Positions 1-64,000 of a DNA stretch of 64,000 nt are shown here, piece after piece (the first letter of the stretch is position 1; every line of letters starts with the position of its first letter). The stretch covers positions 62,001 through 126,000 of the forward strand of contig NZ_FNPT01000001.1 of the NCBI RefSeq assembly GCF_900107375.1, in the 5' to 3' direction. The translations under genes were made by a program, and so were the position numbers. This DNA comes from Lysobacter sp. yr284 (lineage in GTDB: Bacteria; Pseudomonadota; Gammaproteobacteria; Xanthomonadales; Xanthomonadaceae). Under the pieces are notes generated by a model. That model was not told the DNA's origin, did not search any database, and saw only the letters and a program-made list of their open reading frames with translations.

Positions 1-179
1 TAGCCGCCCCAGCCTGAACGGGCGCATGCGCCTGTGCGCTGCGCGCGGCGGAATTCTCGGAGCGTGCACGGCGTCGCCGAATGCGCGCCGCGCGAAGCGG
101 TACCGCGCCCTGCCCCGGCCGCCTATGATCGGCATCTGCCCGCGCCCGCGCGGGTGTCGTCCGCACAGGAGAACCGCGC

Positions 180-833
180 ATGGACCGCATTGCGGCCCGT
201 ATCACCAGCACCCCGATCGCATGGCTGTGCGCGTGCCTGTTGCTGGCCGCCTGCGGCCAGCGCGAAGCGGCGCAGACCGCGCCCGCGGCTGCGCCCGCAG
301 CCGCGGCACCTGCCGTACCCGCCACCACCGCTGCGCCCGCGCCGATCGCGGCGGCGGCAACGGCCACGCCGCCCTATCGCTTCGCGTTCGCGGCCAAGCA
401 CGACAAGCGCAGCAAGGACCCGCGCGTGGTCGACTGGGGCGAAGACGGTTGCGGCTCCTACCCGGTCGCCGAGGTCGAGTCGATCCCGCTGCACGACGCG
501 TGGCTGCTGCCGGACTGGGTGGTCGAGTTCGACGACCAGGGCCGCGAGATCGCGCGCTGGGGTCGGCCGATGGCGGCCGAGCTGGTCGCACTGGACGGCC
601 CGCGGCTGCGCTTCCGCGTCGACGGCCACGGCCAGAAAGGCGAGTTCGCCACCGACGCCGACGGCGCGCTGCAGCCGCTGAGCGCCAGCGGCGGCTCCTT
701 GTACGCCAACGCCCGGCAGATCGAATGCCCGCGGCTGCCGACCTTCGCCGAATCGGATTACGCGCAGTGCTTCGTGGTCAAGGACGCCGCCGGCGCGGAA
801 CGCCGGCTGGCCTGGGAAGCGCCCTGCACCTGA
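180..833 (+). CDS. Putative outer- or inner-membrane lipoprotein, function unknown
   Basis: 217 residues. The N-terminus is a lipoprotein signal: a short charged stretch, a hydrophobic core and the lipobox LAAC, with Cys25 as the predicted lipidated residue. A low-complexity Ala/Pro linker (about 28-62) follows, then a soluble domain of about 150 residues with several Cys (in DGCGSYP, IECP, AQCF and the C-terminal PCT) that could form disulfides in the periplasm. The start is supported by AGGAG about 8 bases upstream of the ATG. I do not recognise the globular domain. It stands alone on the plus strand, and nothing ties it to the peptide cluster that begins 295 bases downstream. The bases before it (1-179) and after it (834-1128) hold no gene I can support. 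Confidence 0.75.
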   Translation: MDRIAARITSTPIAWLCACLLLAACGQREAAQTAPAAAPAAAAPAVPATTAAPAPIAAAATATPPYRFAFAAKHDKRSKDPRVVDWGEDGCGSYPVAEVESIPLHDAWLLPDWVVEFDDQGREIARWGRPMAAELVALDGPRLRFRVDGHGQKGEFATDADGALQPLSASGGSLYANARQIECPRLPTFAESDYAQCFVVKDAAGAERRLAWEAPCT

Positions 834-1128
834 GTTGCGCGGCGCTGTGCGGCGCAACATGCATGCAGCGGCGACGCGACGCGATGCCCGCCGCCATCCG
901 CCTGCCGCCGCGCTGATAGATGTAATCGAGTTGGCGTTCTGCGCAATGGGTCGCTCGCCACGGCGCGCGCGCGCCCGCATGATGCAGGACCGCTCGCGTA
1001 CGGTCGCCCGACCCAGGCGCGCGCGATCCACGCGTATCGCCGCGCACGCCTGCCGCGAGAGTCTGCGGCGAACGCGGTCACGCGACCCGAGCCGATGACG
1101 GACGCGCCCCGCGCGCGATGGAGCGAGC

Positions 1129-2589
1129 ATGGCCGATTACGATGGTTACGATGTCGTGGTGGTGGGCAACGGCATACTGGGCATGGCGACCGCGCATGCG
1201 CTGCGGTTGCGCGATCCGGGCTTGCGCGTGGCCGTGGTCGGCCCGGCGCCGCGGCCGGGCGCGGCCTCGGCCGCCGCCGGCGCGATGATGGGCTGCTACG
1301 GCGAAGTCACCGCGCAGCTGCTGCGCACGCCGTCCGGACGCGCCAAGCTCGCCAAGGGTCTGCTCGCCGCGCAGCATTGGCCGGACTGGCTCGACAGCAT
1401 CAACCAGGCCCTGCCGGCCGAGGATCATGTCGCGCTGACGCCGGGCACGATCGTCTTCAGCAACAACAAGTCCGGGATCATCGAGGACGAGAACTACGCG
1501 GCCATCGTGCAGGCGCTGGAGGAAAACGGCGCGGCCTACGAGACGCTCGACCCCAACCGCATCGACGGCCTCGCCCCGGCCGAGGACTGCCGCCCCAGCC
1601 GGGCCCTGTACCTGCCCGACGAAGGCTCGATCGACGCCGCCAAGTTATTGAGCGCGCTGAGCGCGCTGATCGAGCGCGCGCCGAACCTGAGCTTCATCGA
1701 CGACACCGCGACCGGCCTGGACATCCACGGCGGCCGCATCCAGGCCGTGCGCCTGCGCGAGGGCGGCCGCGTCGCCGCGCCCCAGGTCGTGCTCGCCGCC
1801 GGGGTCTGGACCCAGGCCGTGCTCGACAGCGTGCCGGAGCTGGCGCGGCGCATTCCGCGGCTGTTCTGCGGCGGCGGCACCTCGCTGCTGCTCGACACCG
1901 GCCCGCGCGCGCAGGCGCACGTGCTGCGCACGCCCAACCGCGCCTTCGCCTGCGGCCTGCACGCGGTGCCGCGCGGCGGCGGCCGGCTCTACGTCGGCGC
2001 CACCAACACCCTGTTCGCCCAGCCGATGCTGCGGACCTCGCCGGCGGACATGTTTTTCCTGCTCGAATGCGCGCTGGATCAGCTCGACCAGGACCTGTGC
2101 GCGGCGCAGCTGGTGGCCTGGCAGGCCGGCAACCGCCCGGTCGCGGTCGACACCTGCCCGCTGATCGGCCCGACCTCGGTCGAGGGCCTGTGGCTGCTGA
2201 CCGGCACCTACCGCGATGGCCTGTTCCTGTCGCCGCTGCTGGGCCAGCACATCGCCGACCGCGTCTGCGGCGGCCCCGGCCTGTTCGAGGAGACCTTCGC
2301 GCCCGAGCGCAAGCCGATCCGGCTCTACACCGGCGAACAAGCGCGCGCCGAAGCGCTCAAGCACTACCTGGCGATGGGCTCCGAGCACGGCATCCGCCTG
2401 CCGCGGGTGGGCTGGCACCATGCGTTTCCGCGCTTCTACGAGCAGATGCTCAACGGCCTGTACGACGAACTGGGCGAAGACGAATTCGTGCTGGCGCCGG
2501 AACTGCTGGCCATCGTCGCCGCCGACCGCGCGCGGATGGTGCCGTTCTTCCGCGACTACTACGCGCAGGTCCGCCAGGCCTGGGCCTGA
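1129..2589 (+). CDS. FAD-dependent oxidoreductase (DAO superfamily), candidate RiPP tailoring enzyme
   Basis: 486 residues. The N-terminus carries an ADP-binding Rossmann motif (VVVVGNGILGMATA, about residues 9-22). An LAAGVWT segment lies near the middle and a TGTYRDGLFLSPLLG segment towards the C-terminus, the arrangement seen in D-amino-acid oxidase/glycine oxidase (ThiO) type flavoproteins, PF01266. About 100 further residues follow the usual end of the fold, so it is longer than ThiO. No signal peptide is visible, so it should be cytoplasmic. The ATG has GGAG nine bases upstream. The gene converges on the methyltransferase gene with only 6 bp between stop codons, next to the putative peptide-modification operon. 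That position suggests oxidation of an amine or amino acid residue on the peptide or of a small precursor, but the substrate is unknown. A plain amino acid oxidase role is the main alternative. Confidence 0.8.
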   Translation: MADYDGYDVVVVGNGILGMATAHALRLRDPGLRVAVVGPAPRPGAASAAAGAMMGCYGEVTAQLLRTPSGRAKLAKGLLAAQHWPDWLDSINQALPAEDHVALTPGTIVFSNNKSGIIEDENYAAIVQALEENGAAYETLDPNRIDGLAPAEDCRPSRALYLPDEGSIDAAKLLSALSALIERAPNLSFIDDTATGLDIHGGRIQAVRLREGGRVAAPQVVLAAGVWTQAVLDSVPELARRIPRLFCGGGTSLLLDTGPRAQAHVLRTPNRAFACGLHAVPRGGGRLYVGATNTLFAQPMLRTSPADMFFLLECALDQLDQDLCAAQLVAWQAGNRPVAVDTCPLIGPTSVEGLWLLTGTYRDGLFLSPLLGQHIADRVCGGPGLFEETFAPERKPIRLYTGEQARAEALKHYLAMGSEHGIRLPRVGWHHAFPRFYEQMLNGLYDELGEDEFVLAPELLAIVAADRARMVPFFRDYYAQVRQAWA

Positions 2590-2595
2590 GCCGGC

Positions 2596-3480
2596 TCAGG
2601 CGGCGCCGCCGTCGCGCAGGAACCAGGCCGACAGGCTGCGCCGCCACTGCTGGAAATAGGCGCTGTCGCGCTGCGGCGCGATCGTCGCCGCCGCGGTGTC
2701 GATGCGCTGCATCGCGGCGTAGCCGAGCCGGGCCATCGCGCCGGCGATCAGGCGTTCGCCGAGCACCAGCGAATAGCCGCAGTCCGGGCGCCGGTTGTAG
2801 CGGTAGTTGCAGCTGTTGACCAGGTTCGGCACCACCGCGCGCAGCTCGGCGACGCCGTCGTCGAGCGTGTCGACCAGGATCGCGCGCGGGCGCAGGTGCG
2901 CCATCGCTTCCAGCAGCAGGAACGGATGGGCCGAGTGATAGAGCACGCCGGCGCAGACCACCACGTCGAACCGGTCCTGGCCCAGGTCCCACAGGACGTG
3001 GTGCATGTCGCCGGCGACGAGGTCCAGGCGCTCGCCGAAGCGTTCGCGCAGGTGGCGCACGCAGCGCGGGTTGTTCTCCACCGCGGTGACTTGCGCGGCG
3101 TGGGCCAGCAACGCCTCGGTCAGGCCGCCGGTGTGCGCGCCCAGTTCGAGCACGCGCGCGCCGCGCAGGCGTTCGGCCTGGGTATCGATAAGCCAGTGCC
3201 GGCGCACCGGCGTGGCGTGGGTGTGGTCGGCCTGCTCCAGCACCACCTCGAAGCGCTGCGGCCATTGCGCCAGCGGCATGCGGCCGTCGGCGGCGTCGCG
3301 ATCGAGCCAGGCGTAATCGACCGCGTCGGCGTCGCGGCGCAGCACCATCACCGCTTCGGCCGGGTCCGTGCGCGAACGCCAGATCTCGCCGGCGCAGGGC
3401 GCCTCGTCGGCCTCGCTCGCGGCGGCGACGGGATCGGCGGGCGGCGCTTGCGCCGGGCGTTGCGGTTGGGCGTGCTGCAT
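2596..3480 (-). CDS. Class I SAM-dependent methyltransferase
   Basis: 294 residues. SAM-binding motif I is VLELGAHTGG (about 110-119). An acidic residue after the second strand (VTAVENN) and VVVCAGVLYHS (about 173-183) follow, typical of a Rossmann-type class I methyltransferase and reminiscent of DUF1698/CmoB-like proteins. The first 40 residues are low complexity, and no clear Shine-Dalgarno precedes the ATG, so a later start is possible. It is the last gene of the minus-strand peptide cluster, 63 bp after the precursor gene, and is separated from it by a strong hairpin. Methylation of the modified peptide (N-, O- or carboxyl) is inferred from position only. A small-molecule or tRNA methyltransferase cannot be excluded. 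Confidence 0.8.
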   Translation of the reverse strand: MQHAQPQRPAQAPPADPVAAASEADEAPCAGEIWRSRTDPAEAVMVLRRDADAVDYAWLDRDAADGRMPLAQWPQRFEVVLEQADHTHATPVRRHWLIDTQAERLRGARVLELGAHTGGLTEALLAHAAQVTAVENNPRCVRHLRERFGERLDLVAGDMHHVLWDLGQDRFDVVVCAGVLYHSAHPFLLLEAMAHLRPRAILVDTLDDGVAELRAVVPNLVNSCNYRYNRRPDCGYSLVLGERLIAGAMARLGYAAMQRIDTAAATIAPQRDSAYFQQWRRSLSAWFLRDGGAA

Positions 3481-3495
3481 GCGGGCGGCGCCAAC

Positions 3496-3523
3496 CCTGC
3501 CGCGCCCTTGCGGGCGCGGCAGG
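3496..3523 (-). terminator. Strong hairpin between precursor and methyltransferase genes
   Basis: A perfect 12-bp stem (CCTGCCGCGCCC with its complement) closes on a 4-base loop, in the 63-bp spacer after the precursor stop. No T-run follows on the minus strand, so it is more likely a partial terminator or an mRNA-stabilising structure than a full intrinsic terminator. Such a structure would let the small precursor be made in excess over the enzyme encoded downstream. Confidence 0.5.
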
Positions 3524-3543
3524 TCCAGCGACAGGCGCGGGCG

Positions 3544-3690
3544 TCAGTTGCTCGGCGGGGCCGGCGAAACGTTGTACGGCGGCCACCAGCGGCGCTCGTC
3601 GGCCGAGCCCGTGGTCACTTCCGATTCTTCCAGCGCCTTCTTGTTGCTCAACAGGTCCTTCAAGGTATCCAGGTTGGTTTCATTGCTCAT
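3544..3690 (-). CDS. Putative RiPP precursor peptide (48 aa)
   Basis: A 48-residue peptide without a signal sequence. Residues 1-34 look like a leader: an amphipathic, charged helix (LDTLKDLLSNKKALEESE, about 7-24), a flexible TTGSAD segment and a basic R33-R34 pair. The last 14 residues, WWPPYNVSPAPPSN, form an unusual aromatic/proline-rich, Lys/Arg/Asp/Glu-free tail, the expected look of a core peptide. The ATG at 3690 has a strong AGGAG eight bases upstream. An in-frame ATG 51 bases earlier is much less well placed. It sits between the PqqD-like gene and the methyltransferase gene, the normal place for a precursor in such clusters. The assignment as precursor is inference from size, composition and neighbours; I know of no named family for it. 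Confidence 0.75.
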   Translation of the reverse strand: MSNETNLDTLKDLLSNKKALEESEVTTGSADERRWWPPYNVSPAPPSN

Positions 3691-3808
3691 GGACGTTCTC
3701 CTGTGGAATGGACGTACTGTCTTGCTCGATCGCTGCGGCATCCGTGCCGTCGCTTGCTACCGCTCCTTTCGCGTGGCCCGCCGCGGGGCCGTAACAGGTG
3801 GGTCCGGC

Positions 3809-4096
3809 TCAGGCCGGCGCCGCCTCGATCAGGCGGCTGCCGAGCAGCGACTCCAGGCCGCGCTCGGCGCGGGCGCGGGCATCGCCGCCGCCGAGCTTGT
3901 CGCCGGCGAGTTCGGCATAGCCCTGCGCGACCGCGTCGACGCTGCGGCCGTCGCACAGCTCGAACAGCAGCCAAGTGTCCAGCGCCAGCCAGTGGATGCG
4001 GCCGGACTGCGGCGAGAACACCATCAGGCATTCGGCCTGCGGCACCGGGCGCGAGCGCACTCCGTCGGCCTTGCGTACGCTGTCTTGTGCGTTCAT
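3809..4096 (-). CDS. PqqD-like peptide-recognition protein (RRE)
   Basis: 95 residues, the normal size of a stand-alone PqqD-family protein. The order of beta strands (VRSRPVPQAECLMVFSPQSG), a short turn and helices carrying WLLFELCDGRS matches the winged-helix PqqD fold, the commonest RiPP recognition element that holds the leader peptide for its enzymes. The FELCDGRS motif is repeated exactly in the C-terminal domain of the HExxH protein encoded by the first gene of the operon, which suggests that both domains bind the same leader. The ATG overlaps the stop of the preceding HExxH gene (ATGA), so translation is coupled. A 118-bp gap then separates it from the precursor gene; I see no clear promoter there, only the precursor's ribosome-binding site. 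Confidence 0.85.
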   Translation of the reverse strand: MNAQDSVRKADGVRSRPVPQAECLMVFSPQSGRIHWLALDTWLLFELCDGRSVDAVAQGYAELAGDKLGGGDARARAERGLESLLGSRLIEAAPA

Positions 4097-5274
4097 GCGG
4101 CCTCCCGCGCGTCGGCGAACATCGCCTCGTCCACCGGCGCCAGCGCGCTGCGCAGCCAGTGGATCAGTTCGAACCCGCCGGGCGAGAGCAGGTGCGACCA
4201 CTCGCCTTCGAGCATCTCGCCCAGGTAGCGGGCGCGGTCGATCGAGCGCCCGTAGCGGTGGGCGGTGTCGTTGTTGACCACCGACATCGCATGCGCCCGG
4301 CTCACATAAGCCAGCGGGTCGCCGTACAGCTCGAAGCAGCGCGGGTCGGCGACCAGCGCCGCGGCCTTGAACAGCGACAGGTGCACGTAGACGTGGTACG
4401 CGAAGATCGCGCGCACGATCGACCAGCGCACGTTGCGCCACGGCACCTGGATGGTCGCGTCCGGCTCCTTGGCCAGCGACACCGAGCGCGCGGCGTCGAA
4501 CAGCTTCATGTGCAGGCCTTCGTGCAGCAGGCAGCCGGCGATGTCCCAGGGGTTGCCGAGCTGGTCGAGCGAGACGAACACGGTCGAAGGAGTGAGGTCG
4601 CCGCCGGCGGCCGACAGCACGATCCCGCCCTCCAACTGCGCTTCCAGCAAGGCGATCGCGCCGACATGGCGCAGCGCCGCCGGCCCGGAGTTCGGCAGCA
4701 GCATCGACAGCAGCGCGATCGAATCCTGCACTTTCTTCTGCGCGCCCGCGTCGGGGTTCAACAGGACGCCGCGGTTGGCCGGGTTGTCGGCGAAGATGCG
4801 GTCGAACGCGGCCTGCAACTGCGCGGCGAGCGGGTCGTCGCTGCCGACGATCGACCACATCCAGTGATGCTCGTTGGACTGCAGGCCCCAACGTTGCAGC
4901 ATGTGCGATTCGCACAGCCCCGCCGGCAACGCGGCGATGGCCTGCGGCAGCAACGCCTCGAACCGATGCGGCGAGGCCAGCTGCCCGCTCTCCAGTTCGG
5001 AGAACGCATCCTCGGCCGCCAGCCGCACCAGCGGATCGAAGAAGATCCGCCGCAGGTCGGCGTCGGGCATCGCCTCCACCTGCGCCAGCAGCGCCGCCGC
5101 CTGCGGCAGGCGCTGCGCGAACAGTTCGGTGCCGAAGCGGTAGCGCGCGTAGACCTTGGCCAGGATGCGCTGCGAATCGCCGAAGTTCGGATGCTGGGCG
5201 AGGGTGCGGTCGGCCGCGGCGACGAGCTGGGCCTGCGGCGAGTGGGCGTGGGTCGACCCGGAAGACGCGCTCAT
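4093..5274 (-). CDS. HExxH-type putative peptide beta-hydroxylase (second copy, no PqqD domain)
   Basis: 393 residues. The zinc-protease-like signature LLHEGLHMK (H251, E252, H255) is followed by FAYHVYVHL (291-299), which offers further His, and by SRAHAMSVVNN (325-335). This layout matches the HEXXH-motif RiPP family (TIGR04267-type), whose members have been described as alpha-ketoglutarate/Fe(II)-dependent peptide beta-hydroxylases rather than proteases. The start is the ATG that overlaps the previous stop (ATGA), and its own stop overlaps the PqqD-like gene in the same way. It aligns along its length with the first gene of the operon (shared features include N-W/PWD before the HExxH, YVHL and HAMSVVNN) but lacks the fused C-terminal PqqD domain; the separate PqqD protein next door probably fills that role. 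Its substrate is inferred to be the 48-residue peptide. Confidence 0.85.
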   Translation of the reverse strand: MSASSGSTHAHSPQAQLVAAADRTLAQHPNFGDSQRILAKVYARYRFGTELFAQRLPQAAALLAQVEAMPDADLRRIFFDPLVRLAAEDAFSELESGQLASPHRFEALLPQAIAALPAGLCESHMLQRWGLQSNEHHWMWSIVGSDDPLAAQLQAAFDRIFADNPANRGVLLNPDAGAQKKVQDSIALLSMLLPNSGPAALRHVGAIALLEAQLEGGIVLSAAGGDLTPSTVFVSLDQLGNPWDIAGCLLHEGLHMKLFDAARSVSLAKEPDATIQVPWRNVRWSIVRAIFAYHVYVHLSLFKAAALVADPRCFELYGDPLAYVSRAHAMSVVNNDTAHRYGRSIDRARYLGEMLEGEWSHLLSPGGFELIHWLRSALAPVDEAMFADAREAA

Positions 5275-6773
5275 GCCGCCCTCCCCTCGCGCAGCGCGGC
5301 GCGCTGGCCCTGCGCCACGATCATGCCGCTGGCGACCAGGCTGTCCAGCATCGGCTCGACCTGTTGCCAGGCCCGCTCCGACGCCAGCCCGGCGATGTCG
5401 GCATAGGCCTGGGTGAGATCGTGTTCGCTGCGCCCGTCGCACAGTTCGAACATCAGCCAGGCTGCGGTGTTGAGCTTCTGGATCTTGGGCCGGGCCAGGT
5501 CGGCCGCGAACAGGATGCCGCGGTCGCCGACCGGGCGCAGTTGCAGTTGCGGGTTCTTGGCGTAATGCACCGACGTCGCCGGCGCGCCGGCCGCGGCCTG
5601 CGCGGCCTCGCCGCCGGCGCCGGCCTGCGGCGAAACCGACAGGTCGATCAGCGGCGCGATCGCCGCGCACAGCCAATCGACCATGCGCCGCGCGTACGGG
5701 GTGAGGTAGTACGACCACTGGGTGCGGAACTGCTGGGCCAGGTAGGCCATGCGTTCGTGCCCGCGCGAGAACGGCGCGGCCGAGGCGTTGTTGACCACCG
5801 ACATCGCATGCGGCCGGGTCGCGGCGCGATAGCTTTCCGGCGCGCCGTAGACCGCATGCAGCTGCGGCCCGATCTGCTCGACCGCGGTGCGGAAGATCTG
5901 CAGGTGGACGTAGGCGTGGAACGCGAACAGGCAGTTCGACACCGAGATCTCGCGGCCCCACGGCAGCTTCACCATGTCCTCGCGTACCACCGCGGCGCTG
6001 GTGCGGACCATGTCGGAGAGCTTGAGGTGCACGGCCTCGTGCATGATGTGCACCGCCGTGTCCCAGGGATTGGCCAGTTCCTCCGGCGCGATGAAGATCA
6101 TGCACGGCGTCGAGTCGCCGCCCGAGGCGGTCAGCATCGGCCCGCGCTCGTTGCGCATGTTCGCGAACGCGACCGAATGCAGGTGGCCGAACACGCTGCG
6201 CGCGACCTGTGGCACCAACGATTGCAGCAACGAGCAGGCGCGGTCGAGCTGGGCCACCATCTGCGGCGTCGGCCGCACCAGTTCGGCCTCGCAGTGGCCG
6301 CCGGGCATGAAGCCCAGGCGCAGCGCCTCGCGCAGCGCGTCGGCGACCGGCGCGGGCGCGTCGGGCAGGTCCCAGATCCAGATGCGGCGGCCGTCGAGGT
6401 CGGGGCCGGCGACGAAGCTGCGTTCCATCGCCGAAGCCGACAGGCTCAGCGGCTGCTCGATCCGTTCCAGCGACTGCGCCAGGCTCCAGGCCAGCAAGCC
6501 CGCCTGGTGGATCGGCGCGACCCCGGTTTCCAGGCGCTCGATCGCCGCTTCCAGCTCGGCGCGCACCAGCAGGTCGCCGAACAGCTTGTCGGCGCGGCGC
6601 TCGTCCAAGGCATCCAGCGCCGGCAGCAACGCCTGCAGCGCGGCGTCTTCGCGCGCCAGCACCGCCAGCGCGAATCGATAGCGTTCGACGTTGAGCCGGA
6701 CGATCTGTTGCGAATTGCCGAACTCGTCGTGGGCCTGCAGGCCCGCGTCGACTTGCTTGATCAGATCTCTCAT
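5271..6773 (-). CDS. HExxH-type putative peptide beta-hydroxylase fused to a PqqD-like domain
   Basis: 500 residues. Residues 1-375 form the HExxH domain: NPWDTAVHIMHEAVHLK (H245, E246, H249), then LFAFHAYVHL (282-291) and PHAMSVVNN (321-329). A low-complexity Ala/Gly linker (about 382-400) leads to a PqqD-like domain (about 403-495) containing AAWLMFELCDGRS, the same core motif as the stand-alone PqqD protein downstream. The fusion puts the leader-binding element on the enzyme. The ATG at 6773 is preceded by GAGG/AGG about 10 bases upstream, and no other in-frame start lies nearby. It is the first gene of the minus-strand operon and overlaps the next gene by ATGA. The family is known for hydroxylating side chains in RiPP precursors; which residue is modified here cannot be read from sequence. 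Confidence 0.85.
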   Translation of the reverse strand: MRDLIKQVDAGLQAHDEFGNSQQIVRLNVERYRFALAVLAREDAALQALLPALDALDERRADKLFGDLLVRAELEAAIERLETGVAPIHQAGLLAWSLAQSLERIEQPLSLSASAMERSFVAGPDLDGRRIWIWDLPDAPAPVADALREALRLGFMPGGHCEAELVRPTPQMVAQLDRACSLLQSLVPQVARSVFGHLHSVAFANMRNERGPMLTASGGDSTPCMIFIAPEELANPWDTAVHIMHEAVHLKLSDMVRTSAAVVREDMVKLPWGREISVSNCLFAFHAYVHLQIFRTAVEQIGPQLHAVYGAPESYRAATRPHAMSVVNNASAAPFSRGHERMAYLAQQFRTQWSYYLTPYARRMVDWLCAAIAPLIDLSVSPQAGAGGEAAQAAAGAPATSVHYAKNPQLQLRPVGDRGILFAADLARPKIQKLNTAAWLMFELCDGRSEHDLTQAYADIAGLASERAWQQVEPMLDSLVASGMIVAQGQRAALREGRAA

Positions 6774-7305
6774 GGGAAGACCTACCTCGCGAAATCCAGC
6801 GTTCGAGTTGTCGTTGCGTGCGCGACGAGCGCCGTGCGACAGGTGCGCCGCGCTCGTCCGACCTTTGGGCTTATAGCAAGAAGCCGTCATGCGCTTTTGT
6901 GCGTGCGCATCGCAAACCGGCAAGTTTTTTTCTGTATGCGGCTCATGCGGCCGAACCAGCGCTCGCGCGGCGGCACATCGCGCGTCAAAGCGCAAAGCGT
7001 GTCGCAAAACAGTTCATCGCCGTCGAATGCGCGCGCAGATTCGCGGCCCCGATCGCACACAACACGCCCGATGCGGCAAAACAACGCGCATCGCGCGCGC
7101 GATCGCCCGCCGCGAGGCGGTCGCGCGCGGCGGGCGGCGCTGCGCGCCGATTGCGGATGCGCCGGCGGCGCTGCATCGCAACAAGGAATTGCGGCGCGGC
7201 CAGCCGTCGCGGCGCGAGTCGCGGCATGACAATCGTCATGCCGACGGCAGTCGCGATGGCGATGCCGGCGCGTACGCCGCGCGGCTTCGCGCCGCGCGCA
7301 ACGGC
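6774..7305. promoter_or_regulatory. Spacer upstream of the RiPP operon, probable promoter region
   Basis: 532 bp between the dnaB stop and the first HExxH gene, with no supportable gene. It includes the least GC-rich patch nearby (about 6860-6945, with runs of A and T). On the minus strand TATAAG (6875-6870) is a possible -10 element, which would give a leader of about 90 bases; I find no convincing -35 at the right distance. The half nearer dnaB (about 6960-7300) is extremely GC-rich, with many CGCG and GCGC steps and no clean terminator hairpin. Confidence 0.35.
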
Positions 7306-8718
7306 TTACTCGAAGCTGCCGATCGAGTCGTGGGCGAGATTGTCGAAGCGGGTGTACTCGCCGAAGAACTTGAGCTTGAGCGAGCCGGTCGGGCCGGAAC
7401 GCTGCTTGCCGATGATGACCTCGGCCAGGCCCTTATCGGGCGAGGTCTCTTTGTTGTAGTAGTCGTCGCGGTAGATGAAGATGATGATGTCCGCGTCCTG
7501 CTCGATCGCGCCGGATTCGCGCAGGTCGGCCATCACCGGGCGCTTGTCGGCGCGCTGTTCCAGCGAGCGGTTGAGCTGCGACAGCGCGATCACCGGCAGG
7601 TTCAGCTCCTTGGCCAGGTGCTTGAGCGAGCGCGAGATCTCCGAGATCTCGGTCGCGCGGTTTTCCTGGTTGCCCGGCACCGACATCAGCTGCAGGTAGT
7701 CGATCACGATCAGGCCCAGGTCGTGCTCGCGCTTGAGCCGGCGCGACTTGGCGCGCAGCACGTCCGGCGACAGGCCCGGGGTGTCGTCGATGAAGATCTT
7801 GACCTCGCGCAGCTGGCGGATCGCGCCGGTCACGCGCGCCCAATCCTCGTCCTCGAGCTGGCCCGAGCGCAGGCGTTGGGCGTTGACCCGGCCGACCGAG
7901 GAGATCAGGCGCAGCGCGAGCTGGCTGGCCGACATTTCCATCGAGAACACCGCCACCGCCTTCTTGGTGCGGAAGGCGACGTGCTCGGCGATGTTGAGGG
8001 CGAAGGTGGTCTTGCCCATCGCCGGACGCGCGGCCAGGATCAGCAGGTCGGTGTTCTGCAGGCCCGCGGTCATCTCGTCGAATTCGGTGTAGCCGGTCGG
8101 CAGGCCGGTGACCGCGCCGCCGTTGGCGTAGCGCGTCTGCAGCACGTCGAAGGCTTCCGACAGCGCCTTGGTCACCGGGGTGAAGTCGGTGCGCCCGCGC
8201 GCGCCGGCCTCGGCGATGGCGAACACCTGCTGCTCGGCCTTGGACAGGATCTCGCTGCTGTCGCGGCCGTCGGGCTGGAAGCCGTCGTTGACGATCTCGG
8301 TGCCGACCTCGATCAGCTTGCGCATCACCGCCTTGTCGCGAACGATTTCGGCGTACGCGGCGATGTTGGCGGCCGACGGCGTGGTCGTGGCCAGTTCGAT
8401 CAGGTAGGCGCCGCCGGCGACCTGCTCGCTCAGGCCCTGCGAATCGAACCATTCGCCCAGGGTCACCGCGTCGAACGGGCGGCTGCGCTCGGCCAGCTCG
8501 CGGATCGCGCGGTAGATCAGCTGGTGGTCGCGGCGGTAGAAGTCTTCCTCGACCAGCTGGTCGGCGATGCGGTCGTAGGCGTCGGGCGCCAGCATCAGGC
8601 CGCCGAGCACGGCCTGCTCGGCCTCGACCGACTGCGGCGGCACGCGCAGCTGGTCGATGCGCTGCTCGGCGCGGGTCTCGAAACGTTTTTCGCCACGGAA
8701 TCCGGGACGTGAGCTCAT
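7306..8718 (-). CDS. dnaB: Replicative DNA helicase DnaB
   Basis: 470 residues, the usual length. The N-terminal DnaB domain (about 28-130) starts at VEAEQAVLGGLML. The RecA-like C-terminal ATPase has Walker A ARPAMGKTT (230-238), Walker B LIVIDYLQLM and the DnaB-typical VIALSQLNRSLE and DLRESGAIEQDAD segments. It forms the hexameric helicase that unwinds DNA ahead of the replication fork and loads primase. It lies downstream of rplI in the same direction, the usual neighbourhood in gammaproteobacteria, but the spacer with a hairpin argues for its own promoter. Nothing is unusual. Confidence 0.98.
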   Translation of the reverse strand: MSSRPGFRGEKRFETRAEQRIDQLRVPPQSVEAEQAVLGGLMLAPDAYDRIADQLVEEDFYRRDHQLIYRAIRELAERSRPFDAVTLGEWFDSQGLSEQVAGGAYLIELATTTPSAANIAAYAEIVRDKAVMRKLIEVGTEIVNDGFQPDGRDSSEILSKAEQQVFAIAEAGARGRTDFTPVTKALSEAFDVLQTRYANGGAVTGLPTGYTEFDEMTAGLQNTDLLILAARPAMGKTTFALNIAEHVAFRTKKAVAVFSMEMSASQLALRLISSVGRVNAQRLRSGQLEDEDWARVTGAIRQLREVKIFIDDTPGLSPDVLRAKSRRLKREHDLGLIVIDYLQLMSVPGNQENRATEISEISRSLKHLAKELNLPVIALSQLNRSLEQRADKRPVMADLRESGAIEQDADIIIFIYRDDYYNKETSPDKGLAEVIIGKQRSGPTGSLKLKFFGEYTRFDNLAHDSIGSFE

Positions 8719-9098
8719 CGGGGAGACGATCCTGGTCGGTGCGGCCGCGGTCGCGGCCGGCCTGCGGCGGGAGGCCGGGATGTCGCCCGGGGGCTCATCC
8801 TAGCGGCCAGGGCGCGCAGGGGGTTGCAGACAAAACAGTGGAAAGGCTGTGGACAACGGGTGGGTCGTTTATGCGCCCGCCGCGTCTACGTAGCTAAGAC
8901 TGACCGAACATCGCCGAACGGCGGCGAAACCGCCGGGTTCGATGCGGCCTTGTCGAATGTGGACGGATCGGCCCTGCGCCGGCTCGTTGGGATCGCCGGT
9001 ACCCAGACGATCCGCGCCTTGCGCGCAAACGAAAGGCGCCTCGCGGCGCCTTTCGTTCGCTCGCGACCGCGCCGTCGGGCGCGGATCGCGTTGTCGGA
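8719..9098 (-). promoter_or_regulatory. dnaB upstream spacer
   Basis: 380 bp between the rplI stop and the dnaB start. It contains the hairpin at 9028-9057 and a moderately AT-rich patch (about 8820-8900, including GTCGTTTATGCG) where the dnaB promoter probably lies. I cannot pick a convincing -35/-10 pair. No gene is seen. Confidence 0.3.
9028..9057 (-). terminator. Terminator-like hairpin after rplI
   Basis: A perfect 13-bp stem (AACGAAAGGCGCC with its complement) with a TCGC loop, 42 bp past the rplI stop. No T-run follows the stem, but the A/T-rich base of the stem and the position make it the likely end of the rpsF-rpsR-rplI transcript. Confidence 0.65.
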
Positions 9099-9551
9099 TC
9101 AGCCCGCGTCGCCGATCACGATCACCTTGACGGTGGTCTCGACGTCGGCGTGCAGGTGGACCAGCACGTCGTACTCGCCGGTGCGGCGGATCGGGCCTTC
9201 GCCCATGATCACTTCCGACTTGCCGACTTCGAACCCGGCCTTGGTCAGCGCATCGGCGATGTCGCGCGGGGTCACCGAGCCGTACAGCTTGCCTTCGGTG
9301 GCGGCGTTGGCGGTGATGGTCACCTCGACGCCTTCCAGCTTGGCCTTGCGGCCTTCGGCGCCTTCCAGCAGCGAGCTGGCCTTGGCTTCGTACTCGGCGC
9401 GGCGGGTCTCGAACTCGGCCAGGTTGGCGGCGGTGGCCGGCACGGCCTTGCCCTGCGGGACCAGGTAGTTGCGGCCGTAGCCCGGCTTGACGTTGACCTT
9501 GTCGCCGAGGTTGCCGAGGTTGGTGACTTTCTGCAGCAGGATCAGTTGCAT
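9099..9551 (-). CDS. rplI: 50S ribosomal protein L9
   Basis: 150 residues, standard length. The N-terminal domain [19 protein letters not shown] and the [13 protein letters not shown] segment are hallmarks of L9. A long connecting helix and a C-terminal rRNA-binding domain ([12 protein letters not shown]) follow. L9 binds 23S rRNA near the L1 stalk and supports reading-frame fidelity. It is the third gene of the ribosomal operon, after a 209-bp spacer holding two hairpins, so its level may be set apart from that of S6 and S18. Confidence 0.98.
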
Positions 9552-9696
9552 GGGATTGCTCCGTATTCGTTAGCGGGCCTGTAGGCCCGCAGCAGGATTC
9601 GCTGTCCGAAGAGCTGGAATCGGGATGGCGCTTGGGCGCTTGGGGGCGCCGGGCTCGGCCGCGAAAGGGTTTCGCGACGCGTGGCCCTCGCCCCTG

Positions 9697-9720
9697 CCCT
9701 CTCCCGCACGCGGGAGAGGG
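9697..9720. repeat. Short palindrome (CCCTCTCCCGC type)
   Basis: An 11-bp stem, CCCTCTCCCGC with its complement around AC, in the spacer between rpsR and rplI. The motif resembles the short GC-rich palindromes scattered in xanthomonad intergenic regions. It may act as an RNA hairpin inside the operon transcript. Confidence 0.5.
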
Positions 9721-9729
9721 AGACAAGGA

Positions 9730-9752
9730 GTTCGCCCGCTCGGCGGGCGAAC
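9730..9752 (-). terminator. Hairpin directly after rpsR
   Basis: A perfect 10-bp stem (GTTCGCCCGC with its complement) and a 3-base loop, 8 bp past the rpsR stop on the minus strand. Without a T-run it is at most an attenuator or a processing/stability element between rpsR and rplI. Confidence 0.45.
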
Positions 9753-9760
9753 CGCTTTGC

Positions 9761-9991
9761 TCAGGCGTTGTGGTTGTCGGTGTACGGGATCAGCGCGAGG
9801 AAACGCGCGCGCTTGACCGCCGTGGCCAGCTGGCGCTGGTACTTCGACTTGGTGCCGGTGACGCGGCTCGGCACGATCTTGCCGGTCTCGGTCAGGTACT
9901 GGCGCAGGGTGTTGAGATCCTTGTAATCGATCTCCTTGACGCCCTCGGCGGTGAACTTGCAGAACTTGCGGCGGCGAAAGAACTTGGACAT
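9761..9991 (-). CDS. rpsR: 30S ribosomal protein S18
   Basis: 76 residues, full length. [10 protein letters not shown] at the N-terminus, the [19 protein letters not shown] segment and the [19 protein letters not shown] core are diagnostic of S18. It pairs with S6 on the platform of the 30S subunit. It lies 22 bp after rpsF and is co-transcribed with it. Confidence 0.98.
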
Positions 9992-10013
9992 GGGAATGCG
10001 TTCCTAGAAGGGA

Positions 10014-10442
10014 TCAGGCGGCTTCGGTGGTGTCTTCGGCGCTGTCGGCGGAACCGACGGCGCTGTCGCTGTCGTCGTCGCGACGACGGCGCTCACCGCG
10101 CTCGGGCTTGTCGCCCTTCTCGTCCTTGAACTTCATGATCAGCGACTGCTCGGTGTCGGCGTCGTCGCGCTTCATGACCAGGTGACGCAGGACCGCGTCG
10201 TTGAAACGGAAACCGTCGACCAGCTCGTTGAGCACGGTCTGGGTGACTTCGATGTTCAACAGGACGTAGTGGGCCTTGACCAGGTTCTCGATCGGGTAGG
10301 CCAGCTGGCGGCGGCCCCAGTCTTCGAGACGGTGGATCTTGCCTTCGCCGGCTTCGATCAGCGACTTGTAGCGCTCGATCATGGCCGGGACCTGCTCGCT
10401 CTGGTCCGGGTGGACCAGGAACACGACTTCGTAATGACGCAT
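10014..10442 (-). CDS. rpsF: 30S ribosomal protein S6
   Basis: 142 residues. [18 protein letters not shown] at the N-terminus and [21 protein letters not shown] in the middle are characteristic of S6. The C-terminus (about 105-142) is a charged tail rich in Asp, Glu and Arg, longer than in many bacteria and resembling the variable tail that can receive glutamate residues in E. coli. AAGGA lies 11 bases before the ATG. It is the first gene of the operon with rpsR and rplI. Confidence 0.97.
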
Positions 10443-10562
10443 TGCTGTGATTCCTTGTGGATGAAGGAACGCCGACGGCGCTCCCGTTCAGCCCCCCGAG
10501 GCCGTGGTCCGGCCCGGTGGAGCAAGGGTCCGCAAAGGCCATGGGCCTCTGGGGAGCCGCGC

Positions 10563-10592
10563 ATTATGACGGGTGCGCGGGGCGCGGCGCAA
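10563..10592 (-). promoter_or_regulatory. Sigma70-type promoter for rpsF-rpsR-rplI
   Basis: On the minus strand, -35 TTGCGC (10592-10587) and -10 CATAAT (10568-10563) are separated by 18 bp. Transcription would begin near 10556, leaving a leader of about 113 bases that is rich in G and C and can fold. S6/S18 often repress their own mRNA through such a leader, but I could not fold or match it here. The spacer 10593-10723 beyond the promoter holds nothing else recognisable. Confidence 0.55.
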
Positions 10593-10723
10593 ATCGGGCG
10601 GGTTCAGGCGGCGAGTTCAAGGCGGCAGGCCCGCGTCGGGCGCTGCGGGCCGAACCGGAGGCGCAGCCGCTCGCCCGGTCCGTGTCTGGACGATCCATGG
10701 GATCGGTTCGCTGAGGCGGCCGC

Positions 10724-12175
10724 TCAATGCGCCGGGGCGTCCGGCCAGTCTCGCAATGTTACGCGACCGTCCTCGCTGGCGGCAGGCGCCAGCGCCGGCA
10801 ACTCGAACCAGCCCTGCAGCCGCAGCGGCGGCGATTCGGCGACCAGGCGACGCCAGGCCGGCACCGCCGCGGCGTCGGCCGGCAGCGGCGGCAGATGAGC
10901 GAGCAGTTCGCAGCCCAGCGCCTGCCAGGCTTGCTGCGGGCCGATCCAGCGGCCCGGCGCGGCCGCGGCCTGCGGCGGATAGGCGTGGGCCAGACGCAGG
11001 CGGGCGCCGCCCTGGCGCCAGGCCTGGGCGGCGTCCCAGTCCAGGTTGGCCGCCGGCAAGGCCAGCGCGGTCGGTGCCGCTGCAGCGCCTGGCGGCGGCA
11101 AGGGCGACAGCGCCAGGACCGCAGCGGGCCCGGCCCCGGCGGCGGTTTCCGGGGCGAGCAGGCTTGCGGTCTCTTCGACCGCCCTGCCTTGCGCCGCGAG
11201 CTCCGCGGCCAGCGAGCGCGCCTGGGCGACGGCGGCCGGATCGTCCGGATCGCGGTACAGCCGCCAGCGCACCGCGCGCGGCCGTTCGGCGATCAGCGCC
11301 CGCGCCTGCTCGAGCTGGCCGGGCAAGCCGAACCGCACCGTCGCCGCCTCCGGCGCCAGGCCGCGCAGGCTCACCGGCAACAGCAGCGGCAGCCCGGCCG
11401 GCGGCGGCGCGGCCGCCAGCGCGGCTTCGGCGTCGATCAGGTACGGCCCGAACAGCGCCGCCACACGGCCGGCGCGCTCGCGCGCGGCCACTTCGGCCAC
11501 GGCTTGCGGCCAATCGCGGTAACGCAGCACCTCCAGCGCCGGCCGCCGGCGTCCCGCCGCCGGGCCCGGACAGTTGCGCCAGCCTTCCAGCAAACGTTCG
11601 GCGGGCCCGGCGTCGCGTTGGGGCAGCAGCACCAGCAAGGCCGGCGGCGCGGCCGCGTCGGCGCCGCGATCGAGCGCGCGCAGGTGGGCGAACACGGCAT
11701 CGAGTTCGTCGTCGGCGAGGTCGTAGCGCGGCATCGCCGGATCCAGCCCGACCCCGTCGGCGGCCACCCCGGCGCGCAACGCGCGGGCGAGCGCGGCGCG
11801 GTCGTAGCCCGGACGCCGGCTGCCGTCGTCGCGCAGGCGCGGCCGGCCGAGCGCGAACCAGCGCAGGTCGGGGGCGCGCACCCAGCCTTCGCCGCCACCG
11901 CGGCCGTCGCCACCGTGGCAGTTGGCGCAGGCGACCGCGCCGCCGCGCAGGCCGACCGCACCGCCGGCGCCGATGCGCGCGCCGATTTCGCGGCCGTCGC
12001 GGCCGAGGCCGAGTCGATAGAGGCGGCGGCCGAGTTCGAGGCGGAGCGCATCGGCGGCGGTGGCCGGATCCAAGGCGACGCCGTCCGCCGGCGCCGGCCG
12101 CGACGCGCCGTTCGCCGCCAACGTCAGCGACAGGGCCAACGCGGCGATACCAAGGCGCGCTGTGCCAGAGCGCAC
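10724..12175 (-). CDS. Secreted c-type cytochrome with a substrate-binding-like C-terminal part
   Basis: 483 residues from a GTG start that has GGGAG four bases upstream. A signal peptide (hydrophobic segment about 7-22) is followed by a single haem c motif CANCH (83-87) in a class I cytochrome-like domain (about 30-170) in which a MPRYDL Met (about residue 150) could be the axial ligand. The remaining about 310 residues have an alternating alpha/beta pattern reminiscent of periplasmic binding proteins, but I cannot name the family. It is the last gene of the multicopper-oxidase operon, 62 bp after an SCO-type gene. A role in electron transfer to or from the oxidase is inferred from position. 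Confidence 0.75.
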   Translation of the reverse strand: MRSGTARLGIAALALSLTLAANGASRPAPADGVALDPATAADALRLELGRRLYRLGLGRDGREIGARIGAGGAVGLRGGAVACANCHGGDGRGGGEGWVRAPDLRWFALGRPRLRDDGSRRPGYDRAALARALRAGVAADGVGLDPAMPRYDLADDELDAVFAHLRALDRGADAAAPPALLVLLPQRDAGPAERLLEGWRNCPGPAAGRRRPALEVLRYRDWPQAVAEVAARERAGRVAALFGPYLIDAEAALAAAPPPAGLPLLLPVSLRGLAPEAATVRFGLPGQLEQARALIAERPRAVRWRLYRDPDDPAAVAQARSLAAELAAQGRAVEETASLLAPETAAGAGPAAVLALSPLPPPGAAAAPTALALPAANLDWDAAQAWRQGGARLRLAHAYPPQAAAAPGRWIGPQQAWQALGCELLAHLPPLPADAAAVPAWRRLVAESPPLRLQGWFELPALAPAASEDGRVTLRDWPDAPAH

Positions 12176-12237
12176 GACTCCCGCGCCGGTTTCGTTTGCG
12201 CAGCGCCGATGCCCGCGGCGCGCGCGCGCCGCTGCGG

Positions 12238-12861
12238 TCACAGCGCCTCGCCGGCGAGCCGGCGCAGGTCGGCGGCGATGCGCTCGGGCGGCGCGTCCGG
12301 ACGCAGCTTGGTCCAGTGCGCGCGGCGCGCGTTGCCGGCGATCAGCAGCGTGGTGTGGTCCTCGGCCTTGTCGCTCCATTGCCCGAGCCGGCCGAGCACC
12401 GCGCGCGTGGTCGCCGCGTCGGCGACCAGGAAGCGCCAGCCCGGCTCGTCCACGCCCTGTTGCGCGGCGAAGCGCTTCATCGCCTGCGGCGTGTCGTAGG
12501 CCGGATCGACCGACAGCGACAGGAACCGCACTTCGCGCCCGAACTGCTCGCCCAGTTCGCGCCGCACCGCCTTGAGGTGCTGGGTCATCAGGGGGCAGGC
12601 GCTCGGGCAGCGGGTGAACACGACGTTGATCAGCACCACCTTGTCGCTGAGCAGGTCGGTGTAGAAACGCTGGCGGCGGCCGTCCTGGTCGGTGAGTTCG
12701 GCATCGCCGAAATAGGCGCGGCCGCGCGCTTGCGGATCGGCGGCCCCGGATGCGGGCGCCGATGCCGCGCCCGCACCGCCGCCGTCGGCGCTGGCCGGCG
12801 CGGCGGCGGCCAGCGCGAGCATCAGCGCGAGCGCCGGCAACGTAGCGTCAATGCGCGGCAT
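12238..12861 (-). CDS. SCO1/SenC-type copper chaperone (copy A)
   Basis: 207 residues with an N-terminal signal segment (ALALMLALAAAAPASA). The thioredoxin-like SCO fold is marked by VVFTRCPSACPLM (CxxxC copper site), LSLSVDPAYDTP, and the later His in DHTTLLI, the three elements that bind copper in this family. It should sit in the periplasm and deliver copper, or reduce Cys, for assembly of copper enzymes. The ATG has a strong GGGAGGG upstream and overlaps the end of copy B by 14 bases. In this operon the client is more likely the giant multicopper oxidase than cytochrome oxidase. Confidence 0.88.
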   Translation of the reverse strand: MPRIDATLPALALMLALAAAAPASADGGGAGAASAPASGAADPQARGRAYFGDAELTDQDGRRQRFYTDLLSDKVVLINVVFTRCPSACPLMTQHLKAVRRELGEQFGREVRFLSLSVDPAYDTPQAMKRFAAQQGVDEPGWRFLVADAATTRAVLGRLGQWSDKAEDHTTLLIAGNARRAHWTKLRPDAPPERIAADLRRLAGEAL

Positions 12862-13636
12862 GATCGCCCTCCCCGGCCGCGCGCGCCGGATCGCGCAGTT
12901 GCCGCACCGCGGCGGCGACCTGCAGCGGATCGGGCATGCCGACCCAGCGCAGCCAGCGGCCGCTGGCCGGATGGCCCACCAACACCATCGGCGCATGGTC
13001 TTCCGGCGCTCCCGCCGGCACCCCGAACGCGCGCAGGCTGCGCTCGACTTCGCTGCGCTCGCCGGTCAGCCACCACCAGCGCTCGCCGGCGCCGACCCGG
13101 GTCGCGTAGGCGTCCATGCGCGCCGGCGTGTCGCGCGCGGGATCCACCGACAGCGACAGCAGTTGCCAGTCGGCGCCGCCGTCGCGCTGCAGGCGGGTCT
13201 GCACCGCGCTCATGATCGCGGTCAGCGCGGGACAGATCGTGGTGCAGTGGGTGAACACGAAATCGATCACGACGACGCGGTCGCCGAAGGCCTGTGCATC
13301 GAGCCGCAGTTCGCGACCGTCGCGCTGGCGCAGCCGCGTGCCCGGCAAGCTCACTGCGGTGGCCGAAGCGCCGGCGGGCGCGGCCGCCAGCGCGGCGCGG
13401 TGGGCCGCGTGCGGATCGGCGTCGGCCGCGGGCGCCGACGGCGCCGCCAGCGCGGCGGCGAGCCACAGCGCCGCGACGGCGAAGCCTCGCGATCCTCGCA
13501 CGCTGTAAGGCGCAGCCTCGTCGGCCTGCAGCGACGGCGCGGCCCGCGCTCTGCGCGCTTGCCCGCGCGACTGCGTAGGCGGCTGCGCTGCCGCTTGCGA
13601 CCGCGGCCGCAGGTACTTCCGTGTCGTCGTGTCCAT
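12848..13636 (-). CDS. SCO1/SenC-type copper chaperone (copy B), membrane anchored
   Basis: 262 residues. A basic N-terminal tail of about 45 residues precedes a membrane anchor (AVAALWLAAALAA), then the SCO domain with DFVFTHCTTICPAL (CxxxC), LSLSVDPARDTP and DHAPMVLVGHP (copper-binding His). GGAG eight bases upstream supports the ATG at 13636, which lies 2 bases after the beta-propeller stop. The long cytoplasmic tail is unusual for the family; a GTG start at 13501 just before the anchor would remove it but has a poorer ribosome site. Two different SCO proteins in one operon suggest staged copper delivery. Confidence 0.87.
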   Translation of the reverse strand: MDTTTRKYLRPRSQAAAQPPTQSRGQARRARAAPSLQADEAAPYSVRGSRGFAVAALWLAAALAAPSAPAADADPHAAHRAALAAAPAGASATAVSLPGTRLRQRDGRELRLDAQAFGDRVVVIDFVFTHCTTICPALTAIMSAVQTRLQRDGGADWQLLSLSVDPARDTPARMDAYATRVGAGERWWWLTGERSEVERSLRAFGVPAGAPEDHAPMVLVGHPASGRWLRWVGMPDPLQVAAAVRQLRDPARAAGEGDHAAH

Positions 13637-13638
13637 GC

Positions 13639-15741
13639 TCACTCCACTGTCAGCGCGGCCGGCACGTCGCCGCCCGCCGCTTGCGCGCCGCCGGCTTCGC
13701 GCACATGCACGAAATAGCCGCCGGCGCGGTCCATGCTCCCGCGGATGCGGTACTCGCCGGCGCGCGCGCCGGCCAGCAAAGGCCAGCGCTCGGCGCGGCC
13801 GCCGGCGCCGGACACGACCCAGGCCACCAGCGCTGCAGCCGGCGGCGGCGTGCGGCCGGGCGCGGCTTCCAGGCTCAACGCGAACTCGGCGGTTTCGCCG
13901 CGGCGCACGCGCTGTTCGCTGGCGCCGAGCCAGTGCAGCGTCCACGGCCGCGCGGCCGCGGTCCGCGGCGCCGGCTCGACGTTCCAGGCCAGGCACTCGC
14001 GCAGTCGCGGCGATTCGCTGGCCAGGGCCAGCACCATGCGTCCCTGCGCGGGCAGCTTGAAGGTCGCGCTGTAGCGGCCGCGGCCGTGCTCGCGCAGGCC
14101 GCGGCGGCTGATCGCCACCGCCATCGGGGTGTGGCCGAACGCGCGTATGCCGCTGTCGGGCGCGTTCATGCCTTCCATGTAGTGATAGACCGTGCGCTCG
14201 CCGGGCGCGGCGAAGAACGCGCCGGCGCCTTCCATGTTCTCGCTCATGCTCGAGGCCACCGGAAGTCCGGCGAAGGCGCCGACCGCCTGCGCGCCGGTCG
14301 GCAGGTATTGCACGGCGGGTTCGCGCTCCAGGCTGGCCAAGCTCAGCATCGCCACCTGCTCGGTGTCCAGCGGACGGATGTAGGCGTAGCGCTGACTGAA
14401 GAACAGATCGAAGGGGCGGCCGGACACAGTCAGGCTGCGCTCCAGCGCGCCGTCGGCGGCAGCCAGCACGTGCACGCGGTGCTGGGCGGGATTGAGCGCG
14501 AGCACGCGGCGGCCGTCGGGCGTCGGCCGCGCCGGGCCCAGGCCCGGCTCCAGGGCGATGCGGTCGATCTGCGCGCCGCCGCGGCCGAGCCGGTGGATCG
14601 CGCCCTGCGCGCCATCGACCACCCACAGCTGCGATTGCGCCGGCAGGTACAGCAGCGACAGCGGCTGGCCGCCGAGCTCGACCTCGCGCGCGAGCCGGCC
14701 TTCGGCGTTGTCGATCACGCTGACCCGGCCGCTGTCGCGGCTGCCGACGTAGGCGTAGCGGTCGTCGTCGCTGAAGGCGATTTCGTGGTGGCCCGGCGGC
14801 AGGCGGTAGCCGGTTTCGATGCGGCCGTCGGCGATGGCGTAGACGTCGATGCGTTCGGCATCGGCCGGATCGGCGGCGGCGCGGGTCGTGGCCGCGTCCG
14901 CGGGCGAATCCGCGGCGGAACTCGCGGCCGCGACCGCGACCGCGGCGCGAGCGCTCGCGGCCGACGGCCCGCCGGCGGACGGCTCCGCCGCTCCGGCATC
15001 CCCGCGTTGCGCGATCCACAACTGCTGGCCGTCCGGGCTCAACGCGAGCCGGGTCGGCCGGCCGGCCACGGCGATGCGCTGGCGCACCGCGAACTCCTGC
15101 AGGTCGATCGCCACCACTTCGCGCCGCTCGGGCACGGCGACGTAGAGCAGGCGGTCGTCGCCGGTCTTGACCCAGTCGAACGGCCGCCCGCCCAGTTGCA
15201 CCGCCGCGTACAGGCTGGAGCGGCCGGCGAAGCGCACCGCCGGGTCCAGCGCCGAGACGCTGCCTTCGGCGTCGAGCGTCAGCACGTAATAGCCGGTGAG
15301 ATCCAGCAGCGGCCGCTGCATCAGCCCGCCGCCGAGGATCGAGGCGACCCGCTGGCCGCAGGCCGGCACCGCGCCCGAGGCCACCGAGACCTCGTGATCG
15401 AGCCAGGCGCCGAGCGGCAGGTTCGACAGCGGCTGGCCGTCGGCGAGCCGGCGCAACTCCAGTTCCAGCCGCACCGGGTCGCCGGCGCGCGGCATCGCTG
15501 CGGCGGCTTGCGCCGAAGCCGGCGACAGGCGCAGATGCACGCCGATGCCTTCGCGCTCGAAACTGCGCTCCAGCCAGACCGGCGCGGCGGCGGACGCGGC
15601 GGAGGCCGCCGGCGCATCCACCCGCGCCGCCACCGCCGCGAACGACAGCGCCATGCACAGCGACGCCGCGAACGCCCGCGCCGGCAGTCGGCGCGCCGCG
15701 TACGGACGCCGGCCGCCGCGCGCGCCGCCAGCGCCCGTCAT
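13639..15741 (-). CDS. Secreted YVTN-type beta-propeller protein of the multicopper oxidase operon
   Basis: 700 residues. After a signal peptide (hydrophobic segment about 24-40) comes a beta domain of about 150 residues, then repeated blades of the 40-residue propeller type, seen in the motifs RPTRLALSPDGQQLW, HHEIAFSDDDRYAYVGS, PLSLLYLPAQSQLW and ARPTPDGRRVLALN. An Ala/Ser-rich insert (about 255-292) splits one blade. The last about 150 residues look like one or two immunoglobulin-like domains. Its start codon overlaps the stop of the giant oxidase gene (ATGA). It probably acts in the periplasm or at the cell surface as a partner or electron-relay scaffold. No haem motif is present. Confidence 0.8.
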   Translation of the reverse strand: MTGAGGARGGRRPYAARRLPARAFAASLCMALSFAAVAARVDAPAASAASAAAPVWLERSFEREGIGVHLRLSPASAQAAAAMPRAGDPVRLELELRRLADGQPLSNLPLGAWLDHEVSVASGAVPACGQRVASILGGGLMQRPLLDLTGYYVLTLDAEGSVSALDPAVRFAGRSSLYAAVQLGGRPFDWVKTGDDRLLYVAVPERREVVAIDLQEFAVRQRIAVAGRPTRLALSPDGQQLWIAQRGDAGAAEPSAGGPSAASARAAVAVAAASSAADSPADAATTRAAADPADAERIDVYAIADGRIETGYRLPPGHHEIAFSDDDRYAYVGSRDSGRVSVIDNAEGRLAREVELGGQPLSLLYLPAQSQLWVVDGAQGAIHRLGRGGAQIDRIALEPGLGPARPTPDGRRVLALNPAQHRVHVLAAADGALERSLTVSGRPFDLFFSQRYAYIRPLDTEQVAMLSLASLEREPAVQYLPTGAQAVGAFAGLPVASSMSENMEGAGAFFAAPGERTVYHYMEGMNAPDSGIRAFGHTPMAVAISRRGLREHGRGRYSATFKLPAQGRMVLALASESPRLRECLAWNVEPAPRTAAARPWTLHWLGASEQRVRRGETAEFALSLEAAPGRTPPPAAALVAWVVSGAGGRAERWPLLAGARAGEYRIRGSMDRAGGYFVHVREAGGAQAAGGDVPAALTVE

Positions 15742-18700
15742 TGCAGGCACCACGAACTCAGCGGAACCGGCTTCTGCACGCGGCCCGTCTCGGTCACCCG
15801 CACGATGCCCCACAAGCCGTTGCTGATGCCGAAGCCGCCCATGTCGCGCCACAGATAGTCGCCGACGACACCGTCGCGGCCGCCGGCCGAAGCCAACGCC
15901 ACGTCGTAGTGCGCCATCGCGGTCACGCTCTCCTGCCCGCCCAGTTCCATCTGCAGCGCATTGCGGCCGATGCAGCGCGCGGCGAGACCCCACTCGCCCG
16001 GTCCGCCGCCCTTGGGATAGCCGGCATCGTCGACCTTCTCGGCCAGGTACGGATCGCGCGGCCAGACATGCCCGTGCAGGCTGAAGATGGTGCCGCGACC
16101 GATGCCGGTCGGCATCAGCACGCGCAGCCGCGTTTCCATGCCGGCGGCGACGGTCATGATCGGCACGTACGGCTCGCCGACCCCGGCGGTGGCGCTGCCG
16201 ACCGAACCGCCGTTGCCGCAGCACTTGTTCGAGAACGCCTGCCAGGCCTGGGTCGCGCCGCCGAACCCGTCGCGGCCGAACGGCGCGTCGGGCGCCAGGC
16301 CGAAGCGGAACCACAGCGGTTCGCTGCCGTAGTTGATCGCCATGTGGCCGGCGTCCTGGGCGTCTTCGGGCGCGGTATCGAACGGGCTCATGCGCGCGTC
16401 CTCGCGCTCGGCGGCGAGGTTGGCGACCGCCGAGCCGTCGCCGTAGCGGAAGTTCAGCGCCTTCTGGTGGACGATGGCGAAATCGCGCATCGTGCGCTGC
16501 ACGGTGCGGCTGCCGGCCACGTTGGCGACGTTGACCGGATAGCTCACCGTCGCGGTGGCGCGGCTGGCGCGCTGGTTCTGCTGGCTCGGCCCCGGGTTCT
16601 GCCGGTCGATGACGCGGTCGTCGTGGTACTCGCTCCAGCTGGCGCGTTGCGGTTCGACGATCAACGCGCCGACCGCGGCCTTCTGGCCCTGCTTGATCCG
16701 GTCCGGCGGGGTCAGGTTGCTGCCGCCGTACTCGACCGGAACGAAGCGGCAGGTGTCGACCAGCCGGATCAACCGCGTGGTCTGCTCATCCAGGCCGGGA
16801 TAGGTCTCGGCGCGCCAGCTCAGCGCCGTGCGCGCCGCGCGCCCTTCCGGCGCGGGCGAGGCGGTGACGCCGTCGTCGAGGCCATCCACCTCGAACAGGA
16901 AGCTCGCGGTCAGTTGCTTGGCGAACTCTTCCGCCTGCGCGTCGGTGACCGGCCCGCTGCCCGCCTCGCTGTTCTTGAGGATCGCCGCCTTGAACCCGTT
17001 CCTGACTTCGGTGTAGACCGACTCCTTCCCGGGCGACTCCGGCGGGATCGAACACAGGCTGCGGCGGCGCAGCTGATCGGAGCGGTCGAACACTTCGGCG
17101 ATGGAGTCGTCCTCGCCGACCGGCGCCGCATCGGCGACCTGGGCCTCGTCGTCGGGCCATTGCGGCTCGGGCACGTTGAAGGTCTTGTCGGTGTCCATGC
17201 AGTTGTTGGTCTGCGCGACCTGGTTCAAATCCGCACGCGTGCCGGCGTTGATCTGCGGCGGTGGCGGTGCGGCCGCGGCGGCGCGCGCGCGACCGCTGCT
17301 GCCGATCTGCCGGGTGCGGGCGTAGATCGCGTCCTGGTTCTCGTCGAACAGCGCCTGGTCGTAGATCTGGCCCAACGGCCGCAGGCGCGGATTGTTCGGG
17401 AACGCGCTGAGCAGCGTCAGGCTTTGCTTGATCCGTTCCGGATCGACCAATTGACAGACCGCGGAGCTCGCGCCGGTGCCCCAGTTCAGGTGCGGATCGC
17501 CCTTGTCGAGCGCGCCGGCATACCACTGGTACACATAGCTGCGCCCCGGCGGCACCAGCGAGTTCTTGTTGACGCCGACCACGCTGCCGTCGCCGCTCTG
17601 CACGTCGTAGTGGACCATCTGCGGATGCAGGCCGATGTGATTGGAGGCGCGGATGTGGTTGTTGTTGAACGAGGTCTGCGACGGCGTCGCGGTAGCGAAG
17701 CCGTGGCGGACGATGCCCGACAGCGAGGTGTGGCCGTCCAGCTCCGGCATCGACCGCGCGTTGCGCGGCAGGCGGTTGTGCAGCACGACCTGGGCGCACT
17801 CGCCGGCCGCCACGCGCAGCACCAGCGGCTCCAGCGGTCGGCCGGGACGCAGGGTGTGGCGCAGGCTTCCGTCCCGGTTGGACATCACCAAGACGTCCTC
17901 CTCGCGCAGCAGCAGCACCGCGGTCGGATCGTGCAGCGGTCCGGAGCCGTATTCCAGGCGGCGGCCGGTAGGACGGTCGTTGGCGTCGACCTCCTGCAAG
18001 GTGATCTTGGTGTTGCGCGGGTTGTAGACCAGGGTGCCGCCGCCGGGGTTCAGCGCGGCCCCGGACGGATTCGGAATCGTTGCGTCCGAGGGCTTGCTCA
18101 GCACTTCGTTGGCCCGCACCGCGACCACGTGGTAGCTGCGCACCGGCGCCTTGAGCGGACAGTCGTTGAACGCGACCTTGCCCTCGCGGGTGGCGAGCAA
18201 GGTCGGGCGCGGATTGCTCGGAAGGACCTGCAGGTCGTTGGCGGCCTTGGGGTCGCGCCGGTTGCTGCTGCGCAAGACGCCCCACACCCCGCTCCACAGC
18301 CCGTCCTGGCCGCTGTCGACGGTGTACAGGCGATCGGTCTGGTTGTTGGCGGTGGCGTAGTCGACGATGCGCGCGGCGAAGGTGAACTGTTCCGACAGGC
18401 CGGTGTTCTGCGCGTTGCGCCAGCCCGAATGCGGCGCTTGGCCGTAGCCGGAACCGCCCTGCAGCCAGGCCAGGCCGTTGATCGAGCCGTTGTGCTCGTG
18501 CTCGTGCGAGCCGGCCTGCACCTTGACCCGGATCAGATCGCCAGAATAGGTGCGCAGGATCGGCGTGAACGGATCGCCGGCGAGCACGCCGCGGGTCAGC
18601 GGCGCGTACGGCGCGTCGCCGCCGACGGTGTTGAGCGAATCGATGGCGCGGTCGGTGCGGCTTTGGAACGCATAGGCCAGATCGCCGCCGAAGCCGCTGT

Positions 18701-21700
18701 GCTGCGCGCCGCGGGTGTCGTCGTAGACGCGCGCGGCCAGCGGTTCGTTGCGGTAGTTCACCACCATCATGCCGATGTCGTCGGCCGAGATCGCCTCCGG
18801 GCACGGCCGCAGCGGCTTCTTGTCGGCAAAGTACACCGCGCCGGGAAGTTTGTTGGCCTGCGGGCCGCCGGGGCAATGGCTGTCGTACTTGAAGATGTCC
18901 TTGGCGACCGTGCCGGCCGCCGCCTCGACCGGCTTGCGCACCGAGGGATGGATCGCGTGCAGGTAGCTGTCCGGGCCGGCCTTGGCCTCCGGCGCGTACT
19001 CGTACGGCACGCCGTCCTTGTTGACGCCGACGTACTTGCCCTTGAGGTAGGCGTGCTGGAAGTCGCCGAACTGGAGGAAGAACTCGCGGTGCGAATCGTC
19101 GCGCTTGTCGCCGTCGACGTTGATCGGCTTGCGGTCCTTGCCGGTGATGATCGCCTGCCACGTGGTCGGGCCGCCGTCGTTGCGGCTGGCGGTGTCGTAG
19201 AGCCTGGCGCCGCTTTCGTTGTGGTACCACATCGAACCCGGTGGCTCGGTCAGCATGGTCGCGTACAGGCCCAGTTGCTGGTGCGTGGACGGGCCGAGGT
19301 GGTCGTGGGTGAAGGTGATGCCCAGGCCGCGATGGACGCCGGCGGCGTTGACCACCGGGTCGGAGAACCAGCGCTGCAGCGTGGTGCGCGCGCCGAGCCA
19401 GTCGCACACCCGCGGATAGGCGCCGTAAGCCTTTTCGAACGCCTCGAAATCGCCGTCGAGCTCGTCCCACAGCTTGTGGCAGTCCTCGCGCTGGAACTGC
19501 GCCGCGCCGAAGAACGGATGCGGGCGCGGGCTCAGCGCCACCGCGCCGTCGAGCGTGGCCACCGGCGCGCGCCCGGCCTCGACTTCGGCCTTGTTCCAGT
19601 GGTTGATCGCGGCGATGCGCTCGCGCACCGCGCCCGGCGAGAACGTGCCGTCCTCGTAGTTCCAGCCGTTGGCGCTGCCGTCGGCCGAGGTCAGGTCCCA
19701 CTTGGGCAGGTGGATGTGCTGGCCGATCACGTCGGTCGGCGTGGTGATCTGGTAGTCGTCGGCGTAGAAATCCTTCGGCACCAGGTTGGTGTGCTGGTAC
19801 ATCGCGCAATCGAAGGTGTTCATGCGCAGCACCAGCGGCTCGGGCGCGCGCTTGCCGTCCAGGGTCGCGGCCACGTCCTCCCACAGCGACAGGATGCGCT
19901 GCTGCGGATAGTGGTAGCCGAGCTTGTTGAAGGTCACATCGAGCTGGATGTTGGCGCCCTTGTACACGCGCGGATTGGTCGCGCCGAACTCGATCCCGCC
20001 GGGCAGCGACTGCTTGACCGAGATCATCGCGTCCAGCGCCTTGCCGCCGAAGAACGCGCCGTCGCCGCCCGCGGTCAGGCGCTGGCCGCGATCGTCGATG
20101 CACGGCTCGTTGTAGGGCGCGCCGGGCACCGCGGGCGCGCCGTTGACGATGAAGTCGGCGGCGCCGACGTTGCCGTCGCGGTCGTAGCGGTACGAGGGAT
20201 GGGCGCGCTTGGCGTGGAACTCCATCGCCACCTGCTCCAGGCCGGTGCCGCGCTCGTCGAAATAGATCGGCTTGGCCCGCTTGATGTGCTTCTTGGCCGA
20301 GAGCCGGTCGAGCACCGAGTCGTCCTTGCCGCCCTCGGCGTAGCCGCCCAGCGCGTGCCGTGGCAGGCCGCCGTCGAAGCCGCCCATGCCGGTCTTGATG
20401 CCGGTGACCGGGTCGGCGAAGGTGTCGACCATGTCCAGCGGCGGCGTGGTCGGACGATGGCCGATCGACGCGGGAATGCCGTGATGCTCGGTCACCCCGG
20501 CGACCCAGAACGGATAGCCGGGATTGAGCAGTTGCTTGCTGTTCGGGTAGGTCAGCACCGCCTTGGAACCGAGCCCGGTGCTCTTGGGTTCCAGGTGGAC
20601 GTCCCCGGGCATCGGCGGCAGCGCCTTGCCGGGCAGCGGCACCACGGCCGGGATCGGCGCGCCGGCGAGGATCTCGCCGTCGGGCAAGGCCCGCGCGCCG
20701 GGCGCCGGGGTGCCGTCGCGCAGGCCGTAGGGCTCGGCGTGAAAGCCGTCCTTGCCGGCTTCGCTGACCTTGAGCCGGGTACCGGCCTCGAACACGTCGT
20801 GGTTGCGCCACATGTACCACATGCCCTGGGCGAAATGCGGGTAGAAGTGGCAGTGGAAGATCGCATCGCCGACGGTCTTGTTGCGGTTGCCCGAGCCGCC
20901 GAAGGCGATCTCGTAGGTATAGCCCGAGCCCGGGCCGATGCCCTGGGCGTCGATGTAGTTGGCGTTGTCGTCGTTGGGATTGAACAGCCACTGGTGGTTG
21001 TGCAGGTGGAAGATGTGCTGTTCCTTGCCCGCGTGGATGTTGCGGAACTTGACGAAGTCGCCGATGTAGCTGTGGTGGACGTTGGCCGGGTCGTGCGGGT
21101 AGTACACGGCGGTGGCGAACGGCGGCTCGCGCTTGTCGTCGTTCCACACGCAATCTCTGCGGAAGCCCTTGTAATGCGATTCGTCGAACGACTGGCCCAG
21201 TTGCTTGCGCCGGTTGGCCTCGACGAACTCGGGCTGGCAGCGGCCCACGCGCAGGTTGACCGGCTTGTCCACGAGCATCGCCGCATCGCCCACGGCGAAG
21301 GCCGACAGGAAGAATTCTTCGTAGGCGCAGTCGATGCAGTCCTGCATCGGCCCGGCCTTGAGCCGGTTGGCGATGATCTCGGCGCCGACGCCGCCGGAGC
21401 CGTAGTTGATCATGAACGCGTCGCGCACGCCGTGCAGGGTGTGGCCCAGTTCGGGATGTTCGAAGAAGTACGGGAAGGCCTGGGTCGCGGCGTTCTCGTC
21501 GTGATAGATCGAGACGAACTCGCGGAACGGCTCGAGCCGGTTGGGCACGCTGGGATTGCGCTTGTTCGCGCGCTCCAGCGGATAGGTCTTGGGATCGAAG
21601 CGCCCGTCCTTGTTGGCCGCGCTCATGACGATGGCGTTGACGTCGCCGTGGACGATGCGGTTGCCGTCGAGCATGTTGAGCACCGGCAGCCCGCCCTTGC

Positions 21701-22664
21701 CCTCCTCGCACCAGACCCCGCCGACGTCGCAGCCGGGATACTTGGCCTCGTAATCGACGATCGGCTGGCCGGCGCCGGTCGCCGGGCCCGGGCGGGTCGC
21801 GAGCCGCAGTTCTTCCTCGGTCACCTGAGCGCGATAGAACGCGGCGCCCGTGGGCTGCACCGCGACCGCGCCGAACAGGCCGACGCCGCTGTCGCCGGCG
21901 CTGCCTTCGCCGCCGAACGCCGCGCCGGGATTGCTGACCAGGAACGCGCCTTCGGCCGGCGCGCGGAAGCAGTAGTCGGTACTCTCGCCCGGCGCAGCCA
22001 GGCTGCTCTTGTTGCGGCCGGCATAGGAGCTATCGCTCTGCTCGCTGCCGATCAGTTCCAGCCCCTGCGGATGGAAGCCGACGCTGCGGCTGAACACCTG
22101 GTCGTCGATGTGGAAGATGCGCTCGTCGCCCGACAGCCCCGGCGCGTCCTTGGCCGCCTGGTTCATCGGATGCGGCGCGCCGAGCGGATTGGGATCGGAG
22201 TTGTAGGGATTGCCGGTGGTGGTGTTCGGCGGCGAGTCGTAGACCGCCAGCAGGTTGGTCAGGCGCACGTACAGCGCGCGGCCGGCCGGTACCCGCAGCA
22301 CCAGCGGACGCGGACGCAGGTCCGGGCGCAGCGCGATCTCGCGGCTGCTGCTCTTCTCGCGGACCTTGTCGAAAAGCGCTTGCCCTTCCGGGCTGTAATC
22401 CAGCGGCCGCCAGCGGGTGCTGCCGTCGGCCTGCTTGACCGGCACGACCAGGTCGTGGCGCAGCGCATACATCATCCAGTTGACGTTCTGCGCGCCGAGG
22501 CGGTTGAACACCATCGGATGATCGATGGCGACCACGTCGGCGACGATGGCGTCGGTCGGGCATCCGACGACCGCGCCCGGGCCGGGCATCTGCGCCCGCG
22601 CCGCGCCGCCCCACAGCGCCCACCCCAGCCCCAAGCACGCGATGAATCCGACCTTGCGCATCAT
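15738..22664 (-). CDS. Giant multicopper oxidase (2308 aa), MnxG/MofA-like by architecture
   Basis: 2308 residues with a signal peptide (cleavage expected after GGAARA). Many cupredoxin-like segments repeat along the chain; for example RPLVLRVPAG near the N-terminus is echoed by EPLVLRVAAG late in the protein. Copper-type His clusters are HIFHLHNHQWL (about 549-559), IFHCHFYPHFAQGMW (about 600-614, the HCHxxxHxxxGM signature of type 1/3 copper), THDHLGPSTHQQ (about 1117-1128), HEHEHNG (about 1384-1390) and LHGHVW (about 2192-2197). The HCH signature is in the first third rather than at the C-terminus. Ordinary laccases have 450-650 residues; proteins of this size are best known among Mn(II) oxidases. 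ATG 22664 (or 22661) follows GGAGGAC. It heads a five-gene operon with a propeller protein, two SCO chaperones and a cytochrome. The substrate is inferred, not proven. Confidence 0.88.
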   Translation of the reverse strand: MMRKVGFIACLGLGWALWGGAARAQMPGPGAVVGCPTDAIVADVVAIDHPMVFNRLGAQNVNWMMYALRHDLVVPVKQADGSTRWRPLDYSPEGQALFDKVREKSSSREIALRPDLRPRPLVLRVPAGRALYVRLTNLLAVYDSPPNTTTGNPYNSDPNPLGAPHPMNQAAKDAPGLSGDERIFHIDDQVFSRSVGFHPQGLELIGSEQSDSSYAGRNKSSLAAPGESTDYCFRAPAEGAFLVSNPGAAFGGEGSAGDSGVGLFGAVAVQPTGAAFYRAQVTEEELRLATRPGPATGAGQPIVDYEAKYPGCDVGGVWCEEGKGGLPVLNMLDGNRIVHGDVNAIVMSAANKDGRFDPKTYPLERANKRNPSVPNRLEPFREFVSIYHDENAATQAFPYFFEHPELGHTLHGVRDAFMINYGSGGVGAEIIANRLKAGPMQDCIDCAYEEFFLSAFAVGDAAMLVDKPVNLRVGRCQPEFVEANRRKQLGQSFDESHYKGFRRDCVWNDDKREPPFATAVYYPHDPANVHHSYIGDFVKFRNIHAGKEQHIFHLHNHQWLFNPNDDNANYIDAQGIGPGSGYTYEIAFGGSGNRNKTVGDAIFHCHFYPHFAQGMWYMWRNHDVFEAGTRLKVSEAGKDGFHAEPYGLRDGTPAPGARALPDGEILAGAPIPAVVPLPGKALPPMPGDVHLEPKSTGLGSKAVLTYPNSKQLLNPGYPFWVAGVTEHHGIPASIGHRPTTPPLDMVDTFADPVTGIKTGMGGFDGGLPRHALGGYAEGGKDDSVLDRLSAKKHIKRAKPIYFDERGTGLEQVAMEFHAKRAHPSYRYDRDGNVGAADFIVNGAPAVPGAPYNEPCIDDRGQRLTAGGDGAFFGGKALDAMISVKQSLPGGIEFGATNPRVYKGANIQLDVTFNKLGYHYPQQRILSLWEDVAATLDGKRAPEPLVLRMNTFDCAMYQHTNLVPKDFYADDYQITTPTDVIGQHIHLPKWDLTSADGSANGWNYEDGTFSPGAVRERIAAINHWNKAEVEAGRAPVATLDGAVALSPRPHPFFGAAQFQREDCHKLWDELDGDFEAFEKAYGAYPRVCDWLGARTTLQRWFSDPVVNAAGVHRGLGITFTHDHLGPSTHQQLGLYATMLTEPPGSMWYHNESGARLYDTASRNDGGPTTWQAIITGKDRKPINVDGDKRDDSHREFFLQFGDFQHAYLKGKYVGVNKDGVPYEYAPEAKAGPDSYLHAIHPSVRKPVEAAAGTVAKDIFKYDSHCPGGPQANKLPGAVYFADKKPLRPCPEAISADDIGMMVVNYRNEPLAARVYDDTRGAQHSGFGGDLAYAFQSRTDRAIDSLNTVGGDAPYAPLTRGVLAGDPFTPILRTYSGDLIRVKVQAGSHEHEHNGSINGLAWLQGGSGYGQAPHSGWRNAQNTGLSEQFTFAARIVDYATANNQTDRLYTVDSGQDGLWSGVWGVLRSSNRRDPKAANDLQVLPSNPRPTLLATREGKVAFNDCPLKAPVRSYHVVAVRANEVLSKPSDATIPNPSGAALNPGGGTLVYNPRNTKITLQEVDANDRPTGRRLEYGSGPLHDPTAVLLLREEDVLVMSNRDGSLRHTLRPGRPLEPLVLRVAAGECAQVVLHNRLPRNARSMPELDGHTSLSGIVRHGFATATPSQTSFNNNHIRASNHIGLHPQMVHYDVQSGDGSVVGVNKNSLVPPGRSYVYQWYAGALDKGDPHLNWGTGASSAVCQLVDPERIKQSLTLLSAFPNNPRLRPLGQIYDQALFDENQDAIYARTRQIGSSGRARAAAAAPPPPQINAGTRADLNQVAQTNNCMDTDKTFNVPEPQWPDDEAQVADAAPVGEDDSIAEVFDRSDQLRRRSLCSIPPESPGKESVYTEVRNGFKAAILKNSEAGSGPVTDAQAEEFAKQLTASFLFEVDGLDDGVTASPAPEGRAARTALSWRAETYPGLDEQTTRLIRLVDTCRFVPVEYGGSNLTPPDRIKQGQKAAVGALIVEPQRASWSEYHDDRVIDRQNPGPSQQNQRASRATATVSYPVNVANVAGSRTVQRTMRDFAIVHQKALNFRYGDGSAVANLAAEREDARMSPFDTAPEDAQDAGHMAINYGSEPLWFRFGLAPDAPFGRDGFGGATQAWQAFSNKCCGNGGSVGSATAGVGEPYVPIMTVAAGMETRLRVLMPTGIGRGTIFSLHGHVWPRDPYLAEKVDDAGYPKGGGPGEWGLAARCIGRNALQMELGGQESVTAMAHYDVALASAGGRDGVVGDYLWRDMGGFGISNGLWGIVRVTETGRVQKPVPLSSWCLQ

Positions 22665-23201
22665 GCCCGTCGTCCTCCGTCCCTAGTGCGGACCCTGTGC
22701 GGACGCGAACCGACGCGATGCCTTGCGATGCGCCGGTCCGTGGCCGCTGTGGATTCCCCGATCGATCCCCTCGCCGCTGCCCTCGCCTGCCGCGGCTGGT
22801 TTCAACATAGGCACAGGCGTCCCGGCGAATGCGACACAGCGCCGGCGTGCGCGCGCAGCGACGGGCAGCGCGCGCGATCTCGATGGGGCTGCTGAAACAG
22901 CGCCGGATGCGCACGAATCGCGTGCAGCCGATGCGCGATCCCACGCAGATTCCCGGATCAGATATCGCTTGAAATTGGCGGCTCAAGCAATTGAAAATAT
23001 TTGTTTTTCCAACCTGGAAAAAACACCGGCCCCGCCCCTCCCGACGCATTGGAGTTGCGGAGCCGATTTGTGTCTATTTGTGCCGACACGCACCTCGCGC
23101 ACACGCTCCAGGCCGCTCGCGCTGCGAGCCGGTTCCGACGAACGGTCGCGCGTCGCGCAACGATTGCGGCGGCGCAGCGCGAACGCGCGCCGCCGCTGCG
23201 C
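22665..23201. promoter_or_regulatory. AT-rich control region upstream of the oxidase operon
   Basis: 537 bp between the DUF885 gene stop and the oxidase start, without a gene. The segment at about 22965-23030 is strikingly AT-rich for this genome and holds the palindrome at 23004-23022 and several TTGAAA/TTTCAA half-sites. This is the likely promoter/operator of the oxidase operon (minus strand). TTGCTT and GATATC spaced by 18 bp (minus strand, about 22995 to 22966) are a weak -35/-10 candidate. Confidence 0.4.
23004..23022. promoter_or_regulatory. Perfect AT-rich palindrome, candidate operator
   Basis: TTTTTCCA and its complement TGGAAAAA flank ACC. It lies 340 bp upstream of the oxidase start and 181 bp past the DUF885 stop. 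It could be a regulator-binding site for the oxidase operon or, read as RNA, a weak terminator for DUF885. The AT-rich composition in a region otherwise far richer in GC favours a protein-binding site. Confidence 0.4.
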
Positions 23202-25001
23202 TCAGCCGCGGCGTTGCGCCGCGATCCAGGCGTCGATCCGCGCTTCCAGCACGCTCAGCGGCACCGAGCCCGTCGCCAGCACCTGGTCGTTGAAATCGCG
23301 CACGTCGAAGCGCTCGCCCAGCGCGGTGCGGGCGCGCTCGCGCAGTTCGCTGATCTTGAGCTGGCCGATCTTGTAGGCCAGCGCCTGCCCCGGGGTGCCG
23401 ATGTAGCGGTCGATCTCGTTGACCACGTCCTGCTCGGTCTTGGGCGCGTTGTCCATGAAAAACTCGATCGCCCGCTCGCGGCTCCAGCCCTTGGCGTGCA
23501 TGCCGGTGTCGACCACCAGCCGCACCGCGCGCCACATGTCGTACGACAGCTGGCCCATGCGGTCGTAGGGGTCGTCGTACAGGCCCATGTCGTAGCCCAG
23601 GCGCTCGGCGTACAGGCCCCAGCCTTCGCCGTAGGCGACGAAATAACCGGTGCGGCGGAACAGCGGCGCGTCGGGCAGTTCCAGGCCGCGGGCGAACTGG
23701 AAGTGGTGGCCGGGCACGGCCTCGTGCAGCGACAGCGGGATCATTTCCCACTTCGGCCGCGATTCGGGCTTGTACAGATTGACGTAGTAGAAACCGGCGC
23801 GGCTGCCGTCGACGGCGCCGGCCAGGTAGTAGGCGGTGGTGGTGTCCGGCGCGATGTTGTCCGGGATCGGCCGCACGCCGTAGGGCTGGCGCGGGATGAT
23901 CTTGGAGATCTTCACCAGCTCCGGATCGATCCGCTTGGCCGTGGCCTGGTAGGCCTGCAGCAGCTCGGCCGGGGTCTTGTAGAAGAACTTGGGATCGGTG
24001 CGCAGGTAGTGGAAGAACTCGGCCAGGCCGCCCTTGAAGCCGACCTCGGCGCGGATCTTCTCCATCTCGCCGCGGATGCGCGCGACTTCCTTCAGGCCGG
24101 TCTGGTGGATCTGCTCGGCGCTCAGGTCGGTGGTGGTGTAGTAGCCGGCGAGGAAGTCGTAGTAGGCCTTGCCGTCGGGCAGGTCGCCGGCGGCGATGGT
24201 GGCGCGGGTCTTGGGCAGGTAGTCGCGCTGGAAGAACTCGCCGAAGCCGCGGTAGGCCGGCACCACGGTCTGGGCGATGACCCGCTTGGCCTCGTCCTGC
24301 AGCTGCGCGCGCTCGGCCGCCGCGACGCTGTCGGGGAAGCGCGCGAACGGCTTGTAGTACGGGCTGCGGGTCGGATCCTCGACGACCTGCTTGGCGATCT
24401 GCGCCGGCACCCGCTCCATCAGCACCCGCGGCGGGGTCAGCCCGGCCTTGACGCCCTCGCGCATCAGCGCCTGGGTCTGCTCGACCATCGCCGGCACCGC
24501 GCGCAGCCGCGCCAGCCAGTCGCGGTAGTCCTTGGCGTTGTCGAAGGCCAGCCCCTCGACCATGCCGTCGGCGGTCTGCACCCCGCCCTGCTGGCTCACC
24601 GGCATCAGGTACTCGCGGAACTTCTCGCGCTGCAGCGAGTGCTCCAGGTTCCAGGCGAAGGTGTCGTAGCTGAGTTGGTCCTCGGCCGACAGCGCGGCGC
24701 GGTCGATCGCGCGCAGGCGCTTGAGCGCGAGCCGGTCGCCGTCGAAGCGGGCGCGGATCGCCGCCAGGCTGCTGTCGGTCCAGCGGTCGTTGAAGCGCTT
24801 GTCGCCGTTGTAGCTGGCGCTCTCCGGGCTGTCGCGCAGGCCGCGCTCCCATTCCTGGTCGAACAGATCGTGCAAGGCCCGGGCCTGGGGCGAGCGCGCG
24901 GTAGCGGCGGCGGCGGGCGCATCCGCCACGGCGGCGGCCGACGCGGGCGCGCAGGAGAGGCCGGCGGCGATGGCGGCGGCGAGCAGGACGGGACGGAACA
25001 T
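23202..25001 (-). CDS. DUF885 family secreted metallopeptidase-like protein
   Basis: 599 residues. A signal peptide ending near ASA is followed by an all-helical domain. The family signature SLHEAVPGHHFQ (HExxxGHH type) is at about two thirds of the chain and is followed by GYFVAYGEGWGLYAE, which together form the likely zinc site; the family is related to M32/thermolysin-like gluzincins. It should act in the periplasm on peptides or other amide substrates. It is monocistronic, with an upstream spacer of more than 300 bp to the next plus-strand gene. The start has no overlapping competitor. Confidence 0.9.
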   Translation of the reverse strand: MFRPVLLAAAIAAGLSCAPASAAAVADAPAAAATARSPQARALHDLFDQEWERGLRDSPESASYNGDKRFNDRWTDSSLAAIRARFDGDRLALKRLRAIDRAALSAEDQLSYDTFAWNLEHSLQREKFREYLMPVSQQGGVQTADGMVEGLAFDNAKDYRDWLARLRAVPAMVEQTQALMREGVKAGLTPPRVLMERVPAQIAKQVVEDPTRSPYYKPFARFPDSVAAAERAQLQDEAKRVIAQTVVPAYRGFGEFFQRDYLPKTRATIAAGDLPDGKAYYDFLAGYYTTTDLSAEQIHQTGLKEVARIRGEMEKIRAEVGFKGGLAEFFHYLRTDPKFFYKTPAELLQAYQATAKRIDPELVKISKIIPRQPYGVRPIPDNIAPDTTTAYYLAGAVDGSRAGFYYVNLYKPESRPKWEMIPLSLHEAVPGHHFQFARGLELPDAPLFRRTGYFVAYGEGWGLYAERLGYDMGLYDDPYDRMGQLSYDMWRAVRLVVDTGMHAKGWSRERAIEFFMDNAPKTEQDVVNEIDRYIGTPGQALAYKIGQLKISELRERARTALGERFDVRDFNDQVLATGSVPLSVLEARIDAWIAAQRRG

Positions 25002-25328
25002 GGCGGGACTCCCCTGGACGGATGCGGGCGCAGATGCGTCGACGCGGATACGGCGAGCGCAGGAGTCTAGACCGCCGCGCCCCGGCCGGCCGCGTGACGG
25101 AAGTCGTGGGTTGCCGGCGGCGTGCGCGCCGGCGCCGGCCGCCGCGCCGGCCGGTTTAGCTATGATTCCGCGTTCGCCCCGCCCGCCGCCGCACGGGCCG
25201 CTTGCGGCCGCTCAGGCCGTCGTCGGCCGTCCTCGCGCTAACCCGCAATGGCCGGCGCGCACGGCGCAGGGCGTCCCCTTGAGGCCGCCGCGCCGGCACC
25301 CGCCCCCACTTCGAGCCCGCCCCTGCCC

Positions 25329-27479
25329 ATGGTTTCCGCATCCGCCCCGCCCCGCGCCGCTTCCCTGCACCGCTGGCTGCTCGGCCTGGGCGGGCTCGCC
25401 CTGCTGGCGGCGATGTCGCTGCGCGACCAGAACCTGTTCGCGGCGGTGTTCGCCGACGAGTGGTACTACAGCGCCTACAGCCGCCTGGTGCCGCTGGCCG
25501 AATCCAAGCTGCCCTCGTACCTGTACTTGTGGATCTTCGGCCTCACCAGCCAGTGCGGCAGCGACTTCCTCGACTGCGCGCGCGCGCTCAACGCCGCGAT
25601 GCTGGTCGCGGCGCTGCCGCTGATCTACCGGATCCTGCGCGCGTACGCCCCGCCGCTGCCGGCGGCGTTGCTGGCGCTGGCGTGCGTGGCCGCGCCGGTG
25701 AACAGCTATGCGGCGTACTTCATGCCCGAGTCGATGTACTTCCTGCTGTTCTGGGTGTGGGCGACCGCGGTGCTGCGGCCGTATGCGCCGCAGCCGTTGC
25801 GCTACGGCCTGCTCGCCGGCGCGATCCTGGGGCTGATGTGCCTGGTCAAGATGCACGCCGCGTTCGTGGCGGCGGGTTTCGGCGCGTTCATCGTCGTCGA
25901 CGCGCTGTGGCCGGGGCGGCGCGACCGCATTCCCGCGGCGCTGGTGGTCGCGGCGGCCAGCGCCGGCGCGTTCCTGGCGGTGCGCTTCGGCCTGGGCTAC
26001 CTGCTCGCCGGCCCCGCCAGCCTGGATTTCATGGGCGAGTTCTACAGCGGCCAGGCGCGCGGCAACGTCGGCGTGCAGTCGGCGGCGACGCTGGCCAAGA
26101 ACCTGTCGATCTCCTCGGTCGGGCACGGCCTGGCGCTGGCCCTGCTGTTCGCGCCGCTGCTGGTGCCGGCGCTGCCGACGCTGCTGCGTCCGCGCGGCGA
26201 CGAGGCCAGCGAGCGGGCGCGCAGCGCGGTGCTGTTCGCGCTGGTCCTGCTCGCGACCCTGGTCGCGATCACGGTCTATTTCACCGCCAGCATGGGCGCC
26301 AACGAGGCGATCGGGCGGCTGCACCTGCGCTACTACAACTTCTGTCTGCCGTTGCTGCTGATCGCGCCGCTGGCCTGGCGCGGGGCGGAACCGGGCGCGG
26401 CCTGGCAGCGGCGGGCGCTGTGGGCCTGCGCGCTGGGGCTGGCCGCGCTGGCGCTGTTCGCCGGCGCCTACGCCCTGAGGCTGTACCTGCCGGCGCCGGC
26501 GGATTCGCCGGAACTGGTGTGGGTGATCAACCGCACCTGGATCAGCGCGCCGGTCGGCCTGCTCGGCGCCGCCGCGTGCCTGGGCTGGCTGGCGATCCGC
26601 GAACTGCCGCGCGCGCGCCTGGCGGCGCTGGGCTACTTCGTGCTGGTGGCGGCGCTGGGCACCGGCGCGGTCACGGTGTCGGTGCGCAACGCCCGCTTCG
26701 AATCGGCGTACGTGCGCGCCGGCCAGTGGCTCAACCAGCAGGGCCCGCAACGCATCGCCCAAAGCCAGTTGCTGGTCAGCGACGGTTCCGGCCGGTTCAA
26801 GACCCAGTTCTATGCCGATTCGATGGCGCTGGCGATCCGTCCGGTCGCGCCCGGCGGCGACGCGCAGGCGGCGCTGGACTGGAGCCGCGACACCGTCGTC
26901 GCGCTCGACGGGCTGGCCCTGCCCGCGGGCAGCTACCTGGACAAGCAGGCGCATCCGGGCTTCGACGTGTACCGGCTGGCGGGCACCGTCGTGCTGGAAC
27001 TGAGCCAGCCGCAGCCGGCCGGCACGCGCGCGCTGCGCGGGATGAGCGCGCCGGAAGCGTTCGGGCGCTGGAGCGACGGGCCGGTCGCCGCGATCGAGCT
27101 GGATCGCGAGGTGGCCGGCAACGTGCATGTGGTCGTCGACGCGGCCGCGTTCGGCCCCAATGTCGGCCGACCGGTGACCGTGGCGCTGGGCGCGTCGCGG
27201 CAGCCGCTGGTGCTGGGCGCCGATGCCGCCCGCCATACCCTGGAATTCCGCGACGTGGCCCCGACCCGCGAGTTGAGCCTGCATATCCCGCAACCGACCT
27301 CGCCGCAGTCGCTGGGCCAGGGCGAAGACACGCGCCTGCTCGGGGTGGCCCTGTCGCGGATCAGCCTGCGCGAAACCGGCGCCGCGGCCCGCCCGGCACC
27401 GGCCCTGTCGGCGCCGGCCGGGTGCGTCGGCTGCGCCACGCCGGCGCCGGCGCAGGCGGCGCCGCAGCCGCAGCGCTGA
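25329..27479 (+). CDS. GT-C-type integral membrane glycosyltransferase-like protein
   Basis: 716 residues. About ten hydrophobic segments between residues 15 and 430 carry an early acidic motif (FADEWYYSAYSRLV) in the first extracytoplasmic loop, as in GT-C enzymes that use polyprenyl-phosphate sugars. The C-terminal about 110 residues (from RGMSAPEAFGRWSDGP) form a beta-rich periplasmic domain similar to that at the end of phosphoglycerol transferases; the final 30 residues are Ala/Pro rich with a CVGC pair. Neither start has a good ribosome site: the ATG at 25329 directly precedes the first membrane region, while the ATG at 25248 would add 27 low-complexity residues. A role in cell-envelope glycan modification is likely; donor and acceptor are unknown. 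Confidence 0.7.
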   Translation: MVSASAPPRAASLHRWLLGLGGLALLAAMSLRDQNLFAAVFADEWYYSAYSRLVPLAESKLPSYLYLWIFGLTSQCGSDFLDCARALNAAMLVAALPLIYRILRAYAPPLPAALLALACVAAPVNSYAAYFMPESMYFLLFWVWATAVLRPYAPQPLRYGLLAGAILGLMCLVKMHAAFVAAGFGAFIVVDALWPGRRDRIPAALVVAAASAGAFLAVRFGLGYLLAGPASLDFMGEFYSGQARGNVGVQSAATLAKNLSISSVGHGLALALLFAPLLVPALPTLLRPRGDEASERARSAVLFALVLLATLVAITVYFTASMGANEAIGRLHLRYYNFCLPLLLIAPLAWRGAEPGAAWQRRALWACALGLAALALFAGAYALRLYLPAPADSPELVWVINRTWISAPVGLLGAAACLGWLAIRELPRARLAALGYFVLVAALGTGAVTVSVRNARFESAYVRAGQWLNQQGPQRIAQSQLLVSDGSGRFKTQFYADSMALAIRPVAPGGDAQAALDWSRDTVVALDGLALPAGSYLDKQAHPGFDVYRLAGTVVLELSQPQPAGTRALRGMSAPEAFGRWSDGPVAAIELDREVAGNVHVVVDAAAFGPNVGRPVTVALGASRQPLVLGADAARHTLEFRDVAPTRELSLHIPQPTSPQSLGQGEDTRLLGVALSRISLRETGAAARPAPALSAPAGCVGCATPAPAQAAPQPQR

Positions 27480-27502
27480 CCGCGGCATCGGCCACGCGCC
27501 TA

Positions 27503-27522
27503 GGCTCCCGCATGCGGGAGCC
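27503..27522. terminator. Bidirectional terminator-like palindrome
   Basis: A perfect 20-bp palindrome, GGCTCCCGCATGCGGGAGCC, in the 86-bp space between two convergent genes. It can form a stem in either transcript. Confidence 0.55.
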
Positions 27523-27565
27523 AGAATCGTTCAGGGCAAAGCGGCGCGGACCGCGCCGCCGCAAC

Positions 27566-27904
27566 TCAGGCCGCGTCGGCCGAGGTGGTGAAGCTCTCGC
27601 CGCAGCCGCACTCGGCGGTGGCGTTGGGGTTCTGGAACACGAACATCTCGCCCAGGCCCTGCTTGAGGAAGTCGATGCGGGTGCCCTCGACCAGCGGCAG
27701 GCTGATCGGGTCGACGAAGATGCGCACGCCGTCCTGCTCGAACACGGTGTCGCCCTCGCGCTGCTCGCGGGCCAGGTCGGCCACGTGCTGCCAGCCCGAG
27801 CAGCCGGTGCGGGTCACGCCGAAGCGCAGGCCCAGCGCGGCCGGGGTCTCGGTCAGGAAATGCTGAACGCGGGCAAGGGCGGCGGGGGCGAGGGTCACGG
27901 CCAT
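27566..27904 (-). CDS. A-type iron-sulfur cluster carrier (IscA/SufA/ErpA family)
   Basis: 112 residues. The three conserved Cys are in GCSGWQH (about 34-40) and ECGCGESF (about 98-105), which hold the Fe-S cluster; the CGCGES form is closer to IscA/SufA than to ErpA. The fold pattern VRIFVDPISLPLVEGTRIDF is also typical. It passes clusters from the scaffold to apo-enzymes in the cytoplasm. It stands alone here, without other isc or suf genes. The spacer upstream (27905-28118) has no gene; its promoter presumably lies there. Confidence 0.93.
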   Translation of the reverse strand: MAVTLAPAALARVQHFLTETPAALGLRFGVTRTGCSGWQHVADLAREQREGDTVFEQDGVRIFVDPISLPLVEGTRIDFLKQGLGEMFVFQNPNATAECGCGESFTTSADAA

Positions 27905-28118
27905 GGCGGTCTCGAAGCGGAATGCGGTCGGGTGTCGTTGCGGGGAGCGGCTGGGGACGACAGCGTCGCGGTCATGTTAACAGCGGGCCGCAGCGCCTCC
28001 GCTACCGGATATGGCGGCTCGGCGCGCGCATTCAAGCCGCGGGCGGGCCAGCGGCCCCGATCGCGCATCGGCGGACGGCCCGCGCCGGCCAGCGCGCGCA
28101 CTGCACGGCGAACCCGAC

Positions 28119-29285
28119 TCAGCGACCGCCCGCCGCCGCCGGCGCGGCGCCCTCGCCGGCCGCGCCCGGCGGCGCCAGCAGGTAGGTGGCGAAGCTGCCG
28201 AGCCAGTGCGCGCCGGCGTAATGCCCGCCGGACACCGCGGCCAGGCCCAGTTCGCGATGCCGGGCCGCGGCCGCGCGCAGCGCCGGCAGGCGCCGGTCGC
28301 GCGGCGGCAGGCCGGCGGCGATGCCCTCGAGCATCCAGGCGCGGCTGAGGTTCAGGCCGTCCAGATGGGCGAGCTTGCCGTCGGCCTTGTCCAGGACCAC
28401 GCCCGGGGCCAGCCAGTCGGCGCGGGCGCGGCGCGGGATCGCCGGCAGGAACCGGTCCAGCCAGGCGGCGAACTCGGCCGGCGCCAGCACCCGCCGCATC
28501 AGGTCCGCCTCGGCCAGGCACGGCGACAGGAAGTCCTGGCCGGACGGCTCGTAGGCCAGCGGGCAGTCGCGGTCGCCCAGGTAGTAGTCGCGCGAGCGCG
28601 CCAGCAGCGCCTGGCGCAGCGTCTGGTCGCCGCTGGCCTGGGTCCAGTCCAGGGCCAGGCCGAAGGCGAACGCGGTCTGGCTGTGCTCGCCGACCCGGAT
28701 CGGCCGGGTCAGCTTCGGCAGCCAGCGCAGCAGCCGCGCCGCGGCCTCGCGTTCCAGCGGCTGCAGCGCCTGCGACCAGCGCTGCGCCTGCGGATCGTCC
28801 CAGCCGCGCAGTTGCGCGCCCAACTGCAGCAGCCAGGCCAGGCCGTAGGGGCGCTCGAAGGACTCGTCGTCGTTGCGGCGCAGGTAGGCCAGCTCGCCGG
28901 CGATGTTGGCCGCGGTCAGGTGCCGGTCCAGCGCCTGGCGCGCGCGCGCCGCGAAGGGCTCGGCGGGGAAGCGCTGGGCCAGCCGCGCCAGCAGCCAGTG
29001 GCCGTGCACCGCCGAATGCCAGTCGTAGCAGCCGTAGAAGGCCGGATACAGCTGCGCGGGCGGGCGCGCGTCGGCGGCGCCGTCGAGGCGGTGGGCGATC
29101 TTGTTCGGGTACTCGCGATCCACGCAGTCCAGCGCCAGCGCGGCGAAGTTCGCGGCCTGGACCGCGTCCAGCCGCGGCGCCGGCGGTGCCGGCGCCGGCC
29201 CGGCGAGCGCCTGTCCCGCGGCCAGCAACGCCGCCAGCCCCCAGCCCGCGCCCATGCGACGCCGTCCGTTGCCGCCCTTGCCCAT
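28119..29285 (-). CDS. Secreted DUF2891 family protein
   Basis: 388 residues. An N-terminal signal segment ([16 protein letters not shown]) precedes an all-helical domain with the DUF2891 features [49 protein letters not shown] and [18 protein letters not shown]. The many conserved His, Trp and Asp suggest an (alpha/alpha) barrel enzyme, perhaps glycan-active, but no activity is established. The ATG at 29285 follows AGAGGGCGG; a second ATG 30 bases later is possible. It is transcribed divergently from asnS. Confidence 0.85.
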
Positions 29286-29406
29286 GCCCCGCCCTCTTTG
29301 CCGTGATCGTCGCCGCAGTCTACGGACCGCGCCCGCGGCGCGCTGCGCCGGGATCATCCGTTATCATCGCCCTCCCTCACATTGCAACGCGCTAAGGCGG
29401 CACGAC

Positions 29407-30807
<1,401 letters not shown>

Positions 30808-30839
30808 GCACCGCGGAGCGGCTTCGCGCCCTCCCTACC

Positions 30840-30922
30840 GTCGTTCCCGCGAAGGCGGGAACCCAGGGCCTCGCCGCGACGACGCGCTGAAGGCTCTGGA
30901 TCCCCGCCTTCGCGGGGACGAC
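30840..30922. repeat. REP-like element pair, family A
   Basis: Two 29-bp elements in inverted orientation (30840-30868 and 30894-30922), each an internal palindrome of the type GTCGTTCCCGCGAAGGCGGG followed by AACCCAGGG or GATCCAGAG. The same family flanks the GIY-YIG gene at 52.6-52.9 kb. As RNA they form stable stems and probably mark the 3' end of asnS. Confidence 0.85.
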
Positions 30923-30987
30923 GATCACCCACGTGCGCGGCGAGCGGCCGGTAACCGCGCTCCCCGCGCCTCATCGAGAGGCAGCGG

Positions 30988-31293
30988 ATGATCCTGTTCC
31001 TGGCCCTGACCTTCGTCGGCATCGCGATCTCCGCGCTGTGCGCGTTCGCGATCTTCTGGCCGCTGGCGCTGGTGCACCTGCGCGACCGCCATCCGGCCCT
31101 GCGCGGCCAGCTCGGCGAAGCCGCGTTCCTCGCCCCGGCGGCGTGGAGCTGGCTGCTGCGCAGCCGCTACCGCAGCGCCGGCGACCGCAATCTCGACGGA
31201 CTGGCGACCCCGGCGCGGGTGTCGCTGCTGATCGTCTTCGTCGCCCTGGCCTGCGCCGGGCTGCTGTGGCTGCTTTCCCTGCTGGTGCCGTGA
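30988..31293 (+). CDS. Small membrane protein, unknown function
   Basis: 101 residues with two hydrophobic helices (about 2-27 and 77-100) joined by a cytoplasmic or periplasmic loop of about 50 residues rich in Arg and Ala. GAGAGG lies just upstream of the ATG. Its stop overlaps the start of the next gene (TGATG), so the two are translated together. No family is recognised. Confidence 0.65.
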   Translation: MILFLALTFVGIAISALCAFAIFWPLALVHLRDRHPALRGQLGEAAFLAPAAWSWLLRSRYRSAGDRNLDGLATPARVSLLIVFVALACAGLLWLLSLLVP

Positions 31294-31604
31294 TGAACGA
31301 ACGATTCCAAGACGAACAATGGTGGCTGGCCACGCTCGGCCGCACCGCGATCTGGGCGCGCCTGCGCGTGCTCGAGGCCGGCACCGCCGAGGTCCTCGAC
31401 AGCGACGGCAACACCCTGCCCTACGACAGCGAGGACACCGCGCGCGCGGCGCTGATGGACGCCGAGTTCGTCCAGTACGACGGCCTCGACGAGGACGACG
31501 CGGCCGCGCGCGGCTTCGCCCTGGGCGAACTGACGCCGCCGCAGGCCGGCGACGACGCCGCGCTGGCCGCGCGGATGACCCAGACCCTGCCGCCGCGGCA
31601 CTGA
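31293..31604 (+). CDS. Hypothetical acidic protein
   Basis: 103 residues, soluble and acidic, with an N-terminal WWLATLGRTAIWARLRVLEAG segment and a region spaced by DSEDTARAALMDAEF that suggests a small alpha/beta fold. No signal peptide. It begins inside the stop of the membrane-protein gene and ends 8 bases before the PaiB-like gene, so all three form one operon. I do not recognise the family. Confidence 0.65.
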   Translation: MNERFQDEQWWLATLGRTAIWARLRVLEAGTAEVLDSDGNTLPYDSEDTARAALMDAEFVQYDGLDEDDAAARGFALGELTPPQAGDDAALAARMTQTLPPRH

Positions 31605-31612
31605 GCCAGCCC

Positions 31613-32248
31613 ATGTACCTGCCGCGCGCGTTCGACGAAACCGACCTGGGCGCGCTCGACCGCCTCGCCGCGGCCGACGAGTTCGCCACCTTGATCACCG
31701 TGCGCGACGGCGCGCCGGAAACCAGCCACCTGCCGGTGCTGTACGCGCGCGAGGGCGAACGGGTCGAACTGCGCGGCCATTGGGCGCGGCCGAACCCGCA
31801 GGCGCGCCACGCCGGCGCGGCGCTGGCGATCCTGCACGGGCCGCACGCCTATATCTCGCCGGGCTGGTATCCGGACAAGGAAGCCGCCGCGCGCGTGCCG
31901 ACCTGGAACTACGCGGTCGCCCACCTGCACGGCCGGCTGCACACCTTCGACGACGAGGCCGCGTTGGCCGCGCTGGTCGACGAACTGAGCGTGCGGCACG
32001 AGGCGCGCGTGGGCGGCGACTGGCGTTTCGAACGCGAACGCGACGATTTGCGCCGGCAACTGCGCGGCATCGTCGGTTTCCGTTTCGCGGTCGAGCGGAT
32101 CGAACTGAAGTTCAAGCTCAGCCAGAACCACCCCTTGGCCAATCGCGAGAACGTCGCCGCGCAGTTGCAGGCGCAGGACCGCGAGGACAGCCGCGCGGTC
32201 GCCGCGCTGATGCGCGAGCGCATGGCCGCGCGCGCGCTCGAAGACTGA
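31613..32248 (+). CDS. PaiB-like FMN-binding protein
   Basis: 211 residues. The signature AYISPGWYPDKEAAARVPTWNYAVAH, the early LITVRDGAPETSHLP and the late LKFKLSQNHP are typical of the PaiB family, split-barrel flavin-binding proteins first described in Bacillus as repressors of sporulation and degradative genes. No helix-turn-helix is seen, so regulation by direct DNA binding is doubtful and an FMN-dependent enzymatic role is equally possible. It is the third gene of a small operon and is followed after 37 bp by a dehydrogenase gene with its own good ribosome site. Confidence 0.88.
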   Translation: MYLPRAFDETDLGALDRLAAADEFATLITVRDGAPETSHLPVLYAREGERVELRGHWARPNPQARHAGAALAILHGPHAYISPGWYPDKEAAARVPTWNYAVAHLHGRLHTFDDEAALAALVDELSVRHEARVGGDWRFERERDDLRRQLRGIVGFRFAVERIELKFKLSQNHPLANRENVAAQLQAQDREDSRAVAALMRERMAARALED

Positions 32249-32285
32249 CCGCCACCGTTATCGCCGCGATTTTGGAGGAGCACCG

Positions 32286-33071
32286 ATGGACCTGGATCTC
32301 ACCGGCAAGCACGCCCTGGTCTGCGGCGCCTCCGAAGGCATCGGCCGCGCCGCCGCGCACGAACTGGCCCTGCTGGGCTGCGACGTGACCGTGCTGGCGC
32401 GGCGCCCCGAGGCGCTGGCCGCGGTCGCCGCCGCATTGCCGCAGCGCGGCGCGCAGGCGCACGGCTGGATCGCCGCCGACGTGTCCGAACACGCCGCGCT
32501 GTCGGCGCAGGTGCAGGCGCTGGCCGCGGGCAAGCCGGTGCATATTCTGGTCAACAACACCGGCGGCCCGCCGGGCGGCCCGGCGCACGCGGCCGAAGAC
32601 GCCGCCTACCTCGACGCGTTCAACCGCCACCTGCTGGCCAACCACGCGCTGGTGCGCGCGGTGCTGCCGGGCATGCGCGCCGCGAGATGGGGACGCGTGG
32701 TCAACGTGATCTCGACCTCGGTCAAGGAACCCATCGCCGGCCTGGGCGTGTCCAACACCATCCGCGGCGCGGTGGCGAGCTGGGCCAAGACCCTCTCGCG
32801 CGAACTCGGCGCGGACGGCATCACCGTCAACAACGTGCTGCCGGGCTACACCCGCACCGCGCGCATCGACCAGATCGTCGCCGACCGCGCGCGCAACAGC
32901 GGCCAGGCGCCCGAGGCCGTGCTCGAAGCGATGCGCAAGACCGTGCCGGCCAACCGTTTCGCCGAACCGGCGGAAATCGGCGCGGCGATCGCCTTCCTGT
33001 GTTCGCCGGCGGCCGGCTACGTCAACGGCGTGAGCCTGGCGGTGGACGGCGGGCGGATGCAGTCGATCTGA
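32286..33071 (+). CDS. Short-chain dehydrogenase/reductase with atypical active site
   Basis: 261 residues with the Rossmann motif GASEGIG (14-20), VNNTGG (90-94 region) and a normal C-terminal GYVNGVSLAVDGG. Ser143 aligns with the catalytic Ser, but the usual Tyr-x-x-x-Lys pair is replaced by Ser156 and Arg160 in GVSNTIRGA. The spacing from Ser143 is exactly that expected, so this is a real substitution. Related sequences with SN..R in this place are known among SDR proteins, but the classical hydride-transfer mechanism cannot operate unchanged. GGAGGAG precedes the ATG. The substrate is unknown. Confidence 0.88.
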   Translation: MDLDLTGKHALVCGASEGIGRAAAHELALLGCDVTVLARRPEALAAVAAALPQRGAQAHGWIAADVSEHAALSAQVQALAAGKPVHILVNNTGGPPGGPAHAAEDAAYLDAFNRHLLANHALVRAVLPGMRAARWGRVVNVISTSVKEPIAGLGVSNTIRGAVASWAKTLSRELGADGITVNNVLPGYTRTARIDQIVADRARNSGQAPEAVLEAMRKTVPANRFAEPAEIGAAIAFLCSPAAGYVNGVSLAVDGGRMQSI

Positions 33072-33147
33072 CCAACGCCGTAATGGGGCTTCGGCCCTGA
33101 GGCTGCAGGTTCGATTCGTGCTGGCGCTTTATCGCGGCGGAGCGGAA

Positions 33148-33268
33148 GGCATCGGGCCTGAAGGCCCTCCCACAAGAGCGCTTGCGCAAGGGACTCGACC
33201 ACCTCGCGCCGCGCAGCGGCTCGCTCGCAGCGCGACGGCTGTTGTGGGAGGGGCTTCAGCCCCGACGC
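33148..33268. repeat. Inverted repeat pair, family C
   Basis: Arms GGCATCGGGCCTGAAGGCCC... (33148-33179) and its near complement ending CAGCCCCGACGC (33238-33268) enclose 58 bp. Each arm contains its own small palindrome (GGGCCTGAAGGCCC; GGGGCTTCAGCCCC). A degenerate relative is found at 46309-46460. The element fills most of the 222-bp space between two convergent genes. Confidence 0.75.
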
Positions 33269-33293
33269 TGTCCACTCAGTTCGCCACAGGCTT

Positions 33294-35183
33294 TCATCGC
33301 AACGCATCATCGGAAGAGGTCGCGCCTGAAGGCCGCCCCAGGCGCGAGCGTTCGAACCACCACAGCGCGGCGCACAGCGCCAGCCACGCGGCGAACCACG
33401 GCCACGAAGAGCCGCGCTCGCCGCTCGTCGGCGCCGCAGTGGCGTCGCCGGCGGCCGGCTGCGAGCGCAACGCCAGCGCCAGGGTCGCCTCGCGCAATTC
33501 GTTCGCGCGCAGTCCCGGCGCTTCGTCGAGCGCGCGTACGTAGAAGTCCTGCTGTCGCCCGCCTTGAACGAGCGAATGCCAGCCGGCGTGTGTCGGCCAG
33601 AAACCGGCGCAGGCCTGCGGCCCCGCAGCCGGGTCCGGCTGCAACGAGGTCCGCGCGCCGTCGGGCGCGGCCACCTGCGCTTGCGCGACGGGGCCGCACA
33701 CGCGCACGCGCTCGCCGACGCGCAGGCTGCCGTCGATGCGCGCGCGTGCGGCGCTGCGCGGCCGCACCAGCGCCGACAACGCCCGGCTCCACAATTGCGC
33801 GTGCGCGTCTTCGCGCCCGGCCAGGACCAGGCGGAAGCTGTCGCCCAGGCCCCACAGCGCGATGCGCCCCTGCCCCGCCGCGCGCCAGGCGGCGAAGGCG
33901 CGGCCGTCGGCATCGCGGCCCAGCGGCTGCAGCGCCGGCGCGTCCAGCGCCAACACCCGCCGGGTCAATACCGGCAACGCCGGCGGCGCCTGTTCGCGCG
34001 GCTGCGGCGCGTCGGCGCTGCCCGGCCCCAGACGCGCGCGCAGGGCGGCTTCGTCGTAGCGCTGCGCCGGCAACCGCAACGGCGCGCTGTCGCCGCCGAC
34101 GCCGGGGTCCAAGCCGAGGCCACGCAACTGCGCGCGCAGGCCCGGCGACAACGGGCCGGTGACCCGCACCAGCACGCCCAGGCCGTCGCGCAGCGCCGTC
34201 GCCACCGCGCCGCGCTGGGCCGGCGCGAGCGCGTCCCAGGCGCGTTCGTCGAGGATCAGCGCGTCGAAACCGGCCAGGGTCGCCGCGTCGATGCGCACCG
34301 GCGCGTCGCCGAGCTGCAGGCCCGCACCGACCGCGAGCTGGGTGTGCAACTTGATCCCGGCATCGCTGGCCCAGCGCCGCAGGTACTTGAGCTCCGGCCC
34401 GGGCGCGCCGGCCAGCAGCAGCACGCGCGGCGGCGGTTCGGCCTCGACCGACAGCGGCAGCGCCAGGCGCTCGACCGGGCGCTGCTGCGCATCGAGCGCG
34501 CGCAGGGCGAAGCCGGCGCGGCCGGCGACGCGCGCCACCGCGTCCAGCGCGAAACCGCCGTCGGCATCGGGCACGGCGCGGTCGATGCGCTGGCCGGCCG
34601 GATCGAGCAGTTCCACCGCGCCGCCGTCCAGGCCGTGCGCGCGGCCGTGCACGAGGAAGGCTTCGCCCTCGCCGATCCGCGCCGGCGTCCACACCCCGAC
34701 GATGCCGCGCGGCAATGGCGCAGCGGCGAAGTCCAGCGCGTAGCCGCGCACCGCGTCGCGGTCGCGCGGGACCAGCCCGGCGCCGACCACGCGCACGCGC
34801 TGGCTGTGCGGATAGCGACGCAAGGCGCCGGCCAAATCCGGCACCCGCTCGCCGGCCTGGCTGCGCGGCGCCTCCGGCAGGCGCACGCGCGCATCGCCGG
34901 AGGCCGCGTCCAGGGCCGCATCGGTGGCGCCGGCGGTGGCGACGACCAGGCTGCCGGCCTGCCCCGGCAGGCGCGGCGGCAACAACGCGGCGTACAGCAA
35001 TCCGGCCAACAGCGGCTGCGCCAGCACCAGCGCCGCGATCCGCCAGCCGCGCGCGCGCGCCGCCGGTTCGGCGCGGCGCTGCCGCCACAGCGTGCGCGCC
35101 ATCGCCAGCACCGCCGCGAGCGCAAGCAGCAGCGCGACCGCCGCCTCCACCGACAGCAGACCGCCTGCGAACAGCGCGCTCAT
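33294..35183 (-). CDS. Membrane protein of the MoxR/DUF58 operon (BatA/aerotolerance-like)
   Basis: 629 residues. Two membrane segments at the N-terminus (about 7-30 and 48-68), a large soluble region with a Rossmann-like pattern (RVLLLAGAPGPELKYLRRW, FDALILDERAWDAL) and a final membrane helix (SSWPWFAAWLALCAALWWF) resemble the large membrane proteins that accompany MoxR and DUF58 genes. The Rossmann-like part resembles a glutamine-amidotransferase-like fold without obvious catalytic residues. The start overlaps the previous stop (ATGA). It is the last gene of the operon; its final codons run into a partial family C repeat. Confidence 0.75.
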   Translation of the reverse strand: MSALFAGGLLSVEAAVALLLALAAVLAMARTLWRQRRAEPAARARGWRIAALVLAQPLLAGLLYAALLPPRLPGQAGSLVVATAGATDAALDAASGDARVRLPEAPRSQAGERVPDLAGALRRYPHSQRVRVVGAGLVPRDRDAVRGYALDFAAAPLPRGIVGVWTPARIGEGEAFLVHGRAHGLDGGAVELLDPAGQRIDRAVPDADGGFALDAVARVAGRAGFALRALDAQQRPVERLALPLSVEAEPPPRVLLLAGAPGPELKYLRRWASDAGIKLHTQLAVGAGLQLGDAPVRIDAATLAGFDALILDERAWDALAPAQRGAVATALRDGLGVLVRVTGPLSPGLRAQLRGLGLDPGVGGDSAPLRLPAQRYDEAALRARLGPGSADAPQPREQAPPALPVLTRRVLALDAPALQPLGRDADGRAFAAWRAAGQGRIALWGLGDSFRLVLAGREDAHAQLWSRALSALVRPRSAARARIDGSLRVGERVRVCGPVAQAQVAAPDGARTSLQPDPAAGPQACAGFWPTHAGWHSLVQGGRQQDFYVRALDEAPGLRANELREATLALALRSQPAAGDATAAPTSGERGSSWPWFAAWLALCAALWWFERSRLGRPSGATSSDDALR

Positions 35184-37351
35184 CGCGCCTCCCGGGGCAG
35201 GCCGTCGAAATAGCGGCGGTCGCGCGCATCGCCCGCGTCGCGCGCGCGCACCGCCGACGCCGGCCGCTGCAGCAGCGGCCACAGCAGGCCGCGCAGGCGG
35301 GCGCGGCATTCGCCGCACTCGGGGCGGTCGCGCAGCGCCGACAGCGCGGCGGCGAACGCCAACGGATCGTCCACCCGCCCGCTGTTGGCGCCGAGCCAGC
35401 GTTCCAGCGCGGCGTAATCGACCGGCTGCGACGCCGGCGCGTCCAGTTCGCGCCACAGCCGCGCCGGCAGCGGATCGGCCGCGGTCGCCGGCGCGAGCGC
35501 ATCCTCGCGCCGCGCCAGTCCCGCGCGATCGCCGCCCAGGCGCCGGCTCTCGTCGATCGGCGGCAGTTCCGGGCCGACCCGCGCCAGGTAGATGCGGCTG
35601 GCCTGCTGCACCTGCTTGATGAAGCCCAGCGCCTTGTACGCGAACGGCAACGCGCGCTGCGGCTGGCCCTGGCGCAGGTGCAGTTCGGACTGCCACATCT
35701 GGTCCAGCGCCGCCTTCAACAATTTGCGGGTCTGCGGATCGAGCAAGGTCGCGGCCTCGGCATGGTCGTGGGTGTGGCCGAACTCCTCAAGCACCGCGCC
35801 TTCCTCGCCGAACGTCGGCTTGGCCGCGGCCGCGCCGTGGTCGTGGTCGTCGTGCGCCGCCGGTGGGGGCGCCTCATGGCCGGCGCCCGCCTCGCCGTCG
35901 TGGCCATGCTCGCCATCGTCCTCGCTGTCGCTGGTCGGCAGCTTGGGCTCGCCCTCGGCCTCCTCGCCGAGGAACTGGCCGTAGCGCAGCCGCAGCAGGC
36001 GCTGGTCGACGCCGATGGCATCGGATTTCTTGACGAAAGTTGCGTCGTCGAACTGGCGCTTGCGCGCGATCAGCGCTTCGGCGTCGATGATGATCTGGCG
36101 CTGGCTGCGGAAGTACGCCGGCAGCACGGTCTTGACCATGCCCTCGATACCGGTGGCCTCGCTGCCGGCGTCGGCCGGCCAGCGCAGGATCAGGCTCGGG
36201 CTCAGCGCGGTCTGCGCCTGCGGCGCGCGGTTGTCGGCGACGCTCAGCTGCACGATCAGGTCGTCGCCGACCGCGTAGCCGAGCGCGGCCAGGTCGAGGC
36301 GATGGACGAACCGTTTCGCGCGGACGCCGCCGCTGCCGCGCAGGTCGAGGCTGCGTTCGCGGAAGGTGATCTGTTCGCCGCTGCCCTGGACCAGGGTGAT
36401 GCGCAGCCGCGCCGTCGCCGCGACGCCGTAGTCGTCGCTGGCCTCGAACGCCAGCGGCCACGCCTTCTGTCCCGGCGCCAGCAGGGTCAGGCCGCGCTCG
36501 GGCTGCAGCACGCGCAGCTGCGGCGGACGGTCGGGCACCGCGTCGAGCCGATACAGCCGCCGCGCCTGCGCCGGCGGCGCGCCGCTGGCGTCGATCCGGT
36601 ACAGCGCGGACTTCGCCAGCGTGCGCTGCGCGCTCCAGTCCTCGCCGTCGCGCCGCAACGGCAGGCGTTCGCCGTCGTGGAACACCAGCGCGGCCTGCGC
36701 CGGCTGCGGCTGGAAGCGCAGGCGCCAGCGCAGCCGCGCGCCTTCGGCGACGCGCCCTTCCAGGCTGGGTTCCTCGCGCGCCGGCATGCCGGTATAGGCC
36801 GGTGGTTCGATGCGCAAGGCCTGCGCGACGAGGCGCGGCTGGCCGGGCGCGGCGGCGATCGGCGGCGACGGCGCCAGGGCCGGCGCGGGCGCCTGCGCTC
36901 GCGACGGCGGCCACAGCACAGCGGCGGCGGCCAGCGCCAGCGCGCAGACCGCAGCGATCGCCAGCGCTCGCCGGTTCCACCCCAGGCGCAGGTCCGAAGC
37001 CGGCGCGGTCTCGATGCGTCGCTGCAGGCGCGAACGCTGCAGGCGCTGCAATCCGCCGAGCGCGGATTCGTCGGCGAACAACAAATCGGCGCTGTCGTCC
37101 ATGTCGGCGCGCAGCGAATCCAGCCGGCGCCGCAGCCAGGCACGATCCAGCGCCTTCGCGCCGCGCCAGGCGCGCCAGGCCACCGCGGCGGCGCCCAGCG
37201 CGAACGCGATCCACGCAGGCGCCGCACCGTAAAAACGCGCGACCAGCGCCACTAGCGGCAGCAGCCACACGCCGCAGACGCAGGCCAAGTACGCCGCGCG
37301 GCTGCGCCGCGCCCGCGCGTGCCACTCGCCGATGCGTTGCGCCGCGCTCAT
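35180..37351 (-). CDS. DUF4175-like membrane protein with a histidine-rich insert
   Basis: 723 residues. Two or three N-terminal membrane helices (about 21-60 and 128-148) are followed by a periplasmic region with Ig-like strands (PPAYTGMPAREEPSLEG, FEASDDYGVAATARL), as in DUF4175 proteins found beside MoxR genes, and then helical repeats. Residues 481-531 form an insert rich in His, Asp, Glu and Ala with nine His (for example HDDHDHG and HTHDH), a probable metal-binding segment. A CGEC pair lies near the C-terminus. Start and stop both overlap neighbours by ATGA. It probably acts as an envelope scaffold regulated by the MoxR ATPase. Confidence 0.78.
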   Translation of the reverse strand: MSAAQRIGEWHARARRSRAAYLACVCGVWLLPLVALVARFYGAAPAWIAFALGAAAVAWRAWRGAKALDRAWLRRRLDSLRADMDDSADLLFADESALGGLQRLQRSRLQRRIETAPASDLRLGWNRRALAIAAVCALALAAAAVLWPPSRAQAPAPALAPSPPIAAAPGQPRLVAQALRIEPPAYTGMPAREEPSLEGRVAEGARLRWRLRFQPQPAQAALVFHDGERLPLRRDGEDWSAQRTLAKSALYRIDASGAPPAQARRLYRLDAVPDRPPQLRVLQPERGLTLLAPGQKAWPLAFEASDDYGVAATARLRITLVQGSGEQITFRERSLDLRGSGGVRAKRFVHRLDLAALGYAVGDDLIVQLSVADNRAPQAQTALSPSLILRWPADAGSEATGIEGMVKTVLPAYFRSQRQIIIDAEALIARKRQFDDATFVKKSDAIGVDQRLLRLRYGQFLGEEAEGEPKLPTSDSEDDGEHGHDGEAGAGHEAPPPAAHDDHDHGAAAAKPTFGEEGAVLEEFGHTHDHAEAATLLDPQTRKLLKAALDQMWQSELHLRQGQPQRALPFAYKALGFIKQVQQASRIYLARVGPELPPIDESRRLGGDRAGLARREDALAPATAADPLPARLWRELDAPASQPVDYAALERWLGANSGRVDDPLAFAAALSALRDRPECGECRARLRGLLWPLLQRPASAVRARDAGDARDRRYFDGLPREAR

Positions 37352-38505
37352 GGCGCCGGCCCGCGGCGCGTGCGCGTCGCCAGCAGCCGTTCCAGCAGGA
37401 ACAGCGCGGCGACCAGCAGCGCCAGCCACGGCCGCAGGTCCAGCGGCGGCGGCGCGAAGCCCGCCGCGCCGCCGGCCGGCGCGTAGTCGCGCGCCGCTAC
37501 CCGCGCCGGCGCCGGCGGCGCATCCGCGAACAGCTCGCGCAGGCCCGTGGCGAACCCCGGCTGCAACAGCGCCGGCCACGCGCGCGGTTCGACCGCGCCG
37601 GTCAAGCGCAACGCCTGGCCGCGACCGACCCGCGCGCCTTGCGCCCGCGCCCGGCCTTGTGGGTCGCGCCACAGCGCGGCATCGAACCCGGCCTCGGGCC
37701 AGGCCGCTTGTTGGTCGAGCAAGACCCGCCCGCCGTGCGCGACCCAGTCGCGCACCGTCGCCGGCACCGGGCCGGGCACCAGCCAGATCAGCGAGGCCGC
37801 GGCCGGATCGAACGCTTGCGCGGCCGGCGCGGCATCGACGTTCGCGCCGTGTCCGTCCCAGGCGGCGACGGCGGCGCGCAGGTACGCCGCGGCTTGCGCG
37901 CGCTCGGGCGCGTAGCGGATCGGCGGCGGCGCCAGCGCGGCTTCGCGCGCCGCCGCCGGCGCCGCGACGGCGCCCTCGACGACGCGCCACTGCAGCGGCC
38001 GCGACAGGCGCAGGCGCGCGCCATCGGCGCCGTCGAACTGCGCCGGCACCGCCACGGTCACCGCCACCCCGGGCGGCAACCGCGCGTCGAGTTCGCGCAG
38101 CAGGCTGGCCGCGTTCGCCGCCGGCGCCGGCGCCGGCTCGCGGACATCGGGAAATCCCGGCGCCAGCCAGCGCCGCTGCAACCGCGCGTTGTCCAGGCCC
38201 GCGCCGGCCCGCGCCGGGTCGAGCCCGGGCATCACCGCCAGCCAGCCCTCGCGCGGCTGCGCGCCGTACAGCACCGGCCGCGCCAGCAACAGCGCCACCG
38301 CCGCCAGCAACAGCAGGCGCAGCGCCAGCAGCGGCCATTCGTCGAAACGGATCCGGCTGCGCGGACGCGGGCGTTCGCGCAGCCAGCGCAGCGCGGCGAA
38401 CACGGTCGGCCGCTGCTCGCTGCGCCGGGCCAGGTGGATCAACAACGGCAACGCCAGCGCCGCCAGCGCGGCCAGGGCCAGCGGCAGCAGCAGCGCCGCG
38501 CTCAT
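37348..38505 (-). CDS. BatA-like membrane protein (N-terminal double-TM domain)
   Basis: 385 residues. The N-terminus has the double-transmembrane BatA pattern: a first helix ending ALALPLLIHLARRSEQRPTV, then FAALRWLRE, then RIRFDEWPLLALRLLLLAAVALLLARP. The soluble middle part has no MIDAS (DxSxS) motif, so the von Willebrand-type domain is absent or degenerate. A last helix (WLALLVAALFLLERLL) precedes a basic tail. It overlaps both neighbouring genes by ATGA. It works with MoxR and DUF58 in a membrane complex of unknown function. Confidence 0.82.
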   Translation of the reverse strand: MSAALLLPLALAALAALALPLLIHLARRSEQRPTVFAALRWLRERPRPRSRIRFDEWPLLALRLLLLAAVALLLARPVLYGAQPREGWLAVMPGLDPARAGAGLDNARLQRRWLAPGFPDVREPAPAPAANAASLLRELDARLPPGVAVTVAVPAQFDGADGARLRLSRPLQWRVVEGAVAAPAAAREAALAPPPIRYAPERAQAAAYLRAAVAAWDGHGANVDAAPAAQAFDPAAASLIWLVPGPVPATVRDWVAHGGRVLLDQQAAWPEAGFDAALWRDPQGRARAQGARVGRGQALRLTGAVEPRAWPALLQPGFATGLRELFADAPPAPARVAARDYAPAGGAAGFAPPPLDLRPWLALLVAALFLLERLLATRTRRGPAP

Positions 38506-39395
38506 GCGCCCACCGTCGCGTCGCGCGCGCCGAACAGGTGCCGCAGCGGCAGGTCGACCGGCTCGTCGAGGACGTGTTCGGCGTGGCGGACGCCGGCGGC
38601 GTCCAGGCGCGCGTCGGCCGCGCGCCGCGCCGCGCCGAAGCGCTCGATGAACTCGCGCCGCAACGCGGCGCCGTCGCCGAGCAGTTCCTCGCCGGTTTCC
38701 GGATCGCGGAAACGGTGGCCGCCGCGGAACGGGAAATCGCGCTCCTCGGCGGTGAGGATGCGCACGCTGAGCACTTCGCGCCGCGCCGCGGCCAGCTGCT
38801 CGGCCACCGCCAGCGCGCCCTCGTCGAGGCCGTCGCCGAGCATCAGCACCAGGTCGCCGGCGCCGATGCGTTCCCACAGCGGCCGCAGCAGCGCCGGCGC
38901 CGGCCAGGCGCCGTGCGCCCGCAGGCCGTGCAGTTCCAGCAGCAAGCGGTCGCGCTGGCGCGCGCCGGTGGCCGGCGGCAGCAGGCGCAGGCCGTCCTCG
39001 CGCAGCGCCATCAGGCCGAAGCGGTCGTTCTGGCGCAGCGCCAGTTCGGCGATGCAGGCGGCGATGGCCTTGGCCGCGTCCAGGCGCGAGTAGTCCGGGC
39101 GCGCACTGTCGCGCTGGTCCATCGACGCGCTCGCATCCAGCAGCAACCAGGCCGCCAGCGGGCTTTCGCGCTCGGCTTCGCGCACGAAGAAACGGTCCGA
39201 GCGCGCGTAGAGTTTCCAGTCGATCTGGCGCAGTTCGTCGCCGGGCTCGTAGGCGCGGTATTGGGCGAACTCCAGCCCGGCGCCGCGGCTGCGGCTGCTG
39301 TGCGCGCCGATGCCGTGCGCGCCGACCGCGCGGCGCGAGACCAGGCGCAAGCTGCGCAGGCGCGCGCGCACATCGGCAGGAATCAAATCAGCCAC
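38502..39395 (-). CDS. DUF58 domain protein
   Basis: 297 residues from a GTG with GGAGC ten bases upstream; a GTG at 39443 would add 16 residues without a ribosome site. The family signature EFAQYRAYEPGDELRQIDWK and the following ARSDRFFVREAE are present, then WLLLDASASM, a MIDAS-like DxSxS sequence of a von Willebrand A fold. DUF58 proteins are regular partners of MoxR AAA+ ATPases. The gene lies 66 bp after moxR and overlaps the BatA-like gene. Confidence 0.9.
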   Translation of the reverse strand: MADLIPADVRARLRSLRLVSRRAVGAHGIGAHSSRSRGAGLEFAQYRAYEPGDELRQIDWKLYARSDRFFVREAERESPLAAWLLLDASASMDQRDSARPDYSRLDAAKAIAACIAELALRQNDRFGLMALREDGLRLLPPATGARQRDRLLLELHGLRAHGAWPAPALLRPLWERIGAGDLVLMLGDGLDEGALAVAEQLAAARREVLSVRILTAEERDFPFRGGHRFRDPETGEELLGDGAALRREFIERFGAARRAADARLDAAGVRHAEHVLDEPVDLPLRHLFGARDATVGA

Positions 39396-39461
39396 GGCCC
39401 GCTCCGGACCGCGTCGATCGCGCCGGCTCGTACGCGCAGGCACACGCTGGCATCGCCCCGC

Positions 39462-40466
<1,005 letters not shown>

Positions 40467-40509
40467 CGCCGCTCCCGAACTCGCCGTTTTCAAGATCCCG
40501 AACCCCGGA

Positions 40510-41211
40510 TCACGCATTCAACGCATACATCACGATGTTGACCCCGAACTTGGTGTTGTCCTCGGCCAGGAAGCGCTTGTTGCGCCAGTCGTAGTCCCAC
40601 TCGCAGCCGTAATCCTTGTTGCTGTACAGCACGCCCAGCCGCCCATCGATCTCGATGCCCTTGAGGTAGTCGTGGACCAGATCGTCGCCCCAGCCGTTGA
40701 GCTCGAACCCGGTCGCCGGCGGCCCGTCGAAGACGAAGAAGCTGCGGTAGATCGGGTGCTTGTTCGGCAGTTTCTTCAGCGCCTTGGCGCCGAAGATCTT
40801 CGCCATCTGCGCCTCGAACGACTTGGCGAACAAGCCGTCGATGTCGTGGTTGCAGTCGTCGACGAAGACGAAGCCGCCGTTGCGCACGTAGCGCTCGAAG
40901 TTGCGCCGCTCGTCGGGGTTGAACTCGACCAGCTTGTGCCCGGCCAGGTAGCAGAACGGCGCGGCCAGCATCTTCGGGTCGGCCAGCGCCAGCACGTGCT
41001 CCTTCGGGTCCACCCGCAGATGGGTGTAGTCGATCAGCGAGGTGATCAGGTTGGCCGGCATGCGCTGGTCCACGTCCCAGTCGCCGGAGTCGTACTTGAG
41101 CCGGGTGAACCAGAAATCGTAGTCGGCCGCCGCGCGCGCCAGCGGCGCGCGGGCGAGCGCGGCGCCGGCCGCGGCGCCGATCATCAACCGCAGGAACTGC
41201 GCGCGGTTCAC
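40510..41211 (-). CDS. DUF4159 domain protein, probably exported
   Basis: 233 residues from a GTG start 41 bp after the TldD-like gene. A signal-like segment (FLRLMIGAAAGAALARAP) precedes the DUF4159 domain, recognisable from FWFTRLKYDSGDWD, NLITSLIDYTHLRV, RNGGFVFVDDCNH and HPIYRSFFVFDG. The fold resembles a glutamine amidotransferase-like domain without a clear nucleophile. The family often accompanies MoxR clusters. The ribosome site is weak, so expression may depend on coupling. Confidence 0.85.
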   Translation of the reverse strand: MNRAQFLRLMIGAAAGAALARAPLARAAADYDFWFTRLKYDSGDWDVDQRMPANLITSLIDYTHLRVDPKEHVLALADPKMLAAPFCYLAGHKLVEFNPDERRNFERYVRNGGFVFVDDCNHDIDGLFAKSFEAQMAKIFGAKALKKLPNKHPIYRSFFVFDGPPATGFELNGWGDDLVHDYLKGIEIDGRLGVLYSNKDYGCEWDYDWRNKRFLAEDNTKFGVNIVMYALNA

Positions 41212-41252
41212 CGCGCAGCGCCCGCGCCGGCGGCCGTCGCCGGGCGCATCGG

Positions 41253-42878
41253 CTACAGCGCCCGCGCCGTGTTGATCACGTTGACCCCGTCGAAGCGCGC
41301 GGTGGCCGCGCCGTGCGAGACCGCCGAGACCTGGCTGGGCTGGCCCTTGCCGTCGAAGAACGAGCCGCCGAGGCGGAAGTCGCGTTCGTCGCAGATCGCC
41401 GAGCACGAGGCCCAGAACTCCGGCGTGCGGATCTGGTAGGCCGCGTCGCCGACCATCCCGGCCACCTCGCCGTTCTTGATCTCGAAGAACAGCTGGCCGC
41501 CGAACTGGGCGTTGTAGCGCTGCTGGTCGATCGAATACGAGCCGCGGCCGTGGATGTACAGCCCGCGTTCGACGCCCTTGACCATCTCGGCGACGCTGAG
41601 CGTGTCCTTGCCGGGCCGCAGCGAGACGTTGGGCATGCGCTGGAACTGCACGCTCGACCACGAATCGGCATAGCTGCAGCCGTGCGACTGCTTGTGGCCG
41701 AGGATGTGCGCCTCGTCGCGGGTGGCCTGGTAATCGACCAGCACGCCGTCGCGGACCAGGTCCCATTCGCGCGTCTTCACCCCTTCGTCGTCGAAACCGA
41801 CCGCGCCCAGGCTGCCCGGACGGGTCTTGTCGGCGACGAAGTTGACCCGCTCGCTGCCGTACTTGTAGCCGGCCTCGCGCTTGTCCAGGGTGGCGAAGCT
41901 GGTGCCGGCGTAGTTGGCTTCGTAGCCGAGCACGCGGTCGAGTTCGAGCGGATGGCCGACGTTCTCGTGGATGGTCAGGAACAGGTTGGACGGATCGATC
42001 ACCAGGTCGTACTTGCCCGGCTTCACCGACGGCGCCTTGAGCTTGGCGCGGGCGTGGCGCGCGGCGGCGGCGGCGTCCTCCATCACGTCGTAGCTGCGGC
42101 CGTAGCCGGTCAGCCCGCCCGGCAGGGCGAACTTGCCGGCCGGATCGGCGTCGAGGTACTCGTAGCCCATGCCCATCGGCGCCGACAGCCCGTCGCGGGT
42201 GCGGAACTTGCCGCTGGCCTTGTCGACCGCGGTCGCGGTCAGCGGCAGCCAGATGCGATGCACGTCCTGGTCGATGTAGCTGCCGTCGGTGGAGGCGAAA
42301 TACTTCTGTTCGTTGATCGCGAACAGGTTGGACTGGACGAAGTCGGCGCCGTTCTTGAGCGCGGCGGCGTTGACCGCCATCAGCAGCGCGACCTTGTCCT
42401 GGATCGGCACCGCCATCGCGTTCTTGCGCACCGGCGTGGCCCAGCGCACTTCGCCCACGCCCTGCACCGGCGCCAGCTCGACCTTGCGCGTCTGCGCGCG
42501 GGCGTTGGCGCGGGCGACGGCCAGCGCCTGCTTCGTCGCCGCGGCCACCGCATCGACGGTGGTCTGCGAGGTCGCGGCGAAGCCCCAGGCGCCGTCGCGC
42601 AGCACCCGCACGCCGACGCCGACCGATTCGGCGTTGACGATGTTGCGCACCTGCGCCTCGCGGGTCAGCACCGACTGGCGCAGGTAGCGGCCCACGCGCA
42701 CGTCGCAGTACTGCGCGCCGCCTTCGCGCGCGGCGGCCAGGGCGGTGTCGGCCAGGCGCTTGCGCAGCGCCGGATCGGCCGGTTCCAGCAGGGCTTCGGC
42801 GGCGACGCTGCGGCCGAAGGGGAGCATCAGACCAGCCAGGCCGAGGCCGGCGGAGCCGAGGAAGTCGCGTCGTTGCAC
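41253..42878 (-). CDS. Tat-exported TldD-like metalloprotease (copy 1)
   Basis: 541 residues from a GTG start. The N-terminus QRRDFLGSAGLGLAGLMLP is a twin-arginine signal. The TldD metal site HENVGHPLE (HExxxH) is present, with downstream SHGCSYADSW, DDEGVKTREWDL and the C-terminal GGSFFDGKGQP expected for the family. Cytoplasmic TldD forms a heterodimer with TldE and trims unfolded or modified peptides; export by Tat, folded with its metal, is not the textbook situation. It is very similar (estimated around 60%) to the first gene of this operon. Confidence 0.9.
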   Translation of the reverse strand: MQRRDFLGSAGLGLAGLMLPFGRSVAAEALLEPADPALRKRLADTALAAAREGGAQYCDVRVGRYLRQSVLTREAQVRNIVNAESVGVGVRVLRDGAWGFAATSQTTVDAVAAATKQALAVARANARAQTRKVELAPVQGVGEVRWATPVRKNAMAVPIQDKVALLMAVNAAALKNGADFVQSNLFAINEQKYFASTDGSYIDQDVHRIWLPLTATAVDKASGKFRTRDGLSAPMGMGYEYLDADPAGKFALPGGLTGYGRSYDVMEDAAAAARHARAKLKAPSVKPGKYDLVIDPSNLFLTIHENVGHPLELDRVLGYEANYAGTSFATLDKREAGYKYGSERVNFVADKTRPGSLGAVGFDDEGVKTREWDLVRDGVLVDYQATRDEAHILGHKQSHGCSYADSWSSVQFQRMPNVSLRPGKDTLSVAEMVKGVERGLYIHGRGSYSIDQQRYNAQFGGQLFFEIKNGEVAGMVGDAAYQIRTPEFWASCSAICDERDFRLGGSFFDGKGQPSQVSAVSHGAATARFDGVNVINTARAL

Positions 42879-42959
42879 GGTGTGGCCTCTTGCGGTGTTG
42901 CGGCGCTGCGTTGCCGCGGCACGGCGCGCCCGTCGCCGGGCGCGCCGCCCGCGCTGCGG

Positions 42960-44294
42960 TCAGACCGCGTCGGACAGCGAGGTGAAGGTGAAATCGCGCA
43001 GCTTCATCGGCGGGATCATCATCACCGAGTCGGATTCGTCGCCGGCCACGCGCACCGGCCGGCCGAGCTCCTCGATGTTGTTGAGCATGATCACCGGCGA
43101 CTCGTTGAAGCGGAAGTTCTTGATCGGGTATTTGATCTGCCCGTTCTCGATGTAGAAGGTGCCGTCGCGGGTCAGCCCGGTCAGCAGCACGGTCTGCGGA
43201 TCGACCATGCGGATGTACCAGGTGCGGGTGACCAGGATGCCCTTCTGGGTGCCCTTGACCAGTTCGGCGGTGGTCTTGTCGCCGCCGGACATCAGCAGGT
43301 TGCCCGGCTTGCCGACCGCGCGCTTGCCCTGCTTTTGCGCCCAGTAGCGCGAATAGTCCAGCGCCACCACCTTGCCGTTCTCGACGATCGGCATCTTCTC
43401 GCGCGGCAGGCCTTCTTCGTCCCACGGCATCACCGGCGCGCGCGGGTCCCAGGGATCGGCGAGGAAGTTCACCCGCGGGTCGTAGACCTGTTCGCCGAGC
43501 TTGTTGCCGCCGCCCTTCTTGGAAAGGAAGCTGCGGCCTTCGTCGGCCTGGCGCGCGTCGAAGAAGTTCATCATGAACGAGATCAGCCCGGCCGCCGCGT
43601 GCGGCTCCAGGATCACCGTGTACTTGCCCGGTTCCAGCGCCTTGGCCTCGGCCGATTCGGTGGCCTTGCGCATGGCGATGCGGATGTCGGCGTCGGCCTT
43701 GAACGCGTCGGCGTCGGTCAGGTCGCGGCCGACCCAGCCCGAGCCGCGGCCGTCGTCGGTGCGCACGGTGCAGGTGTAGTTGAAGTTGGTCGCGGTCTGG
43801 TAGCCGAAGTTGCCCTTGCTGTTGGCGAAGGCGACGAAGCTCTGGCCGTCCTCGAGGAAGCCGGCGGCGGTCAGCTTGGCCTCGCGGCACGGCGCGATCG
43901 AGTCGGCGGCGACCTTGGCCCGGAACTCCGGGTCGATCGCCGCGGTCGAGGCGGAGAACGTCGGGCTGGGCTTGTAGGTCTGCTTGTCGATGATCGGCAT
44001 GAACTCCGGGTTTTCCGGAGCCAGCTTGGCCAGGTCCTCGGCGCGGCGGACCACGCGTTCGAGCGCGGCGTCGTCGAACTCGTTGATGGTGGCCACGCCC
44101 ACGCGCTTGCCGAAGGACACCTGCACGGCCAGGTCGACGTCGCTGACCACGCCGCTGGTGGAGATGTTGTTGAGGGCGAAACGGATGTTGCCGTCGATCG
44201 ATCCGGTCAGCCGCGCGCTGGTCTCGTCGGCCTTCGACAGCGCCATGACCTTGTCCAGGATCGCCTTGGACTGGGCTTCGGTGAAGATGCTCAT
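42960..44294 (-). CDS. TldE/PmbA-like protein
   Basis: 444 residues, full PmbA/TldE size, without the HExxxH metal motif found in TldD, as expected for the non-catalytic partner. Features are YTVILEPHAAAGLISFMM, SFLSKKGGGNKLGEQVYDPRV and NLLMSGGDKTTAELVKG. No signal peptide is visible (it begins MSIFTEAQSKAIL), although both TldD-like neighbours carry Tat signals; it may ride out with a partner or act in the cytoplasm. It lies between the two TldD-like genes, 18 bp and 81 bp from them. Confidence 0.88.
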   Translation of the reverse strand: MSIFTEAQSKAILDKVMALSKADETSARLTGSIDGNIRFALNNISTSGVVSDVDLAVQVSFGKRVGVATINEFDDAALERVVRRAEDLAKLAPENPEFMPIIDKQTYKPSPTFSASTAAIDPEFRAKVAADSIAPCREAKLTAAGFLEDGQSFVAFANSKGNFGYQTATNFNYTCTVRTDDGRGSGWVGRDLTDADAFKADADIRIAMRKATESAEAKALEPGKYTVILEPHAAAGLISFMMNFFDARQADEGRSFLSKKGGGNKLGEQVYDPRVNFLADPWDPRAPVMPWDEEGLPREKMPIVENGKVVALDYSRYWAQKQGKRAVGKPGNLLMSGGDKTTAELVKGTQKGILVTRTWYIRMVDPQTVLLTGLTRDGTFYIENGQIKYPIKNFRFNESPVIMLNNIEELGRPVRVAGDESDSVMMIPPMKLRDFTFTSLSDAV

Positions 44295-44312
44295 AGTGTT
44301 CTCCTGCCCCGG

Positions 44313-45941
44313 TCAGCCGAGCTTGCGGGCGGTGTTGATGACATTGACGCCGTTGAACCGCGCCGTACTGGAACCGTGCGAGACCGCCGAGACCTGGCCC
44401 GGCTGGCCCTTGCCGTCGAAGAACGAACCGCCCAGGCGGTAGTCCTTGTCGTCGCAGACCGCGGCGCAGGAATTCCAGAACTCCGGCGTGCGGATCTGGT
44501 AGGCCACGTCCTCGAGCATGCCGGTGACCTTGCCGTTCTTGATCTCATAGAACAGCTGGCCGCCGAACTGGGCGTTGTAGCGCTGCTGGTCGATCGAGAA
44601 CGAGCCGTCGCCGACGATGTAGATGCCGTTCTCCACGTCCTTGACCAGGTCGGCGACGCTGAGCGCGTCCTTGCCCGGCGCCAGCGACACGTTGGCCATG
44701 CGCTGGAACTGCACGCTCGACCACGAGTCGGCGTAGCAGCAGCCGTCGGATTCGGTCTTGCCCAGGATGTGGGCCTGATCGCGGATGGTCTGGTAATCGA
44801 CCAGCACGCCGTTCTTGATCAGGTCCCAGCGCTTGGTCTTGACGCCTTCGTCGTCGAAGCCCACCGCGCCGAGGCTGCCGACCTGGGTCTTGTCGGCGAA
44901 CACGTTGACCTTGTCGCTGCCGTACTTGAAGCCGCTCTCGCGCTTGTCCAGGGTGGCGAAGCTGGTGCCGGCGTAGTTGGCTTCGTAGCCGAGCACGCGG
45001 TCGAGTTCGAGCGGATGGCCGATGGATTCGTGGATGGTCAGCCAGGTGTGCGAGGGGTCGAGCACCAGGTCGTACTTGCCCGGCTTGACCGACGGCGCGG
45101 TCAGCTTCTGCCGCGCCTGCTTGGCCGCGGCGACCGCGTCCTCGCGCATGTCGTAGGAATCGCCGTAGACGGTGGCGCCGCACGGCAGCACGGTCTTGCC
45201 CGAGGCGGCGCCGTCGAGGTACTCGTAGCCCATGCCGCGCGGCGAGGACAAGCCTTGGCGGGTGCGGAACTTGCCGCTGGCCTTGTCGATGGCGGTGATC
45301 GTCATCGGCGCCCAGATCCGGTGCACGTCCTGGTCGATGTAGCTGCCGTCGGTGGAGGCGAAATACTTCTGCTCGTTGACCAGGAACAGCATCGAGTTGA
45401 CGAAGTTGGCGCCGGCGCCGATCGCCGCGGCGTTGACCCCCAGCAGCAGTTCGGCCTTGTCCTTGAGCGGCACTTCCATCGCGTTCTTGCGGATCGGCGT
45501 CTTCCAGCTGACCTCGCCCACGCCCGGGGCCTTGGCCAGTTGGACCTTGGCGGTGATCACCTTCGCATTGGCGCGGGCGATGGCCGCGGCCTGCTGCGCG
45601 GCCTTGGCCGCGCCGTCGGTGCCGAACTGGTTGGTCGCGGCGAAGCCCCAGGCGCCGTCGACCAGCACGCGGATGCCGATGCCGCTGGACTCCACGTTGA
45701 CCACGTTCTGGACCTTGTCCTCGCGGGTGATCACGAACTGGCGCAGGTAACGGCCGATGCGCACGTCGCAGTAGCTCGCGCCGGCGCCGCGCGCCGCGTT
45801 CAGGGCGGCATCGGCCCAAGCCTTCTTCTTGGCCACGTCCAGCGGCGCCAACAGGTCTTCGGCGGCGATGACATTGCCGAAGGGAATCATGAGCCCGGCG
45901 ATGCCCAGCCCCGACATGCTGAGGAAATTGCGTCTGTCCAC
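44313..45941 (-). CDS. Tat-exported TldD-like metalloprotease (copy 2, first gene of operon)
   Basis: 542 residues from a GTG with AGGA eight bases upstream. A twin-arginine signal (DRRNFLSMSGLGIAGLMIP) precedes a full TldD domain with HESIGHPLE and DGCCYADSW; the two adjacent Cys here replace the single Cys of copy 1. It opens the nine-gene minus-strand operon. Its high similarity to copy 1 over the whole length points to a tandem duplication with a TldE gene between. Confidence 0.9.
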   Translation of the reverse strand: MDRRNFLSMSGLGIAGLMIPFGNVIAAEDLLAPLDVAKKKAWADAALNAARGAGASYCDVRIGRYLRQFVITREDKVQNVVNVESSGIGIRVLVDGAWGFAATNQFGTDGAAKAAQQAAAIARANAKVITAKVQLAKAPGVGEVSWKTPIRKNAMEVPLKDKAELLLGVNAAAIGAGANFVNSMLFLVNEQKYFASTDGSYIDQDVHRIWAPMTITAIDKASGKFRTRQGLSSPRGMGYEYLDGAASGKTVLPCGATVYGDSYDMREDAVAAAKQARQKLTAPSVKPGKYDLVLDPSHTWLTIHESIGHPLELDRVLGYEANYAGTSFATLDKRESGFKYGSDKVNVFADKTQVGSLGAVGFDDEGVKTKRWDLIKNGVLVDYQTIRDQAHILGKTESDGCCYADSWSSVQFQRMANVSLAPGKDALSVADLVKDVENGIYIVGDGSFSIDQQRYNAQFGGQLFYEIKNGKVTGMLEDVAYQIRTPEFWNSCAAVCDDKDYRLGGSFFDGKGQPGQVSAVSHGSSTARFNGVNVINTARKLG

Positions 45942-46545
45942 GTGATCGTCCTGCCCTGAATGGCCCCGCGCCGCGCGCCGGGGCATGAGTGAATGAACCC
46001 CGCCGGAATGTGCGCAGCGTCGTAGTTGGGCGTCAAGTGCACAGCGGCATGGCCGGGCACCGGCGAGCGCGAGGTTTTCGCCGGATTTCGCGGGACGTGC
46101 AGGCCGATTCGGCGATTCGCGGCGCCGCCCATGACTTTCGACATACGGGCGCGATCGTGCGGACAGATTCGGCAAAACGCCTGGCCGCGAACGCCGAAAA
46201 CTAAGAACTTCGGCGCGGCCGCTTGCGCTTTGCGTTTGCGCTGACAGGAGCGGCGGCCGCGACGCTTTCGGCTCGACTCATCTGTAACCGCAGTGCGGCG
46301 GACCGAAAGGCATCGGACCTGAAGACCGTGCCGCAACAGCGCTCCTGCAACCGGGCGATGCTCTTGGCGCGTGTGCGAGGGGCTTGCGCCCCGACGCTTG
46401 CCGCCCGGCCCGCCCGCTGCCCGCAGCGCGGCCGGACCAAGGCATCGGGCCTGAAGGCGCTAGCGTTTCCCGGTTCTGCGAAGCCCGCCCCACCCTGCCC
46501 GACCGCGCTATGGGCGCCACCGGGCCCACGCGTTAAGCTTGCGCC
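45942..46545. repeat. Spacer with degenerate family C repeats and two divergent promoters
   Basis: 604 bp between the divergent TldD-type and kynurenine operons, no gene supported. The part from about 46309 to 46460 holds degraded family C elements: GGCATCGGACCTGAAGACC (46309), the right-arm piece GGGGCTTGCGCCCCGACGC (46379-46397) and a second left-arm piece GGCATCGGGCCTGAAGGCGC (46441-46460). Promoters for both operons must lie on either side; I cannot place them exactly. Confidence 0.5.
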
Positions 46546-47973
46546 ATGCAGACATTCCGGCACTGGATCGACGGGGCGCCGCGCGATGCGGCCGATGGGC
46601 GCTGGCTCGACGTCTTCGATCCCGCCAGTGCGCAACCGTATGCGCAGGTCGCCGCCGGCGGCGCGGCCGAAGTCGAGGCCGCGGTCGCGGCGGCGCAAGC
46701 CGCGTTTCCGGTGTGGTCGGCATTGCCGCACAGCGAGCGCGCGCAGTGGCTGGAGCGACTGGCCGCGGCGCTGGAAGCGCGCACCGCCGAATTCGCCGCG
46801 GCCGAGTCGCGCGACGGCGGCAAGCCGGTCCGCCTCGCCCGCGAGGCCGAGATCCCGCGCGCGGTGGCGAACCTGCGCTTCTACGCCCACGCCGCGACCC
46901 AGTTCGCCAGCGAATCCCACCACGGCCAGGCCGGGCTCAACTACACCCTGCGCCAGCCGCTCGGCCCGGTCGCGGCGATCTCGCCGTGGAACCTGCCGCT
47001 GTACCTGTTCACCTGGAAGATCGCGCCGGCGCTGGCCGCCGGCAACACCGTGGTGGCCAAGCCCTCGGAGGTGACGCCGGCCACGGCGACGATGCTCGGC
47101 GAGTTGTGCGCGCAGATCGGCTTCCCCGCCGGCGTGCTCAACATCGTCCACGGCCTGGGCCCGCAGGTCGGCGCGCCGCTGGTCGCGCACCCGGCGATCC
47201 GCGCGGTCTCCTTCACCGGCAGCACCGCGGTCGGCCGCGCCATCGCCGCGGCCTGCGCGCCGCTGCTGCGCAAGGTCTCGCTGGAACTGGGCGGCAAGAA
47301 CCCGACCCTGATCTTCGCCGACAGCGATTGGCGCGCGAACCTGGACGTGCTGGTGCGCTCGGCGTTCCAGAACTCCGGCCAGATCTGCCTGTGCGGCTCG
47401 CGCATCCTGATCGAGCGCGCGATCTACGCCGAGGTGCGCGATGCCCTGGTCGAACGCGCCGAGGCGCTGCGCGTGGGCGAACCCGGCGACGACGCCACCG
47501 CGCTCGGCCCGCTGGTCTCGCAGGCGCACTTCGACAAGGTGACCGCGGCGCTGGATCGCGCCCGCGCCGAAGGCGGCCGGGTGCTGTGCGGCGGCGCCGC
47601 GCTGCAGCGCCCCGGCTGGTACGTCGCGCCGACCCTGATCGAGGGCCTGGGCCCGGACGCGGCGAGCAATCGCGAGGAAATCTTCGGCCCGGTCGCCACC
47701 CTGCAGCCGTTCGACGACGACACCCACGCCCTGGCCCTGGCCAACGCCAGCGACTACGGCCTCAGCGCCAGCCTGTGGACGCGCGACCTTGCCCGCGCCC
47801 ATCGCCTGGCCGCGCGCCTGAACGTCGGCATGGTCTGGATCAACACCTGGCTGCAACGCGACCTGCGCACGCCGTTCGGCGGCGCCGGCGCGTCCGGCCT
47901 CGGCCGCGAAGGCGGCGTCGAGGCCCTGCGTTTCTTCACCGAGGCCAAGAACGTCGGCCTCCATCTCGGATGA
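46546..47973 (+). CDS. 2-aminomuconic 6-semialdehyde dehydrogenase
   Basis: 475 residues, an aldehyde dehydrogenase with the NAD-binding AISPWNLPLY and VSFTGSTAVG segments, the general base Glu247 in LELGGKNP and the nucleophile Cys281 in NSGQICLCGSR. It oxidises 2-aminomuconate semialdehyde to 2-aminomuconate with NAD+ in the cytoplasm. That specificity is taken from the operon, where the genes making the substrate lie downstream. A 2-hydroxymuconate semialdehyde dehydrogenase is the closest alternative. It is the first gene of the kynurenine operon. Confidence 0.9.
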   Translation: MQTFRHWIDGAPRDAADGRWLDVFDPASAQPYAQVAAGGAAEVEAAVAAAQAAFPVWSALPHSERAQWLERLAAALEARTAEFAAAESRDGGKPVRLAREAEIPRAVANLRFYAHAATQFASESHHGQAGLNYTLRQPLGPVAAISPWNLPLYLFTWKIAPALAAGNTVVAKPSEVTPATATMLGELCAQIGFPAGVLNIVHGLGPQVGAPLVAHPAIRAVSFTGSTAVGRAIAAACAPLLRKVSLELGGKNPTLIFADSDWRANLDVLVRSAFQNSGQICLCGSRILIERAIYAEVRDALVERAEALRVGEPGDDATALGPLVSQAHFDKVTAALDRARAEGGRVLCGGAALQRPGWYVAPTLIEGLGPDAASNREEIFGPVATLQPFDDDTHALALANASDYGLSASLWTRDLARAHRLAARLNVGMVWINTWLQRDLRTPFGGAGASGLGREGGVEALRFFTEAKNVGLHLG

Positions 47974-48034
47974 CCTGCATGACCGCGCCCCACCCCACCG
48001 CCCCCACTTCCGCCGTGCCCAACGAGGGCCGCGC

Positions 48035-48700
48035 ATGAACCCGCTCGACGACCTGCTCGAACGCAATCGCGAGTGGTCCGAGCGCATCAACGCCGAGGAC
48101 CCGGACTTCTTCGCCCGCCTGTCCAAGCAGCAGGCGCCCGAGTACCTGTGGATCGGCTGCTCGGATTCGCGCGTGCCGGCCAACCAGATCATCGACATGG
48201 CCCCGGGCGAGGTCTTCGTCCACCGCAACATCGCCAACGTGGTGGTGCACACCGACCTCAACTGCCTGTCGGTGATCCAGTACGCGGTCGACGTGCTCAA
48301 GGTTAAGCACATCCTGGTGGTCGGCCACTACGGCTGCGGCGGCGTGCACGCGGCCCTGCACGGCACCCGCGTCGGCCTGGCCGACAACTGGCTGCGCCAC
48401 GTCGGCGACGTCGCCGACAAGCACGCCCAGTGCATGGCCCATGCCCACGAAAACGAGCGCCACGACCGCCTGTGCGAGCTCAACGCGATCGAGCAGGTGT
48501 TCAACGTGTGCATGACCACGATCGTGCGCGACGCCTGGTCGCGCGGGCAGACGCTGAGCGTGCACGGCTGGGTCTACAGCCTGCGCAACGGCCGCGTCCA
48601 CGACACCGGCATGAACGTGCATTCGTTCCAGTCGCTGCAGCCGGCGTACGCGCGCGCGATCGCGCGGGTGCATTCCACCCACGGCGGCTCGCCGCGATGA
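48035..48700 (+). CDS. can: Beta-class carbonic anhydrase
   Basis: 221 residues, the length of E. coli Can. The zinc site is Cys42, Asp44 (with Arg46) in WIGCSDSRVP and His98, Cys101 in VVGHYGCGGV, at the same positions as in Can. It interconverts CO2 and bicarbonate in the cytoplasm. It lies between the aminomuconate semialdehyde dehydrogenase and deaminase genes and overlaps the latter by ATGA, which ties it to an operon whose decarboxylase releases CO2. GAGGG precedes the ATG. Confidence 0.96.
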   Translation: MNPLDDLLERNREWSERINAEDPDFFARLSKQQAPEYLWIGCSDSRVPANQIIDMAPGEVFVHRNIANVVVHTDLNCLSVIQYAVDVLKVKHILVVGHYGCGGVHAALHGTRVGLADNWLRHVGDVADKHAQCMAHAHENERHDRLCELNAIEQVFNVCMTTIVRDAWSRGQTLSVHGWVYSLRNGRVHDTGMNVHSFQSLQPAYARAIARVHSTHGGSPR

Positions 48701-49134
48701 GCGGCGCGGTGCGCACCGGCAACGCGCCGCGGCCGGTCGGCTCGTATCCGCATGCGCGCCGGGTCGGCGAACTGCTGTTCCTGTCCGGGGTCGGCCCGCG
48801 CGACGCCGCCAGCAACGCGGTGCCCGGCAACGTGCACGACGCGCAGGGGCGGCTGATCGGCTACGACATCGAGCTGCAGACGCGCTCGGTGTTCGCCAAC
48901 GTGCGCGCGGTGCTCGAAGCCAGCGGCGCGTCCTGGGACGACCTGGTCGACGTGACCGTCTACCTGACCGACATGGCCCGCGACTTCGCCGCCTACAACG
49001 CGCTGTGGGCCGAGTATTTCCCCGACATCGAGCGCGCGCCGTGCCGGACCACGCTCGGCATCACCGCGCTGCCGACGCCGATCGCGATCGAACTCAAGTG
49101 CGTCGCGCGCCTGCGCGGCGAAGGTACGGAGTAA
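48697..49134 (+). CDS. RidA-family protein, probable 2-aminomuconate deaminase
   Basis: 145 residues of the YjgF/YER057c/UK114 (RidA) family: [23 protein letters not shown] at the start, [17 protein letters not shown], and a conserved Arg near CRTT. In kynurenine/3-hydroxyanthranilate and 2-nitrobenzoate pathways a protein of this family deaminates 2-aminomuconate to 4-oxalocrotonate. The start overlaps the carbonic anhydrase stop, and the gene is followed by the dioxygenase gene after 4 bp. A general enamine/imine deaminase role is the alternative. Confidence 0.87.
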
Positions 49135-49138
49135 GGCC

Positions 49139-49669
49139 ATGCTTCCTGGACCGATCAACCTCTTCTCGTGGATCGAAGAGCACCGCCACCTGCTCAAGCC
49201 GCCGGTGGGTAACAAGACCATCTACGTCGGCGACTTCATCGTCATGGTGGTCGGCGGGCCGAACCAGCGCACCGACTACCACTGGGACGAAGGCCCGGAG
49301 TGGTTCTACCAGCTCGAAGGCGAGATGGTGCTGCGGATCCAGGAGGACGGCGCGGTGCGCGACATCCCGATCCGCGCCGGCGAGATCTTCCTGCTGCCCT
49401 CGCGCGTGCCGCACTCGCCGCAGCGCATGCCCGACTCGGTCGGGCTGGTGATCGAGCGCAAGCGCCTGGAACACGAAGACGACGGCCTGATGTGGTTCTG
49501 CGAACGCTGCAACCACAAGCTATACGAGGAGTTCTTCAAGCTGCGCAACATCGAGACCGACTTCCCGCCGGTGTTCGAGCGCTTCTATTCCTCGCGCGAG
49601 CACCGCAGCTGCGCCCAGTGCGGCCATTTGAACCCGGCGCCGGCGCGCTACGCCATGCCCGACACCTGA
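49139..49669 (+). CDS. nbaC: 3-hydroxyanthranilate 3,4-dioxygenase
   Basis: 176 residues, cupin fold. Iron ligands His48 and Glu54 ([13 protein letters not shown]) and His92 (VPHSP) are in place. The C-terminus carries the rubredoxin-like second metal site of the bacterial enzyme: Cys121/Cys124 (FCERC) and Cys158/Cys161 (SCAQC). It opens 3-hydroxyanthranilate to 2-amino-3-carboxymuconate semialdehyde (ACMS) using O2. GGAG/AAGG precedes the ATG; 7 bp separate it from the decarboxylase gene. Confidence 0.97.
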
Positions 49670-49676
49670 GGCGGCG

Positions 49677-50687
49677 ATGCTCAAGATCGATACCCACGCC
49701 CACTACCTGCCGCGCGACTGGCCCGACCTTGCGCGCAAGTACGGCGACGACCGCTTCCCGGTGATCCACCACACCGACGACGGCCGCCACCGCATCTACA
49801 AGGACGGCAAGTTCTTCCGCGAGATCTGGTCCAAGACCTGGGACCCGCAGGAGCGCATCGACGACTACGCGCGCTTCGGCGTGCAGGTGCAGGTCATCAG
49901 CACCGTGCCGGTGATGTTCAGCTACTGGGCCCGCGCCAACCAGGCGCTGGCGCTGCACCAGGCGCTCAACGAGCACATGGCCCAGACCTGCCGCGATTTC
50001 CCGCGCCATTACGCCGGCATCGGCACGGTGCCGCTGCAGTCGCCGCGGCTGGCGGTGCAGGAGCTGGAGCGCTGCATGGACCAGCTCGGCCTGCAGGGCG
50101 TGCAGATCGGCAGCCACATCGGCGAGTGGAACCTCGACGCGCCGGAGCTGTTCGAGTTCTTCCAGGCCGCCAGCGACCTGGGCGCAGCGATCCTGGTGCA
50201 TCCCTGGGACATGATGGGAACGCCGAGCATGCCCAAGTACTGGCTGCCGTGGCTGGTCGGCATGCCCGCCGAGCAATCGCGCGCGGCCTGCTGCCTGGTG
50301 TTCGGCGGCGTGCTGGAGCGGCTGCCGAAGCTGAAGATCTGCATGGCCCACGGCGGCGGCAGCTTCCCCTACACCATCGGCCGGATCGAGCACGGCTTCA
50401 ACATGCGCCCGGACCTGGTCGCCACCGACAACCCGCGCAACCCGCGCGATTACCTGTCGCGGCTGTACTTCGACTCCTGGGTCGCCGATCCGCGCGCGCT
50501 GCGCTACCTGCTCGACACCTGCGGCGTGTCGCGGGTGATGCTGGGCACCGACTATCCCTTCCCGCTCGGCGAACAGACGCCCGGCGCCGGCATCGCCTCG
50601 CTGGGCCTGCCCGAGGCCGAACAGGCGCGGCTGTACCACGGCACCGCGCTGGAATGGCTGGGCCTGCCGCTGTCGCGGTTCGCGTGA
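49677..50687 (+). CDS. nbaD: 2-amino-3-carboxymuconate-6-semialdehyde (ACMS) decarboxylase
   Basis: 336 residues, amidohydrolase fold. Zinc ligands His7 and His9 (DTHAHY), His175 (LVHPWDMMG) and Asp292 (LGTDYPFP) are present, together with His225 (MAHGGG), matching the Pseudomonas enzyme with a constant offset of two. It removes CO2 from ACMS to give 2-aminomuconate semialdehyde and so steers the pathway away from quinolinate and NAD. GAGGCGG lies before the ATG. Confidence 0.97.
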   Translation: MLKIDTHAHYLPRDWPDLARKYGDDRFPVIHHTDDGRHRIYKDGKFFREIWSKTWDPQERIDDYARFGVQVQVISTVPVMFSYWARANQALALHQALNEHMAQTCRDFPRHYAGIGTVPLQSPRLAVQELERCMDQLGLQGVQIGSHIGEWNLDAPELFEFFQAASDLGAAILVHPWDMMGTPSMPKYWLPWLVGMPAEQSRAACCLVFGGVLERLPKLKICMAHGGGSFPYTIGRIEHGFNMRPDLVATDNPRNPRDYLSRLYFDSWVADPRALRYLLDTCGVSRVMLGTDYPFPLGEQTPGAGIASLGLPEAEQARLYHGTALEWLGLPLSRFA

Positions 50688-50739
50688 GCGCGAACGCCGG
50701 GGCGCCGACGCATGCGCCCGTGCGCAAGGGCCAGGGCGC

Positions 50740-51177
50740 ATGAGCCCGTCCGCGCTGCACGCGCCGCCGCCGCCGGACCCGCAGGACCTGCTGGCGCACC
50801 TGCGCGACTGGGCCGAGCGCATCGCCGAGGCCGGCGGCAAGGCCGTCGACGACTACCTCGACCAGCGCGACCGCGCGCCGTTCGACCAGCAATGGACCCG
50901 CGCCGACGCCGCGCTGCAGAGCCACAAGCGACGCCTCGACCCGCAGCGCGTGCAGCGTGCGCAGGCCGAATCGGCGCAACTGCGGCAGGCGGTGTTCGTC
51001 GCCGCGATGCAGGCCGGCGGCCACGCGGAACTGGCCGCCTACCTCGCCGACGACGCCGCGCTGATCTACGAGAGCCAGGCGCTGAACCTGTGCTCGGACT
51101 GGGTCGACGCGCTGCACCGGCGCTACCGCTGCGCGCCCGACGATCCGTCCGCCGCCTGGCCCGCGTGCGCGGATTGA
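50740..51177 (+). CDS. Hypothetical protein in the kynurenine operon
   Basis: 145 residues, soluble, mostly helical by pattern (DLLAHLRDWAERIAEAGGKAVDDYLDQ; QRAQAESAQLRQAVFVAAMQAGG), without signal peptide or membrane helix. It has two or three Cys and no recognisable motif. AGGGCGC lies before the ATG. It stands between the decarboxylase and kynureninase genes with 52 and 49 bp on each side, so it is co-transcribed with the pathway. It could be a pathway accessory protein; no function is assigned. Confidence 0.7.
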   Translation: MSPSALHAPPPPDPQDLLAHLRDWAERIAEAGGKAVDDYLDQRDRAPFDQQWTRADAALQSHKRRLDPQRVQRAQAESAQLRQAVFVAAMQAGGHAELAAYLADDAALIYESQALNLCSDWVDALHRRYRCAPDDPSAAWPACAD

Positions 51178-51226
51178 GTCCGCGCCCCACGCCCACCCGT
51201 ACCCGCATCGCATACCTTCGACCCTT

Positions 51227-52513
<1,287 letters not shown>

Positions 52514-52553
52514 GGCTTGCGGCTGTCGCTGGAAGCTCGCGATCCTTCCAGCC

Positions 52554-52582
52554 GTCATTCCCGCGCACGCGGGAATCCAGAG
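52554..52582. repeat. REP-like element, family A (left flank of GIY-YIG gene)
   Basis: A 29-bp palindromic element beginning GTCATTCCCGCGCACGCGGG and ending AATCCAGAG. It differs by one base from the complement of the element at 52895-52923. It sits just after the kynU stop. Confidence 0.85.
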
Positions 52583-52594
52583 CGAGGCCGCCGC

Positions 52595-52864
52595 ATGAAG
52601 TCTCCTGCCGTCTACCTGCTGGCCAGCGCGAAGAACGGCACCCTGTACATAGGCGTCACCTCGAACCTGGTCCAACGCATATGGCAACATCGGGAACACA
52701 TCGTCGAAGGCTTCAGCGACCGCTACGACGTCACTCGGCTGGTCTGGTACGAGCAGCACGAGACCATGGAAAGCGCGATCGTGCGGGAAAAGCGGCTCAA
52801 GAAGTGGAAGCGCGAGTGGAAGATCGAATTGATCGAAAAAACCAACCCGGACTGGCGGGATTGA
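52595..52864 (+). CDS. Small GIY-YIG domain protein
   Basis: 89 residues. The GIY-YIG nuclease core is visible as VYLLASAKNGTLYIGVTSNL (Tyr8 region, then YIG), followed by Arg in LVQRIWQHRE and the Glu in IVREKRLKKWKREWK. Proteins of this size (YhbQ-like) are single nuclease domains of uncertain cellular role. The gene begins 12 bases after one REP element and ends 30 bases before an inverted copy, inside the kynurenine operon. That framing suggests it moves as, or with, the repeat unit. Confidence 0.9.
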   Translation: MKSPAVYLLASAKNGTLYIGVTSNLVQRIWQHREHIVEGFSDRYDVTRLVWYEQHETMESAIVREKRLKKWKREWKIELIEKTNPDWRD

Positions 52865-52894
52865 TGGCAGGACATCGCAGCCGCCGGCTGAAGC

Positions 52895-52923
52895 CTCTGG
52901 ATTCCCGCGTTCGCGGGAATGAC
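52895..52923. repeat. REP-like element, family A (right flank of GIY-YIG gene)
   Basis: 29 bp, starting CTCTGGATTCCCGCG and ending GGGAATGAC, the inverted partner of 52554-52582 (28 of 29 bases match). It lies 56 bp before the kmo start. Confidence 0.85.
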
Positions 52924-52979
52924 GGCCTGGGGAGCTTGCGCTCCCTGCCCCTTTCGCGTCGGATCGCAGGACATACGCT

Positions 52980-54347
52980 TTGAACGCACCCACCACGCCC
53001 CACATCACCCTCATCGGCGCCGGCCTCGCCGGCGCCCTGCTCGCTACCCTGCTCGCCCGCGCCGGCTGGCGGGTGGACGTGTACGAGAAGCGCGGCGATC
53101 CGCGCCTGAAGGGCTACCAGGGCGGGCGCTCGATCAACCTCGCCCTGGCCGAGCGCGGTCGCCACGCGCTGCGCCTGGCCGGCGCGGACGAGGCGGTGAT
53201 GGCGCAGGCGGTGATGATGCGCGGGCGCATGGTCCACTTCCAGGACGGCCGCACCGACCTGCAGCGCTACGGCCGCGACGACAGCGAAGTGATCTGGTCG
53301 GTGCACCGCGGCGAGCTCAACCTGATCCTGCTGCAGATCGCGCAGGACGCCGGCGCGAACCTGCATTTCCACCGCGGCCTGGCCAGCGTCGACTTCGAGG
53401 CGCGCATCGCCCGTTTCCACGACGACCGCGACGACAGCGGCCACGAAGTCGCCTTCGACAGCCTGGTCGGCGCCGACGGCGCCGGCTCGGCGCTGCGCGC
53501 GGCGATGGGCCAGGTGACCGACCTGGGCGAGCGCACCGAGTTCCTCGGCCATTCCTACAAAGAGCTGGAAATCCCGCCGGCGCGCGACGGCGGCTTCAGC
53601 ATCGAGCCCAACGCCCTGCACATCTGGCCGCGCGGGCGCTACATGTGCATCGCCCTGCCCAACGACGAGCGCACCTTCACCGTCACCTTGTTCCTGCCCA
53701 ACCAGGGCGATCCCAGCTTCCAGACCGTGCGCGACGGCAGCGAGGCGCGCGCGCTGTTCCAGCGCGATTTCGCCGATGCGCTGCCGCTGATCCCGGAACT
53801 GGAGCGCGACTTCGAACGCAACCCGGCCGGGCTGCTGGCGACGCTGTACCTGCAGCGCTGGCACCTGGACGACCGCGCCGTGCTGCTCGGCGACGCCGCC
53901 CACGCGATGGTGCCGTTCCACGGCCAGGGCATGAACTGCGCGTTCGAGGACTGCGTGGCCCTGGCCGAGCGCCTGCTCGCCGGCGGCGACCGTGGCGAGG
54001 CTTTCGCCGCGTTCGCGCGCCAGCGCATGCCCAGCGCGCGCGCGATCCAGGCGATGGCGCTGGAGAACTACCTGGAAATGCGCGACCGCGTCGACGACGA
54101 CGATTACCTGCTGCAGCGCGCGCTCGAACGCGAGCTGGCGCAGCGCCATCCCGAACGCTTCATGCCGCGCTACGCGATGGTGACCTTCCACCGCATGCCC
54201 TACGAGGCCGCCTTCGAGCGCGGCCAGCGCCAGCGCGAGCTGCTGGTCGAACTGACCCGCGGCCACGACTCGCTCGACAGCCTGGACTGGAACGCGGTCG
54301 ACGCGGTCGTGCGCGCGCGCCTGGACCCGCTGCCGGCGGACGCCTGA
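52980..54347 (+). CDS. kmo: Kynurenine 3-monooxygenase
   Basis: 455 residues. The FAD-binding motif LIGAGLAGALLATLLARAG (11-29), the GG motif GYQGGRSINLALAERG and the second flavin motif VLLGDAAHAMVPFHGQGMNCAFED are those of KMO. It hydroxylates kynurenine to 3-hydroxykynurenine with NADPH and O2. The start is a TTG with AGGA eight bases upstream; no ATG fits. It completes the kynurenine branch; tryptophan dioxygenase and formamidase genes are not in the window. Confidence 0.96.
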   Translation: MNAPTTPHITLIGAGLAGALLATLLARAGWRVDVYEKRGDPRLKGYQGGRSINLALAERGRHALRLAGADEAVMAQAVMMRGRMVHFQDGRTDLQRYGRDDSEVIWSVHRGELNLILLQIAQDAGANLHFHRGLASVDFEARIARFHDDRDDSGHEVAFDSLVGADGAGSALRAAMGQVTDLGERTEFLGHSYKELEIPPARDGGFSIEPNALHIWPRGRYMCIALPNDERTFTVTLFLPNQGDPSFQTVRDGSEARALFQRDFADALPLIPELERDFERNPAGLLATLYLQRWHLDDRAVLLGDAAHAMVPFHGQGMNCAFEDCVALAERLLAGGDRGEAFAAFARQRMPSARAIQAMALENYLEMRDRVDDDDYLLQRALERELAQRHPERFMPRYAMVTFHRMPYEAAFERGQRQRELLVELTRGHDSLDSLDWNAVDAVVRARLDPLPADA

Positions 54348-54348
54348 C

Positions 54349-55794
54349 ATGCCGGCGAGCTTCCTGTTCTACGACCTGGAAACCTTCGGCGCCGACCCGC
54401 GCACGACCCGCATCGCCCAGTTCGCGGCGATGCGCACCGACACCGAGCTCAACGAGATCGAGGCGCCGATCAGCGTCTTCGTCAAGCCCGCCGACGACCT
54501 GCTGCCCTCGCCGATGGCCACGCTGATCACCGGCATCGCGCCGCAGGACGCGCTGCGCGACGGCGTGACCGAGGCGCAGATCTTCGCCCAGATCTTCGAG
54601 GAAATGGCCCGGCCGCAGACCTGCACCGCCGGCTACAACTCGCTGCGCTTCGACGACGAGTTCGTCCGCTACGGCCTGTTCCGCAATTTCTACGACGCCT
54701 ACGAGCGCGAATGGCGCAACGGCAACTCGCGCTGGGACCTGCTCGACGTGCTGCGCCTGGCGCGCGCGCTGCGCCCGGACGGGCTGCAATGGCCGCAGCG
54801 CGAGGACGGCCACACCTCGTTCAAGCTCGAACACCTGGCCACCGCCAACGACGTGCGCGTCGGCGACGCCCACGAGGCGCTGTCGGACGTGCGCGCGCTG
54901 ATCGGCATCGCGCGCAAGCTCAAGCAGGCCCAGCCGCGGCTGTGGGACTACGCGCTGCGCCTGCGCGACAAGCGCTTCGCCGCCAGCCTGATCGACCCCA
55001 TCGCGATGCAGCCGGCGTTGCACGTGTCCTCGCGCTATCCGGCCGCGCGCCTGTGCGCGGCGCCGGTGATCCCGCTGGCGCGGCACCCGCGCATCGACAG
55101 CCGCATCGTCGTGTTCGACCTGGAGCAAGACCCGCAGGCGCTGCTGGACCTGGCCGCGGACGAGATCGCCGACCGCCTCTACACCCCGTCCGCCGACCTG
55201 CCCGAGGGCGAGGAGCGCGTCGCGCTCAAGGAAGTGCACCTCAACCGCTGCCCGGCGCTGACCGCCTGGAACCATCTGCGCCCGGACGACTTCGAACGCC
55301 TGGGCATCGACCCGGTGCGCGCCGAGTACCGCGCCGCGCAATTGCGCGAAGCCGGCCCCGAGCTGGTCGAGAAGGTACGCCGCGTCTACGCCCGCGACGC
55401 CGCGCGCGCGCCCGCCGACGCCGACGCCTCGCTCTACGACGCCTTCATCGGCGACGGCGACAAGCGCCTGTTCCGCAGCGTGCGCGCCACCGCGCCGGAA
55501 GAACTGGCGCGGGCCGCGTTCGACTTCCGCGATGCGCGCCTGCCCGAATTGCTGTTCCGCTACCGCGCGCGCAACTGGCCGCAGACCCTGGACGCGGCCG
55601 AGCGCCAACGCTGGGACGACTACCGTCGCCAGCGCCTGGACGGCGAATCGGGCCTGTCGGAATACAGCTTCGGCCGCTTCGCCGAAGAGCTGCGGCAGGT
55701 CCGCGCCAGCGCCGGCGAAGACGGCGCCAAACAGGCCTTGCTGGATCGGCTGGAAGACTGGGGCCGCGGGCTGTGGCGGGAACTGCACGGTTGA
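54349..55794 (+). CDS. sbcB: Exodeoxyribonuclease I
   Basis: 481 residues, close to the 475 of E. coli. The DEDDh exonuclease site starts with FLFYDLETFG (Asp/Glu), with later GYNSLRFDDEFVRYGLF and HEALSDVRALI carrying the remaining acidic and His residues; the SH3-like and C-terminal helical regions follow. It degrades single-stranded DNA 3' to 5' in recombination and repair. The ATG lies one base after the kmo stop, so the gene is probably read through from the kynurenine operon, an odd pairing of functions. Confidence 0.96.
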   Translation: MPASFLFYDLETFGADPRTTRIAQFAAMRTDTELNEIEAPISVFVKPADDLLPSPMATLITGIAPQDALRDGVTEAQIFAQIFEEMARPQTCTAGYNSLRFDDEFVRYGLFRNFYDAYEREWRNGNSRWDLLDVLRLARALRPDGLQWPQREDGHTSFKLEHLATANDVRVGDAHEALSDVRALIGIARKLKQAQPRLWDYALRLRDKRFAASLIDPIAMQPALHVSSRYPAARLCAAPVIPLARHPRIDSRIVVFDLEQDPQALLDLAADEIADRLYTPSADLPEGEERVALKEVHLNRCPALTAWNHLRPDDFERLGIDPVRAEYRAAQLREAGPELVEKVRRVYARDAARAPADADASLYDAFIGDGDKRLFRSVRATAPEELARAAFDFRDARLPELLFRYRARNWPQTLDAAERQRWDDYRRQRLDGESGLSEYSFGRFAEELRQVRASAGEDGAKQALLDRLEDWGRGLWRELHG

Positions 55795-55926
55795 GCGGCG
55801 CGCGCGCGGACGCGCGCCGCGGGCGGCCGATGCCGCGCGCGCCGGCCGCAAACCGCCGATTAACCTGCCGGCCGCTACCGTAGTCCTGTCTTTCGCCCAC
55901 TCATTCCACTACGCCCCTCCTCGCCC

Positions 55927-56613
55927 ATGCCTGCCTACTTCTCCGACGCCAGCTTCAAGTTCCTGCGCTCGCTGGCGCGCAACAACAACCGCGAGTGGTT
56001 CCACGCCCACAAGGCCGCCTACGACGAACACGTGCGCGGCCCGTTCCTGCGCCTGCTCGGCGATCTGCAGCCGGGGCTGGCGCAGGTCAGCGAGCACTAC
56101 CGCAGCGAGCCCAAGAACGTCGGCGGCTCGCTGTTCCGGATCCAGCGCGACACCCGCTTCGCCAACGACAAGGCGCCGTACAAGAGCTGGCAGGGCGCGC
56201 GCCTGTTCCACGAGCGCGGGCGCCAGGTCGAGGCGCCTTCGTTCTATATCCATCTCGCCCAGGGCGAGTGCTTCGTCGCCGCCGGCGTCTGGCATCCGGC
56301 GCCGGAGACCTTGCGCAAGATCCGCCATTTCGTCTTCGACAACCCCGGCAGCTGGAAGGCCGCCGCGCACGACGGCAAGTTCCGCAAGCGCTTCGACCTC
56401 GACGACAGCGAGATGCTGACCCGCGCCCCGCGCGGCTTCCCGCCCGAGTTCGAGTTCGCCGACGACCTCAAGCGCAAGAACTTCGTCGCCTACCGCAGCC
56501 TCGACGATTCGGTCATGACCGGCCCGCGCCTGCTGTCGACGCTGGAGAAAGACCTGGCCGGGTTGGCGCCGTTCGCCGATTACCTGTGCGCGGCGCTGGA
56601 TCTGGAGTTCTGA
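55927..56613 (+). CDS. DUF2461 family protein
   Basis: 228 residues. The family features FLRSLARNNNREWFHAHK, a middle FRIQRDTRFANDKAPYKSW and PSFYIHLAQGECFVAAGVWHP are present (TIGR02453-type). No signal peptide; cytoplasmic. Function is unknown across the family. It is monocistronic; the 132-bp gap before it and the 181-bp gap after it (56614-56794) show nothing else. Confidence 0.9.
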   Translation: MPAYFSDASFKFLRSLARNNNREWFHAHKAAYDEHVRGPFLRLLGDLQPGLAQVSEHYRSEPKNVGGSLFRIQRDTRFANDKAPYKSWQGARLFHERGRQVEAPSFYIHLAQGECFVAAGVWHPAPETLRKIRHFVFDNPGSWKAAAHDGKFRKRFDLDDSEMLTRAPRGFPPEFEFADDLKRKNFVAYRSLDDSVMTGPRLLSTLEKDLAGLAPFADYLCAALDLEF

Positions 56614-56794
56614 ACGCCCCGCGCGCGCGGCGCGCGGCGCGGGCGCGGCAAGCGCGGCGACGCCCTCGGCCGCGATCCCGCCCTGGCTCGGCCCGCCGTA
56701 GCGATCCATCGCCCGCCGCTGGCCACAGCGGCGGGCGATGCGCAATCCGGCTTAGCTCACCCGGCCGGCGCCCGCGGCCCGCGAGCGAACGCCG

Positions 56795-58213
56795 TCAGGG
56801 CCGGAAGTACTTGGAGATCTGCGGCCACGCCGTCGAGAACTGCGAGTAGTAGTCCTTCTTGTCGGCCTCGGGCACGCCGCAGTAGGACGGCCCGCCGTAC
56901 AGGCCGCCGCGCAGCAGGTAGTTGCCGGCCGCATCGACGGTGAACAGGCCCGAGCCGGACGAACCGCCTTCGGTCACGCCGCTGCCGGTCCAGTGCACTT
57001 CGGTCAGCGGCGCCAGGCCGTAGCGCGACGTCGCCAGCGCGGCCACCTGCGCCAGCGAGTACTTCTTGAGATCGCCGCTGGGGTGGTGGATCGCTTCGGC
57101 CGGGCTGCCCAGCACATCGATGGGATAGCTGCTCCAGCCGGCGTAGTAGGCGCCGGTCGGCGGCGCGGTCTTGAGTTCCAGCAGCGCGGTGTCGCGCTTG
57201 GCGTTGCGGAACAACAACTTGGAGCCGCCGCTGAGCACCACCGTGCGCGGGCTGGCGGTGTCGTTGTCGCAGGCGCTGGCCTCGAAGAACCAGTAGGTCA
57301 CGAACGACTTGGCCGCGGCCTGGTCGGCGACGCAATGCGCCGCGGTCCAGAACAGCGAGCGCTTGGGCGAATGCTCGTTGTTGAGCAAGGTGCCGGTGCA
57401 CCACGCGGTGTCGCCTTCCTCGCCGGTGATGGCGATGTGCGCGACCGCGCTGCTGGCGGCGAGGAATCCGGGCGTCGGGTTGGCGCGGCAGACCACGTCC
57501 TGCTCGCAATCGCCGCTGCTGCCGATGTCGTCGAAGGCTTTGCTGAGGCCGCGGCGGTCGCTGGCCGGATCGAACACCAGGTGCGAGAGCATCGGCACGC
57601 TCAGGCGGTAGGACTCCGGATTCGCGCCCTTGGGCAGCTGGATCTCGATCGTCATCGCGTCGCCGGCGACGATCGGCGTCCAGCCCGCCTTGGCGCCGGC
57701 GAAGGCCTCGCCGCTCTCGGCGAAGATGCGGCCGTCGGCGCCGGCGAAGCGCAGGTTCGCCGCGGCGGGATCGGCGCCGGACCCGGCCGCCGTCAGCGCC
57801 AGCCGCGCGCGCAAGGCTTTGGCGCCGGCCGAGCTGACCACGAAGCGTGCGGCGCGGCTGCCGTCGGCCTGGATCTCCCACGGCAACGCGCCCAGTTCGA
57901 CGCGGCTGCGTTCGACCTTGCGGCCCAGGCCGATCTCCAGCGCCTTGCGTTCGCCGGCGTCCGCCGTCGAGCGCTGCGCCTTGAGTCTGTCCAGCGCGGC
58001 CTTGCCCGGCGCCGCCAGTTCGACCATGCGCGGCGCCGCGCGCTTGGCCTGGGTCAGCCATTGCGCGTCGCCGAGCGCGCGCGCCTGCGGCGCCGCGGTC
58101 ACCGGTGCGGGGCCCATCGAGCGGTTGGCCGGCGGCGCGGCGAAGGCCGGCACGGCCAGCGCCGCGGAAACGGCGACGGCAAGACGGAGAAAAACCAGGT
58201 TCCTCGATTTCAT
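56795..58213 (-). CDS. Secreted trypsin-like (lysyl endopeptidase-like) serine protease
   Basis: 472 residues. A signal peptide ending near AFA and a pro-region of about 200 residues precede the protease domain. The catalytic triad is His293 (WTAAHCV), Asp341 (RDTALLEL) and Ser419 (GGSSGSG), with paired Cys around 236/242, 272/294 and 315 as in Achromobacter/Lysobacter lysyl endopeptidases. AGGAG precedes the ATG. It is exported and likely takes part in the lytic protease set known from Lysobacter; cleavage after Lys is suggested by family only. Confidence 0.9.
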   Translation of the reverse strand: MKSRNLVFLRLAVAVSAALAVPAFAAPPANRSMGPAPVTAAPQARALGDAQWLTQAKRAAPRMVELAAPGKAALDRLKAQRSTADAGERKALEIGLGRKVERSRVELGALPWEIQADGSRAARFVVSSAGAKALRARLALTAAGSGADPAAANLRFAGADGRIFAESGEAFAGAKAGWTPIVAGDAMTIEIQLPKGANPESYRLSVPMLSHLVFDPASDRRGLSKAFDDIGSSGDCEQDVVCRANPTPGFLAASSAVAHIAITGEEGDTAWCTGTLLNNEHSPKRSLFWTAAHCVADQAAAKSFVTYWFFEASACDNDTASPRTVVLSGGSKLLFRNAKRDTALLELKTAPPTGAYYAGWSSYPIDVLGSPAEAIHHPSGDLKKYSLAQVAALATSRYGLAPLTEVHWTGSGVTEGGSSGSGLFTVDAAGNYLLRGGLYGGPSYCGVPEADKKDYYSQFSTAWPQISKYFRP

Positions 58214-58816
58214 GGCGATCGACTCCTGAGATGCGGATGCGCTAAGCGCCCCTGTCAGCGCCGGGGGATGTGGTGCGAGTCGCGATCAAAGCCTGGGGCA
58301 CACTGCTGGAACGCGCCCGGTGCTGGCACCCCCACCCCGTGCGGCGTTCAGGCATCCGATGTTGGTAGCGCCGCCTCTGTTCATGGCGAAGGCAGGTCAC
58401 AAACCGGCGCGCGGCGCGGTCCGGCTCGGTTCGAAACCAGGCGACGGCGTGCGACGCGCGGCGGGCGCTGCGTCGGCGTCGGGGTCGAAGCGGCAAGAAG
58501 CGACGGCGCATGCGACGCGCGGGGCCGGCGCGCGCGAATCCGCGCAGGGGCGAGGTCGGCAAACGCATCCGCGCGGCGTTGCCCGCGCCAGCGCCGCCTC
58601 ATGCGCAAAGCCGCACGGCCGCAGGCCGCACAGCGGCCCAGCCGGCATTGGTCATGGCCGCCGCAGCCGCAGGCACGCCCGCCATCGCGGGCAGGCAGCC
58701 GGCACCCGTGCCGGCTTATGCGCCGCCGGCCCGGCGCTCGCGATCGCGGACGCCGGCCGAATGGCGGCGTCGCGCCGGCGTTCCGTCGCCGGCGCGCAAC
58801 CGCAGGGGGAACCGCT
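58214..58816. other. Spacer without recognised gene
   Basis: 603 bp between the trypsin-like protease start and the small S8-partner gene stop. The first about 200 bp are of more normal composition and presumably hold the protease promoter (minus strand). The rest is very GC-rich. No repeat family, terminator hairpin or RNA gene was recognised. Confidence 0.4.
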
Positions 58817-59395
58817 TCAGCGCGTCATGATCTCGTTCTGCACGATCTCCGGGGCGACTTCCTTAACCCCGGCCTGGCCCTGGATGCGCTTCATCGCCGC
58901 CAGCGCCGCGTCCACCGACGCGTACTCGATCACCGCATTGCCGCCCAGCGCCGAGGAGTACGTCACCGTGCCGCCGGTGCGCCCGGCCAGCGCGGCCGCC
59001 ACCGTTTGATCGTCGACATACACGTTGAGCCGCGGCATCACCAGCACCGGATCGCCGCCGTCGTCGGCGACCGCCACCGCGACCGCGCCGCCGGCGGCCA
59101 CCGGGGCCGGCGCCTGCGCGGACAGGTCGCGCTTGCTGCGCGCGTTCGCCGCGGCCGGCGCCTGCAGCTTCACTTCATAGCCGGCGACGACCACGGTCTT
59201 GGCCGGGTCGGTGGCTGCGCTGACCGGCGCCGGCACCGCCGCGGGTGCGACGCGGAAGCGCTGGCTGCCGACCTGGAAGGCGTCGCCGGTCGCCGCCAGT
59301 TCCAGTTCGGCCTGCGGCGCATAGGTCTGCGCCTGGGCCGATCCGGCGATCAGCATCGCCAGCGCCAGGCACGCGAGAGTCTTTTGATTGGTCAT
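58817..59395 (-). CDS. Exported partner of the S8 protease, possible external propeptide/chaperone
   Basis: 192 residues with a clear signal peptide (CLALAMLIAGSAQAQ). A variable Ala/Pro middle part leads to a C-terminal domain of about 70 residues (from RLNVYVDDQTVAAAL) ending in AAMKRIQGQAGVKEVAPEI, which resembles the ferredoxin-like inhibitor I9/subtilisin propeptide pattern. The gene starts one base after the stop of a kexin-like protease that lacks its own propeptide. In Aeromonas sobria a kexin-like protease needs a separate downstream-encoded chaperone for maturation, and this pair looks analogous. Function is inference. Confidence 0.7.
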   Translation of the reverse strand: MTNQKTLACLALAMLIAGSAQAQTYAPQAELELAATGDAFQVGSQRFRVAPAAVPAPVSAATDPAKTVVVAGYEVKLQAPAAANARSKRDLSAQAPAPVAAGGAVAVAVADDGGDPVLVMPRLNVYVDDQTVAAALAGRTGGTVTYSSALGGNAVIEYASVDAALAAMKRIQGQAGVKEVAPEIVQNEIMTR

Positions 59396-59396
59396 G

Positions 59397-61202
59397 TCAG
59401 CGCCCCAGAACGCGGATTTTGAACGAGGTCAGATTGCCGGCCGATGCGACGCCGGCGGCGCGCGGAACGTCGGCGACCTCCAGCGTCCAGTTGCCGTTGG
59501 CGTTCTCGTCGAGGAAGGCGTTGGCCGCGGCCAGGTCGACCTTGAACACCCGGTTGCCCAAGGCCGCCATATACGCCGGCACCACCACCGCGCGGGTGCC
59601 CTGCGGCGAAACCAGCGTCACCGACAGCGGCAACGGCAGGGTCGCCTGCCCGACCGCCGGCCGGGCCACGGCGTAGTCGGTCTCCAGGCCGATCTGCACG
59701 CTCTCCACGTTGCGGATGCCGGCGATCGCGACGCTCAGCCGCGCCGGCGCGGCGGCGTTGCCGATCGCCACCGTCTGCGCTGCGATGCGCTGCCAGCCGG
59801 TGTCCACCAGCGGCGCCAGCGGCTTGAAGTTGCCGGCGCGGGTCACCGCCGCGGTGGCGTCGACGAGGCCGAAGCCGTACCAGTTGCTGAACGCGCGACC
59901 GGCCGCGTTGACGCTCCAGCCGGGCACCAGCACGGTGCCGTCTGGCGCGGTCGCCGCCGGCTGTTCGGGATGCACGCGGCGCGCGGTGGTGGCCAGGATG
60001 TACTTGACCTCGCGGAAGGTCAGCTTGGGATTGGCCTGCAACACCAGCGCGGCCACGCCGCTGACCGTGGGCGACGCGGCCGAGGTGCCGTTCATGCGCC
60101 CGGTGTAGTTGCAGGTGCGGTCGATCGCCGAAGCGCTCGAATCCAGCGCGTTCCGGCGGGTGTTGGCGGGCGAGTTGCGGTCGCCGTTGGTGTCGTTGTT
60201 GTAGCCCAGCGCGCAACCGGCCAGGTCGGTGGTGACGATGGCCGGATCGAAGTTGAGCGGATTGACCGCGTTGGAGTACAGCGCCTGGTGTCCGTACTCG
60301 CCGCCCAGGCCCGACACCCACAGCGCCGCGCCCGGGGTGGAATAGTTGGCGCGCTCGCCGTCGGCGCCGACCGAGGCGATGGTCATCACGTTGAAGAAGC
60401 TGTTGCGCGAGTCCAGGAACGCCTGCATGCAACCGACGTTGCGCTGCTTGGTCTCGGCGTTGCAGTTCGCCGAATTCTTGTTGACGGTGTTGAAGTCGTT
60501 GCCGGCGGCCTTGACGTAGACCGTGCCCAGGCCGTTGCGGGTCGCCGACATCGGCCGCTCCCAGGCGGCGATGTCGTTCTCCGAGATCGCCGCCGGCCAC
60601 GCCGACATGCCGCCCCAGCTGTTGTTGGAGACCTGCACGTCCTTGGACTCGGCGCCTTCCCACCACGCGTAGCGGATATTGCCGGTGGTCGCCTGCGCGT
60701 TGACCGGCTGGCCGGCCGCGTTGAAGCCGGTGGTAACCAGGAAGTTGAACCCGCGCAGCTTGACCGCCGGCGCCACGCCGCGCACGCCGATGCCGTTCCA
60801 GCCGACCGCGCCGATGATGCCGCTGACCGCGTTGCCGTGGGCGTCGACGCCGTTCTCGTTGGGGCCGGTGTCGTGCTCGCCGCGGGTGGCGGTGACGAAG
60901 AAATTCTTGGAGCCGTTCGGGATCACGTTGGCGGCCAGATCCGGATGATCGATCTGCAGGCCGTCGTCGAGCACGCCGACCACCACGCCCTTGCCGCGGA
61001 TGTTGTAGTCGTGCAGGTCGTCGATGCCCAGGTCGATGCCGACCTTGGGCCGGGTATCGCCGAGCACGGCCTGGCCGTAGTTCATCAGGTGCCACTGGTA
61101 ACGGTACAGCGGGTCGCCCTGCTGCGCCTGCGCCGCGCCGGCCGACAGCGCGGCCAGGGTCGCCACGCTGAGGATCGTTGTTTTACCGAAAAGCTGTCGC
61201 AT
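59397..61202 (-). CDS. Kexin-like S8 serine protease with P domain
   Basis: 601 residues. A signal peptide (ending AAQAQ) is followed almost at once by DPLYRYQWHL, the start of a mature kexin-type domain, so no propeptide is present. Catalytic residues are Asp79/80 (GVLDDGLQIDHPDL), His122 (DAHGNAVSG), the oxyanion Asn235 (KAAGND) and Ser374 (NGTSAASPT). The last about 130 residues (with WTLEVADVPRAAGVASAGNLTSF) form a proprotein-convertase P domain. AGGAG precedes the ATG. It is secreted and transcribed with the small partner gene downstream. Confidence 0.93.
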   Translation of the reverse strand: MRQLFGKTTILSVATLAALSAGAAQAQQGDPLYRYQWHLMNYGQAVLGDTRPKVGIDLGIDDLHDYNIRGKGVVVGVLDDGLQIDHPDLAANVIPNGSKNFFVTATRGEHDTGPNENGVDAHGNAVSGIIGAVGWNGIGVRGVAPAVKLRGFNFLVTTGFNAAGQPVNAQATTGNIRYAWWEGAESKDVQVSNNSWGGMSAWPAAISENDIAAWERPMSATRNGLGTVYVKAAGNDFNTVNKNSANCNAETKQRNVGCMQAFLDSRNSFFNVMTIASVGADGERANYSTPGAALWVSGLGGEYGHQALYSNAVNPLNFDPAIVTTDLAGCALGYNNDTNGDRNSPANTRRNALDSSASAIDRTCNYTGRMNGTSAASPTVSGVAALVLQANPKLTFREVKYILATTARRVHPEQPAATAPDGTVLVPGWSVNAAGRAFSNWYGFGLVDATAAVTRAGNFKPLAPLVDTGWQRIAAQTVAIGNAAAPARLSVAIAGIRNVESVQIGLETDYAVARPAVGQATLPLPLSVTLVSPQGTRAVVVPAYMAALGNRVFKVDLAAANAFLDENANGNWTLEVADVPRAAGVASAGNLTSFKIRVLGR

Positions 61203-61244
61203 GCCGCCGACTCCTAAGGATTGCTTCGGACATGCCGCGCCCGT

Positions 61245-61272
61245 CGCGGCCGGAGCGCTCGCTCCGGCCGCG
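61245..61272 (-). terminator. Hairpin after the fimbrial gene
   Basis: A perfect 12-bp stem, CGCGGCCGGAGC with its complement, with a GCTC loop. It lies 26 bp past the fimbrial gene stop and 42 bp before the S8 protease start, so it can end the fimbrial transcript. No T-run follows. Confidence 0.55.
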
Positions 61273-61298
61273 TGGGCCGCATGCGCGGGATGGGGGGA

Positions 61299-61835
61299 TT
61301 ACTGGTAGATCATGGTGAAGGTGACGCTGCTGTTCGCCGCGCCGGCGGTAGCGGCGCCGGTGGCGAAGTACTGCGCGTAGTAGCGCAGCGCGGCGCCGCC
61401 GGTATCGACCGCGACCTGCTGGCTGTTCTGCAGGCCCAGCGGATTGCCGAGCAGCACCTGCGAGAAGTCGGCGTTGAGCACCTGCAGCTCGACGTTGCCG
61501 GCGTTGCCGGCGCCGCCTTGCAGGGTCAGGTTGTTGTTGCTGGTGTTGATGGTCGGGCCCGGCTCGAAGAACGTCTGGACCTGGGTGGTGGTGGCATCGC
61601 AATCGGCGACGCGGATGATGAAGGGCGTGCGGCCGGCGACTTCGCCGGCGGCCGACAGCGCCGACACCGCGACCGCGGGCAGCTTGACCCGGATGTCGGC
61701 CGGCGACGGCCCGTTGGTGAGCACGCAGGTCGGCGCGATCACCGAGCCTTCGAAATGGATGGTGCCGTCGGCGGCCTTGGACACGGCCGGTACGGCCAGT
61801 ACGGCGAGCAACGCTGCAGCTGCAATTCCTTTCAT
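61299..61835 (-). CDS. Type 1 (FimA-like) fimbrial major subunit-like protein
   Basis: 178 residues. A signal peptide (ending SKA) precedes a pilin domain with the typical beginning GTIHFEGSVIAPTCVL, a second Cys in RVADCDA forming the conserved disulfide, and an end in TFTMIYQ with the penultimate Tyr of chaperone-usher pilins. Such subunits need a periplasmic chaperone and an outer-membrane usher, but no such genes are next to it in the window. GGGAG lies about ten bases upstream of the ATG. Confidence 0.9.
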   Translation of the reverse strand: MKGIAAAALLAVLAVPAVSKAADGTIHFEGSVIAPTCVLTNGPSPADIRVKLPAVAVSALSAAGEVAGRTPFIIRVADCDATTTQVQTFFEPGPTINTSNNNLTLQGGAGNAGNVELQVLNADFSQVLLGNPLGLQNSQQVAVDTGGAALRYYAQYFATGAATAGAANSSVTFTMIYQ

Positions 61836-62329
61836 CGTTCGATTCTCCCGGGGTTGGTAGCGGTGGGCGACGGCGTCGGCGGACCGGTGCGTCGCGGCGC
61901 GCCCGATGCCTGTGCGACCGTGCGGCCGAAGCGGTGTCCAGCGAAGCGCGCCCCAGATTAGGAACGCAACGAACGCGCGCTTACCCCACCGTCGCGCGCG
62001 GCGAACGCGTTAGGGTGCGTGAATGCCGCAAGGTGGGGGACGCCGATGCGATTGCGTTGTACGCAGGGCTTGCGCGCGCGCAATGCCGTGCCGCACCCGC
62101 ATCGCGCATAGACACGTCCCAGCCCCGGCCATGGATGCGGCGAGGCCGGCGCAACGCTGGCGCACGGGACGAGCGCACCGGCGCGTCGCGGGTGCCCGAG
62201 CGCGGCTCGCAAGCCCGGCACGGCCGCCGGCCGGCCTCGACGCCGGCCCGGGCGGCAGGCTCAGCCGGCCTTAATGCCATCGCGCCGCGGGGCGACTACT
62301 CTGGCGCTCTCTACCCAGGATCGCCGCTC
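61836..62329. other. Spacer between fimbrial and DUF2939 genes
   Basis: 494 bp between divergent genes. It should hold both promoters; I cannot place them. It is very GC-rich from 62040 onward and contains no recognised gene, repeat or RNA. Confidence 0.35.
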
Positions 62330-62881
62330 ATGAAGAAATGGATCGCCGCCCTGGTCCTGGCCGCCGTGCTGCTGCTCGGCTGGATCGCCGCGGGACCGTT
62401 CATGACCGTCAACGCCATCCGCACCGCGGTCAAGCAGGGCGACACCGCCGCGCTGTCCAAGCACGTGGACTTCACCTCGGTGCGGCTGGGGCTGAAGGCC
62501 CAGGTCGACGACTATCTGGTGCGCCGCGCCGGCCCGTCGGTGCAGTCCAGCCTGCTCGGCGCGATCGGCCTGGGCATGGCCAGCAGCGTGGCCGGCGGCG
62601 CGGTGGATGCCATCGCCACGCCGATGGGCATCGGCGCGGTGCTGGAAGGCCGCAACCTGCTCAAACGCTTCGACCCTTCCGCGCCGCGCCGCGACGCCTA
62701 TGAACCGGTCGAGCCGGCCGAACCGCTCAAGCAGCTGAGCTATCGCTTCGAAACCCCGTCGCGGTTCACCGCGACGGTGAACAACGCCGACGGCGACCCG
62801 GTGGTGTTCGTGCTGACCCGCCAGGGCCTGAGCTGGCGGGTGACCGAAGTGCGGCTGCCGCTGGACAAGATGCTGCCTTGA
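62330..62881 (+). CDS. DUF2939 family exported protein
   Basis: 183 residues. One N-terminal membrane helix or signal anchor (ALVLAAVLLLGWIAAGPF) is followed by TVNAIRTAVKQGDTAALSKHVDF, the start of the DUF2939 domain, then a Gly/Ala-rich segment and a beta-rich C-terminus (LSYRFETPSRFTATV). It probably faces the periplasm. AGGA precedes the ATG. No function is known for the family. Confidence 0.85.
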   Translation: MKKWIAALVLAAVLLLGWIAAGPFMTVNAIRTAVKQGDTAALSKHVDFTSVRLGLKAQVDDYLVRRAGPSVQSSLLGAIGLGMASSVAGGAVDAIATPMGIGAVLEGRNLLKRFDPSAPRRDAYEPVEPAEPLKQLSYRFETPSRFTATVNNADGDPVVFVLTRQGLSWRVTEVRLPLDKMLP

Positions 62882-62885
62882 AACC

Positions 62886-62984
62886 CGTGTAGGAGCGACG
62901 CGAGTCGCGACCGCGACAACGCAACCGCGCCGCGGCTGCGCAGCAGGCGCGTTGTCGCGGTCGCGACTCCGTCGCTTCTACACG
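62886..62984. repeat. Long inverted repeat, family B (copy 1)
   Basis: Arms of 37 and 36 bp (62886-62922 and 62949-62984) around a 26-bp centre. Each arm reads CGTGTAG(G/A)AGCGACG...GTCGCGACCGCGACAACGC; they differ by one base and one deletion. A second, more diverged copy lies at 63620-63721, so the LprI-like gene sits between two copies. Confidence 0.85.
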
Positions 62985-63141
62985 GCGGGCGACGGCGGAC
63001 GCCGCAACCGCCACGGCGCTTGCTTTCCCACGGTCGCAGCAATACTTTTCACGCCAACGCCGCCCGCCGCGCGCGCGGCGCCGGCCGGACAGGCATGCCC
63101 GGCCCCGATCGTCACCGCCACACGACTTGGACCGGACCGCC

Positions 63142-63531
63142 ATGAAAACGATCTTCCCCGCCCTCGCCTTCGCCCTGCTCGGCCTGACCGCCAGCGCCGC
63201 CCACGCCCAGGGCGAGTGCGACAAATACCGCACCAGCTACGACAAGACCTATTGCTTCGCCAAGCTGTTCCTGGAGTCGGACAAGGAACTCAACACCGCC
63301 TACACCGACCTGCGCGGCGTCGCCAAGGAGCCGGCCAAGAGCCAGCTCAAGCAGACCCAGCTGCAGTGGATCAAGTACCGCGACGCCAGCTGCGAGAGCT
63401 CGGGCAGCATCAACGTCGACTGCAACTACCGGGTCAACCGCGAGCGCACCGAGTACCTGCGCGACCGCGTGCGCGAGTGCAAGGCCGGCACCTGCCGCGC
63501 CGACATGATCGTCAAGCAGTCCTGGAACTGA
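63142..63531 (+). CDS. Secreted LprI-like (DUF1311) protein
   Basis: 129 residues. A signal peptide (ending SAAHAQ) precedes the DUF1311/LprI N-terminal domain: ECDKYRTSYDKTYCFAKLF, LNTAYTDLRG, LKQTQLQWIKYRDASC and the final Cys pairs. Domains of this type include lysozyme inhibitors, which suggests a periplasmic inhibitor role, though many members are uncharacterised. The ATG at 63142 is preferred over an in-frame TTG 15 bases earlier because the signal peptide starts there. Confidence 0.85.
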   Translation: MKTIFPALAFALLGLTASAAHAQGECDKYRTSYDKTYCFAKLFLESDKELNTAYTDLRGVAKEPAKSQLKQTQLQWIKYRDASCESSGSINVDCNYRVNRERTEYLRDRVRECKAGTCRADMIVKQSWN

Positions 63532-63619
63532 GCGAGCCCGCCATCGCGGATCGCCCGCGCAAGCCACGCCCGACGGCGTGGCTTGCGTCGTTTTGGGGTC
63601 TGCGAAACTGCGGTGGACC

Positions 63620-63721
63620 GCTGTAGCAGCGGCGCGAGCCGCGGCTGCGGCAACGCACCTGTTGCGGGGGGCCAGCGTAGTTGCGTTGTCGCGGTCGCGG
63701 CTCGCGCCGCTCCTGCACAGC
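63620..63721. repeat. Inverted repeat, family B (copy 2)
   Basis: Left arm 63620-63656 and right arm 63683-63721, reading GCTGTAGCAGCGGCGCGAG...CAACGC and its near complement. It shares the TGTAGGAGCG, GCGAG and CGACAACGC cores with copy 1 but is more diverged. It lies just past the 3' ends of two converging genes and may act as a bidirectional terminator. Confidence 0.75.
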
Positions 63722-63742
63722 GCCGAACGCTGCGAGCGGGCC

Positions 63743-64000
63743 TCAGCGGTTGGCGACCCCGTGCGGCACATGCCCCGCGGCCACATGCCCGCGCGCCGAG
63801 GCGATGTTGTTCTCCGAATCGTCGAAGAAGATGTCGGCGCCGAACGCCTCCAGGAACGGCCCCTTGGCGCGGCCGCCGAGGAACAGCGCCTCGTCCAGGC
63901 GGATGTCCCATTCGCGCAAGGTGCGGATCACCCGCTCGTGCGCGGGCACCGAGCGCGCGGTCACCAGCGCGGTGCGGATCGGCGCGTCCTGGCCGACCGG
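63743..64000 (-). CDS. 5'-nucleotidase (PF06189-type), C-terminal part only
   Basis: The frame is open to the window edge, so the N-terminal part is missing; 85 residues are visible. TALVTARSVPAHERVIRTL, a DEALFLGGRAKGPFL segment and FGADIFFDDSENN are characteristic of the cytosolic 5'-nucleotidase family, a HAD-like fold in which the DD pair takes part in metal binding. It hydrolyses nucleoside 5'-phosphates. A frame opening at GTG 63964 is inside the domain and is not the true start. Confidence 0.88.
   Translation of the reverse strand, partial: PVGQDAPIRTALVTARSVPAHERVIRTLREWDIRLDEALFLGGRAKGPFLEAFGADIFFDDSENNIASARGHVAAGHVPHGVANR

Follow-up and report, generated by a model that had tools for sequence, protein, structure and literature searches.

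An apparent mobile RiPP-type cluster in Lysobacter and myxobacteria with two predicted HExxH peptide hydroxylases and a predicted Orf1-type FAD enzyme

The window analysed here, a 64,000-nucleotide stretch of the Lysobacter sp. yr284 genome, carries a compact six-gene cluster within an insertion (Table 1). Two HExxH proteins, termed HX1 and HX2, two PqqD-like domains, a 48-residue peptide, a methyltransferase and a convergent flavoprotein all lie where a sequence-only reading of this DNA had placed them, although the ATGA overlaps that it described occur at the HX1/HX2 and HX2/PqqD junctions and not at the others. The peptide gene follows 118 bp behind the PqqD gene. A clean empty site is present in another Lysobacter genome (G018, locus L090), where window positions 844 and 7304 correspond to positions 1035 and 920 and 114 bp are left. 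In profile scans, none of the six proteins encoded inside the flanking genes was a radical SAM enzyme, and neither an exporter nor a leader peptidase belongs to the conserved unit, as read among the ORFs listed for the window to 12 kb and for four myxobacterial loci. Near one locus (L017), a trypsin-like protease gene recognised by eye lies ~1 kb upstream; it is absent in L019 and L021. As judged from sequence, the locus appears to be a mobile RiPP-type cluster that would make a modified short peptide.

Table 1 Features of the cluster and of the insertion that bears it (window coordinates)
Feature	Position	Strand	Remarks
Orf1-type FAD enzyme (predicted), 486 aa	1129..2589	+	Convergent; predicted glycine-dependent N-iminoacetyl/N-formimidoyl transferase
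Class I SAM methyltransferase, 294 aa	2596..3480	-	Pfam Methyltransf_25, E 3.8e-11
Putative precursor peptide, 48 aa, core VTTGSADERRWWPPYNV	3544..3690	-	ORF kept in 25/28 loci
Separate PqqD/RRE-like protein, 95 aa	3809..4096	-	Likeness to HX1 C-terminus; weak profile matches
HX2, predicted aKG-HExxH peptide hydroxylase (HEGLH), 393 aa	4093..5274	-	TIGR04267, 61.4 bits
HX1, predicted aKG-HExxH peptide hydroxylase (HEAVH) with C-terminal PqqD/RRE-like domain, 500 aa	5271..6773	-	TIGR04267, 60.7 bits
Insertion bearing the whole cluster	845..7303	.	Flanked by a lipoprotein-like gene and dnaB

One of the two conditions set beforehand to refute the RiPP proposal, a short ORF not conserved next to the HExxH genes, does not apply. 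HX relatives occur in 28 loci, 7 from Lysobacter and 21 from myxobacteria, and 25 of these have the ORF, among them all 22 that hold both HExxH genes; as expected of a RiPP cluster, the putative precursor gene accompanies predicted leader-binding enzymes throughout the two-HExxH set. The peptide is missing from L068–L070, which hold only remote HExxH proteins. The core VTxGSxxERxWWPP[YH]xV is retained in 22/22 two-HExxH loci, and the other three peptides carry WLPP in place of WWPP. The conserved part is the stretch VTxGSxxERxWWPPYxV and not the proline-rich end SPAPPSN, which varies even inside Lysobacter. An AGGAG precedes the peptide gene in all seven Lysobacter loci, and between the window and L024 the 48 codons differ by 10 synonymous and no amino-acid-changing substitutions, the neighbouring proteins being 78–87% identical. 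The conserved core contains no conserved lysine; K11 and K17, in the presumed leader, are conserved.

Both HExxH proteins score above the cut-off of 40 bits for NCBIfam TIGR04267 and are the only matches to this family in their own genome at E <= 0.001. The best Foldseek match for each model is the aKG-HExxH peptide β-hydroxylase ChlH (ChlB-HExxH, PDB 8s5f), with a probability of 1.00 in both cases and E values of 1.3e-7 for HX1 (pLDDT 75.4) and 6.7e-6 for HX2 (pLDDT 78.6; TM 0.46–0.52 by query length); HX1 also matches SjiH (22ob, E 1e-6). Both models, of moderate confidence, show the ChlH-like fold, with TM values of 0.39–0.62. H251, E252 and H255 of HX2 are unchanged across 17 aligned relatives, the structure alignments comprising 17 (A1) and 16 (A2) rows selected out of 25 and 22. 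Family and fold together support the prediction that HX1 and HX2 are aKG-HExxH peptide hydroxylases. They share fold, motif and family with ChlH, but the sequence match reaches only E 0.01–0.0025 over ~80 residues and, unlike in the ChlH system, two paralogues occur here with PqqD-like domains and without a radical SAM enzyme.

Two further systems offer useful comparisons. PflC and PosC, from the Pseudomonas pfl and pos clusters, are likewise stand-alone aKG-HExxH enzymes acting on a RiPP precursor, and they hydroxylate Gln and cut before an Ala, near the C terminus, via α-hydroxylation (PMC12636437). The MNIO-nitroreductase, GNAT, transporters, NHLP-type leader and poly-Gln-ARMD core given there for the pfl cluster have no counterpart among the six genes here. 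PesO, from the nitrilobacillin cluster, is a related aKG-HExxH enzyme that hydroxylates a Pro co-occurring with it (PMC13060819); its cluster differs from ours in holding an MNIO, an Asn-synthetase-like nitrile enzyme and M16 peptidases. The same paper describes the site choice of HExxH enzymes as currently unpredictable.

The two PqqD-like domains proposed earlier are weak by profile and mostly below cut-off, and the case for them comes from modelled fold and from fusions. Against the Pfam PF05402 cut-off of 23.4 bits, the HX1 C terminus scores 22.2 in the window, 27.5 in L028, and 17.5, 17.7 and 12.9 in L017, L020 and L063, while separate PqqD-like proteins reach 13.3 (L026) and 18.0 (L065); that of the window has an NCBIfam E value of 0.05 and no Pfam match, and none of the four myxobacterial HX2 proteins scanned gave a PF05402 match. 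In Foldseek, the HX1 C-terminal domain nevertheless resembles the RRE–leader complex of TbiB1 (5v1v; probability 1.00 and rmsd 2.4 over 89 columns, the query as a whole having E 0.23) and PqqD (5sxy, probability 0.95). The separate protein resembles the HX1 C-terminal domain of L015 (41% identity over 63 residues) and matches Streptomyces HExxH–PqqD fusions with E values of 4e-11 and 4e-9. In the myxobacterial two-HExxH loci this protein is fused to HX2 as its C-terminal domain, whereas in the window it is encoded by a separate gene.

The most informative enzyme of the cluster is the flavoprotein, which had been noted earlier as present and convergent but left unexplained. In a phmmer search, its residues 7–485 align with Orf1 of the BD-12 pathway (8gri, E 3.8e-96; 7xqa, E 1.6e-95), including the extra C-terminal helical domain, with 187 of 475 aligned residues identical over the full length. 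Glycine oxidase ThiO was tried as an identity and rejected, at 111 bits against a cut-off of 250.8, the full-length match being to Orf1 instead. Orf1 oxidises glycine and uses the product to install an N-formimidoyl or N-iminoacetyl group on an amine. Its NOS-site residues C281, T298, N299, F316 and E426 and its glycine-site residues A54, G55, A56, M57, H284, Y294, R342 and R368 (Orf1 numbering) are invariant in 22/22 cluster copies; among them, R342 and R368 anchor the glycine, and H284 and Y294 form a dyad. The Orf1 variants C281A and E426Q still oxidise glycine but no longer yield the end product (PMC10156733). In a gapped alignment, C281, H284, F316, R368 and E426 are missing from a control, the one other DAO-type match in the same genome, as is the C-terminal domain, and R342 is the only residue present among C281, E426, F316, R342, R368, H284 and Y294. 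FAD homologues outside the cluster carry the same catalytic residues in all six aligned cases (A54 being Ser in one; a seventh, L088, was left out of the residue table), so these residues mark the enzyme family and not this pathway.

Orf1 works on streptothricin-type antibiotics, whereas the cluster enzyme is tied to a peptide cluster, and most residues of the acceptor pocket differ. R306, E312, E313, T423, E434, M438, T466 and F470 are all altered, with Ala at the E312 position in 22/22 cluster enzymes. Because of this changed pocket we expect a different acceptor and do not class the enzyme with the formimidoyl synthases of streptothricins or aminoglycosides. With the E312A variant of Orf1, the iminoacetyl product predominates when glycylthricin is the acceptor but is lost on the longer acceptor ST-F (PMC10156733), so the transferred group is not readable from one residue. 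Homology and active-site residues make the flavoprotein a predicted Orf1-type glycine-dependent N-formimidoyl/iminoacetyl transferase, and alongside +16 Da the mass shift to seek becomes +71 or +27 Da. The +14 Da expected from the methyltransferase is at most a local extra: that gene is present in 7/7 Lysobacter loci, whereas the 15 myxobacterial loci with two HExxH genes gave no match to it, and it was rejected as a core gene. In sum, the earlier reading is partly supported: a RiPP-type cluster with two predicted aKG-HExxH hydroxylases and PqqD-like, probably leader-binding domains is upheld, and the points on tail, methyltransferase and flavoprotein are corrected.

Lysobacter and myxobacteria are predatory soil bacteria, and 7 of 20 Lysobacter genomes and 15 of 145 genomes of a myxobacterial order have the full set of peptide, both HExxH genes and FAD enzyme. 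The HX1–HX2–peptide–FAD unit is retained in all of these loci (15/15 myxobacterial with two HExxH genes, 7/7 Lysobacter), with the orientation of the FAD gene flipped between the two groups. Lysobacter forms one starred clade in each HExxH tree, placed as sister to all myxobacteria for HX1 and beside Archangium (83/57) for HX2. The single HExxH proteins group weakly with HX2 (93/59), in a region where the tree program flagged long branches. The single-HExxH loci L065–L067 have a related peptide, and the FAD enzyme is absent both from the loci and from their genomes (0/3). Two HExxH genes accompany a WW core in 22/22 loci and one accompanies WL (three loci) or WV (two Streptomyces loci), a pairing that hints at one site per enzyme, albeit across few lineages.

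The two Streptomyces plasmid loci (L096 and L097) encode HExxH–PqqD proteins ~30% identical to HX2, with a PqqD-like C terminus, and upstream a 45-residue peptide with ERxWxPxY in which E32, R33, W35 and P37 are again invariant. They differ in having one HExxH match per plasmid and WV instead of WW. Their HExxH–PqqD genes adjoin class I lanthipeptide genes, with lanthipeptide and sulfotransferase genes following. No Orf1-type gene lies in either 17-kb locus, the annotated FAD-dependent oxidoreductase of L096 giving no match; since L065–L067 lack the enzyme as well, the wider family does not depend on the FAD step. In tests with 3000 shuffles, the observed score against the window peptide was reached 0 times for the first Streptomyces peptide and once for the second; the corresponding counts were 2 and 4 for L065, 27 and 35 for L017, and 80 and 100 for L020. 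The strength of the link thus ranges from fair to weak depending on the pair, and the link partly rests on the shared setting. A six-frame search for ERxWxP in the remaining HExxH loci (L068, L069, L070, L099 and L100) found none. A further plasmid (L098), which is not among the HExxH matches at E 1e-8, encodes the 45-residue peptide but only a fragment resembling the N terminus of HX2 (E 0.001).

We propose the following mechanism for how the product might be made. The two HExxH enzymes would hold the N-terminal part of the peptide through their PqqD-like domains, and HX2 and HX1, with Fe(II), O2 and α-ketoglutarate, would then oxidise the conserved ERxWWPPY core. The most likely oxidation is β-hydroxylation (+16 Da) at Trp or Pro, each enzyme possibly having its own site; hydroxylation of Pro is described for a related HExxH enzyme (PMC13060819). 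By analogy with Orf1, the FAD enzyme would oxidise free glycine to a product that is first bound at Cys275 in an N-O-S adduct and then transferred to one of the peptide's primary amines. The resulting amidine would be of the N-iminoacetyl (+71.00 Da) or the N-formimidoyl (+27.01 Da) type. With no conserved lysine in the core the acceptor amine is not obvious, and the likeliest candidates are the new N terminus after leader removal, or K11 or K17. The Lysobacter methyltransferase may put on a further mark. Drawing on sequence, models and analogy, we give this overall reading, a mobile RiPP cluster with an HX-oxidised core and a glycine-derived amidine from the FAD enzyme, a probability of roughly 55%. 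That it further represents a new RiPP family, defined by an N-iminoacetyl or N-formimidoyl amidine from an Orf1-type FAD/NOS enzyme together with paired HExxH hydroxylations of a WWPP core, is a more tentative proposal, to which we would give slightly less than even odds.

Among competing explanations, the FAD enzyme could be a simple amine or amino-acid oxidase within a RiPP pathway, keeping the Orf1 cysteine without using it for transfer; it might, for example, oxidise an amine on a hydroxylated fragment once this is released, in the manner of MftD in mycofactocin. Its membership of the ThiO/DAO superfamily, the core without a conserved acceptor lysine and the departure from the Orf1 acceptor pocket all suit an oxidase; we nonetheless find this rather unlikely, as the equivalents of Cys281, Phe316 and Glu426 and the C-terminal domain, kept in 22/22 copies, are missing in the DAO-type control, and the continued glycine oxidation by Orf1 C281A and E426Q implies that an oxidase would not need C281 or E426 (PMC10156733). 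About as improbable is a division of labour between the HExxH enzymes in which one hydroxylates and the other cuts the precursor by oxidative backbone cleavage. The PflC/PosC precedent, the small residues G28, S29 and A30 ahead of D31-E32 in the window peptide, and the missing protease in the conserved unit, which it would explain, all speak for such a cut. Oxidative cleavage would, however, leave a keto group downstream and hence no amine for the acceptor; moreover, the known cuts fall close to the C terminus, and proteases encoded elsewhere in the genome serve some RiPP pathways (PMC12636437).

Less probable again is the reading in which the product serves inside the cell as a conserved redox cofactor or signal, akin to PQQ or mycofactocin, instead of being a secreted antibiotic. 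A core nearly invariant across two phyla, a tiny cluster with PqqD-like domains and the exporter-free conserved unit would fit this role, but the patchy presence in genus and order and the empty site suit a dispensable trait, and the radical SAM enzyme that marks PQQ and mycofactocin pathways is lacking among the six genes. We think it very improbable that the locus is not a RiPP cluster at all, with the HExxH proteins acting as metallopeptidases and the short ORF encoding a small inhibitor or regulatory protein. In favour, the HExxH motif is characteristic of zincins, and a leaderless substrate is hydrolysed by PflC (PMC12636437); set against this are the family and fold match to aKG-HExxH oxygenases, the fused RRE-like domain, the shape of the peptide and the lanthipeptide genes adjoining the Streptomyces relatives.

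To our knowledge, glycine-derived amidine modification is confined to streptothricin and aminoglycoside antibiotics. In the open-licence literature we found no RiPP with a glycine-derived N-formimidoyl or N-iminoacetyl amidine and no paper on a Lysobacter RiPP with an HExxH enzyme; subscription papers lay outside this search, and we do not claim absence from print. If the preferred reading, with an HX-oxidised core and an amidine from the FAD enzyme, is correct, amidine installation by glycine transfer would extend from these antibiotics to ribosomal peptides, and the N-formimidoylation and N-iminoacetylation of peptides would become accessible through encoded enzymes. The system is compact (four genes in myxobacteria), and its two paralogous HExxH enzymes, one short peptide and natural single-enzyme relatives make site choice directly testable. 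Sharing between Lysobacter and myxobacteria, together with the clean empty site, also opens the way to simple gain and loss tests.

One apparent second pairing of HExxH and Orf1-type genes, in L070 (G309), where the two stand ~5 kb apart with other genes between them, was not counted. The L070 gene order of dehydrogenase, FAD enzyme, methyltransferase and peptidase recurs beside a PKS gene in L087, whose contig stops inside the peptidase, before the expected HExxH site, and this shared order points to a possibly separate pathway.

The cluster is a real, conserved RiPP-type cluster, and its combination of enzymes is new. All six parts named in the sequence-only reading (two HExxH hydroxylases, a PqqD-like protein, a 48-aa peptide, a methyltransferase and a flavoprotein) lie in the window where it had placed them. 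Both HExxH proteins, HX1, which carries a C-terminal PqqD/RRE-like domain, and HX2, score above the TIGR04267 profile cut-off and are the sole two matches to this family in a search of the 6.25-Mb genome. ATGA overlaps join HX1 to HX2 and HX2 to the PqqD-like gene; the peptide gene, preceded by AGGAG, follows after a gap of 118 bp. The methyltransferase gene comes next, and the flavoprotein gene converges on it across 6 bp.

Of the 28 loci that hold HX relatives, 25 have the peptide, among them all 22 with both HExxH genes, where its core reads VTxGSxxERxWWPP[YH]xV (Tyr in 21, His in one); the core in three single-HExxH loci is VTQGSAQERDWLPPH. A 12-row alignment spanning three phyla shows no variation at E32, R33, W35 and P37 (window numbering), and the peptide genes of the window and a Lysobacter relative (L024) are separated by 10 synonymous changes, the encoded amino acids being identical. 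Lysines K11 and K17 are conserved in 22/22 loci with the FAD enzyme and absent from five FAD-less peptides aligned or inspected, a pattern that may reflect leader divergence rather than function.

HX2 relatives occur in 7 of the 199 nearest-relative genomes, every one within the window's genus (20 genomes in the comparison set); among 398 genomes sampled across the phylum, the window genome is the single one with a match. Among named genomes, a scan returned L. enzymogenes ATCC 29487 and Lysobacter sp. Root690 together with six Myxococcota records: two each from Myxococcus and Corallococcus, one from Archangium and one from the family Myxococcaceae. In the myxobacterial order, 21 of 145 genomes have an HX2-type match at E <= 0.001. 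HX1, HX2-PqqD, the FAD enzyme and the peptide are all present in 15 of them; another three (L065-L067) pair the peptide with one HExxH gene, and the last three (L068-L070) lack the peptide and have remote HExxH proteins only. At E <= 1e-20, a profile search of 195 Myxococcota genomes found no further holders. In the 15 two-HExxH myxobacterial loci all four genes are co-directional and the PqqD-like part is fused into the HX2 frame. Streptomyces plasmids carry HExxH-PqqD genes with about 30% identity to HX2, and immediately upstream of these lies a 45-aa ORF bearing ERAWVPAY. The cluster is common to two phyla, in a pattern that suggests horizontal transfer. In G018, a genome whose DnaB is 100% identical (rounded) to the window's, window positions 844 and 7304 map 114 bp apart, so that the cluster accounts for a clean difference of 6.46 kb, bounded by a lipoprotein-like gene and dnaB. 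This may be a variable site, because other genes occupy the same place in locus L092.

Further loci and window regions observed
Locus	Positions	Content
L096	7758-9476	Streptomyces plasmid; HExxH-PqqD gene and 45-aa ERAWVPAY peptide immediately 5' of class I lanthipeptide cluster with sulfotransferase
L097	7718-9494	As L096
L098	7001-7548	Streptomyces plasmid; 45-aa ERxWxPxY peptide retained, then a mere fragment resembling the HExxH protein N-terminus
L068	6602-14451	Two remote HExxH proteins (26-28 bits; family cut-off 40); by eye, two peptides with VIGG-type leaders and a CGSTYxSCGSTYTAPEQP stretch, exporter and partner gene
L070	7341-15859	Myxobacterial RiPP-like locus; aKG-HExxH enzyme (85.5 bits), Orf1-type FAD gene (50% identity) nearby; by eye, two similar radical-SAM-like proteins, 54-aa peptide, peptidase-type ABC exporter with HlyD-like partner
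L092	991-5265	Another genome of the genus; dnaB-adjacent site filled by other genes, including a 683-aa protein
Window	41253-45986	Three PmbA/TldD-family proteins in succession (Pfam), two with Tat-like signals by eye; ~35 kb from cluster
Window	15738-22664	2308-aa open frame with signal-like start; no Pfam match at E 1e-5

The nearest solved relatives of the flavoprotein are structures of Orf1, the N-formimidoyl/iminoacetyl synthase of BD-12 (PDB 7xqa, 8gri); the match reaches E 3.8e-96 across residues 7-485, with identity at 187 of 475 aligned positions. Orf1 is described as oxidising glycine, forming an N-O-S adduct on C281 and transferring either N-formimidoyl or N-iminoacetyl to an acceptor amine (PMC10156733). 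All the glycine-site and NOS-site residues examined are invariant in the 22 cluster FAD enzymes. In the acceptor pocket F279 and W435 are retained and S310 partly so, while R306, E312, E313, T423, E434, M438, T466 and F470 (Orf1 numbering) differ. This residue pattern is as would be expected if the Orf1 chemistry were retained and the acceptor new. The sole other DAO-type match in the window genome is without most of the glycine/NOS-site residues and without the C-terminal domain. The variant Orf1-E312A is described as giving mainly the iminoacetyl product from glycylthricin and none from ST-F (PMC10156733). Because all 22 cluster enzymes have Ala at this position, as in the variant, iminoacetyl (+71 Da) would be our first guess for the transferred group, by analogy, and formimidoyl (+27 Da) our second. 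The RiPP idea of the sequence-only reading stands; its predicted product, with +16 and +14 Da shifts on the peptide tail, is changed by the Orf1-type identity of the flavoprotein.

Seven genomes of the myxobacterial order (L070, L084-L089) encode homologues of the FAD enzyme with 50-52% identity to the window protein. The family probably serves several natural-product settings, since by eye NRPS or PKS genes adjoin four of these homologues (L086-L089), and L084 and L085 each have neighbour genes in common with L086, as L070 has with L087. The products of the seven loci may bear glycine-derived amidines.

Models of HX2 and HX1, of moderate confidence (pLDDT 78.6 and 75.4), both have the aKG-HExxH oxygenase ChlH as their top solved-structure match (probability 1.00), and the C-terminal part of the HX1 model aligns structurally with RRE domains whose structures were determined in complex with a leader peptide. 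Known aKG-HExxH members are described as hydroxylating His, Asp, Phe and Gln, and also Pro in nitrilobacillins (PMC13060819), and others as cleaving the backbone oxidatively (PMC12636437); on these grounds the HX enzymes would oxidise the conserved Trp/Pro core of the peptide. The HExxH pair accompanies a WW core in 22/22 loci, and a single HExxH protein accompanies WL or WV in five loci from two lineages (for Streptomyces, plasmids only were searched). This correlation, built on few events, suggests that HX1 acts at the second Trp or needs it.

A role of the product as a cofactor or signal would suit the strong core conservation and a unit without an exporter; an antibiotic-like trait would suit the patchy, mobile distribution. 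The PmbA/TldD family, present elsewhere in the window, trims some RiPPs.
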